DNA from: Microbotryum silenes-acaulis | Lineage: Eukaryota; Basidiomycota; Microbotryomycetes; Microbotryales; Microbotryaceae | Direction: 5' to 3' | Assembly: GCA_003665825.1 (NCBI GenBank) | Contig: QPFY01000001.1 | Location: 1,357,001 to 1,421,000, forward strand | Length of the DNA: 64,000 nt | In this document: positions 1-64,000 of the stretch, one piece after another | Layout: each line of letters begins with the position of its first letter | How positions within the stretch are numbered: the stretch's first letter is position 1 | Translations under genes and position numbers: made by a program | The notes under the pieces: generated by a model | Databases searched by the model: none | Told to the model about the DNA's origin: nothing | Seen by the model: only the letters and a program-made list of their open reading frames with translations

Positions 1-291
1 CAGCTGCTCGACAGAGTCCAGATGTTGCCAGAATGCTTCGGAACCGATTGGCATGTGTTCCACTATCGACGTGCAAGGGGATCGAACCTCGATGGATTGA
101 TAGCCGGAGGCGTACAATTCTCGAAGATCGTGAGTTCTGTTGAATAATGCGCGGGTGGTGCTATTGGGGCGAATCTGATGCTGATGGAATGTTGGCTCGA
201 ATTCGGATACGGTAAGCGTTGCGGTCAGGTCAGGCCGGGTAAATTCGAACGCGAGAAGCTCGCCGACAGTGAGCTCGGCAACAGGAGACAT
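1..291 (-). CDS. partial protein of unknown function, runs off left edge
   Basis: Read on the minus strand, an ATG at 291 opens a frame that stays open for all 97 codons to the edge of the window. The conceptual N-terminus begins MSPVAELTVGELLAFEF and has balanced, globular-looking composition (for example LFNRTHDLRELYASGYQSIE). I do not recognise the family. An open frame of this length without a stop in GC-moderate DNA, starting with a clean ATG, supports a real gene, but the C-terminus and any introns lie outside the window. The next gene (PHO81-like) is on the same strand and ends 1.2 kb upstream of this start. Confidence 0.5.
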   Translation of the reverse strand, partial: MSPVAELTVGELLAFEFTRPDLTATLTVSEFEPTFHQHQIRPNSTTRALFNRTHDLRELYASGYQSIEVRSPCTSIVEHMPIGSEAFWQHLDSVEQL

Positions 292-1507
292 AGCGGCGAA
301 TGCTCATCTGGAATCTCGAGCACACGTCGTCTAAGAGCAGTTGAATTCGTGTATCTGGAGGGGCTGTTGTAGATGAAATGCTGTCCTCTTAACCCTCAGC
401 AAGGGCACGCAGGGAAGTCCGCAGAACGTAGGATGCTCGCGACGTAGCACAAGGTGAGGGTGGTCAGAGGCTGTCAGGGGCGTCTATTGGCATTTGGTTC
501 ACTTCCAAGCGCCCTTGATTTGGTGAGCGTCTGTGAGCTCTGTGAGCGTGAAGCGCATTTTTTTGCATTAGAATCGGCTCGCGCGTCCAATTTCGTTCAG
601 AAACTCATTCAAACTAATGGACCGCCAGTTGGCCCGCGGCGCGCGCCTACTGATCCCAGACCGCCGCCACTGATACGTGCTCGGCCATCGGCCGAGCAGG
701 GGACGACCAGGGAGGTGCGAGGTCGAGGTACATCGATTTGTACCACATCCAGGACGTACCTCCAAGATCTGGAGTGCCAATTTTTCCGATTTGTACCACT
801 TTTGAGTCGCAGTTTGGGGTTCGGAGGGTCCGATTTGTACATTTTCGGGGACGCACATTGGGCTGAGCTTTCCCGGGTCCTACTGTAAGCGCTAAGACAG
901 TGTGAAGTCGCTTACTCCCGCGCGTGACGCGTGACGCGTGACGTGTACCCTCTCACGAGTACACTGACATCCAGGGGCTTGTCCCGGGCTCGGTTGATTT
1001 GTGTTCAGTTCCCTCTTTGACAGAGAAGTCTTCAGCATGTAATTGGAAGCTCGAAGCAGCTGAATGAAATGCTGACGCTGTTCGGTGAATACTTGCCAGC
1101 CGACTCCGAGTGAAACCTCGATCGCACCGCCGAAGCTAAAGTTGAGACCCGAGGAGCCTGTGGCTCTAATGCAAGGCTTACATGTGCCATGCATCAGTTG
1201 AAGGTGCGATTGTCTTGGAGGCGATAATACACTTTCCCCACTTCCTGTCAACCATTATTCCTCTTTCGAACTCTGGCCAGCGTTCCTCTGATCAGAGCCC
1301 CACCGGTCGTTACTCCGATGAGGCGTCCTGTCAGATCCCCACGTGCGTCTGCCAGCCTCAGCAGCGTGATAACGCGGTACAACAATCATCGATAGCATTG
1401 CATCAACCAAGAAGGTCACGAAAGCGGCACACAGGGTTCCTAGGATGCTTCGGTCCGTTGCAAGAATGCACTGCTGGCGTACGAGAGCTGACGGACAACA
1501 TTGCAAT
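292..1507. other. intergenic stretch with short regulatory-looking repeats
   Basis: No convincing gene is visible; the frames here lack family resemblance. It holds three copies of a CGATTTGTACCAC-like word (734-746, 787-799, 830-839, the last partial) and a 7-bp tandem array GCGTGAC (923-944) that contains two ACGCGT hexamers. It presumably contains the promoter of the minus-strand gene at 1-291 and the 3' untranslated part of the PHO81-like gene. Confidence 0.5.
923..944. promoter_or_regulatory. 7-bp tandem array with two ACGCGT (MCB-like) hexamers
   Basis: The word GCGTGAC repeats about three times head to tail and creates ACGCGT at 927-932 and 934-939. ACGCGT is the MCB core bound by MBF-type (Swi6/Mbp1) G1/S regulators in fungi. 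That it acts here is inference. It sits 630 bp upstream of the minus-strand start at 291. Confidence 0.3.
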
Positions 1508-4500
1508 TCAGTCGAGGTCCTCTGCTGGGTGAAGAACGATATCGATCCAACTCACAACACCAGAGGCCATATGGGCGTCAGCCCAGCCAGCCGGGACATC
1601 CGGGCCGAAAGTCGTGACGAGTAGACCTTGCTCCTTCACGCTTTGTATGACGCTGGGAACCTTCAGCTGGAGTGGTCACAAGATCAAAAGTTGTTCAGCG
1701 ATGTGCACTGACAGGCGACAAGAGGACAACGGAGCTTACCAGGATGGTCGCATCGAGCATCACGCCGAGTAGATTATTGGTTTTGGCGAATTTGACAGCT
1801 TCGCGTATGCTGGTGCACCGTCGATCGTCTTCAACGCGATTCGCTGGAACAAGCTGGCCGGACGAATTCGATCTCGAAATCCCACAATACGAGGCGAAGA
1901 AGACCGAAAAATTCGGTTGCTTCCAATTCAGTGCTGTGCACACAAGTGGGTTGAACGACGAGAAGACGATCCGACGATGGTGTTTTTCATCGCCATTCTG
2001 GATGGCCTCGTACACCGTCGAGAGCACGCAGTCGACGAATTGGTTGACCTCAAGCGAATGATGTATGTTGAGCCGTCGCATATCTGAGCGGGTTGGGTAT
2101 CGCACCTCGAGATCTACTCCGAAAGACGCCGGAAGTGCCTGGAATATCTCGTCGAGCGAGACCAAAGAGCCGGATACGGCCTGATACCAAGAAACTGGGT
2201 CGGCAGGGTCGGCAATTCGCGCAGGGTTGAGCCTCCGTGCTGTGCGTTGCGCCAGGGATTCAAACTGGGCAAACGTCACGTCTCCTACGTGTACGTCAAA
2301 GCCTTCCAAGGGCAACTTCCACTGCGGATAGGCCACGGGTACACCATCCGAGGTGACCTGCACGATGACGCGAACATGTTCACCCGATAGTGATGACGCC
2401 GTCACCACCGAGGCTCCGCCTGTGACCGGCGTTGGCGCAGGCTCGCCCGAGGGTCTGAGGGCTGTCATGGACCGCCAGTATGTTTCAAACTGTGTGCCAT
2501 AGAATCTTGTATTAGCAGCTGCCCGGGACAAAAACATGCGAGCCGGCTTACCTGGCCGCCCAATTGCAGTGTTGCCCGCTCGAAGGGCTTGACTACGTTG
2601 ATCTCGAATGGTATGTCTCCTATAACTTTGAGATGAGGGTCGAGCAGTGGGATTACGTAAGAACCTTGGCTTTGCAGACTGTCGAAAGTGGAGGGTGCGG
2701 CGACGGCTTTCCCGATGACCTTCGAGCCAAAAGTCGGGAACAGATCGAACTCGAGCGAGAAGTTGTCGAAGGATTCGACCTGGAAGGGGAAGACTTCGCG
2801 CTCGTCTGCGAGTGGCAAAATAACGCTGTGCGGCACCGCGATGGATTCGGGTTTGGGCGTCATCACGAGCTTGAGAGACGGCTGCTGACCCCGCCCGCCT
2901 TTGTCTGCCAGTCGAATCGGGGGCGGAAAAGGCGCACGAGAGGTATTGGGATGCCCGAGACAGATCTGAACGAGGCATTTCTTGTCAAGAAAGCTGTGTC
3001 CATAAATCCGGAAGGGAATGATTGGAGGTGGCAGCGATAAGGAGGGAATAAGGTCGGATTCGAGGTCGAGAGGTTCGAGATCAGCAGAAGACATGGATCC
3101 AGTGGCATTACTCGTGTTCGCAAGCAGAGGATGCTCGATGGGCAGCGAGGCTACCATATTGGCCCCGGCGGCCAAGAGTAGGTTCACGCAATCGATGTAG
3201 CCATGCCATGCGGCGTAGTGGATCGGCGTGCGCTGAAACTCGTCTTTGGCATGAACATTCGATCCAGCATGGAGGAGGACTTGCACCGAAGCGGCGTGGC
3301 CATGGCTTGCGGCGTGATGTAAGGGCGTCGCTTGCGAGTACTTGTCAGGTAAATCGATACCCGCGAAGCCGCGCGTCGCTTCAACAAGTAGGCGGAGAAC
3401 GCCAGCATGGCCTTGACGGGCTGCGAGATGCTGGGGCCAATACCCTGCGGGGCTTGGCAAGATTTGAGCACCCTTCGACAACAAAATTCTTGCAATGTCT
3501 TCGTGCCCGTGTTGACTGGCAAGCGAGAGAGCATTGAGGTCCTCGTTGGTAGTCGATGAAGCGGTGTCGAAGCTAATACCTTGGTCGATGAAAGTTTGCA
3601 CAACTTGCATCCGGCCGTTTGTGATGGCATAGATAATGGGGCTGTAGCCATCGAAATCGAGCACCGTGGCATCCGCTCCAGACGATAAGAGCAAATGGCC
3701 GACAGCTGAATGACCGTTGATAGCGGCATAGTGCAGGGCTTGCCGGCCGTACACGTCGGCTTGGGAGATTGACACCCCGTTTTGAAGACACGCCTTCACC
3801 AACTCCAGCTTGCCAGCACTTGCGGTCTAGGGTCAGAACGAAATTGATGGACCGTCAAGACCGGAATAGGAAGGCGATCAAGATGGATCATCGCCGTGAC
3901 TGACCTCATGCAGGGTGGTTCGACCACTTATATCGTCCACGAAGGCAAAGTCGAGCAAAGAGAACGGTATCAGGCTGTGAGGACTCCCCGCGACGCTCTC
4001 AGACGCGATCGACTCGGTAGTTCCCGCCTCTGCTTCCAAGGTTGCGCGCCACAAGATCCTCGAAACGGGAGCCTTGATCCCATCCTTCTGCGGAAGTGGC
4101 GCAAGTGACTCCAGAATCCCTCGCGCAGCCGCAGCGTCCCCCATTTTGACCGCGGTTACAAGGGCTTGCTCCAAGTCCTCGAGCGCCTCGGTGCTGTCAG
4201 CCTCCGCGTCCATGGCCCAAATTCTTTGCGTGTGAGCGCCTGCGCCGAGTTGCTCAATGTCTGCGCCATCGGCTAAGGCGTCCCCACGATGCTTTCCTTC
4301 ACTTCCGGCGAGGATTTCGAGCGACAACAGATTCGCAGAGGCCACTGTAGTGTGTCCACGCTGCGTGAGCGACGGAAGGCAACGCATGATGCACCATTGC
4401 AACTCACCGTCCGAGAGTTCCGCTATGAATTCACGGTTGAAAACAGGTTGGACTTCCACCTGCCGAGCCAGATACAGCTGACCATCGTGCTCGCCTTGTT

Positions 4501-5546
4501 GTGCTGGTGTTCGTCGACAGGAGGCAGGAAACACGTCAGCGGAGAAGCGTGCAGACGACCGCAGCGCCAAGCAGCAAACTTACGTCGAGCGTCACCAAAT
4601 CGATCGGCCTGCCGACGGCACGCTTTGTCCCATTTCTTGCAAATCTTCCTGAACGCTGTCGCGTTGAGCTCAATGTAGGCCTGCTCCCGGTAGATGTCGT
4701 TTACCGTATATAGTGAGTGCAAGCGTGAGCAGGGAAGACTTTTGGCTCGCCGGGGACACATGACAGGGCGCACGAGCTAGTTCGATGCTACTGACCTGTA
4801 AACGTCCCAAGTCGCGCTCAAAATTTCGAAATCCTTCGTGGAGCGCACCATAGATGCTGCTCTCGCGGCTGAGAACCTTGCTTTTGCCGCTCGAGTCGGA
4901 TAACGAAGCGGTCAACAGCTTGCGTTTGTCAATCAACGTTCTCAATCGGACCTTGAGCGCCGCCTCCCTCTGATAGTAGAAATTGTTGATCTGCCACACA
5001 CGTCGGCGCCCGAATGGATGAGTCAAATGATCAAAGGCTTCCAGAGATCCGCGCGAGGCGTAAACCGTGAGGCGTAAACCCCCAAAAGACTGGCTGACCT
5101 TCTCCAATTCCCGTTCTAGCTTGTAGAAGAATGCGGCCTTGTGCGCTTGCAGCAGGCTCCCTTGACCACCGTTGCCGCTTGTTACACTCGCAGAATGGGC
5201 GAGCAATTGAGGTTCGGCGGATGGATGCAGAGGTTCCTCCGGTCCAGCAGGTCGTGGGGGTCGTACCCCTGCAGCGAGCAACGCTGCATCTGCCGGACGG
5301 CCTTTGGCCAGCGAGTTGATGATTTCTGAAGGTACAGGTAAGGAAACGTCAGTGTGGGGGGTACAAAAGCAAGCCGCAGAAGCAAGCTCGAGCTGCCGGA
5401 TGATGGAGAAGCGCCAGTGGGTGGGAGGGAATCTTGACCAAGGGCATGGCTCGACTGCGATGCTCACTTTTGAGGCTTTTGTAATCGCAGTAGAAGGCTG
5501 ACCATCCTGGCAAAGCCTGTTCGACGATCGCTTTGCCGAACTTCAT
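1508..5546 (-). CDS. PHO81: PHO81-like cyclin-dependent kinase inhibitor (SPX-ankyrin-GDPD-like)
   Basis: Phosphate-sensing regulator; Pho81 proteins bind inositol pyrophosphates through SPX and inhibit the Pho80-Pho85 kinase when phosphate is low. Domain order seen: SPX, starting MKFGKAIVEQALPGW (exon 1, 5468-5546) and ending near AYIELNATAFRKICKKWDK; the family signature QLYLARQVEVQPVFNREF; at least five ankyrin repeats (ALHYAAINGH, PLHHAASHGH, PIHYAAWHGY); then a GDPD-like C-terminal region (FETYWRSMTAL to LLGVMLDATIL). Visible introns include 5326-5467, one starting at 4795, and 1667-1739; joining across GTCAGT..CCCTAG restores the ankyrin start LHE-TASAGKLELVK. The GDPD part shows no HRG or catalytic Glu, so it is probably non-catalytic, as in other Pho81 proteins. 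Roughly 1,100-1,200 residues. The last exon ends HPAEDLD then TGA at 1508-1510. Confidence 0.88.
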
Positions 5547-5635
5547 ACCTCAATAACGGCGTGCGCACAACAAGAGGGTTTGCTGCGAGCCCCGACCGGA
5601 ACAACGAGCGAAGGCAAGCCGACGAATAATTGCGA

Positions 5636-5641
5636 CACGTG
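5636..5641. promoter_or_regulatory. CACGTG E-box upstream of PHO81-like gene
   Basis: Perfect palindrome CACGTG about 90 bp upstream of the PHO81-like ATG (5546, minus strand). CACGTG is the core site of Pho4-type bHLH activators that drive phosphate-starvation genes, PHO81 among them in several fungi. Use here is inference from position. Confidence 0.45.
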
Positions 5642-5724
5642 CGCAACGCCAGAGCGCCGCCAGCGACGCCCGAACGTCACCTACCGTTACAATTCCGGTC
5701 CTGCTTTTTTTCTGATGAACTAGT

Positions 5725-5990
5725 GAATACAAAAAACAGCATGATTGTATTTAGGCGTAGAAATTTTCTGATACGTCGCCGGAGGACATGCATTTGGGTA
5801 CACTTGCTGGGCAAGTACTGTAGGACCCGTCGACCCTGCAACAGAAGCGATCAAACCCACTATGGAAAGAGAATACGTAACTCCGGACCAGTCGACGCTC
5901 CGAGCGAGAGACGACTCCCGGGCATACGAAGTCGGGAAAAGCGGTGTCACGGTGAACGCGCCGGAGAAGGAGCGATCGACGCATAAAATC
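5725..5990 (-). mobile_element. 5'-truncated LINE 3' end fragment
   Basis: Same sequence family as the 3' end of the LINE at 33.8 kb, on the same strand. Shared stretches include AACAGCAT..ATT..TAGAAAT near the 3' terminus, TGTAGGAC..GACCCTG, ATCA(A/T)ACCCACTA, and the coding remnant. Translated in the minus frame it gives FVCPGVVSRSERRLVRSYV, against FVCPVVSRSERRLVELRVL in the larger element. A fragment ending at a shared 3' terminus and cut short at the 5' side is the usual product of aborted target-primed reverse transcription. No long A-tail is obvious, only ACAAAAAACAG at the edge. It sits just upstream of the PHO81-like gene. Confidence 0.75.
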
Positions 5991-6451
5991 GATCCCACTG
6001 GCATTCGGATCAAGGGAGGTCCACGGTACCCTCATCATCAGTGAAGATGCAGGTACTCTAATCTTGTCGTACAAGGTAGCAAAATTCTAGTATACGCATA
6101 GACACCTGGCAGCCTCCCTGCAGCCACTGCTGTGCCCCACCTCCGACTCGGACGGCGGTCAACAAATTCAACTTGTTTTCCTATTATGTTGCGCGCACTG
6201 CATTGAATCCACTGCAAGGTTTTTACGTGGCACGCGACTCGTCCTCGATCAGCCTGGTCGAATCCTACATACATTGAGTCTCCCTCCTAAACCCTTTGTT
6301 TCGTGTTCAGTGTTTTCCACTTGTGTTTTGTAGCGTCGATGCACCCATTTTGAAAGTCGATTTCCCACGTCCTTGGCGCGCGGCGACTCTGAGCGGGTGA
6401 GCGCACCAAGATTCACGTCACTCGCCGCGTACACAACCGACTACTTTGACG

Positions 6452-8437
6452 ATGGGTCCCAAGACCAACACGAACAACATTACCGATACCAAGGCCAAGG
6501 CCAAAACTAAGCCCAAGCCCGTTCCCAAGTCATCGACAGGCCCGGTGGATCAGAGCCGACGCAGTGCCCAGCCTACTAACGCGAGGACTACACCGAGCCG
6601 GCTCAAGGTGGTCGTGCGACGGCTGCCTCCCGCTCTGCCTGAAGCTGTATTTTGGTCCAGCGTCGCACCATGGGTCACTGTTCCACCAGACTCGACGGCC
6701 CCCTCTGTATCCACACAGCCATCAAGCGAGGGAGCGAACAGCGTGGACTGGATCCAGTACCGCTCGGGCAAGGTGCGAGCCAGGTGAGTCCCAGCCAGGA
6801 TCATCTGTCCCGCGACTGGAGCTGTTGTTCGAGCTCCAAGTCAACCGAAAACGAGGGCTTACTCTCGGGTACTCGCGCAAAGACACGACAAAGAAGATAC
6901 GCATTCAAGGGCATACCTCTCCTTCAAGACCCCTGAAGCACTCGTCGCTTTCCATCGTGCCTACGACGGTTGGAATTTCAAATCTAAAACAGGTGAGTCG
7001 ACTTGCCTTCTCCAAGGGGTGATCTCCACGTACTCTGTTGACTGACTCGAAGGTCGCCGGTACGACGGGTAGGCCAGGTGACGCGTGCTGTCGTAGAGTT
7101 CGCTCCCTACCAGAATACACCGTCCCGATCCAACAAACGAGACCCACGTCAGGGAACAATCGAGCAAGGTTCGACATCCCAAATCTGCCCCGGGACCTGA
7201 ACTCCAAAGACTGAGATTACAGGCTCATCATTCCATTTCAATCTACTTCTCCCTATCTCAGACCCGGACTTCATCGCGTTTCAGGACGCTTTGGCGAGCC
7301 CCGACCTGCCACCGGTCGAGCTACCGGGTACGTGGAAGGACTTCCGAGTCCCCTACGCGTGTCGCAATCTGACCCATGTGGTGGACATCCGATTCAACTA
7401 CGGCTCCCACAGCTAAATCTACGCCTACATCGACCCCTCTACTTGATCATTTGAGAGCGCAAAAAGCCGCCGCTCGAGCGACCAGCAAGGGCAAGGGTTC
7501 CGTCCCCGCCCAGGGTCCACCGCCGTCAAAGCCATCGAAGCGATCGAAAAAGGGATCAGATAAAGGGGGCAAGCCGGCTGTCGTGCCGGCCAATGCGTCA
7601 GCAACACACCCATTAGACAAAACGGCCCAGAGGAAGTCCGCGCGCAAGTCGGTGGCAACCGAACGAGGTGGATCGAAGAGCAGTCTCCAAAGCGCTCGCG
7701 GACTGACGCAAAAGGGCAAAGCGAAGACAGTAGAAGCGGACAACCAAGCCATTGCGAAACAGTCGAGGCAAGAAGCACCGCCTACTCAGGCTGCCGATGC
7801 CGCCGACCTCGTGCGACGGACTCTGCAAATCGAGCATCAAACTAAGAACCAGAGCAGCGCCCTGGCTAAGCCTTCGCCCTCTCGGAAAAATGACACGCGG
7901 TCTCCCAAAGAACAGTCGACTCGGTCCGTACCACAGATACTCAAGAATCCAGAGCGCAAACCGGTTTCCCCAGTCTCAGCACCCGCGGTCGCACCCGCAG
8001 CTTCATCCTCGGCCCCTCGGCCCTCGCCCGTGCCCTCTGTTGGGTCTCTTCCGCCGTCTGTCCAGGTCAGCTCTGGATCATCTTCGCGAGGTGCTCGAAA
8101 GAATCGTGGAACCTCTCGAGCGGCCTCGCCGCGCACTCCGGCCGACACACGACCCGTAAGCACCAGCGCGCCGCTCTCCGAGCAGACGCCCCGTCTCGGA
8201 AGTCGTCAACCTCAGCCGGGGACGAGCTCAATTGAGGCTCAGTCGGGCAATGGCAGTGGACAAAGCTCAAGCCGAGGTGGAGGCGGCGGCCGGGGTCGAG
8301 GTCGAGGTCGAGGTGAATCTGCAGGTGCAGGTGCAGCTCGTGGAGGGCGTCTTCACGCGAATGCGCCGCGGTCCGGGAAGCCAACGCAGAATACCCAAGC
8401 GGGAGCGAAGCCAGTCATTGCCACTACTACTACATGA
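6452..8437 (+). CDS. UPF3: UPF3-like nonsense-mediated mRNA decay factor
   Basis: Upf3 bridges the exon-junction complex and Upf2 in nonsense-mediated decay. The Smg-4/UPF3 RNP-like domain is clear: LKVVVRRLPPALPEAVFW near residue 50, then after splicing SRAYLSFKTPEALVAFHRAY DGWNF, then VTRAVVEFAPYQNTP and a GTIEQ segment. Likely introns: 6784-6851, about 6992-7070, one ending at 7261, and 7328-7412 (GTACGT donor), the last joining to STPLLDHLRAQKAA. The C-terminal third (from 7413) is basic, Ser/Pro/Ala-rich and disordered, with an RG-rich run (GRGRGRGRGE, about 8290-8320). I chose ATG 6452; an in-frame TTG two codons earlier is not a fungal start. Convergent with ORC3, stop codons 75 bp apart. 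Confidence 0.88.
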
Positions 8438-8511
8438 TCTTTTCCAATTTGTTTCGATATCCCACGAACCGAGCTGCGCAAGCCCTTCACAATGTTGGTG
8501 CTGAACTGATC

Positions 8512-11500
8512 TCAGAAGATGTTCTTCAACACGTGCTCGCTTTTGCGACTAGTGGGGTTCAAGAATCCGACGTGGGCCAAATCCCCAACGACTCGAAGGA
8601 ACCGCGCCTGTATTCGTCTGCGCGGGTCACTCGCCTCCTCGTCTTCTTCCTCGGCTTCGTGATCGCTTGAGTCGCCGTCCAGATCTTCTTGCCCCACTCG
8701 TCGCCGCTTCCTTCGGATCGTGGTCGTTTCCTCGGCTCGGGCAGTTACGTCGAACGCAGTGAACCAATCCGCAAGGTTGATCGTCCGACCTGTCTCCTGG
8801 TAGAGTTTGTAGGCCGTGGCAAGATCATCGGACAAATCGATTGCGCTTTGATCCACATCTTTTCGTGAGGCCCTTTTGGGCGGACCCGCAGCTCGGGTCT
8901 GCGGTCCGGAGAGACAGCGATGCACGCAAGGTAGATATGCAGGTCGTGTGCGCTACACGAAGACGAAGATGAGTCGAGCCTGATCAGGTGATCTGGTTCT
9001 CAGGCAATTCGGCTGGCATGACGTGCGAGAGGAGCATGACTCACTTTCAGCGGTCCTGGGTCGTCCACGTACCATATCTCATGAAGAGGGATGGACTTGA
9101 AGCTTTCGCAAGCGTTCCTGGAACGGTCACGGAATCGAGATTAGCTCTCCACAAACTTCCGGGTGATGCTCAACCCCGTTTAGAGCACTAACTTGAGCGT
9201 ATCCGAAAAGAGTGTCGCCATGGCCTTGGTGAAGCTCGAGAACTCGATGTCGATGCTAGCCGAAGCTGTGAGGCCGTGAACAGCTTCCATGCCAGCCACG
9301 TTTGAATTGACAAAGTTCTGCCTGCTATCTCCGGACGAATACAACTGTTGCACGAGCTCGTCCAATCGATACTTGGCGTTGAGCAGTTGCTGCCCCGTTT
9401 CAGTGTTGTCAGCCGAGATGGCTTCCAGTCGTCCCAGCGAGATTTCAATCCATCGCTGGATCTTCTCCGCGCTCGAACGAAGGATCAGCTTTTCCCAATC
9501 GGCAGACGCCTCCTCGAGCAGACTTCCTCGTTCCAACAACGACCACCGCTCCTGAACACTTCGAGTTCGTCTCGGCGTCCATACCTCAAGCACGGCCTCA
9601 ACGAGCTCCCAAGCCAACCGACGACGCATCTGCCACCCTTTTTTTGCGATCCGAGCCCCTTCGATCGCTGCCCACGCGGAGTCTGCCGATTCCTCAACCT
9701 TGGCAACGAAGGCTGGGCCAGCTTGTGCGACTGACGGAAGCGCGAGGAGCATTTCAACCACGTCGTCAAAATTGTCCTGATCAAAGCTCGTCTCGTCCCC
9801 CAGTACCGCCGCTGGTTGCGTCCTGAACTGTTGCGCATATGCCAACTAGGAATCCTCGCGGAAGATTGATTGCGGTCAGCCAGCTCGAATCACCCGGTTC
9901 GACGGATGCGCTTCACGTTCCACTCACCTGCATCGCGGAAATAGTCGCATCTATCGAATGGTGCGACTCGTCAAAGATATGCAGCAAGGTGTCTTGGATC
10001 TGAGGCCCAAGAACGACCGGTGGGTCCCACGCAAGCGATATCTGCATTCGCGACGCGCGGATCGTGTTCAGCAGTCACGTAGGCGAGCCGCGTGGAGAGT
10101 ACAACCTACAGAGGTCATGAGCCCGTTGAAAGCGCTCAGCCCAAGGTCGACGAAGAACTCGGTGACGTCGAGAAGGTTCGCACAGGTCCTTGGAATGGCA
10201 TGATAGAGTGCATCAGACGATGTGGCGACGCCGATGAGAAAAGTCAGGGGAACTTTGGAAGCGCAGGAGCTTTCAAGCCGGACCGATGAAAGAGTGAAAG
10301 CGGTCAGGACGGCCAGTTTCTTCTTTTATCTGCTTCGAGAAGCGATGAATTTAGAACTTACTGCAAGACTTCAAAGAGTGACGTCATCACAGGCGCATCA
10401 ATACCTTCCAGGTCCTCGATCATGACGACTAGACCGGGCCGCACTCCTGAAAACAGGCGGGTTGTCAGCTCGGGGAAGCTAGCCAAGCTCAGGCGGGGTG
10501 GTCAGACATGGACATCCACCTACTTTGTTGTGTATTTCGATAATTGTGCGCATACCAGACGCACAAATTCCTCACGTCGTCTGCGGGCAGTGTGGCTGAT
10601 TTGAGGCCCGAGGACACCACCTGGAGAAGCGGGATTTCTCGCCGTCAATACATACCGAGGCCGGGTACGACAAGGTGAAGCACTCACAGCCTCGCCTTCG
10701 GCATCTTCCTCGTCGGAGTCATCGAACTTTGGTCTTCCCATGAAGCCCGATATCACGCTTCGGAGAGCAGATTTGAGGCTAACGCAGTCTCGGCTCGAAA
10801 TCCTTGACACCAAGCTAGGCGGCGCAGAGTTCGCAGTCGTCTGGTCCTGGTGGGGCAGGACGAGATGCCGAGTGAGGGACGAGAAGAGCAAGGCGCTTGC
10901 CCCGGGGTTGGCACCTGACAGTCATGAGATGAAGCGCATCAAACGATCCGGTGTGAGCGACCAGCCTAGGCGCGGAGGCATATTACACGCTGGAATACAC
11001 ACCGATCAGAAGTCCAACGGCCAGAAGTGAGCCGGCGGTCAACGATTCTGCGAGCGAAGGTCGTGAGCCCTGCCCGGCACAATGGTTGGCAAAGGCGGTG
11101 ATCTCGTCGAGTGAGCTATGGTGAACTGTCGAGAGGGTCGACTGGGTGGGTTTTCGTTCGCCAGCGCGACGGCGAATCAGCTAGGGCAAGTTGTCCAGTA
11201 TGTGGGGAGGGTCGCTCGCTCACCTGGATCCGCTGTGCGGTAGCGGACCATGCTCGCGTGTAGGGCTGAATCCACGATTGATCTGCACCCGGTGCCACAA
11301 TGTCAGCGAACACGCAAGGCCGATCTTGTCCCGACCCGTGATACTTACGCGACGAATCGAAAAAGTCGAACGCTTGCTGCTGTTGCTGATGCAGGCGCGC
11401 CTTGGCCGAGGTGGTGTCGATGTCATCCCTCCCGCGAGCTGACTGTCCTTGACGAGCGGCGTCGTCGGCGGAGAGCGCGTTGTTCTGGCCGCGATTGTGG

Positions 11501-11740
11501 TGACCGTGGCTGTTGCCTTCGATCAGCTGAGCCTGAGGAGCCCTATACGGTAGGGTGACAACGCTCTTTGGGCGGGTAATGCCATGATCCGAGCGCGAGA
11601 CGGGGGCAAGGCGATATGGAGATGGTCAGTGCGAGCGTGTCGCGACGCGTCGGGTGGAACGAGATGACCTTGAGCTGACGTACCCGGCTGGTGGACGCAA
11701 CGGGGACGGCCCATGCTCCTTCCAGTCGACTGCTGTGCAT
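8512..11740 (-). CDS. ORC3: origin recognition complex subunit 3
   Basis: Orc3 is a structural AAA-like subunit of the ORC ring that loads MCM helicase at replication origins. The C-terminal winged-helix signature is clear in the last exon: AYKLYQETGRTINLADWF, then ARFLRVVGDLAHVGFLNP and SRKSEHVLKN. Upstream exons give DCVSLKSALRSVISGF, GVRPGLVVMIEDLEGIDAPV (the degenerate Walker-B-like strand of Orc3), FLIGVATSSDALYHAIPR and HHSIDATISAMQ. N-terminal exons give QQAFDFFDSS and SWIQPYTRAWSATAQRIQ. The 5' end is tentative: an ATG at 11740 with a GTACGT donor fits, but I could not prove exon 1. Divergent from the TIP-like gene, with about 270 bp between starts. Confidence 0.85.
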
Positions 11741-12006
11741 CGGTCGAGACTGATGATTGTGGCGTCGTGCTATGAGACGCCGGAGACCCGAATCAAAGCC
11801 AAGCCCGCTCTATTAGTTCTGGCGCATTTTCATGCGCGGGCCGTAGCTCGGCAGAAAGCTGCACTGCACGACTTAACTGGACTCGACTCGACTCGGCCAG
11901 GGAGTGCGCATGCGCGTCTTGCTTTGACTACATCCCATCAGCTTTCCCCGAACGCGTGCCCCACTCCCCGCTGCATCCTGACCAGCCGGGGTCCTGGCTG
12001 CCCTGC

Positions 12007-14980
12007 ATGACCAAGGGAACGAGCGTTGCACCGCCGAGAGCGCGATGGCGGCTGTGGTTGCGCTTGCGGTCGGTGCTGCTGCTCGTGGGGATGCTCGTGG
12101 TGACGACATCGTGGTGGCCCGTGGCACACGCCCGCTTCCCCGGCGTCGAGCAACGCTTTGTCGAGGAAAAGCTCATCAACACGGGCTCCTTGGGCCTTCC
12201 CGACGATGGTCAGTCTCTTGCTGTTGCTGGCTCTCTGCAGCTGTTGCAGCGTCCATGTCGGCTGTGTCCGCTCGGGCTCTCGTCCATGCCAGATGGGGGC
12301 CGATGACTTGATCGCAGCAACAGACGAACAGCCTGCCAGCGGGCAGATGCACTGTCTACAGCGTATACCGAGCAAGCGCTCACCTTGCCTTCCGCCGGTG
12401 ACTTCTTTCTGCTCCACGCCACAGGGCTTGTCGCCGCTTTCGGGGATTTCAACGGCGACCAACTGCTGGACCTGTTCCACCTTTCCGCCAACCAGCGAAC
12501 CGTTTCGGTCTACACCTGGAGCCGAGCTCAGTACAGATGGCAGGAGCAGGTACAGGCGAGGATTCGTACCGCCTCGGACTTCATCATCACCAACATCGTC
12601 CCCGGTGACTTCGACTACGACGGTCGGCTTGACCTCTTGCTCATGGGTGGTAGTAAACCTGGAGGGTGGTGGGGCCACGACGAGTTGGCCATCAAGGTCT
12701 TCCTGCAGCAACGCAATGGCACATTTGGTGCGTTCGACCGTGCCAGTTCAACCGAACAGACTTTGTTTCTCGAACCTGACCTGGTGCAAACGCACACGGC
12801 CCGTCCTTTGCCGATCCTCACTCTCCAGTCGAAGGACCTCCAATTCCGACCTCCGGCCTCCCACAGCCCACAATCTTCGATGCGACAGGCAGCATGAGAG
12901 CCGATCTACTCGGCGTTTCCACAAACTCAAAGACTATGCTCAAGCTCTGGAAGAACGTATGGACAGAGACGGATCGAACCAACCTCTTTGACCTGTGAGC
13001 TTATCGCCACGGTCGAGAAACTCAAAGAGCAGGGGACCACGCTCTGCTCTGCTAGCTCCATTCTGGCTCATCATAATAAACTACGTCTCTGCGCAGAGTC
13101 GATCCACCATTCAAAGGTCAAGATTTCAATTGCAGGCTACCCGAACCGCACTTCAATGCTTTTGTGGACCTCGACGGCGATTGTCTCGCCGATCTCTTCT
13201 TGACCTGCCAGCCCGATGAAGACGTACCCAACCGATTGACCTATCAGATCTGGCTCAACGACAAACAAGGAAGTTATCGGCTCGCCAGGGAGGGGAATCT
13301 TCCCTACGGAACCAAAAGCGTCGGGTTCGCAGACATGGATCGTGATGGAACCATCGATATGGTCATCACCTCGTGTTCGATTCGAGGCGAATGCACCCTG
13401 TCCGTCGCCTACAACGAACAGATGCCGCTGTGTGGCGCCGAAACGACAGGATTGGCGGCGTGCCGCGAGCCTGATGCGCTTTGTGTTGCCGATCCAAAGT
13501 TCAACTTCGACTTGTCAACCGCGTCGAACCCCTCCTTCACTTCGATACCCATCTCAACCTTGCTTCCAGGCGCTACCTTGATCACGCAATCAACGTCGTT
13601 TCGTGGTTCGCATCCCACGCCTCCCTCAATCGGGGATTACAATATCGATGGCTACCCCGATCTATTGCTATTGACGACTCAAGCGGGCGGAGGGAGGAAT
13701 GTCAAGTTGTTGCAATCTCGGCCGTGCGACAAGGCCAGCTGCACGCCTGGAGAAGTGAAGGCGCGGAGGAGGGCCTTTGCCGAGGTCACAGCTGGTGCTG
13801 AGGTGTTGACAAAAATAAGGGATGCAGAAAGTGCCCATTGGATTGACATAGACGACGATGTGAGCCCACCTAGCGAGCCCATAATTTCACTGGATCACGC
13901 AGCGCTGCTCGGTTACTGACATATCGGACGTCCGTTTCCAGGGATCGCTCGACATCATGGTCCAGAGGAGCAGCTCGTCGGTCGCCACACGCAAAGTTAA
14001 CTTCATCAAGAACAACTTCTTCCATGACGCGTTCTTCATGAAAGCACTGAGTCAGTCCTTCGGCACTCTTCCAAGTCAACACTCAGCTGACACGAGAAAA
14101 TGTGCGTGGTGGCGCAAATACTGTACCGCAGCCTTGAATGGCGCATGTCGAGCATGGTGTGAGCCTGCCGGCGAGCCACGATACCGGGTGAGTAGTCATG
14201 CAATGTGCCACATCACGGAGATTTCTGATTAAAGAGCTCTCTGCAGCCGTATGGGGCGAGCTACTCTGGGGCATCGTACAAGTTTTCTGTGATGGATCCG
14301 ACCGGCGCTCGGCGATCGACTCAAGGTGCGTGCACGGGCCATTATAGCCATGTCTCTCTCGCCTCGTGCGCCGCCCTCTAACGGGACTGGTTTGCGGGTG
14401 GCGTGTGTTGCGCGCTGACCCCGTCTTTCAAATTTCGGGACCGCTGCAGTCGCCCAATTGCCGCGTTCGACCTATTTGTCATTGGGTACGCCGTATTCGT
14501 ACTTTGGGCTCGGACGCACGAACAACTACGTCGAGAATCTCTTTATTGGCGTGACTCGCCATCAAGACCAACATTTCATCAATATCGAGGGCTTGATCCC
14601 CAACTCGCAGATCGTCATCGTACCTTCGCAGCCTGATTGGGCCAGCGATCCGAGTTCGTGGACGCGAGAGCTGTTTCTCCATCCCGGCGACTGGATTCCA
14701 TGGGTCACCCTCGTGTTGGGCGCGGCAACACTGCTCTTGGGGGCGATCGTCGTGTCGTTGCATTTCAACGAGAAGGTGGGCACAGCTCTCCGAGTCCTGC
14801 AAGCGCTCCCCGACGCCGGAGTGCGCACGCTGATCGCGCTTTGTTCCCTTCGTTCGCTCGTGTCGGTTCGCGGTTCTCCTCCCCGTGCCCCTTTCCTGCG
14901 ATAATCGGTGAAATTCACAGCGCGAGGACGAAATGGAGCGAAGAACAAGATTGTTGTCGCTGAATTACAGGTCTTTGTAG
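12007..14980 (+). CDS. TIP/ITFG1-like FG-GAP membrane protein (T-cell immunomodulatory protein homolog)
   Basis: Type I membrane protein with a lumenal/extracellular FG-GAP propeller, related to animal ITFG1/TIP (linkin). An N-terminal signal anchor is visible (SVLLLVGMLVVTTSWW). FG-GAP units with Asp-rich loops follow: AFGDFNGDQLLDLFHLS, PGDFDYDGRLDLLLMG, FVDLDGDCLADLFLTC, FADMDRDGTIDMVITS and IGDYNIDGYPDLLLLT. The family-specific C-terminal block is present: SYFGLGRTNNYVENLFIGV, INIEGLIPNSQIVIVPSQ, then the transmembrane segment WVTLVLGAATLLLGAIVVSL. An intron at 14776-14920 joins HFNEK to REDEMERRTRLL, giving a short basic cytosolic tail ending at TAG 14978-14980. Several internal introns (after 12208, near 13000, 13130, 13890, 14190, 14320) are inferred. 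Start ATG 12007; the earlier in-frame GTG is rejected. Confidence 0.85.
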
Positions 14981-15490
14981 GTAGTAGATAAATGTTACAC
15001 GTGGTTTGGTTTGCAACATGTGGAACATCAAAGGCCTGTGAAGAGGAGCTTTGGGGAGGGGGAGCTCTCCTGGGCGCGCTCAGGCCATTCTCCTTCGCGC
15101 CCGTGCGAGCGACGGACAACGGACCGTTCCTTTGCTCTGTCGATTTTCGCTGTGGCGGCTGCGAACAACCTGGGACGTTTGCCTACGGACGCGTTCGCAC
15201 CACCGTGGGTTGATGCTTGCTCAAGGTGCTGCACACAATCATCCCTCAGCTCTCTCTTCCCGTCACCATTCGCTGCACGTCCTTGCGATTCAACCATAGT
15301 CGCCCCTGGACCTCTCCCCCACACGAGGACCATTTGACCACACGCGCTTGCGTTCACGCTCGACGTCCCGGTCGCTTTGGCATTCGGTCCGCCCAGGTTC
15401 CCCGCCCAGCAATCCCGCAAAACCACAGGAAGGGCCGCACTGTTCTCTAACAAAGTCTTTGAACAACCACCGACGACCGAGGTCACCGGA
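14981..15490. other. intergenic region, no gene seen
   Basis: About 500 bp between two plus-strand genes. It should hold the terminator of the TIP-like gene and the promoter and leader of the Ser-rich protein. A pyrimidine-rich part (15230-15330) fits a fungal promoter or leader. The long minus-strand frame here has no family resemblance. Confidence 0.4.
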
Positions 15491-18400
15491 ATGAATCCCT
15501 ACAGACGTAAACCTTCGCTCCCCACCCCCGGGGACAGCCGAACCGCAAGCTCGGTGTCGGCTGGTGGTCGCGCGCGATCCCTCACGGCGCCGTCATCCAA
15601 GTTCGCGCTCGGCGATGATTGCCTCCCGTCAATTTCGGACTTTCGAGCGAGCCAGATCTTCGTAAGTCTGAGTATAAGTCAGGCGTTTCGATCTCTATGT
15701 GAGCAACGACGAGGCGAGCGGCAGCGATAAAATGGCAAAGGCTCCTGCCTCGTTCGAACTCGTAATTTCGCGAGCACACGTGACGAGCCTAGCTCCGCTT
15801 CGGCTTCAGACGACGACGGCCTGCCGGGGTCCCAATCGTCGGCTACCCGTCAGCCCAGGCTTTATAACCTGAAAAACGCAGTCCCTTCTACCACGCATCT
15901 GACACATTTTGAATTTTGATCCCATTCATTTTCTCCCCTATTCTTACCTTCTATTCGAGCAGCCCGGTTTTTCATCAACGTTTCCGTTCAAGGTTTCGGT
16001 CGATGCCGACGTCGAAGGCTCGGAACCAGCGCGTCCCACTACATCGATTGGCCCAAAAGGCACCTTTCAGCATCGACTCGGGTGAGTAGCCTGAATGTTC
16101 AGAGTAGAAGTGCTTTCCATGGCTTGAGAAGGCTCGGGTGGCTATGGAAGGCAGCGTTCGACGACACGAGCTGATCCACTGGCTTGACCCGCACTATTGC
16201 GCAGTACCCGACATCCCAATGGTCACTTGAGATCCTGCTCCGACTCGCCGGCGACTTCGCCGGACTTTCGAACAAGTCAAGAACGAGGCTCACATTTTGC
16301 ATGGCGAGGGCCAGCATCCCCGGATGACTCAGGTCGCACGCAAAAACCTTCGGCTCGCGCTCCCACTGTGATGGATCGAGCACGTTACGAAACAGCCCAG
16401 AGTTTCACTCCTGGCCCAGCCTCGGTACAGACCTCGTCGTTCAGATCTAGAACGTTCGCGCATGACAGAACTGGCGATTGCATCAACCAGCTTTCTCAGC
16501 ACGATACAGCAGAGCCCACCTCGAGGTCGTTTGGGCAGGAACCGACGGATGCCACGGCCCTACCGCCCTCGACGGTTCCCAATTTCCTGGGCGACACAAG
16601 CCTCGAGGCCGCTTTCGCCGACACCTCTTGGTCGTTTGACATGGGCGCCTTGGATATCGGAACCTTCTTGGCAGGTCCTAGTGCACTTAAGGAGGACGGG
16701 GATCCACAAAATGGCGAAGAAGAGTCGGTGCCTGTGGGGTCGAGCTACCACGAGAAAGCCGGTGTGCGGGCCAGCAAGCTCGCTCCTGGACAGGGTCTCG
16801 ATCTGGATGCCCCTTCATCTAAGCACGGGAGCCTCGATCTGGACCGACCTTCATCTAAGCACGGGAGCCTCGATCTGGACCGACCTTCATCTAAGCACGG
16901 GAAATGGTCCCGCCCTGATTCGCAGTCCGTAGCTCCGATCCTTGACATCAGCGCTTATCGGCGTGCGGGGCTCGACGAGCCTGTTCCGAGCAGTGTGCAA
17001 GAGATGGAGCATCTCGCCGTCTCCCTACGCCCGACCAGCCAGCATCATCCGGACGAGACGCTCAGCATCACCACCAACTCAACCTCGACGGCGGCGAACA
17101 CTATCGCCGACGGGGCTTTTGATCAAATTGATGTAACTATTGACGACATTATCCTGATTCAAAACTCGCTCGTTCGCGCAGCAAGCCTACGACTGCGAAC
17201 CGAAACGGTCGACCCCGACCTTTTCCCCGCGAGCGGAGCGTTGGACGCGGCTGCAAATGAATTCGTGTACAGCGCAAGCTCCGAGGGTCCTTTCAACCCG
17301 GCATGGGATGAGCTCTCTCGACCCGCACCGGCTCACCACGACATGCTCGATGTTGTGGCTGAGGCGGTACCCCATTCACTGAATGCAGCCCAATCAGCCT
17401 TGCAAACTCAGCCCCAGTTAGGGATTGTGGTGCCGCCCACCGCGTCCCGGAGCATCTTCGTCGAGCATGAAATCAGCTCGAGGCCTTGTGAGTCAAATAG
17501 GTTTTTCCGTCGGAAATTCGATTTACTGATACCGCGTCGAAACCCCGTCGCTCGTAGCCAACCAACTGAAAAAGCAGCCCAGTGGCGCGATCGTGCGTTC
17601 GCCAGAGTCCAAGCATCGAAATCTTTCGGTCGCTGTTCCCCCGCGTATCCTCAAGTACCAAATCGACCATGAAGGCGATGATCCAAACTCTGACGATGAC
17701 GAACCGCTCGCTCACCGGGTCAACCCGCAGGGTGCCAGGGCAACTGGCGGGCCGGATGGCGAGGTGACCGGCGTGATTGCATCGGGGCCGAATGTTGAAG
17801 TTAAATCGTCGAGAGACTCCCTCCTCATCCGAGACGTCCGAGATCGGGCAACACTTGCCACGTTGGCGCTCAAACAAGGTCAAGAAGGCCGACAGGGATA
17901 CAAGTCGGTTCGCAAGACCTTCATCTCGGGCCCGACGCTTATGCCCGACCCAATCAGCATGACGGTCGTCCCGATTCGAAACCCCGACGCTGCTCTCACT
18001 CAGTCGTTTGGATCAGCGAAACAATCCTACCAGCCGTTGCGCAGCTCGTCGCAGCCCCGCAAGATCAAGGAGCTTGGCACGCGATTCAAGTCGATTCTGA
18101 AAAAGAAATCGCGCGATTGTGTCGCCCTGCTCAACGGAGATGAGGTCACACCATTCCAAGAGCATGAGCAAGATAGTCACGATGCCCTGGACTATCGTAC
18201 CGATGGCGACGATGACACGACAGTGACCCTGGTTGAGGCCGAGGCTCTCGCCGACGGGCACAACCAGCGCGGTACCCAACCCCGTGGATCTTTCTACGCG
18301 CTCAAACCGGCATCCCGAAGCAGCCGTTCTCTTGTCAATCTGGTCGGCAAGCTTCGGAGTCGATCAAAGTCGGAAGGGTTCGTGCGATCCTTCGAAGGTC

Positions 18401-19557
18401 CGACACACCTTGCGACGATCCCTGGATCACCCTACTGCGCAGTCGAACCTGTTGAGCCAGGGACGCCGCAAGGACACGAGGCCGCGCCAGAGCCACACGG
18501 ACGAGCGCCAATCTCGTACGACATCAACTCGCGCCGCCCTCAACGATACTACCGGTCTGAACCCCACGCGTCTGCGACAATGCCAGTTCCGGCAGATAAC
18601 GAGCCGTCCCACGCCAGGTCCTTGAGCGAGGTCTCCTCTTCCTACGGCGAAGACAGTTCTATTTCGAGCAACCAGGGTAAAGCACCTCCGTATACCCATC
18701 TGCACGACGACACCGATGCTCTTTACGGTGCGGCTGTCGAAGCTCCAGCGCCAGCCAGAGGGGAGTCGAAGAGGGTCGCCTCCATGGCTGATGGAGCTTC
18801 TCCTCTAGGCGACTGGGCCGATGCGGACTACATGCTCGGCATTCTCGAAAATGACGCTGGCGGCTCGCCGATGACATCGCGCTGTGACGCTTCGTCGGAA
18901 CATCCCGATTCGATAGTAACTTCGATGCACGCACGCTCATCCAACTCTAGCCATGTTGACATCAAATCAAGGGACTCGGCCACCCCCGAGGCCAGTGCGC
19001 ACTCCACGAGAAGCTGCACCAGTGCGATGGCTGCCGAGGATCTCCCGTGCTTCACCGTATCCGAGGAGGTCGATACGTATGACTCGTCGTCCGAAGCGGC
19101 GGCGGTCGCCGGCGGACACCTCAACAAAGCTCCTCGATCTCCCATGACCCTCGCTGCACCCCTGACGGGTGTTAACTATCGGAACTCGGGCTACGCCGAA
19201 TCTTTCTACGATCTCTACGCGCAGCGAAGTGCCGATCACGCTACATTCACTGCAGACATCCATGGCGACCCCATCGTAGGCAAAGACGGACAGCAGAGTA
19301 ACAGTGACGACGACTCTTCGGATCCGACCAGTTCTTTGCCAGACCGTACCTCACCCATGGTCAAGAATCACAACAACTCGACGTTCTGGAAAATGGTCGG
19401 CGACCTGCGTCACTCGCGCGAGTCGATGGACTCGATCGATCATGACCAGTTCAACTTTGACTCGAGGCCTCCTTCGATGATTGGGTCGGATATGGCCGAG
19501 TCCATCATGGACGCTGATCTCGAGAATGCGCGATTGGCTTTCGACGAGGCCACGTGA
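15491..19557 (+). CDS. large Ser-rich, disordered protein of unknown function
   Basis: I do not recognise the family. Start ATG 15491 (MNPYRRKPSLPTPG). Exons: 15491-15661; 15993-16081; from 16205; and a last exon from about 17585 to TGA at 19557. Junctions 15661/15993 and 16081/16205 keep frame. The join near 17488-17585 is unresolved: the strong GTGAGT donor at 17488 does not fit the next frame cleanly. The product, about 1,150 residues, is rich in Ser, Asp and Arg with RSxS phosphosite-like motifs (SRSSRSLVNLVGKLRSRS), a short basic segment (RFKSILKKKSRD) and an acidic C-terminus (MADSIMD-like, seen as MAESIMDADLENARLAFDE). It has no transmembrane segment. A three-unit 12-residue repeat lies at 16794-16901. 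It could be a cell-cycle or polarity scaffold; that is only a guess. Confidence 0.65.
16794..16901 (+). repeat. 36-bp in-frame tandem repeat, three units
   Basis: Three head-to-tail 36-nt units encode (G/S)LDLD(A/R)PSSKHG within the Ser-rich protein. Units 2 and 3 are almost identical at the DNA level and unit 1 differs at a few positions, so the last duplication looks recent. Confidence 0.9.
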
Positions 19558-19967
19558 TACTTCCTTTCGGTCCCCCTCGCACGAGTACCAAGCTCTCCTC
19601 GACGGTCGTCAGCGCCGCGCTAAAAGGGCAGGCCCCTAAGCGCGTCCCCTTCTGTGCTGTTCCACCCTCTACTATGGACACTTTTATCTTTGACTGACTT
19701 GCTTCCTTTCCCTGACGCCCTTGACGATTGACGATCCGCCATGTTGTACTCAGTTTTATTTTTGAAAAACATACTGTCCGTGTTTCCCTCTGTATATACT
19801 TTTCGACCAGTTTCATTTCTGTCAATGTTCAAACACATTATACTTTCCTTCGTGATTGAGAATTTCTTTCGGATCGCGCTCAAAAACAAAAAAAAGTCAT
19901 ACGATTTTGCCCATCGATGTGCCAACCGCCACTTGAACCACCCTAGGCCCTTAAACAAAGACTTCGT

Positions 19968-22304
19968 TCAATTGGCGAGCCCAAGCAAGATCTTGTTGAT
20001 CAAGGCTCGGCGAATGAACTGATCCCTCGCAAGGGACCTGACCCGCTTGAGGAATTGGTCGAGGTCGATCTTGGCCACGTCCGAGTTGAGCCCGCGTCCG
20101 AGGTGATAGATCGTATCCTCCAACGCCGCGTCTTCGGTGACGAGGTCCAAAAGTCTATGCAAAAAAGGTACAGGGTTGGTCAGCGATCCTTGCCTCCGTT
20201 CCCTCTTGTCATGCTCGGAGGTATGCAGCACACGCACTGATTATAAACGATCGTACTCGAGCACACAATCTCATCCACTTCGGGCCCCTCCCCCTTGCTC
20301 TGATACTCGCCCAGCCTCTTCTCGGCCTCTTCAACGACCTTGGCGTACCTCCCTTCGACGGTCTCGCACACCGTCTTGACGACTTGCAACCTCTGCATCT
20401 CATCGACCATCGCCGGTTCACCTTTGAGGAGGTCACCGCGCAGCACGTGTTGATGTTGTAGTTCTTCGTGGGTTTGAATTTGGAGCGCGTGCAATGAGTG
20501 GGAGAGCTTGTCGAGTAATTGCTGTCGTAGGGCGAGCAGCGCCGGGTTCGTCGGTCGAGGTGGAGGTGGAGCTGCTGCGGCAGTTGTTCCCGAACTCGAA
20601 GCAGCGGTCAAAGCCACGCCTTTCATGTACGACGTCGTCCCCGTTCCCGAACCTCTTGAAGGGTCATCGCCGTCGTCGTCATCCAAAAAATTGGCGCTCG
20701 GCCTCGTACTTCTTTGACCAGTCGGAACAACTTTCGTCCCATTCACACCGTGAGATATCGGCGCTACTCTTGAAAGCGAAGGGTTGTAGACACCTTCCCC
20801 GCTCGAGCCGGGACCCGAATAATGAGGAGGGATGACTTTGTGCGAATGTCCCATAGCGGGGGAGGGGGAGGAGGACGAATACGGTGGAGAAGGGTGGGCT
20901 CCCGAAGACGAAGCAGCTACGGGTTGATTCGGCGGAGGTTGGAATGATTGGAATTGCGCGGAATACGGTGGTTGAGGTGGGGGTTGAACTGGAGCCGCGG
21001 CGACTGGGGAGGACTGGTCCAGGCTTGATGATCGAGCGTGCTGGGGGTTCTGGTTCGGGAGCGGGTAGACGGGAGGAGGCGGATGATTGGGCTGTAGATA
21101 ACAAGGCAGGGTGGCTCAGTTGGGATCATTGATCGCCATCTACCCAGGAATAAGAAAGGAAGGCACGCACAGTGGGAGACTGGTATCTGGGGTCTGTATG
21201 ATGCAGCGGCGTGATCGGTGGTTGAGGTGGCCGTGGTGCACTGAGACCTCGGGGAGAAGAGGAGCCGACGGAGGCGTAGGCGCCATGCTGTTCGGCCCCA
21301 TTCGCGACAAAGCCCGACGATCCCAGCGAGGGTGACGATCGGTGATTCCCGAACGGGGAAGCTGGTTTGATTGGCGGCGCGGGGGGTCGAGGTGGTGCCC
21401 CGGAATGGGACGGCATTACCGAGGGTGGGGGTGGTGGAGGGGGTGGAGAAGGTCGAGTTTGAGCTTTGGGTTCGGTGCTCGGCTTGGACGCCGGTCGAGC
21501 CATGACGGGGTATCTCCTCGAGAACATGGGAATGAGTTCCTCCACGACGAGAGCGACCAATGAACAGCCCTGGGAGTGACGGGTCGTGTAGGTCAGAAAC
21601 GGCACACGTTCGGACTCGAACCGACCTTCTGTGATCGCCAAAGCACGCCTCATACGCACCTCTGCTTTCCTGGCCCAGTTATCGAAATAGGCCGATTCGA
21701 CGACCTTGCCACTCGGCTCGATGTTGGGTCCCGGGCGCACGATGAGCGTGCTGGAAGGCAGCACAAAGACCATCGGCGGCTTGTTGGGAAAGTCGAGCGG
21801 GAGCCAGAAGGTGATGGGGCATTGGTACGTCGCGCCTTGGATCGGAACGGGAATCACGCCCGTGATGGACAACAAGAGTTCGACCCTCCCATCGTCGTAA
21901 GCTGTTGAAAGAGTTGGGTCAGCACGGGGTAGGCTACGCGGGACAGATTGCCCTGGTGAGGCGCGCTCCGAGTGCAAGTGGGGGGAAACAGAGAGGGGGA
22001 GAGCGCGTGTGTGACTCGTGGGGGTCACATCACACCACACCCATCAAAGCACACTCACTGAAATCGTTAAACTCGTGGTAGAGGCTGCCCCTGAAGTGAT
22101 TCAACGTCGCCAGCACCTGCAGGATGGCCGCGTCCCGATGCGGGTACTGGTACATCGCGGAGATTGATAACCAGCCGAGGGGTCAGTTCCAGGCGATCAG
22201 CAATCGGCGATCAGCAGCCAACAACGAGAGGTATTCCACGACTCGGGCAGGCGACTCACATGGCGACATGTGTGACGCAGAGTCGATGCTGCCGGCGAGC
22301 TCAT
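19968..22304 (-). CDS. VPS23: ESCRT-I subunit Vps23/TSG101-like
   Basis: Vps23 binds ubiquitinated cargo at endosomes through its UEV domain and assembles ESCRT-I through its C-terminal steadiness box. UEV: TYDDGRVELLLSITGVIPV, ATYQCPITFWLPLDFPNK and VRPGPNIEPSGKV (21.7-21.9 kb). A Pro-rich linker follows (PSPPPPPPPP), then a coiled coil (LLALRQQLLDKLSHSLHALQ..HEELQHQHVL). The steadiness box is in the last exon: DAALEDTIYHLGRGL, DLDQFLKRVRSLARDQFIRR, stop at 19968. The first exon is probably ATG 22304 (SSPAASTLRHTCRH) spliced to YPHRDAAILQVLATLNHF; the phase fits. An alternative ATG is at 22155. It lies downstream of the BTB gene on the same strand. Confidence 0.88.
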
Positions 22305-22584
22305 CGCCCCTCCACCAAACAGGTCGTGAGGCGGAGAGGGGGAAGGTGGGAGGTGGGAGGACCCGGACCAGCGACACCGGCGTGACCGTCGAAACAGAGA
22401 GAGGCTGCTGTCGACATTCTTCACTTTAGAGTACGCCGCCGAATTGAATTTTCCACGCTATAAGCCATCTTCATTACAGTACATGTTTACGCTTTCTATT
22501 TCGGGGAGAAGTACTACTTGCATTGCCAAAAAATACTACCTTGCGCCACTTCCGACGAATGCACTCCTCCGCTCGTGGAGGACC

Positions 22585-24378
22585 TCAACTCGAATCCGAG
22601 ACCTTCCAACTGCCTCGCACCTTGCGTTTCCTCAGCAAGCCAACCGCACTCGAGCTCGTCCCATTCGCACCAAACTGGAGCACCACGTTCTCCTCCCACG
22701 CCGGTGGCCTCCCCGCCGACGCCGCGAACGAACGACGCGCCGCCACAACCTTCTGACCCAACGAGAAGCGCTGCAGATCGCCACCAGGGATTTTGAACGA
22801 GGTCGACTCCAACGCCGTCTGGTACCACCAGAGAAAAGGATCACGTCAGCCAAAAGTTCCTGCATCGCATCCATCTCGCCACGCCGCCTCACTTTGAGCA
22901 CCTCGAATGGCAAACTGGCCATCAGATCCACCAGTTCATCATAACCTCCCGTCGAGGACAACCCCGCAGGCGGGAAAGCATTCAACTCGTTCGGAAGATC
23001 CAACAGGCGTCGACCGAGTTCGACCTTGAGTCGGGCACCGGCAGCACCGTACTTGAGTTGTGCAGACCCTGAACCGTTCGCGGCCCCGCCGTTCGCATTC
23101 GCATGCCCATTCAAGCGACTGGCTCCGTCGATGCCACGGGGAAACGAAGTGTTCGGATCCATCGGGGATGCGAGTCCGGTAATGGGAACTCCATTACTTG
23201 GCGCAAGCGGTGCTCTAGATTCGGACCGATCGGAGGATGATCCTACACCGGCACCAAGAGAAGACGTGTGATGGTGGTGTTGGTAGTGGTGGCCGTGGCT
23301 CGACGGGGCATCGTCCGCCTCGGAGCCCGACAGGATGCCGAGAGCGTGGTACCAGTTGGCAAAATCGTGCTTGGACTTGACGAACCGGATCGAGGTGCGG
23401 CACTGTTCTTCGGCACGCTTGAGCACCGAGTCGAGTCCGAGCCAGTACGCGACCGCGAGCACCGAGATGGCGTTTTTGGCCTCGAGATGCGCGGTGAGGA
23501 TGCTGAGGTTGTACAGCGACGCGAGCACGAGCGAGACCGACTCGGGGTCAATCTCGGGGTCGGGCGAGTTGAGGTGCAATGGCCGGTGCGGATAATTGAT
23601 TTCGAGCCTGGTTTCGGGACATAATTTTTTATGGCCAATAACAAGATTGGACGAGGATCAGTCTGCTGAAGATGACGGGAACGATGTTTGGTAGCTGCGC
23701 TGCCGGCCCACTCGGGCGGGGGTAAAAGTGAAAGTGGGGGTCGAACGGGCTAAACGCTAAATTGGCAGAGGGAGAAGTCGGACGTACTGGGAGCGTAGAA
23801 GCGGTGACTGCGAGACGATGATGGCATGCAGGTGGAAAGTCGAAGGGGAGTGGCGCATGGCCGCATAGTTGACCGTCAACTGGGTGTCGGAAAAGAGTGC
23901 ATTCGTCCAGCCTGCGATCTGTGGAGGTGGTTGCGATGCCATGGGAGGCGAGGCGGTCAGACTGCGAGGTCAGCAGCCAGCCAGACACCCCACTGCAGCC
24001 GTTCACGACGTCGTAAAATGACCGACTCACAAAGAGATGGTCGGTCAGAGGCGCATGCTGGTCGAGTGTGGTCGAAATCGGCACATGGGCATTGCTCGAA
24101 GCGTACGACGGGGCAGCGACCGTCGGAGCCGCCGTCTGCGAGTTGGAGTGCGGATGCGAATGGCTCGACGAAGCGACGGGTGAGGAAGGCCCCGCCGGTG
24201 ATGATGAAGTCGATTGTGACGGCAGCTCCGTTAGAGTGGGTGACTGGGTGCTCCCAAAGATCATGGTCACTGTCCCGCACGGTCGGTCGTCGGTCATCGA
24301 TCGACGAGAGCGTTCCGACTCTCGGCTCGATGACAGCAGCAAGAGAAGAGATAAATGCTTTGGGGCGCGCCTGAGCAT
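22585..24378 (-). CDS. BTB/POZ-domain protein
   Basis: Fungal BTB protein, probably a protein-interaction adaptor. Exons read on the minus strand: a low-complexity Ser/Pro N-terminus ending LDQHAPLTDHLF; then IAGWTNALFSDTQLTVNY and FHLHAIIVSQSPLLRSQ, the first half of a BTB fold; then, across a GTACGT intron with matching phase, LEINYPHRPLHLNSPD and LVLASLYNLSILTAHL with AYWLGLDSVLKRAEEQC, its second half. A His-rich stretch (HGHHYQHHHH) and an unknown C-terminal region follow. A GTGAGG..GCTGAC..CAG intron joins LPFEVLK to TALESTSFKIPGGD, stop at 22585. The start is uncertain: ATGs at 24378, 24297 or 24264 are possible. Confidence 0.75.
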
Positions 24379-24490
24379 AAGTCGAATTGGGCTTGGAAAA
24401 GGCTCTCGGATTGGTACTAGATCATGGGTCACTCCTTTAATCGCACAAAAATGTTGTTACATGTTTGACGTAAAAATTCAAGGTCGTAGA

Positions 24491-25414
24491 TTAAGCCGCC
24501 AACTTTTTGGGGGCGGCCGCCTTTTGAGGGTCCCCACCAGCATCGACCCAAATTGCCTGTCGCCGCACACAGGAAAGCCATATCAGTTCACGGACTTGGA
24601 TCTTCACGCTCTCCTCGCCAAGTACGCACCAGTAGTGTCTCTCCATCGTCCTCTTCGACGGTGCGTTCAGGTAAGGGTATGGTCGAAGTCGACGGCGCCG
24701 TGATGTGCCGATTCAGCTCGGTCAGAATCTGCGCCGATGAATATCGAGCTCGTCAGGAGTCCCGCTCGATCGGAACATCAACCCACCAGGGCACTCACTT
24801 CGTAGTCGATTTGGTAGAGTTTGCACAGTTCTTGTATCTCCTGCTTTGATGCGGCTTGCTTGCAATCATCGAGCAGATTCGACAGGGACCGAGCGCCGAT
24901 GCGATTCCGGATCGGGGTCAAGGATTCGCTCTGCAGTTCCTGTTCCTTGCGCTGCTTGAGAATGTCGAGCATCTGGTTGTGCTGTGGGGTAGTAAAAGAA
25001 ATGACAATCCAATATGGCGATTAAGATTGATCCAGAGAACATATAAATCGCTTCTGATCGTGCTCGAAGAAAGCCTTACTGCTCGGAAAGCGAATCCGGC
25101 GCTCGGGACTTTGACTTGTCCGAGCTGTTCGAGCTTGCGCATAAAGTTGGGGTCTTGCGAATCGTGTGCGATCGCTGCAGTATGGAACGGCCGGTCAGCT
25201 TGGTTGCTTCATGTTTCACAATCAGAGCATGAGACCAACCGTCGCTTTTGGTCTCGCTCGCCAACGGCTCGGATGATCTGGATGACGACGGTGGGGTGAA
25301 TGTTGTTGATGATGACGAGGGAGAGGATCGAGTGGGAGCGGAGGATAAGGGCGATTGAGATGTAGCTGTCTTGGTCAGGTGCTGCTTCGCCGCCTTGGAA
25401 GCCGAGTTGCCCAT
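24491..25414 (-). CDS. small protein with N-myristoylation-type start, unknown function
   Basis: Five exons can be joined in phase. The start MGNSASKAAKQHLTK matches the N-myristoylation consensus (Gly2, Ser6). Downstream exons give DPNFMRKLEQLGQVKVP, then HNQMLDILKQRKEQELQSES, then PIRNRIGARSLSNLLDDCK and QEIQELCKLYQIDYE, then ILTELNRHITAPSTSTIPLP with EEDDGETLL, and finally AIWVDAGGDPQKAAAPKKLA with TAA at 24491-24493. The phrase pattern (a DPxFMxxLxxLGxVKVP block, a helical middle and an acidic tail before a Trp) looks like a conserved eukaryotic family, but I cannot name it. It is divergent from MSS51, with 272 bp between the two ATGs. Confidence 0.7.
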
Positions 25415-25686
25415 GGTGATCGAGAGTGGTCTGAAGAGATGACGAGGGAGCGTCCAAGGGAGCGTCAGAGGGAGAGAAGCGGAAGCGAGCTACGGGATCC
25501 CGTCTGCGGTGATTCTGATTCGCAGGGGCTGCCGGTCTTAAGCCCGTCTCGTCTCTGCCAATTAATTGTCCCTTCCGCGATCGAAGCGCGACTACTGCCA
25601 CACAACCCTTTCTCCTTTCTGTTTCCGGCCGTTCATCTCACTCCTGTTCAAGACTCGTGTATTCAAATCACACGCACACGACCACG

Positions 25687-27360
25687 ATGGCCAACCGACT
25701 GGCGCACTCGCATGCCACCGGCCTCTGGCGCCCAACCACGCTGTGCTGTAGCTCTACCACCGCGGCCGCCTCCTCGGTCGTCGCAGCTCGCCTCGCCGTC
25801 GGATCCGCTGCCTCGTCCATTCGACGTCGCACCCTGTTCGGCTTTGGCTCAACTAAACCGAAATCACCTTCACCGGCCCCACCCCGTCCCCTCTTGGCAC
25901 AGGACGACCTCTTCCACCCGCTCAGTCGTTCGCCGTTCGCCGAGATGCGCGCAAAGGGCGAGCGCATCAAGCAACTCGCCTACTGCCCTGCCTCCCTCGA
26001 CCTCCACGGAGAAAAGGTCCACGTCGCGTACGAGTGCCCCGAGTGCGGCTTCCCGACCCATGCCAGTCGTGAGCGGTACGATCAAGACACGGAGAAGGCG
26101 CGCTACTGGCCGAGGCTCAGGGAAGCGAACGAGGACGAGCATGATTTGCGCAGTGGGCGTGAGATGACCGAGTTCAACCTGCCAGGTCAGTTGTAGTTGT
26201 GGCAGAAATCGTAGAGCGAACCATACCCCTCTTCTCATGCATGTGTAGCTCTACGACCCCCCCATAGGCGAGCAAGCTTACGAAGAGGCCGTCTCGATGG
26301 GCAACTGGGACGTCTTCCTCTACACCCGCGGATTCCCCTCCATCGATACGGAGAGGTCGAGAAGACACGTGTCCAAACTGCTCACGTACCCGCTCTCGAT
26401 CGGGTCGGTGCTGCATGAGAGCAGCCCGTATACACTTCGCAACCAGCGTCTTCTTCCCGAAGGACTGCGATCCCTCTTTGGTCAGTCCGAAGCGAAGCGA
26501 CTTTTACCGCTCTCTAGACAGCCGTGCTGACCGTCCGCTACCTCTTGTCCTTCTCATCTTATAGCCCTTCGGCAATCTTTACATCCTTCCGCATCATCTG
26601 CGAACGCAAAGGGCGGCGCCCCTCCCGTCCCGATCCGAATCTTTGTGCTCGGCGCCCGAGCCGAATCCTCCCTCCCTTCGCACGTCCTCGGTCAACTATC
26701 CCACCTGTTCCCTCGCATCCCACTACACGTCTACTTCATCGGACCCGAAGCGCACATCCCCGCCAAGTCACCCAACACGGACCCGACCAAAGTCTACGGC
26801 GTGCCGTCCTACACGCGCATCGATTCTGAATACCTCTCCGTGACGAACCTGCGAGCGCCTTATGACGAAGTGCACGACCTCTTGGGACCTTTCGATCCTT
26901 ACCTCGACGTCTTCTTCTCCTTCTCACCCGGTTTCGGCTTCCCGGATGAACAAGACCCTACGAGGACCCAACTCGAGACCAACTGGTCAAGTTCGATCCT
27001 CTCGATCCTCGAAACCAAATGCGCCCTCTTTTGCACCGGCTTCAGTCCCGCCGACGTGGAGAGGGACGTCGTCGCTCTTGATAAAGCAGAGGGTATAAAC
27101 GGCGAGTTCGATTGGTTGTTGACGCCGGGGGAGAACGTATTTGGGAGTGAGAAGTGGGAAATCGCCGAATTCGATCCGAGGGTAGCGGTCAAGACCAATT
27201 GGGGGATTTGGGGCATTCGGTTAGTCTAGATGCTCTCTGTATTGATTCAGGTATTGATTCAGAGTGGGAACTTGATCACTAACCTGGCTCGTTCCTGTTT
27301 GATCCCCGTCGGCACAGAGGGAAGCGATACGAAGTCAAGCAGGATCGGAGCGAGGAGTGA
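25687..27360 (+). CDS. MSS51: Mss51-like mitochondrial translation regulator
   Basis: Mss51 activates translation of COX1 mRNA and helps assemble cytochrome oxidase in mitochondria. The start ATG 25687 is followed by a basic, Arg/Ser/Ala-rich leader that suits mitochondrial import. Cys-Pro motifs (AYCPASLDLHG and YECPECGFPTHAS) mark the zinc/haem-type region. The conserved core follows: QAYEEAVSMGNWDVFLYTRG, FPSIDTERSRRHVSKLLTYP and IGSVLHESSPYTLRNQRL, then PSYTRIDSEYLSVTNLRAPY. Exons 25687-26185, 26268-26480, 26565-27219 and 27318-27360 total 1,410 nt, a whole number of codons (469 residues), and every junction is GT..AG in phase. Convergent with DSC3 (145 bp gap). Confidence 0.9.
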
Positions 27361-27504
27361 GCAGGATAAGGTATAAGCCCTCCCTCGCTGGCACATACGT
27401 CGTACCTCAAAATGACGGACGGCCAAGGACTTTGTATGATAGACATGTCAATTGCATAATGATACACTCCCATCTTCCTTCCGTCTCTCTCCAAGAGACA
27501 CGCG

Positions 27505-29179
27505 CTAAGTGAACAAACGCATAATGCCGAATCCGACGTTGATGACGACGCCGAGTACGATGGCCATTTGTGTGCTGTCGATCGAAATGATATTGAGGTG
27601 TGAGTTGGGAGGGACGGGACCGTCAAGAAATTAGAGATCTCGACTCACGTGCGTGAAAAGAGATGGGTTCGGAAGAAGAAAAAGGGTAAGAATGGGAAGA
27701 AGAAACCGACGCAAAGCCCTCCGAGCATCTTCATCCAATAGCCTTCAGTATCTGTTGAATGTGAAAGAAGCAGCTGTCAGTGCATGATCCGAAAGCAACC
27801 GAGATCACCGCGACTTACTAGACTCGGTCGCCGCGGCTTCGTTCTGCCCGGTCAGTCCTTCCATCCATTGGTCTTCCAACGCTCGAGCGTGTTCATCGTC
27901 ATCTAGATCAAAAGAAAATAGTCGATCAGGGTGAGCTTAATACGCATCAATCTCGATTCGCAAACGTGTCGGTTGCTGACCTCCTCCTGCCGAGTTGTTG
28001 CGTCGGAACTCGGCCCGCATCGTAGCGATCTCTTCTTCAGAGAAGCCAGCGTCCCTCAATCGGTCAAACCCTTGCAGCGGCGTGATTTGAGTCGTCTGAA
28101 CGTGGACTCCCCTCATCAGCTCATACCACGTGAGGAAAGCGGCGAAATGAGACCTACCTGTATCCGTTCGCTGTCGATTTCTTCATCATCCATCGGTTCC
28201 CCGACCGAACAATGCAGCCACACCTGCTTATCATCTTCGGCCTCTGTCCCAGCCAGCGTCATATCCTTCTCCTTCCCTTTCCCCTTACTATCCCTCCTCT
28301 GATGCGCTGCGTCCTGCTTCGACCCTCCCTTGAGATCGATCGAAGCTCTCGGTACGGTCACTCCAACTGCAGCTTCGATCCCTTCGATCGCTCCCTCGAG
28401 CAACGCCTCCGCGTTGGGTTGGGTCTGTTGTCGTACTAATTTGGCTCGGCGCGACAGCAGTTGTACGGTCCAAGGAACGAGGTAGGTGCCGTCCGTCAGG
28501 AGCCGACCGAGTTGGATCAGGCGCAGCCGCCGCGGTCGGTCTTCGTGCATGAGATTGGGCCGGAGGAAGCGAATCTTTCAAGAGAGAGAGAGAGTAGATT
28601 ATTGATCAGAATGGTCGTTCAATTGCGACCAAGATGGACCATCTGCTGTCCATAAGAACTGACCCTGCGCTTGACCTCCGCGACGCTCTCCTTCTCTCTG
28701 ACGCAAAGATCCAACAGATCCTCACTCCCATCGGTGAAACGAACCGAAAAGGCCATTCCAGTCGGACCACTTGACGACCTCTCGCCGTCTTCCCCAAAGT
28801 CGTGTCCGTTCCACAGAGCTTGGCCGACAGCTTCGTCATCGTTGACGGCTTTCGCTTTGCCCTTGGCCGAGGCGACGAACCGCTTCGTCGTGCGTGGTAG
28901 GATCGTATTCGACGCTGCGACAGGCAGAGGAAGACCATCACCCGCCGAGTTCGTTGTCGAAATGAATCGAGCCAATCCCGATCCTGAAGTTGATCCCGAA
29001 CCGGAGCCTCGCCGAGTCGATGCCGACGAGTGGCCAAATGGAAGCACCTCGCCCGGCTGAGGCGACGGCGACGACGACGACGACGACGTGCCGTTCGGTC
29101 GTGAGGATCCCAGGTCAAAGCCATCGTCGTCGTTGTCGTGGTCGAACATGGCTGACGGGAAGTTGGTCGGAGGTGCCAT
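27505..29179 (-). CDS. DSC3: DSC E3 ubiquitin ligase complex subunit 3-like (ubiquitin-like domain plus membrane segment)
   Basis: Dsc3 is a membrane subunit of the Golgi/endosome DSC ubiquitin ligase that acts in sterol/hypoxia signalling and membrane protein quality control. Read on the minus strand: a Ser-rich acidic N-terminus; a ubiquitin-like fold with FSVRFTDGSEDLLDLCVREK and, after an intron, RLRLIQLGRLLTDGTYLVPW; then the family C-terminal block GFDRLRDAGFSEEEIATMRA, EFRRNNSAGG and EDQWMEGL; and TEGYWMKMLGGLCVGFFFPF leading into a hydrophobic FLPFFFF segment, then GVVINVGFGIMRLFT and TAG at 27505-27507. The start is tentative: ATG 29179 precedes the UBL; longer forms to about 29428 are possible. 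Confidence 0.82.
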
Positions 29180-29870
29180 TTCCCCGAGCCCGTGGGTGGT
29201 GATGACGGAATTCCACGTGACGGTCGGAGTCGGAGGCGCGTAAGTGTGCTCGGCCTGGTCTGGGCGTCGACGTCGCCAAAATCGCACGGACCTCTCACCG
29301 ACTCCAAGCGCCGAGCGCGAGCCCGAAAGTTCAGTGACTCCGAGTGAGTTTCTTCGCAGCACGCAGCCTACACCTCTTGCGGAAGGGCCATGTTGAATCA
29401 AGAAAAAAAAAATGCCCGTAAGCATCATGTCTCACAAGTCTAGCATCGCCCCCAAGCGCAAATGTATTGGAAAGCGGTGCAGCGATTACAGCGACTTGGG
29501 TCGTTTCGAGACAATTAGCCAGCCAGCCCCTCCCACGCCGCCCGCGAGCAAGGCCCAGCCATCTCACCCACCACGGGGTCGGTCCCCACTCCGTCATCGC
29601 CGCCATCACATCACACTTCAACTTCGCTTGGTTTTCCTTGGTGCTAGTGCCTTCATCCTTTGATCGAGTGAGCGTCTTGTTCTTCTCCTTCGTTCACACT
29701 ACCTCGACTTCTCTCCACCATTCTGCTACATCAACACTCGCACCAACTACGACTCATCACACCAACTCCGAAAAACGCATAGACTCACCCCCGGCCTAAT
29801 AACCCCTTCGCACAGACCCCCACATCCCCTCGGACTCGGTGATCGACCGCGCCTGCCGACTGAAAAGGTG
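29180..29870. promoter_or_regulatory. divergent intergenic region between DSC3-like and Kre9-like genes
   Basis: About 690 bp with no convincing gene. It holds an A9 tract at about 29403 and a C/T-rich stretch from 29690 to 29870 typical of a fungal promoter or leader. It presumably serves both flanking divergent genes. Confidence 0.4.
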
Positions 29871-30919
29871 ATGAAGCTCTCCCTCCTCGCCACCGCTTGC
29901 GTCGCCCTCGCCCAGGCTTCATTCGTCGCGGCGACCTACTTCACATCTCCTCAATCTGGTGATACCATCAGGTGAGGAGAACATCAGCACAGAGCTTGTG
30001 GGCAGTTGTGTCTAGCACGTTTCTGGGTGGTGTGTGCTCACTCTTCCCGCTTGCACCATGTCGTCCCACTAGCAATGCGGGGGGGCTCAAGGTAACATGG
30101 AAGTACCAACCCGGAGGAGCACCAAAAGGAACTTTTATCCTCGAGACGGTACAAGCCTCGGCTCGACAAAATACCCAAATCGTGATCGCGAGCGAAGTCG
30201 ATCTCGTCAACACCGCGAGTGTGACGATCCCGAATGACCTCAACGCGCGCAAGTCGTCGACCAACACCTATGTAAGTTCAAGGAGCAAGTCATCTGGGTA
30301 GAAAGCGGAGACTGATTGCGGCGCTGGGGATGGGGTCCCTTTTGCCGCTTTGCAGAGACTGCTCATTGTCAACTCTGCGGACCTGTCGACAATATACACC
30401 CAAGCCGCTCCCTTGACGATCAAGTCCTTCGGTTCCTCCAATTCTGGAGACGCGTCGTCCACGACAAGCAGAGTTCGCACGACAGCCAAGACGACGCCAG
30501 CCGCAGCGACCACGACGAGGAAATCGATCGCGCTGTCGACTACGACCGCCGCCGCCGCCGTCGAGACATCACCTCCCGCAGCAGCGTCGACCCCATCCAC
30601 GACATCAGCGACGACGACGACGACGACGACTACAGCAGCCACAACGAGCACGACCGATGCGGTGGTGGTTGTTACCTCGTACGCGCCGATCGTGACCGTC
30701 CTGGAAAGCTCGAGCTCCGCACCAGCCGCTAACGTCGTCACCGTCATTCTCACGACCATGGCCCCCCAATCCCTCTCCTCTTCCACTAGTACGGGCCCGA
30801 CCACGGTCGTTGGGGCGTCGGCACAATCGCAAGTTTCGTCGGCTATGGCGAGCAAGGCTTTCGTCGGTGGAGCAAGCTTCGTCGCTATCTTTGTTGCGAC
30901 GGTCACCATGCTGTGCTAG
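29871..30919 (+). CDS. Kre9/Knh1-type Ser/Thr-rich GPI-anchored cell-wall protein
   Basis: Likely secreted and GPI-anchored wall protein. Signal peptide MKLSLLATACVALAQASFVA; then a Kre9/Knh1-like N-terminal domain (TYFTSPQSGDTI, GGLKVTWKYQPGGAPKGTF, TASVTIPNDLNA, YRLLIVNSADLSTIYTQ). A long Ser/Thr/Ala tract with Thr runs (ACG)n around 30610 follows, and the C-terminus is hydrophobic (AFVGGASFVAIFVATVTMLC), as expected for a GPI signal. Exons 29871-29971, 30073-30271 and 30356-30919 total 864 nt (287 residues), in phase. Members of this family are implicated in beta-1,6-glucan assembly or surface adhesion; the exact role here is inferred. Confidence 0.88.
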
Positions 30920-31258
30920 TCGATTAGCGATTGACGAGGCACAGTCAAGCCGACGAGAGACCGCCTAATGTACCGTTTTATTGAATTTGTAATTCACGAT
31001 CTGCACGTTTGCGCCATCACTTCTCCACGCCTGGTCACGGAGTGCGCATCTCGGCTTGGAAATTCGAATACGCACCGTCGATTCTGCGATGTTTCATGAC
31101 GACGGACCGCTGCGGAAGACATCACCTTTTACGCTTTGCCGGTAGACTTTACCGTCACTTGGAGAAAATCGGATTCGAAATCGATCTCTCCTTACAACTT
31201 CAGTCGGGCTTGTATTGCAATAACTAGCCTGTGATGTCATGCACGTAGACGTGTCAGC
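30920..31258. other. intergenic, convergent gene ends
   Basis: About 340 bp between the stop codons of the Kre9-like (+) and MIC12-like (-) genes. No gene or conserved signal is recognised; presumably two 3' untranslated regions. Confidence 0.4.
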
Positions 31259-31940
31259 TCAGGTACTCTCGATGTCACTTTGCAGGGGGTTCTGACTCAC
31301 CAAGTTGTGATCTACCAAATCCTGCAACGCACGTACTCAAAAGAATCACACACCTCAGACCTGCCGCCGATCGGTGACGTCCTTGACCTCTTGCGCAGCA
31401 GCCGGTGAGATCTTGTTCTTCAAAGTGGCAGCACCGTACTTTGCATGATTCCATGTGTTGCTGATCACGCTGGACCATTCCGTTTCCCTCAAGGCGATGA
31501 CGCCGGTTTCGACTTTCTCGTTCCACTGCTCGTGAAAACAAAAAATCAAGATCGAATGAGGATCAGCGCACCGAACTAGGCGGTCGTCAAAAGATAGTTT
31601 CGGCGTGACCGACTCTGGCCTTGATCGATTCGATGAGGCCGACTCGACTCGGTACCGGTTGAGGGAACGTCGATCGGTTGGTCTCGGGGGAGTTGGAGTT
31701 GGGTGCGACGGGGGTCGAAGCGAGCAATTGCTCCGATAGCCGATGCAGGTCCTTGCCGATCTGTTGCGACGTTTCTCGGATGTCGAGGTGGTAGTAATAT
31801 GTGACGCTGTAACGAGGAGAATCGGTGTCAGATGGTTTCGGAGTAGCTACGGGAAGGAGAGGTGATCGTAGGGAAACGGATCGAGGGACGAACCCGGCTG
31901 CGAGCAAAGCTCCGGAAGCGACCTTGGTGAAGAAGGACAT
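31259..31940 (-). CDS. MIC12: MICOS subunit MIC12/AIM5-like
   Basis: Small mitochondrial inner-membrane protein of the MICOS complex that shapes crista junctions. ATG 31940 gives MSFFTKVASGALLAAG, a hydrophobic segment. Across a GTTCGT..TTACAG intron this continues VTYYYHLDIRETSQQIGKDL and HRLSEQL; then SIKAR joins WNEKVETGVIALRETEW across an intron ending CAG (about 31527), followed by NTWNHAKYGAATLKNK. The tail, after one more short intron, is probably DLVDHNLVSQNPLQSD and a stop at 31259. The YYYHLDIRE block and the short helix-plus-amphipathic layout resemble fungal MIC12; this is a family-level match by eye. Divergent from NTM1. Confidence 0.68.
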
Positions 31941-32254
31941 GGAGGACGCCGAGTCGACTTGAACAAGTCCTCGAGTGAGTTGAGCGCGTGCTTTGAGCAG
32001 GGACTGAGAGGTGGGCAAATCGCCGAGTGACAGAAAGTGAAGGAAGGTGTGAGTGAGACTGTGAGTGAGACTGTGAGAGAGGTGGGAAACAAAGCGCGCC
32101 GTCGAACCCGACTTGGCCCTGCTTCATCTCCTCTGCCTCTCTCTGCGATCCATTGACGGCTTTCTCGTTCACCTCCAGACTCAACGATAAAGCACCTCTG
32201 CTTGGCCAATTCTCGCCCGGTCCTGTTGCCCAGCTCGCAGCACCTCCTGCGAAC
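31941..32254. promoter_or_regulatory. divergent promoter region MIC12-like / NTM1
   Basis: About 310 bp between two ATGs pointing outward. Contains a tandem GTGAGTGAGACTGTGAGTGAG type repeat near 32050-32080. No specific site recognised. Confidence 0.35.
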
Positions 32255-33564
32255 ATGACCACGACGGCCAGTGCACCAGCTCCAGCTGCCAGGCTCCCTC
32301 AATTCCAGGTCGGAGTCGACTATTGGGCCAATACCGAGGCCACCGTGAATGGGGTTCTGGGTGGATATGGACCGTGAGTCATGGCTCCTACAGCGCATGC
32401 GTGGTGCTCAACTCTTCAGCTAGCTCATCCCTGTCATCTTCGCCGAAACGACCGACCACCACTCGAGATCAGAGCCACCGCCGTTCCTCGATTGGACGCC
32501 ACTGCATCTCGCATGCTCATCCTCTCCATCATGCCCCATCTTTCGACCATCACGCCCCCACACCGCGCTTCGATCAGCGCCTCGGAAACCACCAGCACCA
32601 CCCCGTCCCAGCGAAGATTCTTCCGAGCTCTCGATTGTGGTGCCGGGATTGGTAGGATCACTTCCACCGTACTGGCGAGTAGATCAAACCAATTCCAAGA
32701 CGTTGACTTTGACTTTGACCTTTGGGCTGATCCATCGCCGGGTTTTTTCCCTCTCCTCATCAGCTCCCTCTCTTTGACCGGGTCGATCTCGTGGAACCGG
32801 TACCCAAATTCCTCAAGGAAGCGCAACGTCATGCCGAACGAGGGAGAGAAGGATGGAAGTACCTCTCAACGGGAAAGGGCGTACGAATGTGGCAAGCCGG
32901 TTTGCAGTTCTTCGACCCGGCCGCACCGGCGATTCCGGTACCACCGATACGATCCGAAGATTCTCAAGCCGTCGTCGGCACGGTCGAGTTGGTCGCCACC
33001 TACGGCTCCGAAGCCCTCGTTTGGCCCGATCCGAAGCGCAGGAGGGACACGGACAGTGGTGGGGCCGAGGATGGGTACGACCTCTGCATGATCCAGTGGT
33101 GTATTGGTCACCTCAGCGACGCCGAGTTGGTCGAATTCCTCAAGAGGAGTCGCAAGGCGTTGAGGCAGGACGATCAGGGCTGTCAGGGGTACATCATCCT
33201 CAAGGAGAACGTGTGCAAGGACACTGAAGGCGCTGGAGCGGGATTCTTGTTCGATGATGATGACAGCTCGGTCACGAGGTCAGTCGTGCAGGACGGTGTC
33301 AGGCCTCGGGGAGGAATTACGAAGGAACTAGGCGGATGATGCTGAACGCGCGGTTGTTCTGGTACGACACACAGGTCCGACAAAGTGTTTAAAAACATCT
33401 TCGCCGATGCAGGACTCGAGGTATTACGGCAAGAGACGCAACAAGGGTTCCCCAAAGGTGCGTGATTCGCTACTCGTTCGGTCTTCGCATACTACATGGT
33501 TTAACATCGCCACTGGTATTGTGACACAGAATTATTCCCCGTCATTGCCTACGTTCTAAGGTGA
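32255..33564 (+). CDS. NTM1: alpha-N-terminal protein methyltransferase (NTM1/NTMT1 family)
   Basis: S-adenosylmethionine-dependent enzyme that methylates the alpha-amino group of proteins beginning X-Pro-Lys after Met removal. Family signatures seen: VGVDYWANTEATVNGVLGGY; after an intron SRMLILSIMPHL; motif I LDCGAGIGRIT at about 32625-32660; VDLVEPVPKFLKEAQ; AGLQFFDP; YDLCMIQWCIGHLSDAELVE; GYIILKENV; then VFKNIFADAGLEVLRQETQQ and the C-terminal ELFPVIAYVL. Four or five exons; introns after YGP (32373), after ITSTVLA, after SSVTR and after FPK are inferred from GT..AG ends and frame. An insertion of about 35 residues between AGLQFFDP and the IQW motif is longer than in the human enzyme. Confidence 0.87.
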
Positions 33565-33910
33565 TGAGCTTATCATCGGGTCCATGAGTAGGAAAAGGTG
33601 CGCCTCCCAGTCGAGGAGGGTGAGATATGAGACAATGCTTATAACAGCCCGGCAGTAAAGTGACGGGATCGCGAGTCGATGATTCACAGCCTATCTTTTG
33701 AGTGTCTCGGATTGAAATGGGAGCTTATACTATGCCTGCTCTCACAATTTCCTCTTTTTTCATTTTTTATTTGATAGACTTCATTAACAGCATAATTATA
33801 TTAATACCTAGAAATCTTCGGAAAAGGCGGAGGGAATGCTGTTACGCACACTGGCAGAAGCCAGTAGTGTAGGACTCATTGACCCTGAACCAGGATCAAT
33901 CATACCCACT

Positions 33911-35994
33911 AAAACCCCCTTTGGTGGCTTACAGAGACACTAGGCGACCCTTGGACTCCTGAATAGAGGCTCGAAGCCCCTCGAAGTCCGTTTCGGCGAT
34001 CGGTTCCAAAAGATCCGACGAGAATCGGCGACGGCGACAGAGCTTCCGGATCGAGTGAAAGAAGAGGACTCGTAGTTCGACAAGTCGACGTTCCGAGCGA
34101 GACACGACCGGACATACAAAGTCCACAAAGACTGGGTGGGGGGTCGGGGACAGAGCAGACCAGAGACGCCGGGCAAATGGGCAGCCGACCGCGAGGTGGG
34201 CCAGGCACTCGGGTGCTTCCGAGAGGCACATCACACAGGAGGCAGATCGATTGTTGGGGTGAGGGCTGGTTGGGGAGGCGACTTGGCTGCCCGGATGGAG
34301 GGACCCCAGGGAGAGAAGGTGGCCACCTCGGCGTCCGAGTGAACCCGGCGAACCTTGCGCAAAGCCTTCCACCAAGCGTTCCAACGTTGCTCAGGCAGAT
34401 CGAATACCTTCTGGTGTCCCTTGGGGAAGATAGGAGGGAAGATGAAGACTTGGTGGCGTTTGGACGCGTTCACAAACGAAGATGGGGTCATCACCTCGCC
34501 ATCGGGCCCTCGAAAAAGCGTCGGGTTTACCGAGAGTTGTATTCCGTGGCCCGCTGGGAAGTAGAGTACGTGCGTCGCCCATTGCTCGAGGTTCTGGCTC
34601 TTGGAGAGTTCCGGGGGATTGAGCGTGGTCACCGACGCCCAGGCTTCGAAGTATCGGACCCAACGTGCAGGAAGAAGTTTTCTCGTCTTTCTCACCGCAT
34701 GGTCCCACTTTGGGGGAGGATGGCAAAAGTATGCCCACCAGATCCAGATCCAAGGGCGACGATGCTGGTTGGGGGCCGGTCTGGACAAGGTGAAAGGGGT
34801 TGGTTGGTTCGGTGCCTGGAGGCGAATGCGGATGTCGAAGAGGTGGCGTGTGAAGCAGCCGTCCGGGGCCCGGAGCTGGAAGACCCACTTCGCGTGATCG
34901 ATCGCTAGACGCCGAGGCAGATCAATCAAGACGAAGCCGCCGTGATCGAGAGGGGTGCAGAGGCGCGACCGGGAGACCTTCGGACGTCGCTGAGTACCAT
35001 CCGAAGCTCGACCGTGAATGGCGAGCATGACGGCCTCCTCGATCTCCTTGACAACGCTCTTGGGGGCGGGGAGGAATCGGCTGTAGTACAGGATCTTTGT
35101 GTAGCGAGGGCTTCGTTGTAAAGGGTGCGGACAATGGAAGTGAGGTACTCGCAGGTCGCGTCGCCCTCGATCACGTGCAAACCCAGCTTGAATTTGCCCG
35201 GACCGATGTCGATTGCGCCCGGCACTTGGAACCGTGCCACAACCATTGAGTGCGTCGATTTGAGGACAGGAGCCCAAATTTTGTGATCATGGAAGAGGTC
35301 GACCCAATCAGGCGAGACATAGATGCGGTCAAGGCGACGGCACGTGCCGGGCGCTGAGCGATTCGTCGTGGCTCGTCCTTTGGGGTGGTGGAGCCGATAG
35401 GCGTCGAAAAGATTGTTAACCGTGGCAAGGTCGCGCATCTCCTGACCCCCATAATTCGTTCCATTTTGGTTCTCCGAATCGAGGGGTTGGGACTCAACAC
35501 AATTCCAGTCCCCCCCGACTAGGAGCGCAGGCGGCGAGGGTTCGTCACGCACGACTTGTCGGAGGGCGGTGCTGAGATGTGAGGAAGCGCTTTTTGTCTG
35601 GCTTGTCGGAGGAAGCCGCGTATATTGATACAACCCGGACCTTTGAATCACCCACACGAAAGGTGGCGTCGGTGACTCGGTCCGGGAAAGAAAAAGAGGC
35701 ACGAAGAGTGTTGGGAGGCGACTCGGGATCAATAGTAATGACCACGGAGTCGCTCTTCCAGAGTATGGCAGTGTTGTTGAAAGGAGTGAAGAGAGCGGAG
35801 AGCTTTAAGTCTTGGCACTCCTGAGTCCACTGGGCCACCCTTTCGGGGGAAGGTCGGCCAGTCTCGCTCAGGAGAAAGACGTCGGCGTTATGGGAGCGGA
35901 GATTGGAGAAAAGAGAGGCACGCTTACGGTCTTCATTGATTGACTGCACGTTGGCAGCAACAAAAGACACGTTTGGGATCTTAGTTGTGCTCAT
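33911..35994 (-). pseudogene. LINE ORF2 remnant: endonuclease and C-terminal zinc finger, RT deleted
   Basis: The endonuclease begins MSTTKIPNVSFVAANVQSIN with ADVFLLSETG, breaks frame near 35590, and resumes with LLVGGDWNCVES and RRLDRIYVSPDW; the usual final SDH reads THS here. Sequence then passes directly to the post-RT region (CTPLDHGGFVLIDLPRRLAI), with no YxDD or other RT motif. A further break near 34240 leads to the terminal zinc finger CVMCLSEAPECLAHLAVGC and the end IQESKGRLVSL. Frame breaks plus the RT deletion make this a pseudogene. Confidence 0.85.
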
Positions 35995-37409
35995 CATCGT
36001 GGTCCATAGCGTATTCCACGTCCTTGGGAGGTGCTTCTTGGTCTTTGGCTTCTTCGTCGGCCTCGTCGGGTCGGGCTTTGGGCGCGGCTGAGGGCAACGG
36101 CGTGGGCGAAGAGGGCTCGGGGGTCGGCTCGCAGGCTTCGAGGGCAGGCGCAGTGGGAGGGGCTTCACGAGTGGCTGGCGTGGAGAGGGCGGCAATCGAC
36201 TTGGATCGAGTTATGATCGACTTTGGCGTGGCCGGAGGAGGGCTTGGGGATGGAGAGGTGGTCTCTGAGCTGGGGGACTCGGAGGATTTTTCAACGAGGG
36301 AAGAGACAGTTCCCTGGTTGGAGGCAGGCTGGGGGGCAGTTTGAGTGGCAGTATTGGAAGGGAAGTTGAAGGAGAACTCGGGGCGGGCAGTCTTCGACAG
36401 AGATTCGGGCTGAGCCCTGTTGGACAGATCTTCAGTCTGGGCAGCCAGATCCTGTTCCACTCGACGTTTTTGGTCGTGCGGTCGGGGGGCGGAGGCCGCG
36501 GGGATCGACTTGGACCCAGCGGCGGGGGCGGCGGTGGTAACGGTGGAGGCTTGCGGGGCACGTGACGTGGGGGAACCCTGGGGGCTCGACGCGTGACGGC
36601 CCGGGCAGTGCTGGGTGGCGTGCGAGGTGCTCGCGCAGGATTTGCACGCCGGGGCGACGGGGCAATCCTTACGGACGTGAGCCGCGGAACGGCAGAAGAC
36701 GCAGTGGCGCATGCCACCGGTGATCCTCAGTGGGATTCGCTCAGTGACACCGTCACGAGCAATAGAAAGTGAGGCAGGGGGAAAAAACATCTACATCCTT
36801 AAGGGCAAGGATAAAGTCGTACACCCCAGAGATGTGTTTCGTCTTTCCAATGTATTGGATGCGACGGCGGAGGACTGTGCCATAGGCAGCGATCTGCTCA
36901 TCGAATAGGCGGAGACACTCGGGGTCGGAGAAAAAGCCCGTAAGGGTGCATTGTACAACACCTCCTTTAGTAGAGCTGTACAGCTTCTCGACTTTGCACA
37001 GAGTCTTGCCAACAGTAAGGCCGTTGGCAACCAGGGTGTCGAGATCGGCGGCCTTGGGAAAGCGGAGGCCGCGCTGACCCTTGATGACGCATGGCATTGC
37101 GCCGGTAAGGGCAGGGTAGTGTTTGTCGAGCGCGAGGAGGACTTGCTTGACCGAGGTTGAGGGTGGGGTGTTGATGATGACACAGTTCTCGATGTTGTGC
37201 ATCAGGGGATGGGCGGCGACGGCAGTCGAGGCGTTGGCGGTGGCGTTGCCGTGCTTCGCAGCGGAGCGGGCGCCGACCGCGGCGGAGTAAGATTTGGTGG
37301 TGGTGGCGGGGGCTTGGCCGGGAGGATCGGGAGGATCGGGAGGGTCAGGGCAAAGAGGTGGTATAGCAGCAGGGCTGGCGTTGTTGGTGTTGTTGTTGTT
37401 GTTGTCCAT
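35981..37409 (-). pseudogene. LINE ORF1 (gag-like, CCHC zinc knuckles), frameshifted
   Basis: Starts MDNNNNNTNN from a (GTT)n tract, followed by Pro-rich spacer and an RRM-like region (NCVIINTPPSTSVKQVLLAL, VVQCTLTGFFSDPECLRLF). The frame must shift by one at a T6C5 homopolymer near 36780 to reach the zinc knuckles CVFCRSAAHVRKDCP and CKSCASTSHATQHC. The C-terminal part is Pro/Ser-rich. Its TAA (35981-35983) overlaps the ORF2 ATG (35992-35994) by 14 nt, an arrangement that suits stop-start reinitiation. The homopolymer shift could be a lost base or programmed frameshifting; decay is more likely given the other breaks. Confidence 0.8.
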
Positions 37410-37966
37410 GTTCGAAAAATCAAGTCACTCCGGAGATCAAAAAAATAGCCTCTACCCATCTCGACCTACTTAGGAGCTTTCCAGCGATCATCCTAGATTC
37501 TAGAGCGACTGCGATAGACCGGAGAGGTTTTGAAACGATCGCTGCACTAAAGGGCACATCAATAATATTGCAAAAAAGCAATAAAAAAATGGTAAAACGA
37601 AAGTGTGGCATCTACTACTCTCTTGTCGATCAAACCGTCTATCTTCGGGATCAAATCAACAGGGGCAGGCTTAGCTGACCGCTCCCCACTGCACTCGCTC
37701 ATTCAGCTCCCAATTCCACGGCTGCTCCGCCGATTTCCTCCGGCGGCAGGTTCCCTCCGGAACACGCGCCCAGGGTCTCGAATAATGCTCATAGCTTGGG
37801 CCAAGCCGTTTCGTACGATCTTAGAAGTTTAACCCGTTCCCTCACCTTGCGTGGGAATCCTCTTTTTCTCGGCGCCCCTCGCTATCATAACCCGTTGAAT
37901 TTACGGGAGGATGAAGTTCAAGTAGCAGGAGAATTGAACAGTACACATGATCTCAGCATTACCCAA
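37410..37966. other. LINE 5' flank to inverted-repeat boundary, no gene seen
   Basis: About 560 bp. The first part is probably the LINE 5' untranslated region. An AT-rich patch (37560-37600) follows, then a sequence without recognisable genes up to the left edge of the inverted duplication. It is not present beyond the right arm, so it lies outside the duplication. Confidence 0.4.
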
Positions 37967-37993
37967 AGATGTTGATAAGCAGGGACTCGGCTT

Positions 37994-40259
37994 CTAAGGC
38001 CTGTCAACAAGGGCTGCCAAATCAGAAATGAATCCATCGTGAGAAAGCTTACCCTGCTCCCACGGAGCATTCACTTCAGCTTCTTCTTCCTCCCTCATCA
38101 AGCGACCTCGCGGATAATCCAGCCCGCAAAAGCGCATGACGATTCCGAGTAGGTCGAAGACGCCAGCCCAATAAGATGTGTAGGGTTGAAGTGTCTTTTG
38201 TAGGCTATAGTGGCTTTGGAACAGCACCATCTTGCTTTCGGCGGGGAAGCTTTCCGGGTCCTCCCAGCCGGACCAAATGATTCTGGTGGTGGGTATCATG
38301 TCCTTTGGGCCATTGGGACCCTCGGGTCGACTGAATACAAGGAAGAGAATCACGTAGGCGAGCGACTCGATGTCGTGCCAGGGCTGATGGGGAAGAGGGG
38401 GTCCCACACCGCCAAGGGGTGGGAATCTTTGGCGAGCTAGGAAGACAAAAGTCCCCTACGGAGACGAGACAGCCCGGGCTCGTCAGCTCATACAGCACAC
38501 TCGAAGTCTTTACGTTCGACTCCCAGCGAAGCTGAACCTACGGCTCGGCGGTATCGCTCGGCGGGGGTGGGACCGTCATCCTTGATGTAGATGGCCAGGT
38601 CGTAATCGATGAGCACACCCTGTCCATCTGGAGCGACCATAATGTTCCCGGCCGAGACGTCACGATGCAGGATGTGCATCCGGTAGAGATTTCGCAGACC
38701 TGAGGACGACACAGGAGCTCGTGAGATCATGGCGCTGGCACGCCCCAATCATAGCCAAGTCCTGACACTCACCTTTGGCTACGCCCAGGATGACTCGAGC
38801 AAGGGAGACGGTCGAATCGATGACCCAGATGGGATCAAAGCATTGCTCATGAAAGGCGACTTCCATCGCCCTCGGCGTGAATCGGAACCCACGCGGCAGG
38901 CCACCGCCGCCTCCGAGAAACTTGGGCACGACGGTGAACTCGCTCTCGCGGTACACATCGACGATGTTCGTCAACCCTTCACGCTCTTCGGGTGGAGCTG
39001 TGGCAATGGAGAGGCGGATACGGTCGTGTTCATCGCTCCGAGGCTCCGCTACGAAAGAAACCGTCATGGCATATTCCTGGGTAGACGTGGACGCTTCCTT
39101 CTCGCCGCCGCCTCGGGTCGCCCTGACTCGATAGGCCGACTGTGCACCGTCCATCCCAAAAGGTGCTCCGGCAGAGTTGTTCCACAATCTCGACGCGACT
39201 GAACGTGGGGACTGACGCCAAGTGCTTGCGATATCGAGGCACCCGCAGAGGTAACCCGGCGAAGGCGAACGGGTAAGCAGACAGGCTCGCGACGATGCCA
39301 AGCTCCGAGTCCGTCAGGCTGAGCAGTCGGGCAAAGAACGTCGAGAGGTGGCCATTCGCTTCGGTGCACTCAATATCGGGACTTAACAATAGACCGCCAT
39401 GGGTGCAAAGAAAGATGACGAGGGTCGATTCGACGAGGATAAAGCCGAAGGCGTGCGAGCGGATCGGGTTGGTGGCGAGCGCACGGATGTACCCCTCAAA
39501 TCGTTCGTGGAGAGCTTCTTTGTCGCCACCTACATTACGTACCTGACCCCTGACCATGATATCACCTACTACCGCGACCCGTGACCAGTCTTGTGGAGTC
39601 TCGTGCTGCTCGCAGTGTGAGCTCCTGTTGGCGTCGGCGCCTCCGGCTTCAAAGGCTTCTCGAGTGAGGAGGGCAGCACCCGGCATCTTGTCGGAAAAGT
39701 CCAGGGGACCGAAATGTACTGGGTCACGGTAGGTAATGAAACGTCCGCGGGTTCTCTGCACAGGTCGAACGCACTCGTCAACGACCAGACGCTTTACCCT
39801 CTTGCCCCTTGCCCGAACCACGCTGGCTCAGTCCGTTCCGAGTCAACGAGGCCGACTCACCAGACTTGGCTTCCCCGACTCCCAAGTGATCTCGGGCATC
39901 CCTGAAGGCCCTGTTCTGCTGCCCTCCGCTTCCGAGTCGTCCATTGACTTGATGAAATAGTCCCTCAATGACGGCCACTCGAACTCCCGGGCGTCATCAG
40001 AGCTAGATGACGAGGAGGCGCTTGATGTACCAGTGGAAGAGTGATCGCCAGACGACGGGTTCGGCGGCGGTGATGATGCGGCGGTCGATGCTTGGGCTGA
40101 TGTTCCGCTAGATTCATATGACTCTGGCAGCGATACGATCGACGAGGCCAGGCCCTGTTCCTTGGTCGACCAACGAGGAGTTCAAGTCACGCATGGGACA
40201 CCAATTGAGCTGACATCATCCCAAGGGTGCCGCGCATCATAGAGTGACGGATCTTGCAT
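37994..40259 (-). pseudogene. FunK1-type fungal protein kinase A, left copy, with a frame switch
   Basis: Mirror copy of the gene at 48697-50962; see that entry for domains. The same frame switch (here about 39160-39190) is present, so the change predates the duplication or is not a true error. The stop is at 37994, only 27 bp inside the arm edge; 3' flanks of the two copies therefore differ almost immediately, and each copy has a different terminator region. Confidence 0.75.
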
Positions 40260-41021
40260 CGCGTGAGTGAATGTGTGCAGCTGTGTACGAAATAATAGCG
40301 TCCAGTACAGAGTGAAGGGCGTGTGTCAGGATTGTATGAGTGCGGTGTGTGAGGTGTATGGGGAGAGAAGATGCGTGTAGTCAAGGACGAGGGCCTGTGG
40401 CGGAAGCTCGGGTCAGTGTATCGATCTGACGGATTTGCAGAGACTCAAGTACACTACATGGGCCAAACTTGACTTGCTACCGGCCCAATTTGATCGGCTT
40501 TTTGGGATAGGGACATCAGCCTCGGCATTCTGTATAAATTCCAATGTGAAAATTACAATATGCAACGAGAGTGTTCGCGTTCTTTGATTGGCTGGCCAAC
40601 GGTACACTGCACAGCCTGGCTGCCAGCCGGGCCGGCTTCTGTTCACTCGACTCGTACTCCTTCTCTACCGCTCATACTCCATGATGTTGACTCTCGTGAC
40701 AGCTCGCAAGATACAAAAGGTCGGCTTGTGTATGCTCTTAGTCCCTTTGCCGCCGCCTGGCAAGCCTTTCATGGGGGGTTTTCGAAATGCCCCCTTCACA
40801 AGTAGCCATCCTCACAGGAGCCGAGCACCGACTCGGAGTCGGAGTGAGTTTCGACTCAAGGCGCTTGATCATGCTCTTGTACACAAAACAAAACCCGTGT
40901 CAAGACAGGCGAGTGGAAACATTCAACATATAGTACCCATTCTTCAAAATCGGTGAGTAGATCTGGTCGATAGGAACAAGACATGTCACGTCGTTGGGCA
41001 AGGCTGAATCGCGACTTCAGA

Positions 41022-41840
41022 TGCATGTGCGAGGGCCACCTTCGAAGAACATGGCCCACTCGGGGCCTCAGCCTGCAGCATGCAGCCTGCAGGCGCCGAG
41101 CGTCGAGTGACTTTGCACTCAAAGCCGCTGTTCCTGACCGTATCAGAATATCTTGCTCTCCTCAATGTTACCTATTCCATGACTTCAGCTGCTATCTACC
41201 ACCCGTCGATGTCTGTTACATCGGCAAGTTTTACGTGTACATCCGAGGTGCTGCAGTGAGCGATGGGTTTCAAGGAAAGGGAGCATGCACCGACGGAGAC
41301 TTTCCTACTCAAAACTTTCCCCCATGCCACGAAACCCTCGCTCTGGTCATAATTGTGGGAATAGATTACTAAGAGGTAGTTCAAGTTCGTCTACCGTCAA
41401 ACCAGTCCCAAACGGACGTTTCAGATGCCTTTCAAAGCGATGAATGCAGGACCGATTCGGCGGCGCGTCCGATGACTGCACATCAGCTCGTACAATTGCC
41501 GAGATGCAGAATAATTATACCTGGCAGATGCAACTGACCGACAAGTAGTGCTGACTAGTAGTCATTAGTGCGCGAGTAACGGAGCTCCCTTGGTACTATT
41601 TCACCACAAGCTCTGAGGATAATACACCTGCTTGTGCGCTCACATCGGCAGACGGCGACGGCGAACTCACCTGGGTCACATGGGGACGATTTACCGCCAA
41701 ATCTAGCTGCACTGGTGACTATACCATCACAAACTGCTGTGTGCGCCACCATCACAAACTGCTGTGGGCGCTATCAACATATTGCTTATGAGTTGGAGGA
41801 ACCACGGGTGATCTACGAAAGCCAGCAATGCACTGAGTAA
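41022..41840 (+). pseudogene. unknown spliced gene broken by a 25-bp tandem duplication, left copy
   Basis: Several open segments with protein-like composition follow each other: YLALLNVTYSMTSAAIYHPS with SFTCTSEVLQ ending at a GTGAGC donor (about 41255); a Ser-rich piece GSSSSSTVKPVPNG; DDCTSARTIAEMQNNYTWQM; and ELPWYYFTTSSEDNTPACAL with WVTWGRFTAKSSCTGDYTI. The last breaks at 41723-41772, where ACCATCACAAACTGCTGTG is repeated with a 25-bp period. Beyond it a second frame, GRYQHIAYELEEPRVIYESQ, runs to TAA at 41838. No family is recognised. Cys spacing suggests a secreted or extracellular product, but no signal peptide is assured. Exon joins are tentative. Confidence 0.35.
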
Positions 41841-43300
41841 CTCAAAAAGGCCGAGTCGGTCGAAGTCTCAGTAGTCTCGGAGATCGGCCCTTGCCGTCGA
41901 GCTCGATTCAACAAATGATAAAGAACGTCCCGCAAGCTTTGGTTGAAGAAGCGAGGTCTAGTGAGATCAGAGAACATAACCCATAATGTCCTTCCCCTTC
42001 ATATAGGCATGCTCGGTGTTAACGTTAGTGCCCCAATCAGATGATAAGTGAGCGAAGGACCGTGAGTAGGATTGGAGATTATGAATGGCTGATCTCGAAG
42101 TCTGGGCCTGTTGTTCCGAGTCGTCCAATCGCATGTCACGTCACCACTACACCTACACCAAGTCGATGTCAGATCTCTGTAAATTTGCGCCATCTACGCC
42201 GCTGAAATGGTGGGGCATCACAGTGCCACCCGTTCGACAGGGCAACCGTCACGGGAAGGGAAAGCCCCGAGTCCGTCAGCGAGTGACAGCAACGTCGCGA
42301 TGGGCATCGCTAGAGAGCATATCTGCTGAAGGAACAAGACGTGACATGACGGAATTCCATGACTTGCTGGAACTCCGATCCCAGTCTGCGACTTGGTGGA
42401 CGATGTGACAGACTTCATGCCCGTGTTGATGAGCGTGTTGAAAGCTTGAGACGCGTCGGAGTTCGCTCTGCGGCACGATTGGAGCCGAGGTGCCAACGTT
42501 CTGTTCCAGAGCCTTCGACTAGCTGCGAGGTAGTGAACGCTGGGCCATGCCGTAGAGAGTGTGCCGCGCAGAACGAGTTGTCGAGGGCGATGCGTGAGTG
42601 CGATGTGGGAAGCAGCAGAGGAGCAAAGAGCGGCAGAGGCAACGACATATCGCTGCGCTATCAGCGACGGATCGATGAATAGCGATGGACGTGCTCGACC
42701 TGGACCTCGAGCTTGAGCCTCCCACTCGTACAGCGACTCGACGTCTCAGAATGGTCAACATTCGTTTCTCTTAAGATTACCATGTCAAGACATAATCATA
42801 TCCTCCCGCCAGAAATTACATACAGCCCTCTACAGCATGCGGATCGACTGTTGTAGTCGAAACGGACTTGAACAAGACGTGTCGGCTTGTTCGACGCCAA
42901 ATTTGCTACCGGCCCAGGCTGCCGATTTGATCGGCTTATTTTGCCGCTGCCGCTGCGCGGCGCGATTAAGATCGACCCTTTTATTGTCTGCCCGAGGTGG
43001 CTCCTGATCACTCTTGGAGCATTCGCACGCGCCGAACCCAGCCTTAGACGCCGAGGCGGAGGTCAACGTCAGACACGTGCCGATTCGAGCATCACGCTAA
43101 ACGGCAACGTGCGGGATCGCGCTGGAGCATTCGCCCCGTACGTCGTGACGTGAGTCGGCGCTGCCAGCTCGGGTGAAACCTACGTCATTAGTGGATCGCG
43201 CTCACAGGCGACTTTGTTCAAGATCCCCACTATTTCAATCTTATATTTGCTCGTTGGCTAGGGCTCGGGGGCGCTATGCGCCCGCCGCACCTCCCGAAAA
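41841..43300. other. arm interior with no recognised gene (mirror 45656-47115)
   Basis: Several open frames exist on both strands but none resembles a known family, and none could be joined into a convincing gene. A two-block sequence word at 42903-42942 recurs at 40474-40505 (see findings). A perfect hairpin GGGCGC-TAT-GCGCCC lies at 43269-43283. Confidence 0.4.
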
Positions 43301-43498
43301 GAAAAAGGATGCGGCGCGCGCGCGCTTGAGATGCTTATTTAATGGAGGTGTTTTGTGGTGCCATATTTTCAGTAGATAGAAGGTGTTTTTGTGGTGCAAT
43401 CTTTCAAGATAGAAAGGCGTTATGTGGCGCAATCTTTTAAGTCGACCTCCATTAAACAAGCATCTCAGGCGCGCCGCGACGCGCCGATCCTTTTTCTT
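43301..43498. mobile_element. about 200 bp stem-loop element, MITE-like, left copy
   Basis: Ends are long imperfect inverted repeats: 43301-43349 and 43445-43498 (both read GAAAAAGGAT...GAGATGCTT(A/G)TTTAATGGAGGT inward, with CG-rich differences between). Between them lie three tandem units of about 34 nt built on TGTTTTTGTGGTGCAATCTT. No coding capacity. Terminal inverted repeats with a short non-coding core suggest a non-autonomous DNA element or a regulatory hairpin; no target-site duplication could be confirmed. Confidence 0.5.
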
Positions 43499-43573
43499 CC
43501 CCTCCCCACAGTCCAGGAGGTGCAGCCTCGACTTGAAGCTCTCACCATCCCAATCAAGAACACCGAGAAAGAT

Positions 43574-44424
43574 ATGCTAGAGAGCGGCACCTCGGCACCA
43601 CAAGATGACATGCCAAGTAAGTTCCGATGGCTTTTGAGTAGATTGGACTCTTTCGCGATCTAGCTGTCGCTCAGAGAGTCCCACTAAGCTGCTCTTCAAG
43701 TACGATCGTGTTGCAGGCTCGGGACAACATAACGCCTGGGCCCATCCCATTCAACCCACTTTTCTCACAATCGCGTTCGACCAATGAAGAAACGAACAGC
43801 AAAAAGCATATCAAGGAACGCGTCGAACACTTGATGGAGGCTACGGCCGTGGTATCTAGCCCTCTGGGCGACTACTTCACCCAACCGTCGCTGGAGATCG
43901 ACGCGCTTGTCGAGCTCGTCCTCGCGAACGAGACATTCGACCGTGTTGGAACCGAGCCGACGATGGAGGCTATGGCGAACAAGATCAACCTCGTGGTAAG
44001 CCGAGTCTCTCATTTTTGCTTCATTCTCTCTTCGCACCGTGATGATGCCTGAACCTGACTTGAGTAGGATCCTACACTGCAGATGGAGGGCAAGACTTTT
44101 CGAAGGCTCATCCCTTGTGGTGCTTGTCCGTACGACTTATCCGAGTCGAGTGGCGACTATTCCAGCAGGGATAAAGCCTACGACATGATCGTAGCGCTGG
44201 AATCGTGCCAGGCACCCGAAATCTCCCCTACTGGTCGCCGTAAATCGGAACGAGGCGACACCGAGAGGCGACACTCAGTAGGGGAGCTTGTCACCGCCCG
44301 CGAGGATCCCGGACTCCGTGTCGCTCAGCAACAGACATCGGATGAGGAATCGGATCAACAGTCGCTATCATCTTTTCACTCGATTTCCTCAGATCGAATG
44401 ATCCCGGAAGGCATATCGACGTAG
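43574..44424 (+). pseudogene. FunK1-type kinase B, N-terminal fragment, left copy, cut at arm edge
   Basis: Tentative start MLESGTSAPQDDMP at 43574. Introns 43617 to about 43793 and 43996-44067 (GTAAGC..CTGACTTGAGTAG) give HIKERVEHLMEATAVVSSPL, EIDALVELVLANETFDRVG, then DPTLQMEGKTFRRLIPCGAC and AYDMIVALESCQAPEI. At 44223 homology with the right copy ends and the frame runs into spacer sequence read in the wrong direction (SPTGRRKSERGD...), stopping at 44424. The catalytic half is absent. Confidence 0.65.
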
Positions 44425-44732
44425 ATCGTGAGCGTTGTTGTGCAGATTGTGGCACCGAAGGTCCACCGTCGGATCGTGGGAGTCGGGCGAAACCGATAAA
44501 ACCGCCGACCGGTTTGCTCCTTCGCGGCAACATTCGAGTTTTTGGTGTAACTCGATTTGAACTCCCAAAACATCGCAACCTGGGTTGTTTGTCGTTTGTC
44601 GTGTGGGTTTGAGCGCCTCTCGTTCTTCGGCTTCCTCTGCTTCCTTTTCCCCTGGGGACTCGGCCCATCGCCGCCGGGAGGCTCGGTGCTTGCAAGGGGT
44701 GACTCTGGTGGGCCGCTGGTCCATGCATCGAT
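44224..44732. other. 509 bp unique spacer between the inverted arms
   Basis: Encodes, on the minus strand, the continuation of right-arm FunK1-B (VAMFWEFKSSYTKNSNVAAK and RRWTFGATICTTTLTIYV). At its left end an 11-nt inverted repeat (44223-44233 and 44276-44286, CTCCCCTACTG / CAGTAGGGGAG) can form a hairpin right at the arm/spacer joint. Confidence 0.85.
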
Positions 44733-45382
44733 GATTTCGGGTGCCTGGCACGATTCCAGCGCTACGATCATGTCGTAGGCTTTATCCCTGCTGGAATAGT
44801 CGCCACTCGACTCGGATAAGTCGTACGGACAAGCACCACAAGGGATGAGCCTTCGAAAAGTCTTGCCCTCCATCTGCAGTGTAGGATCCTACTCAAGTCA
44901 GGTTCAGGCATCATCACGGTGCGAAGAGAGAATGAAGCAAAAATGAGAGACTCGGCTTACCACGAGGTTGATCTTGTTCGCCATAGCCTCCATCGTCGGC
45001 TCGGTTCCAACACGGTCGAATGTCTCGTTCGCGAGGACGAGCTCGACAAGCGCGTCGATCTCCAGCGACGGTTGGGTGAAGTAGTCGCCCAGAGGGCTAG
45101 ATACCACGGCCGTAGCCTCCATCAAGTGTTCGACGCGTTCCTTGATATGCTTTTTGCTGTTCGTTTCTTCATTGGTCGAACGCGATTGTGAGAAAAGTGG
45201 GTTGAATGGGATGGGCCCAGGCGTTATGTTGTCCCGAGCCTGCAACACGATCGTACTTGAAGAGCAGCTTAGTGGGACTCTCTGAGCGACAGCTAGATCG
45301 CGAAAGAGTCCAATCTACTCAAAAGCCATCGGAACTTACTTGGCATGTCATCTTGTGGTGCCGAGGTGCCGCTCTCTAGCAT
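44376..45382 (-). pseudogene. FunK1-type kinase B, N-terminal half, right copy extending through spacer
   Basis: Same N-terminal exons as the left copy (mirror of 43574), but the frame continues through the spacer with a Lys/Arg-rich linker, VAMFWEFKSSYTKNSNVAAK and RRWTFGATICTTTLTIYVD. This matches the FunK1 block that precedes the kinase domain (compare SHAFGFILVESTLVIFL in FunK1-A). It ends EEIE then TGA at 44376, or at a possible GTGAAA donor; beyond that the inverted left arm begins, so no kinase catalytic half is available. The rest was lost or displaced when the inverted copy was made. Confidence 0.65.
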
Positions 45383-45457
45383 ATCTTTCTCGGTGTTCTT
45401 GATTGGGATGGTGAGAGCTTCAAGTCGAGGCTGCACCTCCTGGACTGTGGGGAGGGG

Positions 45458-45655
45458 AAGAAAAAGGATCGGCGCGTCGCGGCGCGCCTGAGATGCTTGT
45501 TTAATGGAGGTCGACTTAAAAGATTGCGCCACATAACGCCTTTCTATCTTGAAAGATTGCACCACAAAAACACCTTCTATCTACTGAAAATATGGCACCA
45601 CAAAACACCTCCATTAAATAAGCATCTCAAGCGCGCGCGCGCCGCATCCTTTTTC
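45458..45655. mobile_element. about 200 bp stem-loop element, MITE-like, right copy
   Basis: Mirror copy of 43301-43498 inside the right arm of the large inverted duplication. Confidence 0.5.
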
Positions 45656-47115
45656 TTTTCGGGAGGTGCGGCGGGCGCATAGCGCCCCCGAGCCCTAGCC
45701 AACGAGCAAATATAAGATTGAAATAGTGGGGATCTTGAACAAAGTCGCCTGTGAGCGCGATCCACTAATGACGTAGGTTTCACCCGAGCTGGCAGCGCCG
45801 ACTCACGTCACGACGTACGGGGCGAATGCTCCAGCGCGATCCCGCACGTTGCCGTTTAGCGTGATGCTCGAATCGGCACGTGTCTGACGTTGACCTCCGC
45901 CTCGGCGTCTAAGGCTGGGTTCGGCGCGTGCGAATGCTCCAAGAGTGATCAGGAGCCACCTCGGGCAGACAATAAAAGGGTCGATCTTAATCGCGCCGCG
46001 CAGCGGCAGCGGCAAAATAAGCCGATCAAATCGGCAGCCTGGGCCGGTAGCAAATTTGGCGTCGAACAAGCCGACACGTCTTGTTCAAGTCCGTTTCGAC
46101 TACAACAGTCGATCCGCATGCTGTAGAGGGCTGTATGTAATTTCTGGCGGGAGGATATGATTATGTCTTGACATGGTAATCTTAAGAGAAACGAATGTTG
46201 ACCATTCTGAGACGTCGAGTCGCTGTACGAGTGGGAGGCTCAAGCTCGAGGTCCAGGTCGAGCACGTCCATCGCTATTCATCGATCCGTCGCTGATAGCG
46301 CAGCGATATGTCGTTGCCTCTGCCGCTCTTTGCTCCTCTGCTGCTTCCCACATCGCACTCACGCATCGCCCTCGACAACTCGTTCTGCGCGGCACACTCT
46401 CTACGGCATGGCCCAGCGTTCACTACCTCGCAGCTAGTCGAAGGCTCTGGAACAGAACGTTGGCACCTCGGCTCCAATCGTGCCGCAGAGCGAACTCCGA
46501 CGCGTCTCAAGCTTTCAACACGCTCATCAACACGGGCATGAAGTCTGTCACATCGTCCACCAAGTCGCAGACTGGGATCGGAGTTCCAGCAAGTCATGGA
46601 ATTCCGTCATGTCACGTCTTGTTCCTTCAGCAGATATGCTCTCTAGCGATGCCCATCGCGACGTTGCTGTCACTCGCTGACGGACTCGGGGCTTTCCCTT
46701 CCCGTGACGGTTGCCCTGTCGAACGGGTGGCACTGTGATGCCCCACCATTTCAGCGGCGTAGATGGCGCAAATTTACAGAGATCTGACATCGACTTGGTG
46801 TAGGTGTAGTGGTGACGTGACATGCGATTGGACGACTCGGAACAACAGGCCCAGACTTCGAGATCAGCCATTCATAATCTCCAATCCTACTCACGGTCCT
46901 TCGCTCACTTATCATCTGATTGGGGCACTAACGTTAACACCGAGCATGCCTATATGAAGGGGAAGGACATTATGGGTTATGTTCTCTGATCTCACTAGAC
47001 CTCGCTTCTTCAACCAAAGCTTGCGGGACGTTCTTTATCATTTGTTGAATCGAGCTCGACGGCAAGGGCCGATCTCCGAGACTACTGAGACTTCGACCGA
47101 CTCGGCCTTTTTGAG

Positions 47116-47934
47116 TTACTCAGTGCATTGCTGGCTTTCGTAGATCACCCGTGGTTCCTCCAACTCATAAGCAATATGTTGATAGCGCCCACAGCAGTTT
47201 GTGATGGTGGCGCACACAGCAGTTTGTGATGGTATAGTCACCAGTGCAGCTAGATTTGGCGGTAAATCGTCCCCATGTGACCCAGGTGAGTTCGCCGTCG
47301 CCGTCTGCCGATGTGAGCGCACAAGCAGGTGTATTATCCTCAGAGCTTGTGGTGAAATAGTACCAAGGGAGCTCCGTTACTCGCGCACTAATGACTACTA
47401 GTCAGCACTACTTGTCGGTCAGTTGCATCTGCCAGGTATAATTATTCTGCATCTCGGCAATTGTACGAGCTGATGTGCAGTCATCGGACGCGCCGCCGAA
47501 TCGGTCCTGCATTCATCGCTTTGAAAGGCATCTGAAACGTCCGTTTGGGACTGGTTTGACGGTAGACGAACTTGAACTACCTCTTAGTAATCTATTCCCA
47601 CAATTATGACCAGAGCGAGGGTTTCGTGGCATGGGGGAAAGTTTTGAGTAGGAAAGTCTCCGTCGGTGCATGCTCCCTTTCCTTGAAACCCATCGCTCAC
47701 TGCAGCACCTCGGATGTACACGTAAAACTTGCCGATGTAACAGACATCGACGGGTGGTAGATAGCAGCTGAAGTCATGGAATAGGTAACATTGAGGAGAG
47801 CAAGATATTCTGATACGGTCAGGAACAGCGGCTTTGAGTGCAAAGTCACTCGACGCTCGGCGCCTGCAGGCTGCATGCTGCAGGCTGAGGCCCCGAGTGG
47901 GCCATGTTCTTCGAAGGTGGCCCTCGCACATGCA
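47116..47934 (-). pseudogene. unknown spliced gene broken by a 25-bp tandem duplication, right copy
   Basis: Exact mirror of 41022-41840 with the same 25-bp tandem duplication (47184-47233). The break is therefore older than the inverted duplication, or was copied with it. Confidence 0.35.
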
Positions 47935-48696
47935 TCTGAAGTCGCGATTCAGCCTTGCCCAACGACGTGACATGTCTTGTTCCTATCGACCAGATCTACT
48001 CACCGATTTTGAAGAATGGGTACTATATGTTGAATGTTTCCACTCGCCTGTCTTGACACGGGTTTTGTTTTGTGTACAAGAGCATGATCAAGCGCCTTGA
48101 GTCGAAACTCACTCCGACTCCGAGTCGGTGCTCGGCTCCTGTGAGGATGGCTACTTGTGAAGGGGGCATTTCGAAAACCCCCCATGAAAGGCTTGCCAGG
48201 CGGCGGCAAAGGGACTAAGAGCATACACAAGCCGACCTTTTGTATCTTGCGAGCTGTCACGAGAGTCAACATCATGGAGTATGAGCGGTAGAGAAGGAGT
48301 ACGAGTCGAGTGAACAGAAGCCGGCCCGGCTGGCAGCCAGGCTGTGCAGTGTACCGTTGGCCAGCCAATCAAAGAACGCGAACACTCTCGTTGCATATTG
48401 TAATTTTCACATTGGAATTTATACAGAATGCCGAGGCTGATGTCCCTATCCCAAAAAGCCGATCAAATTGGGCCGGTAGCAAGTCAAGTTTGGCCCATGT
48501 AGTGTACTTGAGTCTCTGCAAATCCGTCAGATCGATACACTGACCCGAGCTTCCGCCACAGGCCCTCGTCCTTGACTACACGCATCTTCTCTCCCCATAC
48601 ACCTCACACACCGCACTCATACAATCCTGACACACGCCCTTCACTCTGTACTGGACGCTATTATTTCGTACACAGCTGCACACATTCACTCACGCG

Positions 48697-50962
48697 ATGC
48701 AAGATCCGTCACTCTATGATGCGCGGCACCCTTGGGATGATGTCAGCTCAATTGGTGTCCCATGCGTGACTTGAACTCCTCGTTGGTCGACCAAGGAACA
48801 GGGCCTGGCCTCGTCGATCGTATCGCTGCCAGAGTCATATGAATCTAGCGGAACATCAGCCCAAGCATCGACCGCCGCATCATCACCGCCGCCGAACCCG
48901 TCGTCTGGCGATCACTCTTCCACTGGTACATCAAGCGCCTCCTCGTCATCTAGCTCTGATGACGCCCGGGAGTTCGAGTGGCCGTCATTGAGGGACTATT
49001 TCATCAAGTCAATGGACGACTCGGAAGCGGAGGGCAGCAGAACAGGGCCTTCAGGGATGCCCGAGATCACTTGGGAGTCGGGGAAGCCAAGTCTGGTGAG
49101 TCGGCCTCGTTGACTCGGAACGGACTGAGCCAGCGTGGTTCGGGCAAGGGGCAAGAGGGTAAAGCGTCTGGTCGTTGACGAGTGCGTTCGACCTGTGCAG
49201 AGAACCCGCGGACGTTTCATTACCTACCGTGACCCAGTACATTTCGGTCCCCTGGACTTTTCCGACAAGATGCCGGGTGCTGCCCTCCTCACTCGAGAAG
49301 CCTTTGAAGCCGGAGGCGCCGACGCCAACAGGAGCTCACACTGCGAGCAGCACGAGACTCCACAAGACTGGTCACGGGTCGCGGTAGTAGGTGATATCAT
49401 GGTCAGGGGTCAGGTACGTAATGTAGGTGGCGACAAAGAAGCTCTCCACGAACGATTTGAGGGGTACATCCGTGCGCTCGCCACCAACCCGATCCGCTCG
49501 CACGCCTTCGGCTTTATCCTCGTCGAATCGACCCTCGTCATCTTTCTTTGCACCCATGGCGGTCTATTGTTAAGTCCCGATATTGAGTGCACCGAAGCGA
49601 ATGGCCACCTCTCGACGTTCTTTGCCCGACTGCTCAGCCTGACGGACTCGGAGCTTGGCATCGTCGCGAGCCTGTCTGCTTACCCGTTCGCCTTCGCCGG
49701 GTTACCTCTGCGGGTGCCTCGATATCGCAAGCACTTGGCGTCAGTCCCCACGTTCAGTCGCGTCGAGATTGTGGAACAACTCTGCCGGAGCACCTTTTGG
49801 GATGGACGGTGCACAGTCGGCCTATCGAGTCAGGGCGACCCGAGGCGGCGGCGAGAAGGAAGCGTCCACGTCTACCCAGGAATATGCCATGACGGTTTCT
49901 TTCGTAGCGGAGCCTCGGAGCGATGAACACGACCGTATCCGCCTCTCCATTGCCACAGCTCCACCCGAAGAGCGTGAAGGGTTGACGAACATCGTCGATG
50001 TGTACCGCGAGAGCGAGTTCACCGTCGTGCCCAAGTTTCTCGGAGGCGGCGGTGGCCTGCCGCGTGGGTTCCGATTCACGCCGAGGGCGATGGAAGTCGC
50101 CTTTCATGAGCAATGCTTTGATCCCATCTGGGTCATCGATTCGACCGTCTCCCTTGCTCGAGTCATCCTGGGCGTAGCCAAAGGTGAGTGTCAGGACTTG
50201 GCTATGATTGGGGCGTGCCAGCGCCATGATCTCACGAGCTCCTGTGTCGTCCTCAGGTCTGCGAAATCTCTACCGGATGCACATCCTGCATCGTGACGTC
50301 TCGGCCGGGAACATTATGGTCGCTCCAGATGGACAGGGTGTGCTCATCGATTACGACCTGGCCATCTACATCAAGGATGACGGTCCCACCCCCGCCGAGC
50401 GATACCGCCGAGCCGTAGGTTCAGCTTCGCTGGGAGTCGAACGTAAAGACTTCGAGTGTGCTGTATGAGCTGACGAGCCCGGGCTGTCTCGTCTCCGTAG
50501 GGGACTTTTGTCTTCCTAGCTCGCCAAAGATTCCCACCCCTTGGCGGTGTGGGACCCCCTCTTCCCCATCAGCCCTGGCACGACATCGAGTCGCTCGCCT
50601 ACGTGATTCTCTTCCTTGTATTCAGTCGACCCGAGGGTCCCAATGGCCCAAAGGACATGATACCCACCACCAGAATCATTTGGTCCGGCTGGGAGGACCC
50701 GGAAAGCTTCCCCGCCGAAAGCAAGATGGTGCTGTTCCAAAGCCACTATAGCCTACAAAAGACACTTCAACCCTACACATCTTATTGGGCTGGCGTCTTC
50801 GACCTACTCGGAATCGTCATGCGCTTTTGCGGGCTGGATTATCCGCGAGGTCGCTTGATGAGGGAGGAAGAAGAAGCTGAAGTGAATGCTCCGTGGGAGC
50901 AGGGTAAGCTTTCTCACGATGGATTCATTTCTGATTTGGCAGCCCTTGTTGACAGGCCTTAG
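48697..50962 (+). pseudogene. FunK1-type fungal protein kinase A, right copy, with a frame switch
   Basis: FunK1 kinases are a fungal-specific, often expanded family with mostly unknown substrates. N-terminal conserved region: RFEGYIRALATNPIRSHAFG, LVIFLCTHGGLLLSPDIE and FFARLLSLTDSELGI. Kinase part: LYRMHILHRDVSAGNIMVA (catalytic loop), VLIDYDLAIYI (DFG position degenerate), GTFVFLARQRFP and WHDIESLAYVILFLVF, a FunK1 hallmark. Introns 49096-49200, 50184-50256 and 50415-50500 keep frame. Near 49770-49800 the frame changes from EIVEQLCRS to GAPFGMDGAQSAYRVRA with no plausible intron, so the glycine-loop region is disrupted unless frameshifting or an unseen splice occurs. The start at ATG 48697 with a 36-nt first intron is tentative. 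A functional gene with an unusual splice remains possible. Confidence 0.75.
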
Positions 50963-50989
50963 AAGCCGAGTCCCTGTTTATCAACATCT

Positions 50990-51277
50990 AGAGGTGATTC
51001 TTCCTCCGCCTAGCTGCTGCTTTAGCTGTCTGGGCCGAGCTCGTTTAAGCAACCTCCACCCCGAGCTCGCCGTGGCAGTGGTTTATCGCACCCAGCACAG
51101 ATTCTCTGTAATATGGTTACATGACTGGATGGCGAGCCATGTAGGAATGACTGAGTGAAGTATTGTCGCTTGTACCTTTGCTGTGTTGGAGCGGAACCCC
51201 CACTGTGACGTCAAATAGGGGCTAGCACAGCAATCACTGCAGCTCGGATTCAGTTGCCGTAATAAACATGCGCAAAC
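50990..51277. other. short intergenic region outside right arm
   Basis: Unique sequence after the arm edge, between the FunK1-A right copy and the inverted FunK1 fragment. No gene recognised. Confidence 0.4.
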
Positions 51278-51670
51278 TCAACTCAACGAGAACGCATTAG
51301 AACCGCTACGGTCAAGTTCTTCGCTCGACTTCAGGCTTGACGGAAGATGTACACTTGAACTCTGGGCTGGGTCCTCTAAACAGCTTTTAAGGAAGGGTTG
51401 CAGCTCTGTGATGAATTGATGGTGGGGATACTTTCCTCGATGGGAACTCTCTCCTCGCTCCCACGGAGCATTCACTTCAGCTTCTTCTTCCTCCCGCCTG
51501 CAGCGACTCAGCGGATAATCCATCCCGCAAAAGCGCATGACGATTCCGAGTAGGTCGAAGACGCCAGCCCAATAAGATGTGTAGGGTTGAAGTGTCTTTT
51601 GTAGGCTATAGTGGCTTTGGAACAGCACCATCTCATCGATTCGACAGAATACTTCTTCAATGGTGGACAT
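51278..51670 (-). pseudogene. diverged FunK1 C-terminal fragment, inverted relative to right FunK1-A
   Basis: The frame contains MVLFQSHYSLQKTLQPYTSY and WAGVFDLLGIVMRFCG, nearly identical to the C-terminus of FunK1-A. It then diverges (MDYPLSRCRREEEEAEVNAP) and has a different tail ending NAFSLS. The homologous core is about 51455-51632. Upstream of the core the N-terminal MSTIEEVFCRIDE has no kinase match, so the fragment is a chimeric relic. It differs from FunK1-A by several substitutions, so it is an older duplicate than the palindrome. Confidence 0.7.
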
Positions 51671-54600
51671 TCTACTTCTTGCTGTTCTTCATCGGAGCTC
51701 GAGCTTCCAGACGATGAAGAATGGGAGTCACCCGACGAACGGAGTCAAGTCGTGTAGCTCCTTCAAAATAGGATGTATCTCCGATCGTATCGAATGAAGA
51801 TGCCGTGTCCGACTTCGAGCTGGCCCGGCTACTCTCGCTCCCTCATTCGGTGATCAGAGCTTCGGCCGGGGCTTTCCGGTTCACGAGGGAATCATATTGG
51901 GTGCTCCGGCTCTGTTGCTACCATTCAGCCATTCAGACATCGATCGCTCTTCTGTCGCGGCGCAGTTTGAGGAATGACTGCGTAGGCCGACTAGTAAAGT
52001 TTAGGAGAGGAGCTGTCGCATTGAAGAATTGAGGTGGCGTATAAATGACATGGAGTCGAATGAATCAAAACTGCTAGGAGTCCCCCCCCCACCCCCACCC
52101 CCTTTGCGACTTGAGTTCCGAGTGCAGGGCTTTGAAGTGGGAGGTGCACCGTTCCAGCCGTCATGATCTCCCCGTCCCTTGTACAATCGCCTCAAAGACT
52201 AAATATTGATGATACACGCCTCTCGAGTTGATAGTTGCAGGGACTGGATCCGACATCGGCCTAATCTCTGCTGCGCAATTCTCAGGAGGATCACCGCGAG
52301 AGTTTCTCGACACAGGGATCTTCTGCTGAGCCTCAGCCCGTTTGCCCTCATCTTACAAGAGCGGCTGGCCCCAAATTACTACCTCGCTGAAGATTCTGTC
52401 TTAAACCTCTTTCTGTAGTTGAGGTTGTATAGTGCCATTTCTGGCTATCGACGGTGCTGACAGGTTCGAAGTGAGCACGTCTCCAGTGCTACCTACTAGC
52501 TATGAAGGCCCCTGGGCGGGAAATCTACAGAGCCCGCAGGGCCAGGAAAACGGAGTGGCGGGCGCGGGGGGAAGATGACATAAAGGTGGGGTCCGAGTTA
52601 CAGTATACCAGTCCTTGTTTTTAATCCTCCCCACTGGACTCCTGCAGCCACGATCATGCTGAGTCCTCTGCGAGCAGTGGGCTCGGCAGCTCGGCACCCG
52701 CAGCGGATACGATCGCCATACGTGGTCCAAGAACCTCCGGCTCGGAAGCTTTCTGAGCACAAAGGATGCCAATCGGTGTCGTAATCTCTTTCAACGACTA
52801 GAAGCAGAGGTGTATTCTCGTAGTTTGTGCTTTCTTCGCAGCCCAAGCCATTGAAAAGTTCAACAGCTGTAATAAGTACAACAATTATGCGTGCTGTGTG
52901 ACGTTGACCCAGACGTGTGTGATCACGGCTTCGGAACCGACGATCGGCGCGCGACTCCGTCGTCCGTTAAATTGACACGTCGACCGACGACCGACAAGCA
53001 CACCTTTCCGAGAGCTATTTTACTTTTCCTTAGAACGGATTTGCAATCAGAGACGGTCAAAGAGTCGTACAACAAGCAGCTGCGCGGGGATGACAGCGAT
53101 CTTGAGCCGTGACTCGCGATCCGGATGTGATCTGTGCAAGCGTTGCACCTTGATAGCTTGATCGGTGATGACGGCAGTTGCTCGCTTCGGGGATCATCGC
53201 GAGCTGTTTGAGGGACCTAGTGCAGGTATGGTATCAGGCCACAGCGAAAGAACGGCACCAAAAAAACTATTTATTCAGAGGATATCTTTGCCCAAAGGGA
53301 CACGACCCATGCCCTCGATGCGAAAATTGGAAATGCGGAGTAGGACCCTCATCTGCCTCTCGGGCGAAGGGTGATGCGAAGAGGCCCCGTGGGCGCGGCC
53401 GCGGAGGCCCTGGCCAAGCTAGGCCCGGCCTGGGGCGCGCGCCCCGGGAGCTGGGAGGCCTGCGCTGACCTGCGCGATTTGATCGATGAGTTCAATCGCA
53501 CTCCCTCTGTTGAGAGCTCGCGCTCGTCAGCCCAGTTGCTCTCGTTCTGTACCCGTGCGACAATTGAATTCCGTTTCAGGTTTCGAGGCGTGACGACGGG
53601 CCACCGACACATCTTCGACCCCTGCTTTGGATTCGACGCAACCCCTGGACAGACCCCCTGCTCGCAATCCGATCGAAGTTTCGATTAAGCGACGTCTCGT
53701 CTATCGGTCGTTGGGACGGCGCATCGCATCACCCACCCACCGCCGCGGTCTTCTCGACGACGCCGAGGCCAGCTTTGACAGGGTTTTGTTCGGTTTCTTG
53801 TCGACTTTTATCTATCTAATCTATTCCGTACTCGTTGTTCGTAGGGTCGTTCACTCGACCTCTGTGAACGCAGTGCCTCGTCGCACTCCTTGGTCCGACG
53901 GTTTCACTTGGATCGACGATCAAAGTCGACGTCGTTGACGACCGAAGCACCTCACCCCCCTCCCCTCCACCGCCCAGCTCGGTCAGGCCCGCATCATTCG
54001 CCTGTCCTGCGAAGCTCAGTTACCAAAAAAAGACGGTCTACTTGAAGTGTGAGTGGTGCTATCCTGTTCGTCAGTTTGAGGGTGCAACCACGCGTTGCCA
54101 GGCCACTGGCTCCGCGAGCAACCGAGCGCTCCGTGAGTCGCAGGCGGCAGTGCCGGCAGTGGGCTCGGGCTCCATGTTCGGCTCGAACTGGCGCGGTCTG
54201 CCCAGCCTAGCGCCTAGCTCCGCCCGAACCTTGATGCAGTAACGGACTGCGCGACCCGTGCTATTGCACCGAACCATGAGAAGGAATCGTATAGGCTGAT
54301 CATGTTCTTTGTTTTCTTTTCCTCGCCACCTTCCGCCTGTACTTTAATTTCGATCCGGCTCGCCGACGTCTCCCGGCCGTCCTTCGATTTTTTGGACGCG
54401 CTTCGTAATGGCAATTATGGGGCCCACGCGCGCGCATTCACTCTACTCTCGGCCGGCGCCGTCTTGGTCACTGCACCCACACCCACCACCCACCTGGTCG
54501 TTTCCCATGTCTCAGTCGCCTCGCCCCGCACCCTCGTCTCCAGAACGCGTCGTTTCATTGGCTTGACCTTCAATCACTTCAGCCTTGTGAGTTGACACGA

Positions 54601-55152
54601 CCTGGAGTACATTCCAGCGGTCTAGCTAGTCCTGCTTGGGGGGCTGCCACGGACCTTGTGCACCGTGGCCCACGCGAGACACGAAACGATCGTGCGCCGA
54701 CCTTGGGTCCCTCGCCTAAAGCCAGGCCCATCGCGTCACCGGCATGTTTGTTTCGAGGTCTGGGAACCTTCTCGGCTGGGACAGCATGTCGTGGTCGGAC
54801 GGTGTTCGCTGGGCTGTCTTGAGCTCCAGCTGCTGGGAAGGGGTGCTGTTGGCGCCGACGCCAGCATCGAGGAGCAACCTCGGCCCCACCTGTTCGAAGA
54901 CGCATACATGGAGGTCTTGAAGGGTTCCCAGCATTTGAACATACCCACTGACTGGTCTTTCTCTCTCCCACACCGGTCCCTGTTTTCTCCTCTCGAAATG
55001 GCTCTGCGCAACCCTATTGCGATCCGTCTGTCACTCAATGGGCTCTGCTTCTAGGACGCGACTGGTTGGCTCGGGTCTCCCGTCGGCTCCCCCACGCTGC
55101 CCCCTCATTCGCCCCATTTCTTATCTCTCGCCTCCCATAGAACGCCCACACT
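51671..55152. other. 3.5 kb gene-poor region
   Basis: No gene could be supported. Features seen: a C-rich tract at 52082-52102; a short plus-strand frame at 53178-53468 with a Cys-rich motif (YLCPKGHDPCPRCENWKCG) followed by GC-rich low-complexity sequence; and a very GC-rich patch 53380-53470. The last 1-1.5 kb probably holds the promoter and leader of the CBM21 gene, with T/C-rich stretches around 54300-54590. Confidence 0.4.
52082..52102. repeat. C-rich tract, possible G-quadruplex on the minus strand
   Basis: Three or more runs of five or more C separated by single A bases. The minus strand therefore has clustered G-runs able to form a quadruplex. Function unknown. Confidence 0.6.
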
Positions 55153-57742
55153 ATGCCCTACGCAACACCATCCTCTCTCTCGGCTTCACCGACCAGTACA
55201 ATGACCCTTACCACAACCGATCGGAGCATGGCACCACGACCGGCGCGACACCACATGCGGTCACATTCGTCCGATGCGATCCCGACGTCGGGCAGCGGCA
55301 GTCACAAGCAGACGAGCTTTATTTATGTTCAGCCTGCCTCGCCCGAGGGTGACAAGGCCAGGTCCGCTTCGATCGACGCCACATGGAGCTCGGCTGCCAA
55401 CGCCGTCGCTGGACCTTCGAACGGCGCACCACCGAAACCGAGGAGGATCAAGCTCTTCGGGTTCACGCCCGCATCCGCAGCGAACGAAGATGATCCCTCA
55501 TCCCAAGACGAGTCTTCTTCAAACGAAGCGGCCCGTACCGACGATGAACAGGTCACCCCGCGAGTCGAGAACGCCAACTACACAACCAACTTCACCTTTG
55601 CCACGTCCGGGGTTCCCCTGGTGCCAGTTCCCAGCCGCACGACGTCGACGCCCATCGTTTCAGCGATGCGCGGCTCGGGACGGGCCAAGTCCGACTTCAC
55701 CGCTAGGACCTCTGCGATGGTCCGCAAAAAGTCGGGCGAGCTGGTTCGCTCTTCACTCAAAGGTGGTGACCCGCTACGACGCGACAAGCCAAGGTCTGCG
55801 CCATCGACGCCGATCGGCGCCAAGTACGTCCACTTTGACACGCAGTTGGAGCATGTCAAGCACTTCATTGCCCAGCAGCGACCCGCCGCCGTCAGTCGGA
55901 GTGGTAGTCCCGTCGAAACCGAGACTGAGGACGAGCCCGAGGCATTCCCCTTCCCCGCAATGGCGAGTGCTCAAGCCGGCTCGATCTCCCTGCGGTTGCC
56001 CAACTTCCCCGCACGACTTGACCACGACCAGGACGCGTACGTCGAATCGCTCGAGATGGCCTCGGATGGCAAATCGATCCGAGGTATCGTTCGTGTGCGT
56101 AATCTGTCGTTCGAGAAGTGGGTTGCCGTGCGCTTCACGCTCGACAATTGGCAAACCGTCTCCGAAGTGTCGGCCGAACACCACGAGTCGATGGGCTCGA
56201 TGTCGGATCGATTCGTCTTCACCATCAAGCTGCAAGACCTGCTCGCACGACTCGAAGCCAAGACGATGTTCATCGCCGTCCGCTACAACGTCGGCAATCG
56301 TGAGATCTGGGACAACAATGGTGGGCAGAACTACCGCGTCGAGTTCGTCAAGAACCCCTTGGCCCCGACTGGACCGCACGGAACAGCGACAGCACATGCA
56401 ACGTCTGGCAAACGTCAGGGATGGACTTTGGGCCATGGTAGCCACTCAGCCGACCCGATGGCTGACCTGCGCCGCGAGTTGGATCGACTGGTCATGGACG
56501 ACGATCTTGAGCCCACGGCGCATCACTCGACGCGATCGTTCACCGATGGGTCGCCGTCGATGTTCTCAAGCCGGTACGACTTTGGCAATTCGCTCAAGAT
56601 GTTCGGCACGCGTCCCTCGACGCATTTTGACGGGACGCATCTTGACGGCTTTGGCCACCCCCTTTCGGCCTCACCACCCAAGATTAACAAGGTGTATTCG
56701 ACGACGACCATCGTGGGCGGCATGCCCGCGACCGTTTACCACGATCCCGCATCGACCGTTTCGACCGCATACTCCCATGCCCCGGCCAGTGCCTCGGCTT
56801 CCTCCAAGCCTTCGGCCCCACTCGGCCGCCCGGTTGCCACGCGTGCCGATCTTCCCCCGGACTTTGGCTCCTCGACGCTGCAGCAGTATCAAGTCGCGTC
56901 ACCACTGTACTCGAAAGCATCCTCGCTGTACCCCGGACCTCCGTCAGGTCATCGTGCCCCTTCACCTCCTCCCGAAGCCGAGCTCGCGCGCCTCTACTCG
57001 GGATATCAAGACCGGCCCTTTCTGCCTCTCCAAGACACCAAAATGAAGACGGCTGTGCGCACATCGCATCACAAACCACCGGTTCCATCGCCAGGTGCAC
57101 AGATTCCGAGCTCGATGATGCACTACACCCCTCTGTTGCCCCCGACCTTCCGAGATCGATCCCGTCGATCACCATTGGCCTCGCCGATGAACTCGCCTCA
57201 TGACTCCCCATCTATCTCGCCACAGACGATGTCGCCTCCTCGCAAGGCCTCGCCGCCGTTGTACCCCGACGTGTCGCCCCCCGAAGAGGCTCTATGGTCA
57301 CCTGCCTCGTCGTCGACGGATCCACCATCGAGCGTGAACTCGTCCGACGCGCAGTCGGTCGATTCTGAAGCCACTTCGATCGCGGGATCGCCGCTGCAAG
57401 GCACCATAAACAGGCCCAGTGGTCCCATGGAGTTCTCAAGCTTTCTCGATCGAGTGAGTTGCCCTCTCTGTTCCGAGTGTCGGTGAATTTGGCTATCGAC
57501 TCCAGAAAGCTGACCTTCGCTGCGTGCTTTACCACGTTTAGTACTGTTTCCACACCGGTGGCCTCAACGGCGTGCCCAATGATTCCTCGAGCGATCTTGC
57601 CACGACGCCTCGCCGCACTCTGTTGTCAGGCTGTGGGTACTACTCGCCTGCTGGATCGTCTCGCGCCTCCTCGGGTGCCTCCACTCCACCGCGCGAAGAC
57701 GCGGCCTACGCCACCACCTTTCCCTCCGCCATCGTTTCATGA
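55153..57742 (+). CDS. CBM21-domain protein, probable protein phosphatase 1 (Glc7) regulatory subunit
   Basis: CBM21 proteins of the Gac1/Pig type target PP1 to glycogen synthase. The CBM21 domain is clear at about residues 270-400: VESLEMASDGKSIRGIVRVR, NLSFEKWVAVRFTLDNWQ, DRFVFTIKLQDLL, MFIAVRYNVGNREIWDNNGG and QNYRVEF. Before it lies a probable PP1-docking RVxF-type motif, AKYVHFDTQLEHVKHF. The N- and C-terminal parts are disordered and Ser/Pro-rich. An intron starting GTGAGT at about 57454 joins FSSFLDR to YCFHTGGLNGVPNDSSSDL, and the frame ends ATTFPSAIVS, TGA 57740-57742. Start ATG 55153 (MPYATPSSLS). About 830 residues. Confidence 0.87.
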
Positions 57743-58479
57743 CCGTCCGCCATCGGCGTCGTTCATCTTACCTCGCGGGCGAGACTGCCTTTCGCGTCTC
57801 TCGCATCCGCTGTTCAATGTATTGTATTCGTATCATTATGTCCCCCCAAATACCTCGTCTTGTTCTTCTAGAAGGGCTGGGGCATGTTTAGAAGAGTTTT
57901 CGTACAGCTTGTAGTACAGTAGCGGGGCGCCTTCATTCTCCTGAGTCTTGTCTCTAGGTGGTCAACATGTGCTTCTTTCCCCGTTTCGCTTCTCGCTTTT
58001 CTTTGCTTTGACGCTCCTTCTGTACTCTACCCACTTGCAACATACACACACCCTTGCATATGTCAGACTTCCTGCGGTGACAGCCGAGAGCTAGATAATC
58101 CGCACCCGAGAGCTAGCTTCAATGTGGTGGGCTTATGAAGGGTACACCGAGACTTGTTCAAGTTGTGTCTTTGTCGCTGGTAATGCGAACACTTGACACG
58201 TGGTTTCCTCGTTCTTGGGGGGCAATCACAGCTGACGACGTGGCGCGCGGGTCCAATCGGATCAGCTGTCAACAAACATCCTCGCACCGGAGAAAACCGA
58301 TAGTTGTTTAGCATTGCACTCCTTGTCCCTTGAGTTCTTGCCATGCCTACGGCTCCTTCGACGCTCCTCATCTCTGCTACCATTCGCCCCCTTCTTTGCT
58401 TTGACCCTTCCTTCACAAGACCCACCACGATGCGCCCCGTGAGACAGTGATGGACATCGAAGAGCAAGACGAAAAAGGC
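57743..58479. other. intergenic region between CBM21 gene and Cys-rich peptide gene
   Basis: Convergent 3' flanks, about 740 bp. T/C-rich stretches (57940-58030) fit transcript ends of the CBM21 gene. A 35-codon plus-strand frame starting MPTAPSTLL at 58343 is the only neat small frame and is not supported otherwise. Confidence 0.4.
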
Positions 58480-58916
58480 TCAACATATATAATTGGGGCC
58501 ACAATTGATCGCCTTAAGGTTAGGGTTCCTCGCCGCGTCGCACGCATCCATGCAGTCTTTGTGTGTGTAGGTGCACCTTCGACGATTAGTCCAAGCGAGG
58601 AATTAGCTCTGCCGCACTGCCCCTCAGGCGTTCCCAAGGGCTCGGACCTTCGCCCCTTAAGACACTCAGCTGCTCTCGAACATTTGGATTCCGCGACCCA
58701 CTACTCACCGGCAGTGGTCATCACAAACCTCTCTGCACGCGGCCTTCCAGATCTCGCTTTGGATGATCAAAAGAGGAGAGGTATCGGCTTGAGTTGACCT
58801 ACACTTGCGGGCTGAAGAGGTCGCTAGGGGACTTACCCCCTACCAAGCCCTGGTGCGGCCTGACTTGCGGCGACCCTCATGGCGACGACGGCGACGGCGA
58901 TCGCGAGGAGCTTCAT
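58480..58916 (-). CDS. small secreted cysteine-rich protein, 82 residues, eight Cys
   Basis: Three exons on the minus strand: 58844-58916, 58709-58787 and 58480-58576 (73+79+97=249 nt, 82 codons plus stop). Introns are GTAGGG..CTCAAG and GTGAGT..GACTAATCGTCGAAG, the second with a clear branch point. The product starts with a strong signal peptide, MKLLAIAVAVVAMRVAASQA. The mature part has eight cysteines in the order C-x3-C-x3-C-x1-C-x7-C-x3-C-x11-C-x5-C (WKAACREVCDDHCRC ... DCMDAC ... NCGPNYIC). No known family is recognised; eight cysteines in about 60 mature residues imply four disulphides, as in many secreted fungal effectors or defence peptides. That role is inference. An alternative first donor gives a shorter, Cys-free tail and is less likely. 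Confidence 0.68.
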
Positions 58917-58964
58917 GACGATTTTTGCTCGTTGGGAAGAGGGATTTGAGATCGATGTAGGGAA

Positions 58965-58984
58965 AGAGAGAGAGAGAGAGAGAG
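58965..58984. repeat. (AG)n microsatellite upstream of the Cys-rich peptide gene
   Basis: About ten AG dinucleotides, 50 bp upstream of the ATG at 58916, in its presumed leader or core promoter. On the gene's strand it is a CT tract, a common fungal promoter/leader element. Confidence 0.85.
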
Positions 58985-60317
58985 GATGAAAGGAAAAGCA
59001 CCCGTCTTACGTACATTCAAGCCCGGGGCCCCTGCCCGCCCTGTGTCATACTCATGGAGCGATTAGTACCGGCGGCTGGGTCACTAGCGAAGCCGTGAGC
59101 CCGGCGGCTTGAGGCGCAGCAAGGTGAAACGCACTACCCTTCTTCTAACACCCGACCTGAAACCTCCCTTCCTCCTATCCCGCCACCTTCCTTGGTAGCC
59201 AAAGACGGTCAGTGCATCTCGTACGCCCCAAGTATTTTCTCACCAAGTTCAAGGCCCCGATCCGGAGATCAGAGATTCCTAAGTTTCAGCTAGTCTTGTT
59301 CAAGGACAGAATCTAACAAATGCTAGATCCGCTGGGTCACCATATCGTATACCAGATATCATCCATATTAATATAGCCGGAGGCACAACCGACGTAGCCT
59401 CCTCACGAGGTTTCGGAATTTGGAGTACCCAAGACACCGAATACCCAAGACACCGAACAAGCCCCGAGCTAACTAGCTTAATCACCCCTGGAGGTTGGTC
59501 GGATTTACTCCGCGTGGGCATTTGTCTCGCGAAAAAACCTCAAACCGATCACGGCACGGGTTCGGATAAGTCAACGCTTGTTCGATGAGATCAGGTCCAT
59601 GCGTCGTTCTTGCCTGCTTGCATGACACCCGGCTGCCTCATTCCACCTTGTCGATGGGACTCACTTCAGGTACACTAGCTATCACGCGCTACAGGACTGT
59701 ACTGATAAGCTGTACAGTGAATCAGATGTACCACGTGGTTTCATGCTGCAACGGCGAACTCGTTTCGAACCGACAAATTTCGCTTTCCCGCCCGCCGCCG
59801 GGCCGGTGCTCCTCTCCTCCCCTTTGCGCCGGCGCTCAGCACTCAGCCGGGCCGTGAGCTCGCGGGACGGCGTCACCTGATCGGGTGCGCAATGCCCCAA
59901 GCCCAAACCATAGATAACCTCAAAAACCAACATCAATAATTCCAACTCATAATCCCAACTCGCCATCTTCAACCGCAAGCTCCCGCGCAGCTTGTCTTCG
60001 CTCGTCAGAAGGCTTGTTCGGATTCATTCACCCGAGCTGACGTCGACGCCTAACGCGCCCTATTAAGGGGGGAGGGGGTTCACATCGCACACATGCCACG
60101 TCACGCTGCGGTCCGGATTTGTTGTGTTACAATTACATCCACCGCGAAAATTAACAATCAGGGAAGAAAGCATCACTCGCGACGCGCAAAAACGACGTCG
60201 TAGGCGTTCGGGGCGGGGGGTCGACGAGGGTTCATAAAGCAAAACCGACCAAAGGATTGGACGTAGCCTTCTACCGCGCGCGCCTTTGAAATGGCTTTCC
60301 GTGGATCCGTTTTGATT
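58985..60317. other. 1.3 kb intergenic region, no gene seen
   Basis: No supported gene. A 16-bp unit ACCCAAGACACCGAA is repeated twice in tandem at about 59427-59457. Other parts show no conserved signal. It should include the promoter of the Cys-rich peptide gene and the 3' flank of the helicase gene. Confidence 0.4.
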
Positions 60318-62256
60318 TTAACCGACGACTTCGTTGAGGTTGTTGGGCATTTCGTCGATCTGCGTCGCGTAGTACTGTTCGAGATCGCGCAAGATCTTGA
60401 CGTCTTCGGCCGTGACGAACTGGATCGCAAACGAGACACAAGGGAGGGATCAGCTCAGATACCCTGGTCAACGTTCATAGCCCAGCACTCACGTTGATAG
60501 CAACGCCTTTGCGCCCGAACCTCCCCGAACGACCGATGCGGTGGATGTAGTTCTCACGATTCGACGGCAAGTCATAGTTGATGACCAACGAGACCTGCTG
60601 TACGTCCAGACCACGCGCCCAGACGTCGGTCGTGATCAGCACGCGCGAGTTGCCGCCTCGGAATTCACCCATGATTGTGTCGCGTTCCTTTTGCGGCATA
60701 TCGCCGTGCATCGAGGAGACCTGCGGTGGGAGAGATGCGAGAGGTGAGCGCGCGGCACTTGACGTGCGGAGTTTCCCGGCGTGAGTGGCGCTCACGGTAA
60801 AGTTGGCTTCTCGCATCTTTTCGGTCAACCAATCGACCTGTCGAAGCGAGGAGATAGAATGAGTACACTGTATACGCCTCAGTACCGCTCACACGCCCTA
60901 CCCACCTTTCTCCTGGTGTTGCAAAAGATGACGGCCTGGGTGATGGTCAACGAGTCGTAGAGGTCGCACAAGGTGTCAAACTTCCAATCCTCCTTGTCGA
61001 CGGCGACGAAGAACTGCTTGATGCCTTCGAGCGTCAACTCGTCACGCTTGACCAAAATCCTCACGGGCTGAGTCATGAACTTGGTCGTCATCTCCAACAC
61101 GTCCTGGGGCAAAGTGGCGGACAAGACCACAACCTGGGTCTGCGGCGGGAGGTACCGGTACACGTCGTAGATCTGGTCCATGAAGCCGCGGTTGAGCAAC
61201 TCGTCGGCTTCGTCGAGCACGAGCATCTTGATGTTGCGCGTGCGCAGGGTGCGGCGCTTGATCATGTCAAAGACTCGTCCCGGGGTGCCGGAGACGACCT
61301 GTTGACCATGCTCGAGCTTGCGGATGTCCTCGCCGACATTGGTGCCGCCGATGCAGGCATGGCAAGAGACGTTGAGGTAGTCTGTGATTCAAATTGGAAA
61401 GGTTTACGTCAGAACGCATGTTCTCGCCCTGAGCTCATCTTTCGGCAACGTACCACCGAGAGCCAGGACAACGCTTTGAATCTGGGTGGCCAATTCGCGA
61501 GTCGGGGAGAGAATGAGCGCCTGGGTTTCCCTGACGGAGGTGTCGATGGATTGCAAGATCGAGATGGAGAAGGTCGCTGTTTTACCCGTTCCGGACTGGG
61601 CCTGTGGGTAGTCACGCGGTCATCAAGAGGAGAAGAGTGGATCAGGTTGTATGCAGCCAAGGGTGAGTGAGTGGGAGGTGGTGATGTGCGGACCTGAGCA
61701 ATGACATCGCGACCCTCTGTGACGGGTCGGATCGCACGTTGTTGGATTGCAGATGGCTTCTCGAAGCCTGTAGTAGGAATGAGGTTGGGAGAGGGGTCAG
61801 CCAGGGATCGACTCGGGTAAGCGCAGCAGGGGAGAACGGACCGTAGGCGTAGATGCCTCGCAAGAGATCCTCCTTGAGTCCAAGAGCGTCGAAGGTGGGG
61901 GCCTGAAAGTTGCATTGAAAGGCAGTCATCAAGTCAGGACCAGAGTCAGGACGAGGCTACGCGGTCCCGAGGAGCGAGACTGGGGGGGACTTACGATCGA
62001 GACCTCCTCGGACGTCTCGAACTTGAGCTTGGAGTCTCGGGATGTGTCGAGCTGCATGGGTGGTGATGGGCATGGTCAGCTCTGTACGTGTAGGAGGTAT
62101 GGTCGGGTAGGGGCTGAACCAGGACGGTCGGTTGGGTTGCCGGGGTGCGACACTTGACGGTGGCCCCAACAATGACGAACATCGCTGACCCTAGCGCGGG
62201 TGAACGACACCGCCGACGATGAGGTGGAAAGTGTGACGAGATGAACTCACAGACAT
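60318..62256 (-). CDS. FAL1: DEAD-box RNA helicase, eIF4A-III/Fal1 type
   Basis: The eIF4A-III group acts in the exon-junction complex and, as Fal1, in 18S rRNA maturation. Exons read: ATG-Ser alone in exon 1 (62256), then [39 protein letters not shown] (group-specific), [20 protein letters not shown] (Q motif), a Walker A exon with [26 protein letters not shown], then [12 protein letters not shown] (DEAD box), [18 protein letters not shown] (SAT), [31 protein letters not shown] and [15 protein letters not shown], ending NLNEVVG with TAA at 60318-60320. The phrase [20 protein letters not shown] assigns it to eIF4A-III/Fal1 rather than eIF4A. At least seven short introns. With UPF3 nearby in the genome, an exon-junction role is plausible. 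Confidence 0.92.
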
Positions 62257-62270
62257 GGTCGAGGTAGGCT

Positions 62271-62296
62271 GGGGTTAGGGTGGGGTTAGGGTGGGG
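62271..62296. promoter_or_regulatory. telomere-like repeat (telobox) in the shared FAL1/SF3A3 promoter
   Basis: GGGGTTAGGG occurs twice in tandem with TGGGG spacing, 15-40 bp upstream of the FAL1 ATG (62256) and about 200 bp upstream of the SF3a60 ATG (62495). Telobox motifs bound by Tbf1/Teb-type Myb factors are common in fungal promoters of RNA and ribosome genes. Action here is inference. Confidence 0.45.
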
Positions 62297-62494
62297 TGCA
62301 GGTGAGCAGGCTGGCGATCGGTTAGGCGCTCACTCGTGACTTGTTTCGTTCGCAACCACGGGCAATTTCTACATTACATTGGGTTCCTAATCCCAATTGG
62401 GGCGACCTGACCCGCGCGTGAGCTTGCACGCTCGTCGGCTCATCCAGTCGTCCGCCACCTCCTCCACTCGCCCCTCGCGACATTCCCGCTCTCA

Positions 62495-64000
62495 ATGTCG
62501 ACCTCCATCATCGAGGATGCTCGCCAACAGGCCGAGGACATTGACCACTATGACCGCGCGCTCGCCGATCTGCTCCTACAGCTCTCGTCGCCGGTGACGC
62601 TGACCCACCGCGACCGGCTCGCGACCTCGCACCGCGCCAATGACCTCGTACAACGCATCGTCCATCGATCAGAGACGCTCCTCACCGTCCTGGACGAAGA
62701 TAATCCCGAACGACAACGCGAGATCGACGCTTTGGCCGGTGGGAGTGATCCTGAACCGGGGCAGGACCTCGCCGAGTTCTACTCGCGACTGGCCAAGCTC
62801 AAGGAACACCATCGCAAGTACCCTGAACTGTCCGCTACCAACACCACCAACACCTCTGGAGCCAACCCCAACGGCGCCTCGTCCTCCGGCATCGTCGATT
62901 TCGCCGCTCTCGAACACGGCGACGAGGAATGGCTCGACAACAAGTTCACCGGAGAGGAAGGGCTCGGTCGCTACCTCGATCTCAACGCCCAGCATGAGCT
63001 CTACAACAACCTCTCGACCCAACCGATCGGCACATGGAAGCGCCTCAACTACCTTCAGTACCTCGCCAAGGTCGGCGAGGCCAAGTTCGATCTCCCGCTC
63101 TCGATCAAGGCCACGCCCGAGTACTCGAAATACCTCGCCAACCTGCTCGACTACCTTACTGGCTTCCACGAGCGTGCCTTCCCGCTCAACGATCTCGAAT
63201 CCGTTCTCACCAATGCCGATCGGCGGTTTGCTCAAGCATGGGAAAAGGGCGAGGTGCCCGGCTGGAGTAACCCAACGAACGAAGAGGGGCAGAACGGTCA
63301 GGCCGAGCAGGGCATCTGGTGTGCAGCATGTGAGTCCCTCAAAGAACAACGGTAGCGTAGTATGGCTCCCGAAAGCTGACACTGTGTGCGTGCGACCAAC
63401 AGGCCAGAGAAACTATTCGAAAGAAACCGTCTACAACGCGCATCTGACGTCCAAAAAGCACGTCAAGGCCTCCCAAAAGCTGTCCAACGAAGCAGCATCC
63501 ACCACCACCACCACCACCGCACCAACATCCGAAACCGTCACCCCGGAATCGTTGGCCAAACTACGACAGCAAAAGAATCGGGCCTTGGCTCTTAAAGAAG
63601 CGCTCATCGCCTCGCTCGTCGCTTCCAAATCCCCCTTGCAAGACGAGGCAGGACCCCTGTCGCAACTCCTCGCTGATACCTTGTCCAACACCGAACGTCG
63701 TGCCGCTCTCACGGACAAAGAGAGGGCGAACGAGATCGAAGAACTCGAAGCTCGCGAAGCGGCCGAAGTCGCCGCTGCCTCGGCCGCCGCCCAAGCCAAA
63801 GGGATCGCCGAAGGACGACTCCCCATCTCCGGCCAAGACGACGACGAAGAAGAACGCATCTACAACCCTCTCAAACTACCCTTGGGCTGGGACGGGAAAC
63901 CCATCCCTTTCTGGTTGTACAAGTTGCACGGGTTGGGCGTCGAGTACAAGTGCGAGATCTGTTCGGATTACGTTTATATGGGACGGAAAGCGTTCGAGAG
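62495..64000 (+). CDS. PRP9: splicing factor SF3a60/Prp9-like, partial (runs off right edge)
   Basis: SF3a subunit 3 of the U2 snRNP, needed for prespliceosome formation. Start ATG 62495 ([20 protein letters not shown]). Conserved N-terminal helices follow ([18 protein letters not shown]), then [55 protein letters not shown] and a first zinc finger split by an intron at 63330-63401 (GIWCAA joined to [20 protein letters not shown]). After an Ala/Glu-rich helix come [20 protein letters not shown] and [20 protein letters not shown], the start of the C-terminal matrin-type zinc finger, where the window ends. Only the last part of the protein is missing. Confidence 0.93.

Follow-up and report, generated by a model that had tools for sequence, protein, structure and literature searches.

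A near-perfect 13-kb palindrome in a Microbotryum contig and its probable origin by fold-back inverted duplication

The palindromes of Y chromosomes undergo arm-to-arm conversion. Fold-back inverted duplication is a known kind of mutation, and in humans its products carry a spacer, short inverted microhomology or local inserts, and a deletion (PMC3907307). Origin-dependent inverted triplication (ODIRA) predicts a deletion, a copy-neutral spacer and an inverted duplication in that order (PMC10766186). Among fungi, a palindrome of Zymoseptoria tritici was reported in a paper on breakage-fusion-bridge cycles (PMC3681731), and Candida tropicalis exemplifies the centromeres that in some fungi consist of inverted repeats (PMC4741521). 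For Microbotryum, a survey of titles and the opening lines of abstracts returned no paper on palindromes. Here, we describe a palindrome within a 64-kb stretch of Microbotryum DNA (the window), in which a housekeeping protein has its best match in Microbotryum intermedium (92% identity), as expected for the fungal chromosome proposed in the initial annotation.

In the assembly, the arms at 37967-44223 and 44733-50989 are mirror images of 6,257 bp each, separated by a single-copy spacer of 509 bp (44224-44732) that lies within a FunK1 gene on the minus strand (gene A). At a mirror sum of 88956, the arms differ at 1 of 6,257 positions, while mirror sums that were off by 1 to 6 gave 4,540 to 4,820 mismatches, i.e., the chance level. 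BLAST returned the arms as a single block with 99.984% identity and no gaps; a looser repeat finder lengthened the arm pair by 12 bases of low identity, which we took as chance. The sole mismatch, G at 37979 against T at 50977 (G against A when read on the same strand), is the 13th base counted from the outer edge. Mirror count and BLAST thus bear out the arm coordinates, the spacer length and the single mismatch near the outer edge given in the initial annotation, and its sharp arm edges are also borne out, as arm identity falls to chance inside one 100-bp step at the outer and inner edges alike. The palindrome occupies 1.395 to 1.408 Mb of a contig of 2,468,947 bases (C1) and has sequence on either side.

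Repeats surround the palindrome, as would suit a functional element, whether a centromeric inverted repeat or a transposon whose inverted ends are very long. Microbotryum centromeres, however, have been annotated through specific centromeric repeats (PMC10502011); in a genome search, only the two arms matched a complete arm, the other 73 matches being partial; and the left arm is not bordered by a visible target-site duplication. We therefore regard a functional element as extremely improbable. The palindrome has no evident function; it duplicates repeats and the remains of broken kinase genes.

A related locus in the same genome, at 2.02 Mb on contig C3, is ~92 to 94% alike in its main blocks. 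The C3 homology crosses both edges of the right arm (44733 and 50989) unbroken, extending outward to 51316 and inward through the spacer to 44234. It covers the whole spacer except the first 10 bp, with a 93% match for 44300-44700, and it stops at 44223/44234 and at 37967, i.e., at both edges of the left arm. Because the homology runs through the right-arm edges and the spacer, we infer that the right arm (plus strand) and the spacer are parental and that the left arm (minus strand) is the inverted copy. At the single position that differs between the arms, alignment of the arms with C3 shows that the left arm (G at 37979) retains the C3 state; at 50977, C3 and the left arm have C on the strand on which the right arm has T. 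The arms differ from each other at 1 of 6,257 positions versus 187 of 3,600 for the distance to C3 in the two blocks compared, so that the divergence between arms is ~0.3% of the distance to C3, with a Poisson upper bound of ~1.7%. The similarity of the left flank to C3 is weaker (72 to 81%). The blocks at the C3 paralog stand in another order than in the window, and the ancestor of the break point is seen only through this paralog. A stretch of the left arm at 40418-42696, mirrored at 46260-48538 in the right arm, lies in the gap between C3 blocks and has no match at the C3 locus; it consists mostly of a dispersed repeat of unknown type. This repeat (40630-43000) has ~69 to 89% matches at C3:0.78 Mb, on C5, C6, C8 and C11, and at other loci, and its final 304 bp also match C3:2.02 Mb.

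Two FunK1 genes of the window are affected, and neither has an intact reading frame. Only the 5' part of gene A is present (44224-45392, minus strand), lying partly in the spacer: the window copy is cut at 44234, the point at which homology to C3 stops, while gene A at C3 stays open as a 381-codon frame. The window copy is also frame-shifted relative to C3. The window does not contain the 3' part of gene A, and 671 bp of that part (C3:2024000-2024670) have no second match in the genome. The match of spacer and gene A to the FunK1 profile PF17667 at 44376-44888 (E = 0.0076; 15.4 bits) is below the cut-off of 24.1. Gene B is present as a relic in the left arm (38569-39827, minus strand) and as its mirror in the right arm (49129-50387, plus strand), and both copies share a frame-shifting indel relative to C3. 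Its match to PF17667 at 39030-39827 reaches 22.5 bits (E = 5.3e-5; cut-off, 24.1), and the part corresponding to the C-lobe (profile positions 298 to 347, at C1:1395569-1395700) scores 33.5 bits, as it does in each arm. At C3, gene A (32.1 bits) and gene B (32.4 bits) also score above the cut-off. The profile matches 4 of 14 control genomes, 2 of them over the cut-off, and a weak match alone is accordingly not specific. No intact gene was found in the arms, and with 49129-49926 as the query, 0 of 1,738 protein database candidates (0.55 to 1.75 times the query length) were obtained at E ≤ 0.001. To the left of the palindrome lies a LINE-like element on the minus strand with approximate ends at 33755-37454 and an AP-endonuclease domain (PF03372; E = 6.3e-6; 26.5 bits versus a cut-off of 24.5). 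At C3, the sequences homologous to 33631-33754 and to 37455-37621 adjoin each other, although 0.74 kb of the element is found immediately next to them. The LINE and FunK1 relics noted around the palindrome at the outset are thus supported by the AP-endonuclease domain and the PF17667 matches.

The joins of the left arm retain considerable detail. At the inner join, the 10 nt at 44224-44233 (minus strand), which have no C3 alignment, are the exact reverse complement of 44276-44285, 42 bp deeper in the spacer. This is the sole such place in the 64-kb window, and when the next 100 bases were shuffled 20,000 times, the match recurred in a fraction of 0.00015. Including the last base of the left arm, the inverted match to the source (44276-44286, plus strand) is 11 nt long. 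A possible snap-back site (44234-44272) pairs GTCGCC at 44234 with GGCGAC, its reverse complement, which occurs at 44254 and 44267. Entry into the template of the insert is offset by 3 nt from the 6-nt GGCGAC match, and priming would thus have proceeded without clean microhomology; at the switch to 44733, a single nt is shared. At the outer join, a dispersed-repeat piece in the left flank (37888-37958, plus strand), with at least 39 genome matches including itself, ends ~8 bp before the join, while the family carries on past the cut point in seven other aligned copies. No source is evident for the ~8 nt between repeat and arm. A microhomology AGATGT between the outer end of the arm and the continuation of the dispersed repeat in two copies was dropped as a candidate, since other copies differ and the ~8 nt intervene. 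A search of the window against Rfam gave nothing at the gathering score, and two loci of the dispersed repeat gave one match, below the gathering score, and no tRNA.

Based on these observations, the palindrome probably arose recently and in one event, in which break repair by fold-back priming and template switching produced an inverted duplication and a small deletion. Gene A would have broken at ~44234, with loss of the leftward sequence that held its 3' part. On the right-hand side, the free 3' end would then have folded back and copied ~10 nt nearby in reverse (44276-44285), switched to 44733 and copied 6,257 bp outwards to 50989, before final joining to the left stump at 37966. The sequence itself shows the arms and the spacer, the parental side, the templated 10 nt, the lack of the gene A 3' part compared with C3, and the cut repeat on the left; when the event happened, which polymerase acted, how priming was arranged and in what order the steps ran are the presumptive parts of this account. 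As in fold-back events, a single-copy spacer lies between the inverted copy and its parent; there is a templated insert together with a 6-nt GTCGCC/GGCGAC pair, 3 nt out of register; and sequence has been lost beyond the spacer, judging from a pre-event state deduced from the C3 paralog. The human class has a terminal deletion with a new telomere or a captured end, while here sequence is present on both sides. Beside the right arm, gene B sequence also occurs as a small inverted duplicate of older date (51441-51633, minus strand), with 95.6% identity to the arm and 86 to 89% to C3; its presence at this place is in keeping with the fold-back account. Of the three readings offered at the outset, i.e., a very recent event, conversion or an assembly fault, the join evidence favors the first, because broken edges are confined to the left arm, the insert is templated and sequence is missing; the other two are less favored.

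The layout of the locus, with its deletion, spacer and inverted duplication, is also the one predicted by ODIRA, and an inverted triplication of that type, or a remnant of a breakage-fusion-bridge cycle, could have eroded to one inverted duplication plus a deletion. We consider this quite unlikely. Neither a third copy nor a second palindromic junction was found, the locus lies inside a 2.47-Mb contig and not at its end, and the 10-nt insert is most simply explained by a local snap-back, although the end products of these routes and of fold-back are hard to distinguish.

The near-perfect identity of the arms and the repeats at the locus also fit a fault in the assembly, in which misjoining in repeats, or a read that was chimeric or folded back, set a spurious inverted copy next to the real sequence; fold-back chimeras likewise carry spacers and microhomology. 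Such a fault would require two separate false joins, one inner and one outer, and one base differs between the arms. Moreover, among the best candidates scored, the searches turned up no alternative, non-palindromic form of the locus: besides itself, the spacer retrieved only the 93% paralog and a 68% match, the left flank only a 70-bp dispersed piece, and the right flank only C3 and the arms, while the 671 bp from the 3' part of gene A matched C3 alone. A merge of two haplotypes is unlikely because there is one STE3 locus, on C6 and not on C1, as in a haploid assembly. The templated join argues against the simple versions of a fault. A missed sequencing adapter leaves no spacer, one junction, no sequence loss and no templated insert, while here we find a 509-bp spacer, two junctions and a missing 3' part of gene A. 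We therefore consider an assembly fault unlikely.

Alternatively, the palindrome could be older and held identical by arm-to-arm conversion, as on the primate Y, a reading that overlaps with the fold-back origin. The sole mismatch is unexpectedly close to an edge: it lies 13 bp in, where conversion would be least effective, and the chance of a mismatch that near either edge is ~26/6257, or 0.4%. An inverted pair on C9 is a mosaic in which 76 of 7,701 bases mismatch, 1 in the first 7,000 and 75 in the last 701. However, a single mismatch is thin evidence, the C9 array is a different kind of locus with multicopy units, one recent event explains the identity without a further process, and both the cut repeat and the templated insert can still be recognized; we therefore find conversion very unlikely as the explanation. 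Its suggested role in keeping the kinase copies alike is not supported, as the relics are frame-shifted in both arms and the second FunK1 gene is truncated; because these relics are broken, selection for likeness of the kinases is not evident.

Like the window, C9, C8 and C13 of the same genome contain inverted FunK1 duplications. On C13, the duplication spans 4,807 bp with 1 mismatch and 1 gap, and its copies are 20.6 kb apart. On C9, arms of ~11.8 kb with 98.2 to 98.8% identity form an alternating inverted array, with FunK1 matches 32 to 71 kb from a contig end, and C8 has the same units at ~92%. With the window arms, C9 shares 68 bp, C13 shares 72 and 44 bp, and C8 shares no piece. The equal spacers of 3,229 bp in the inverted repeats of C8 and C9 differ in sequence, and this lead was dropped. 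FunK1 neighbors less than 20 kb apart had no inverted bias (18 in opposite and 15 in the same orientation; P = 0.35), based on 64 N-lobe hits hand-picked from 142 FunK1 profile matches. It is doubtful, with only a slim chance, that the palindrome is, instead of an isolated scar, one product of an ongoing process in this lineage that makes and homogenizes inverted FunK1 duplications close to chromosome ends as well as in the interior, these large exact repeats escaping RIP-like C-to-T mutation and conversion keeping copies alike to within a few bases of their edges.

RIP-like mutation in Microbotryum targets TCG (PMC10502011). We found no RIP-like marks in the arms, which have an index of −0.50, compared with a range of −0.69 to 0.23 over the 64 one-kb steps of the window, and the sole difference between the arms is not at any of the 330 TCG/CGA sites in an arm. 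The locus is a test case for whether RIP-like mutation spares an exact duplication of 6 kb and, with about one sexual generation per year in Microbotryum (PMC10502011), for the lifetime of a 13-kb palindrome. Because the joins are still readable and a paralog reveals much of the parental state, the break, insert, copying, rejoining and loss can be proposed from sequence alone.

Compared with known systems, the locus shares near-identical arms and a small spacer with the Y-chromosome palindromes, but its arms contain no intact gene, and arm identity is the sole indication of its age, so that conversion is only a possibility here. The palindrome on chromosome 14 of Z. tritici is also large, natural and fungal, with transposon remnants beside it; that palindrome is part of a large insertion, between 500 and 550 kb, in an accessory chromosome and is flanked by outward-facing Copia LTRs (PMC3681731), whereas the palindrome described here is inside a large contig beside housekeeping DNA. 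The "1-0-1-2-1" class, attributed to ODIRA or MMBIR, has the same deletion, copy-neutral spacer and inverted duplication (PMC10766186), while here the joins have no visible large repeat and nothing points to a triplication stage. Finally, human fold-back duplications with a single-copy ("disomic") spacer share with our locus the spacer, the neighboring loss, and the microhomology or inserts at the join; they accompany terminal deletions and have spacers of mostly a few kb (PMC3907307), whereas here the event is interstitial, with the other stump rejoined, and a spacer of 509 bp separates arms of 6.26 kb.

The sequence at 37967-44223 is the reverse complement of that at 44733-50989 with 1 mismatch in 6257 positions; with the register moved by 1 to 6 positions, 4540-4820 mismatches result. 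A spacer at 44224-44732 lies between the two arms, the edges of which are sharp on sequence comparison. The palindrome described in the initial annotation holds on every point that can be read from sequence. We noted a small MITE-like element at 43296-43523 and at its mirror position, which has inverted termini and matches numerous genomic sites in short pieces, and a short tandem repeat at 16797-16902 that matches itself at a 36-base shift (94% over 70 bases). The genome, of which the window is C1:1357001-1421000, comprises 29,850,648 bases in 88 contigs and was placed by taxonomy lookup in the Microbotryomycetes, Basidiomycota. The CBM21 housekeeping protein encoded at 55153-57486 is 92% identical to Microbotryum intermedium BQ2448_2269, and none of the remaining 119 matches listed (from a total of 624) exceeds 61% identity. 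The pheromone receptor family STE3 has one locus with three adjacent matches, which fits a haploid assembly; it is on C6 and, thus, on a contig other than that of the window.

To compare the arms, we used a related locus on contig C3 (C3:2019210-2027139), which is about 92-94% alike to the spacer and the main parts of the arm and 88-91% alike in two more blocks. Window positions 48539-51316 match local C3 positions 5211-8009 in one gapped alignment that runs unbroken through the outer edge of the right arm at 50989, and 44234-45392 match local C3 positions 10671-11836, spanning the inner edge of the right arm at 44733. In the left arm, the same C3 pieces end at 37967 and 44223. Because the homology continues through the edges of the right arm and ends at those of the left arm, the right arm and spacer are the parental sequence, whereas the left arm is an inverted copy attached to the spacer on its left side. 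The C3 blocks occur in a different order from that in the window, and the 2.28 kb at 46260-48538 between them, mostly dispersed repeat, is absent from C3; the C3 locus is therefore a rearranged paralog and not the corresponding empty site.

At the inner join, 10 nt separate the end of the left arm (44223) from the start of C3 homology (44234). This piece is the exact reverse complement of 44276-44285, the sole such place in the window (11 nt when the last left-arm base is included), and when the adjacent 100 bases were shuffled 20,000 times, the 10-mer arose with a frequency of 0.00015. GGCGAC, the reverse complement of GTCGCC at 44234, occurs at 44254 and 44267, and a hairpin pairing the two motifs could set the 3' end beside the 10-nt template, though 3 nt out of register. 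Gene A, the FunK1 kinase gene (PF17667) partly in the spacer, has on C3 an open frame of 381 codons that runs past the cut point in the window; its continuation is missing from the window, and a genome search with 671 bp of it (C3:2024000-2024670) found no match except C3. At the outer join, a dispersed-repeat piece (37888-37958) with at least 38 further genome matches breaks off some 8 bp short of the arm, while all seven other aligned copies extend beyond that point; therefore, the left stump likewise seems to have lost sequence. The repeat piece also carries the short inverted motif CCCGTT...ACGGG. Further left, flank pieces at 37455-37690 (72-75% to C3) and 33631-33754 (81%) abut in C3 and are separated in the window by a LINE-like element, of which a 0.74-kb piece (93%) lies in C3 on the other side of the flank pieces; this arrangement weakly supports a common ancestral order.

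An assembly artefact that created a spurious inverted copy would require two false joins. The sequences that truly adjoin them would then be expected to survive somewhere in the genome. Searches with the spacer, with each of the two flanks and with part of the 3' end of gene A recovered no second version of the locus, and we consider an artefact unlikely. The palindrome reads as an inverted duplication that is recent, belongs to a known class and has its joins still readable. Compared with C3, the window is different at 187 of 3600 aligned sites (two largest blocks, gaps excluded), and the arm-to-arm divergence (1/6257) is 0.3% of this value, with a Poisson upper bound of about 1.7%. According to PMC10502011, a RIP-like activity in Microbotryum is directed at TCG. 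At the mismatch, the left arm has the C3 base, and the right arm shows C-to-T in a GCT rather than a TCG context. Using the RIP-like index formula of the same paper as coded for this analysis, the arms scored −0.50, compared to −0.69 to 0.23 in 64 one-kb steps of the window, and thus appear unmarked. Counting inwards from the outer edge, the mismatch falls on the 13th base (chance of lying so near either edge, about 0.4%), and this one base hints at conversion or a special event at the edge. The suggestion that conversion serves to keep the kinase copies alike is countered by gene B, a FunK1 relic with the same frame-shifting indel relative to C3 in both arms, and by gene A, which is frame-shifted and truncated. 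No function of the palindrome is evident.

A FunK1 profile gave at least 142 exon-level matches (107 of 228 candidates scored), from which 64 N-lobe matches were taken by hand as a neighbour set. Thirty-four of these are on contigs of known length, 30 of them at most 125 kb from a contig end. Neighbours had no overall orientation bias (18 opposite versus 15 same, P = 0.35), and on C31, C62 and C18 same-orientation matches at 6571-6572 base spacing form direct tandem arrays. All three mirror-pair sites inspected (C9, C8 and C13) had inverted repeats; they were picked from among the suggestive places, which also include C13:90-160 kb and C14, and hence give no rate. C9:1276001-1324000 contains alternating inverted FunK1 units that recur every 15.02-15.03 kb or so, with arms of about 11.8 kb (98.2-98.8%); in one pair, 76 of 7701 bases are mismatched, with 1 in the first 7000 (plus a 6-nt gap) and 75 in the remaining 701. 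The 4.3-kb inverted repeat at C8:1519226-1523502 and 1526732-1531018 (96.1%, 3.2 kb between arms) consists of the C9 units at about 92%, so the two are kin. The inverted pair at C13:273779-278585 and 299188-303993 (4807 bp, 1 mismatch, 1 gap) is 20.6 kb apart. Beside the right arm, gene B sequence at 51441-51633 (95.6% to the arm, 86-89% to C3) is an inverted piece of greater age: an inverted duplication has arisen here on an earlier occasion.

If a resected break is primed by fold-back, the predicted products are a single-copy spacer, a local templated insert and adjacent loss. Alternatively, origin-dependent inverted triplication (ODIRA) has outcomes including deletion, spacer and inverted duplication in that order, with MMBIR among the joining routes (PMC10766186). 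These routes are hard to tell apart from one end product; we favour a one-step fold-back or template switch, given the local origin of the insert and the fact that neither a further copy nor another palindromic junction was found. Human inverted duplications (PMC3907307) combine a single-copy spacer, a local templated insert and adjacent loss, and the palindrome resembles them in all three. A large palindrome in a fungus has a precedent in Zymoseptoria tritici, as reported in PMC3681731.
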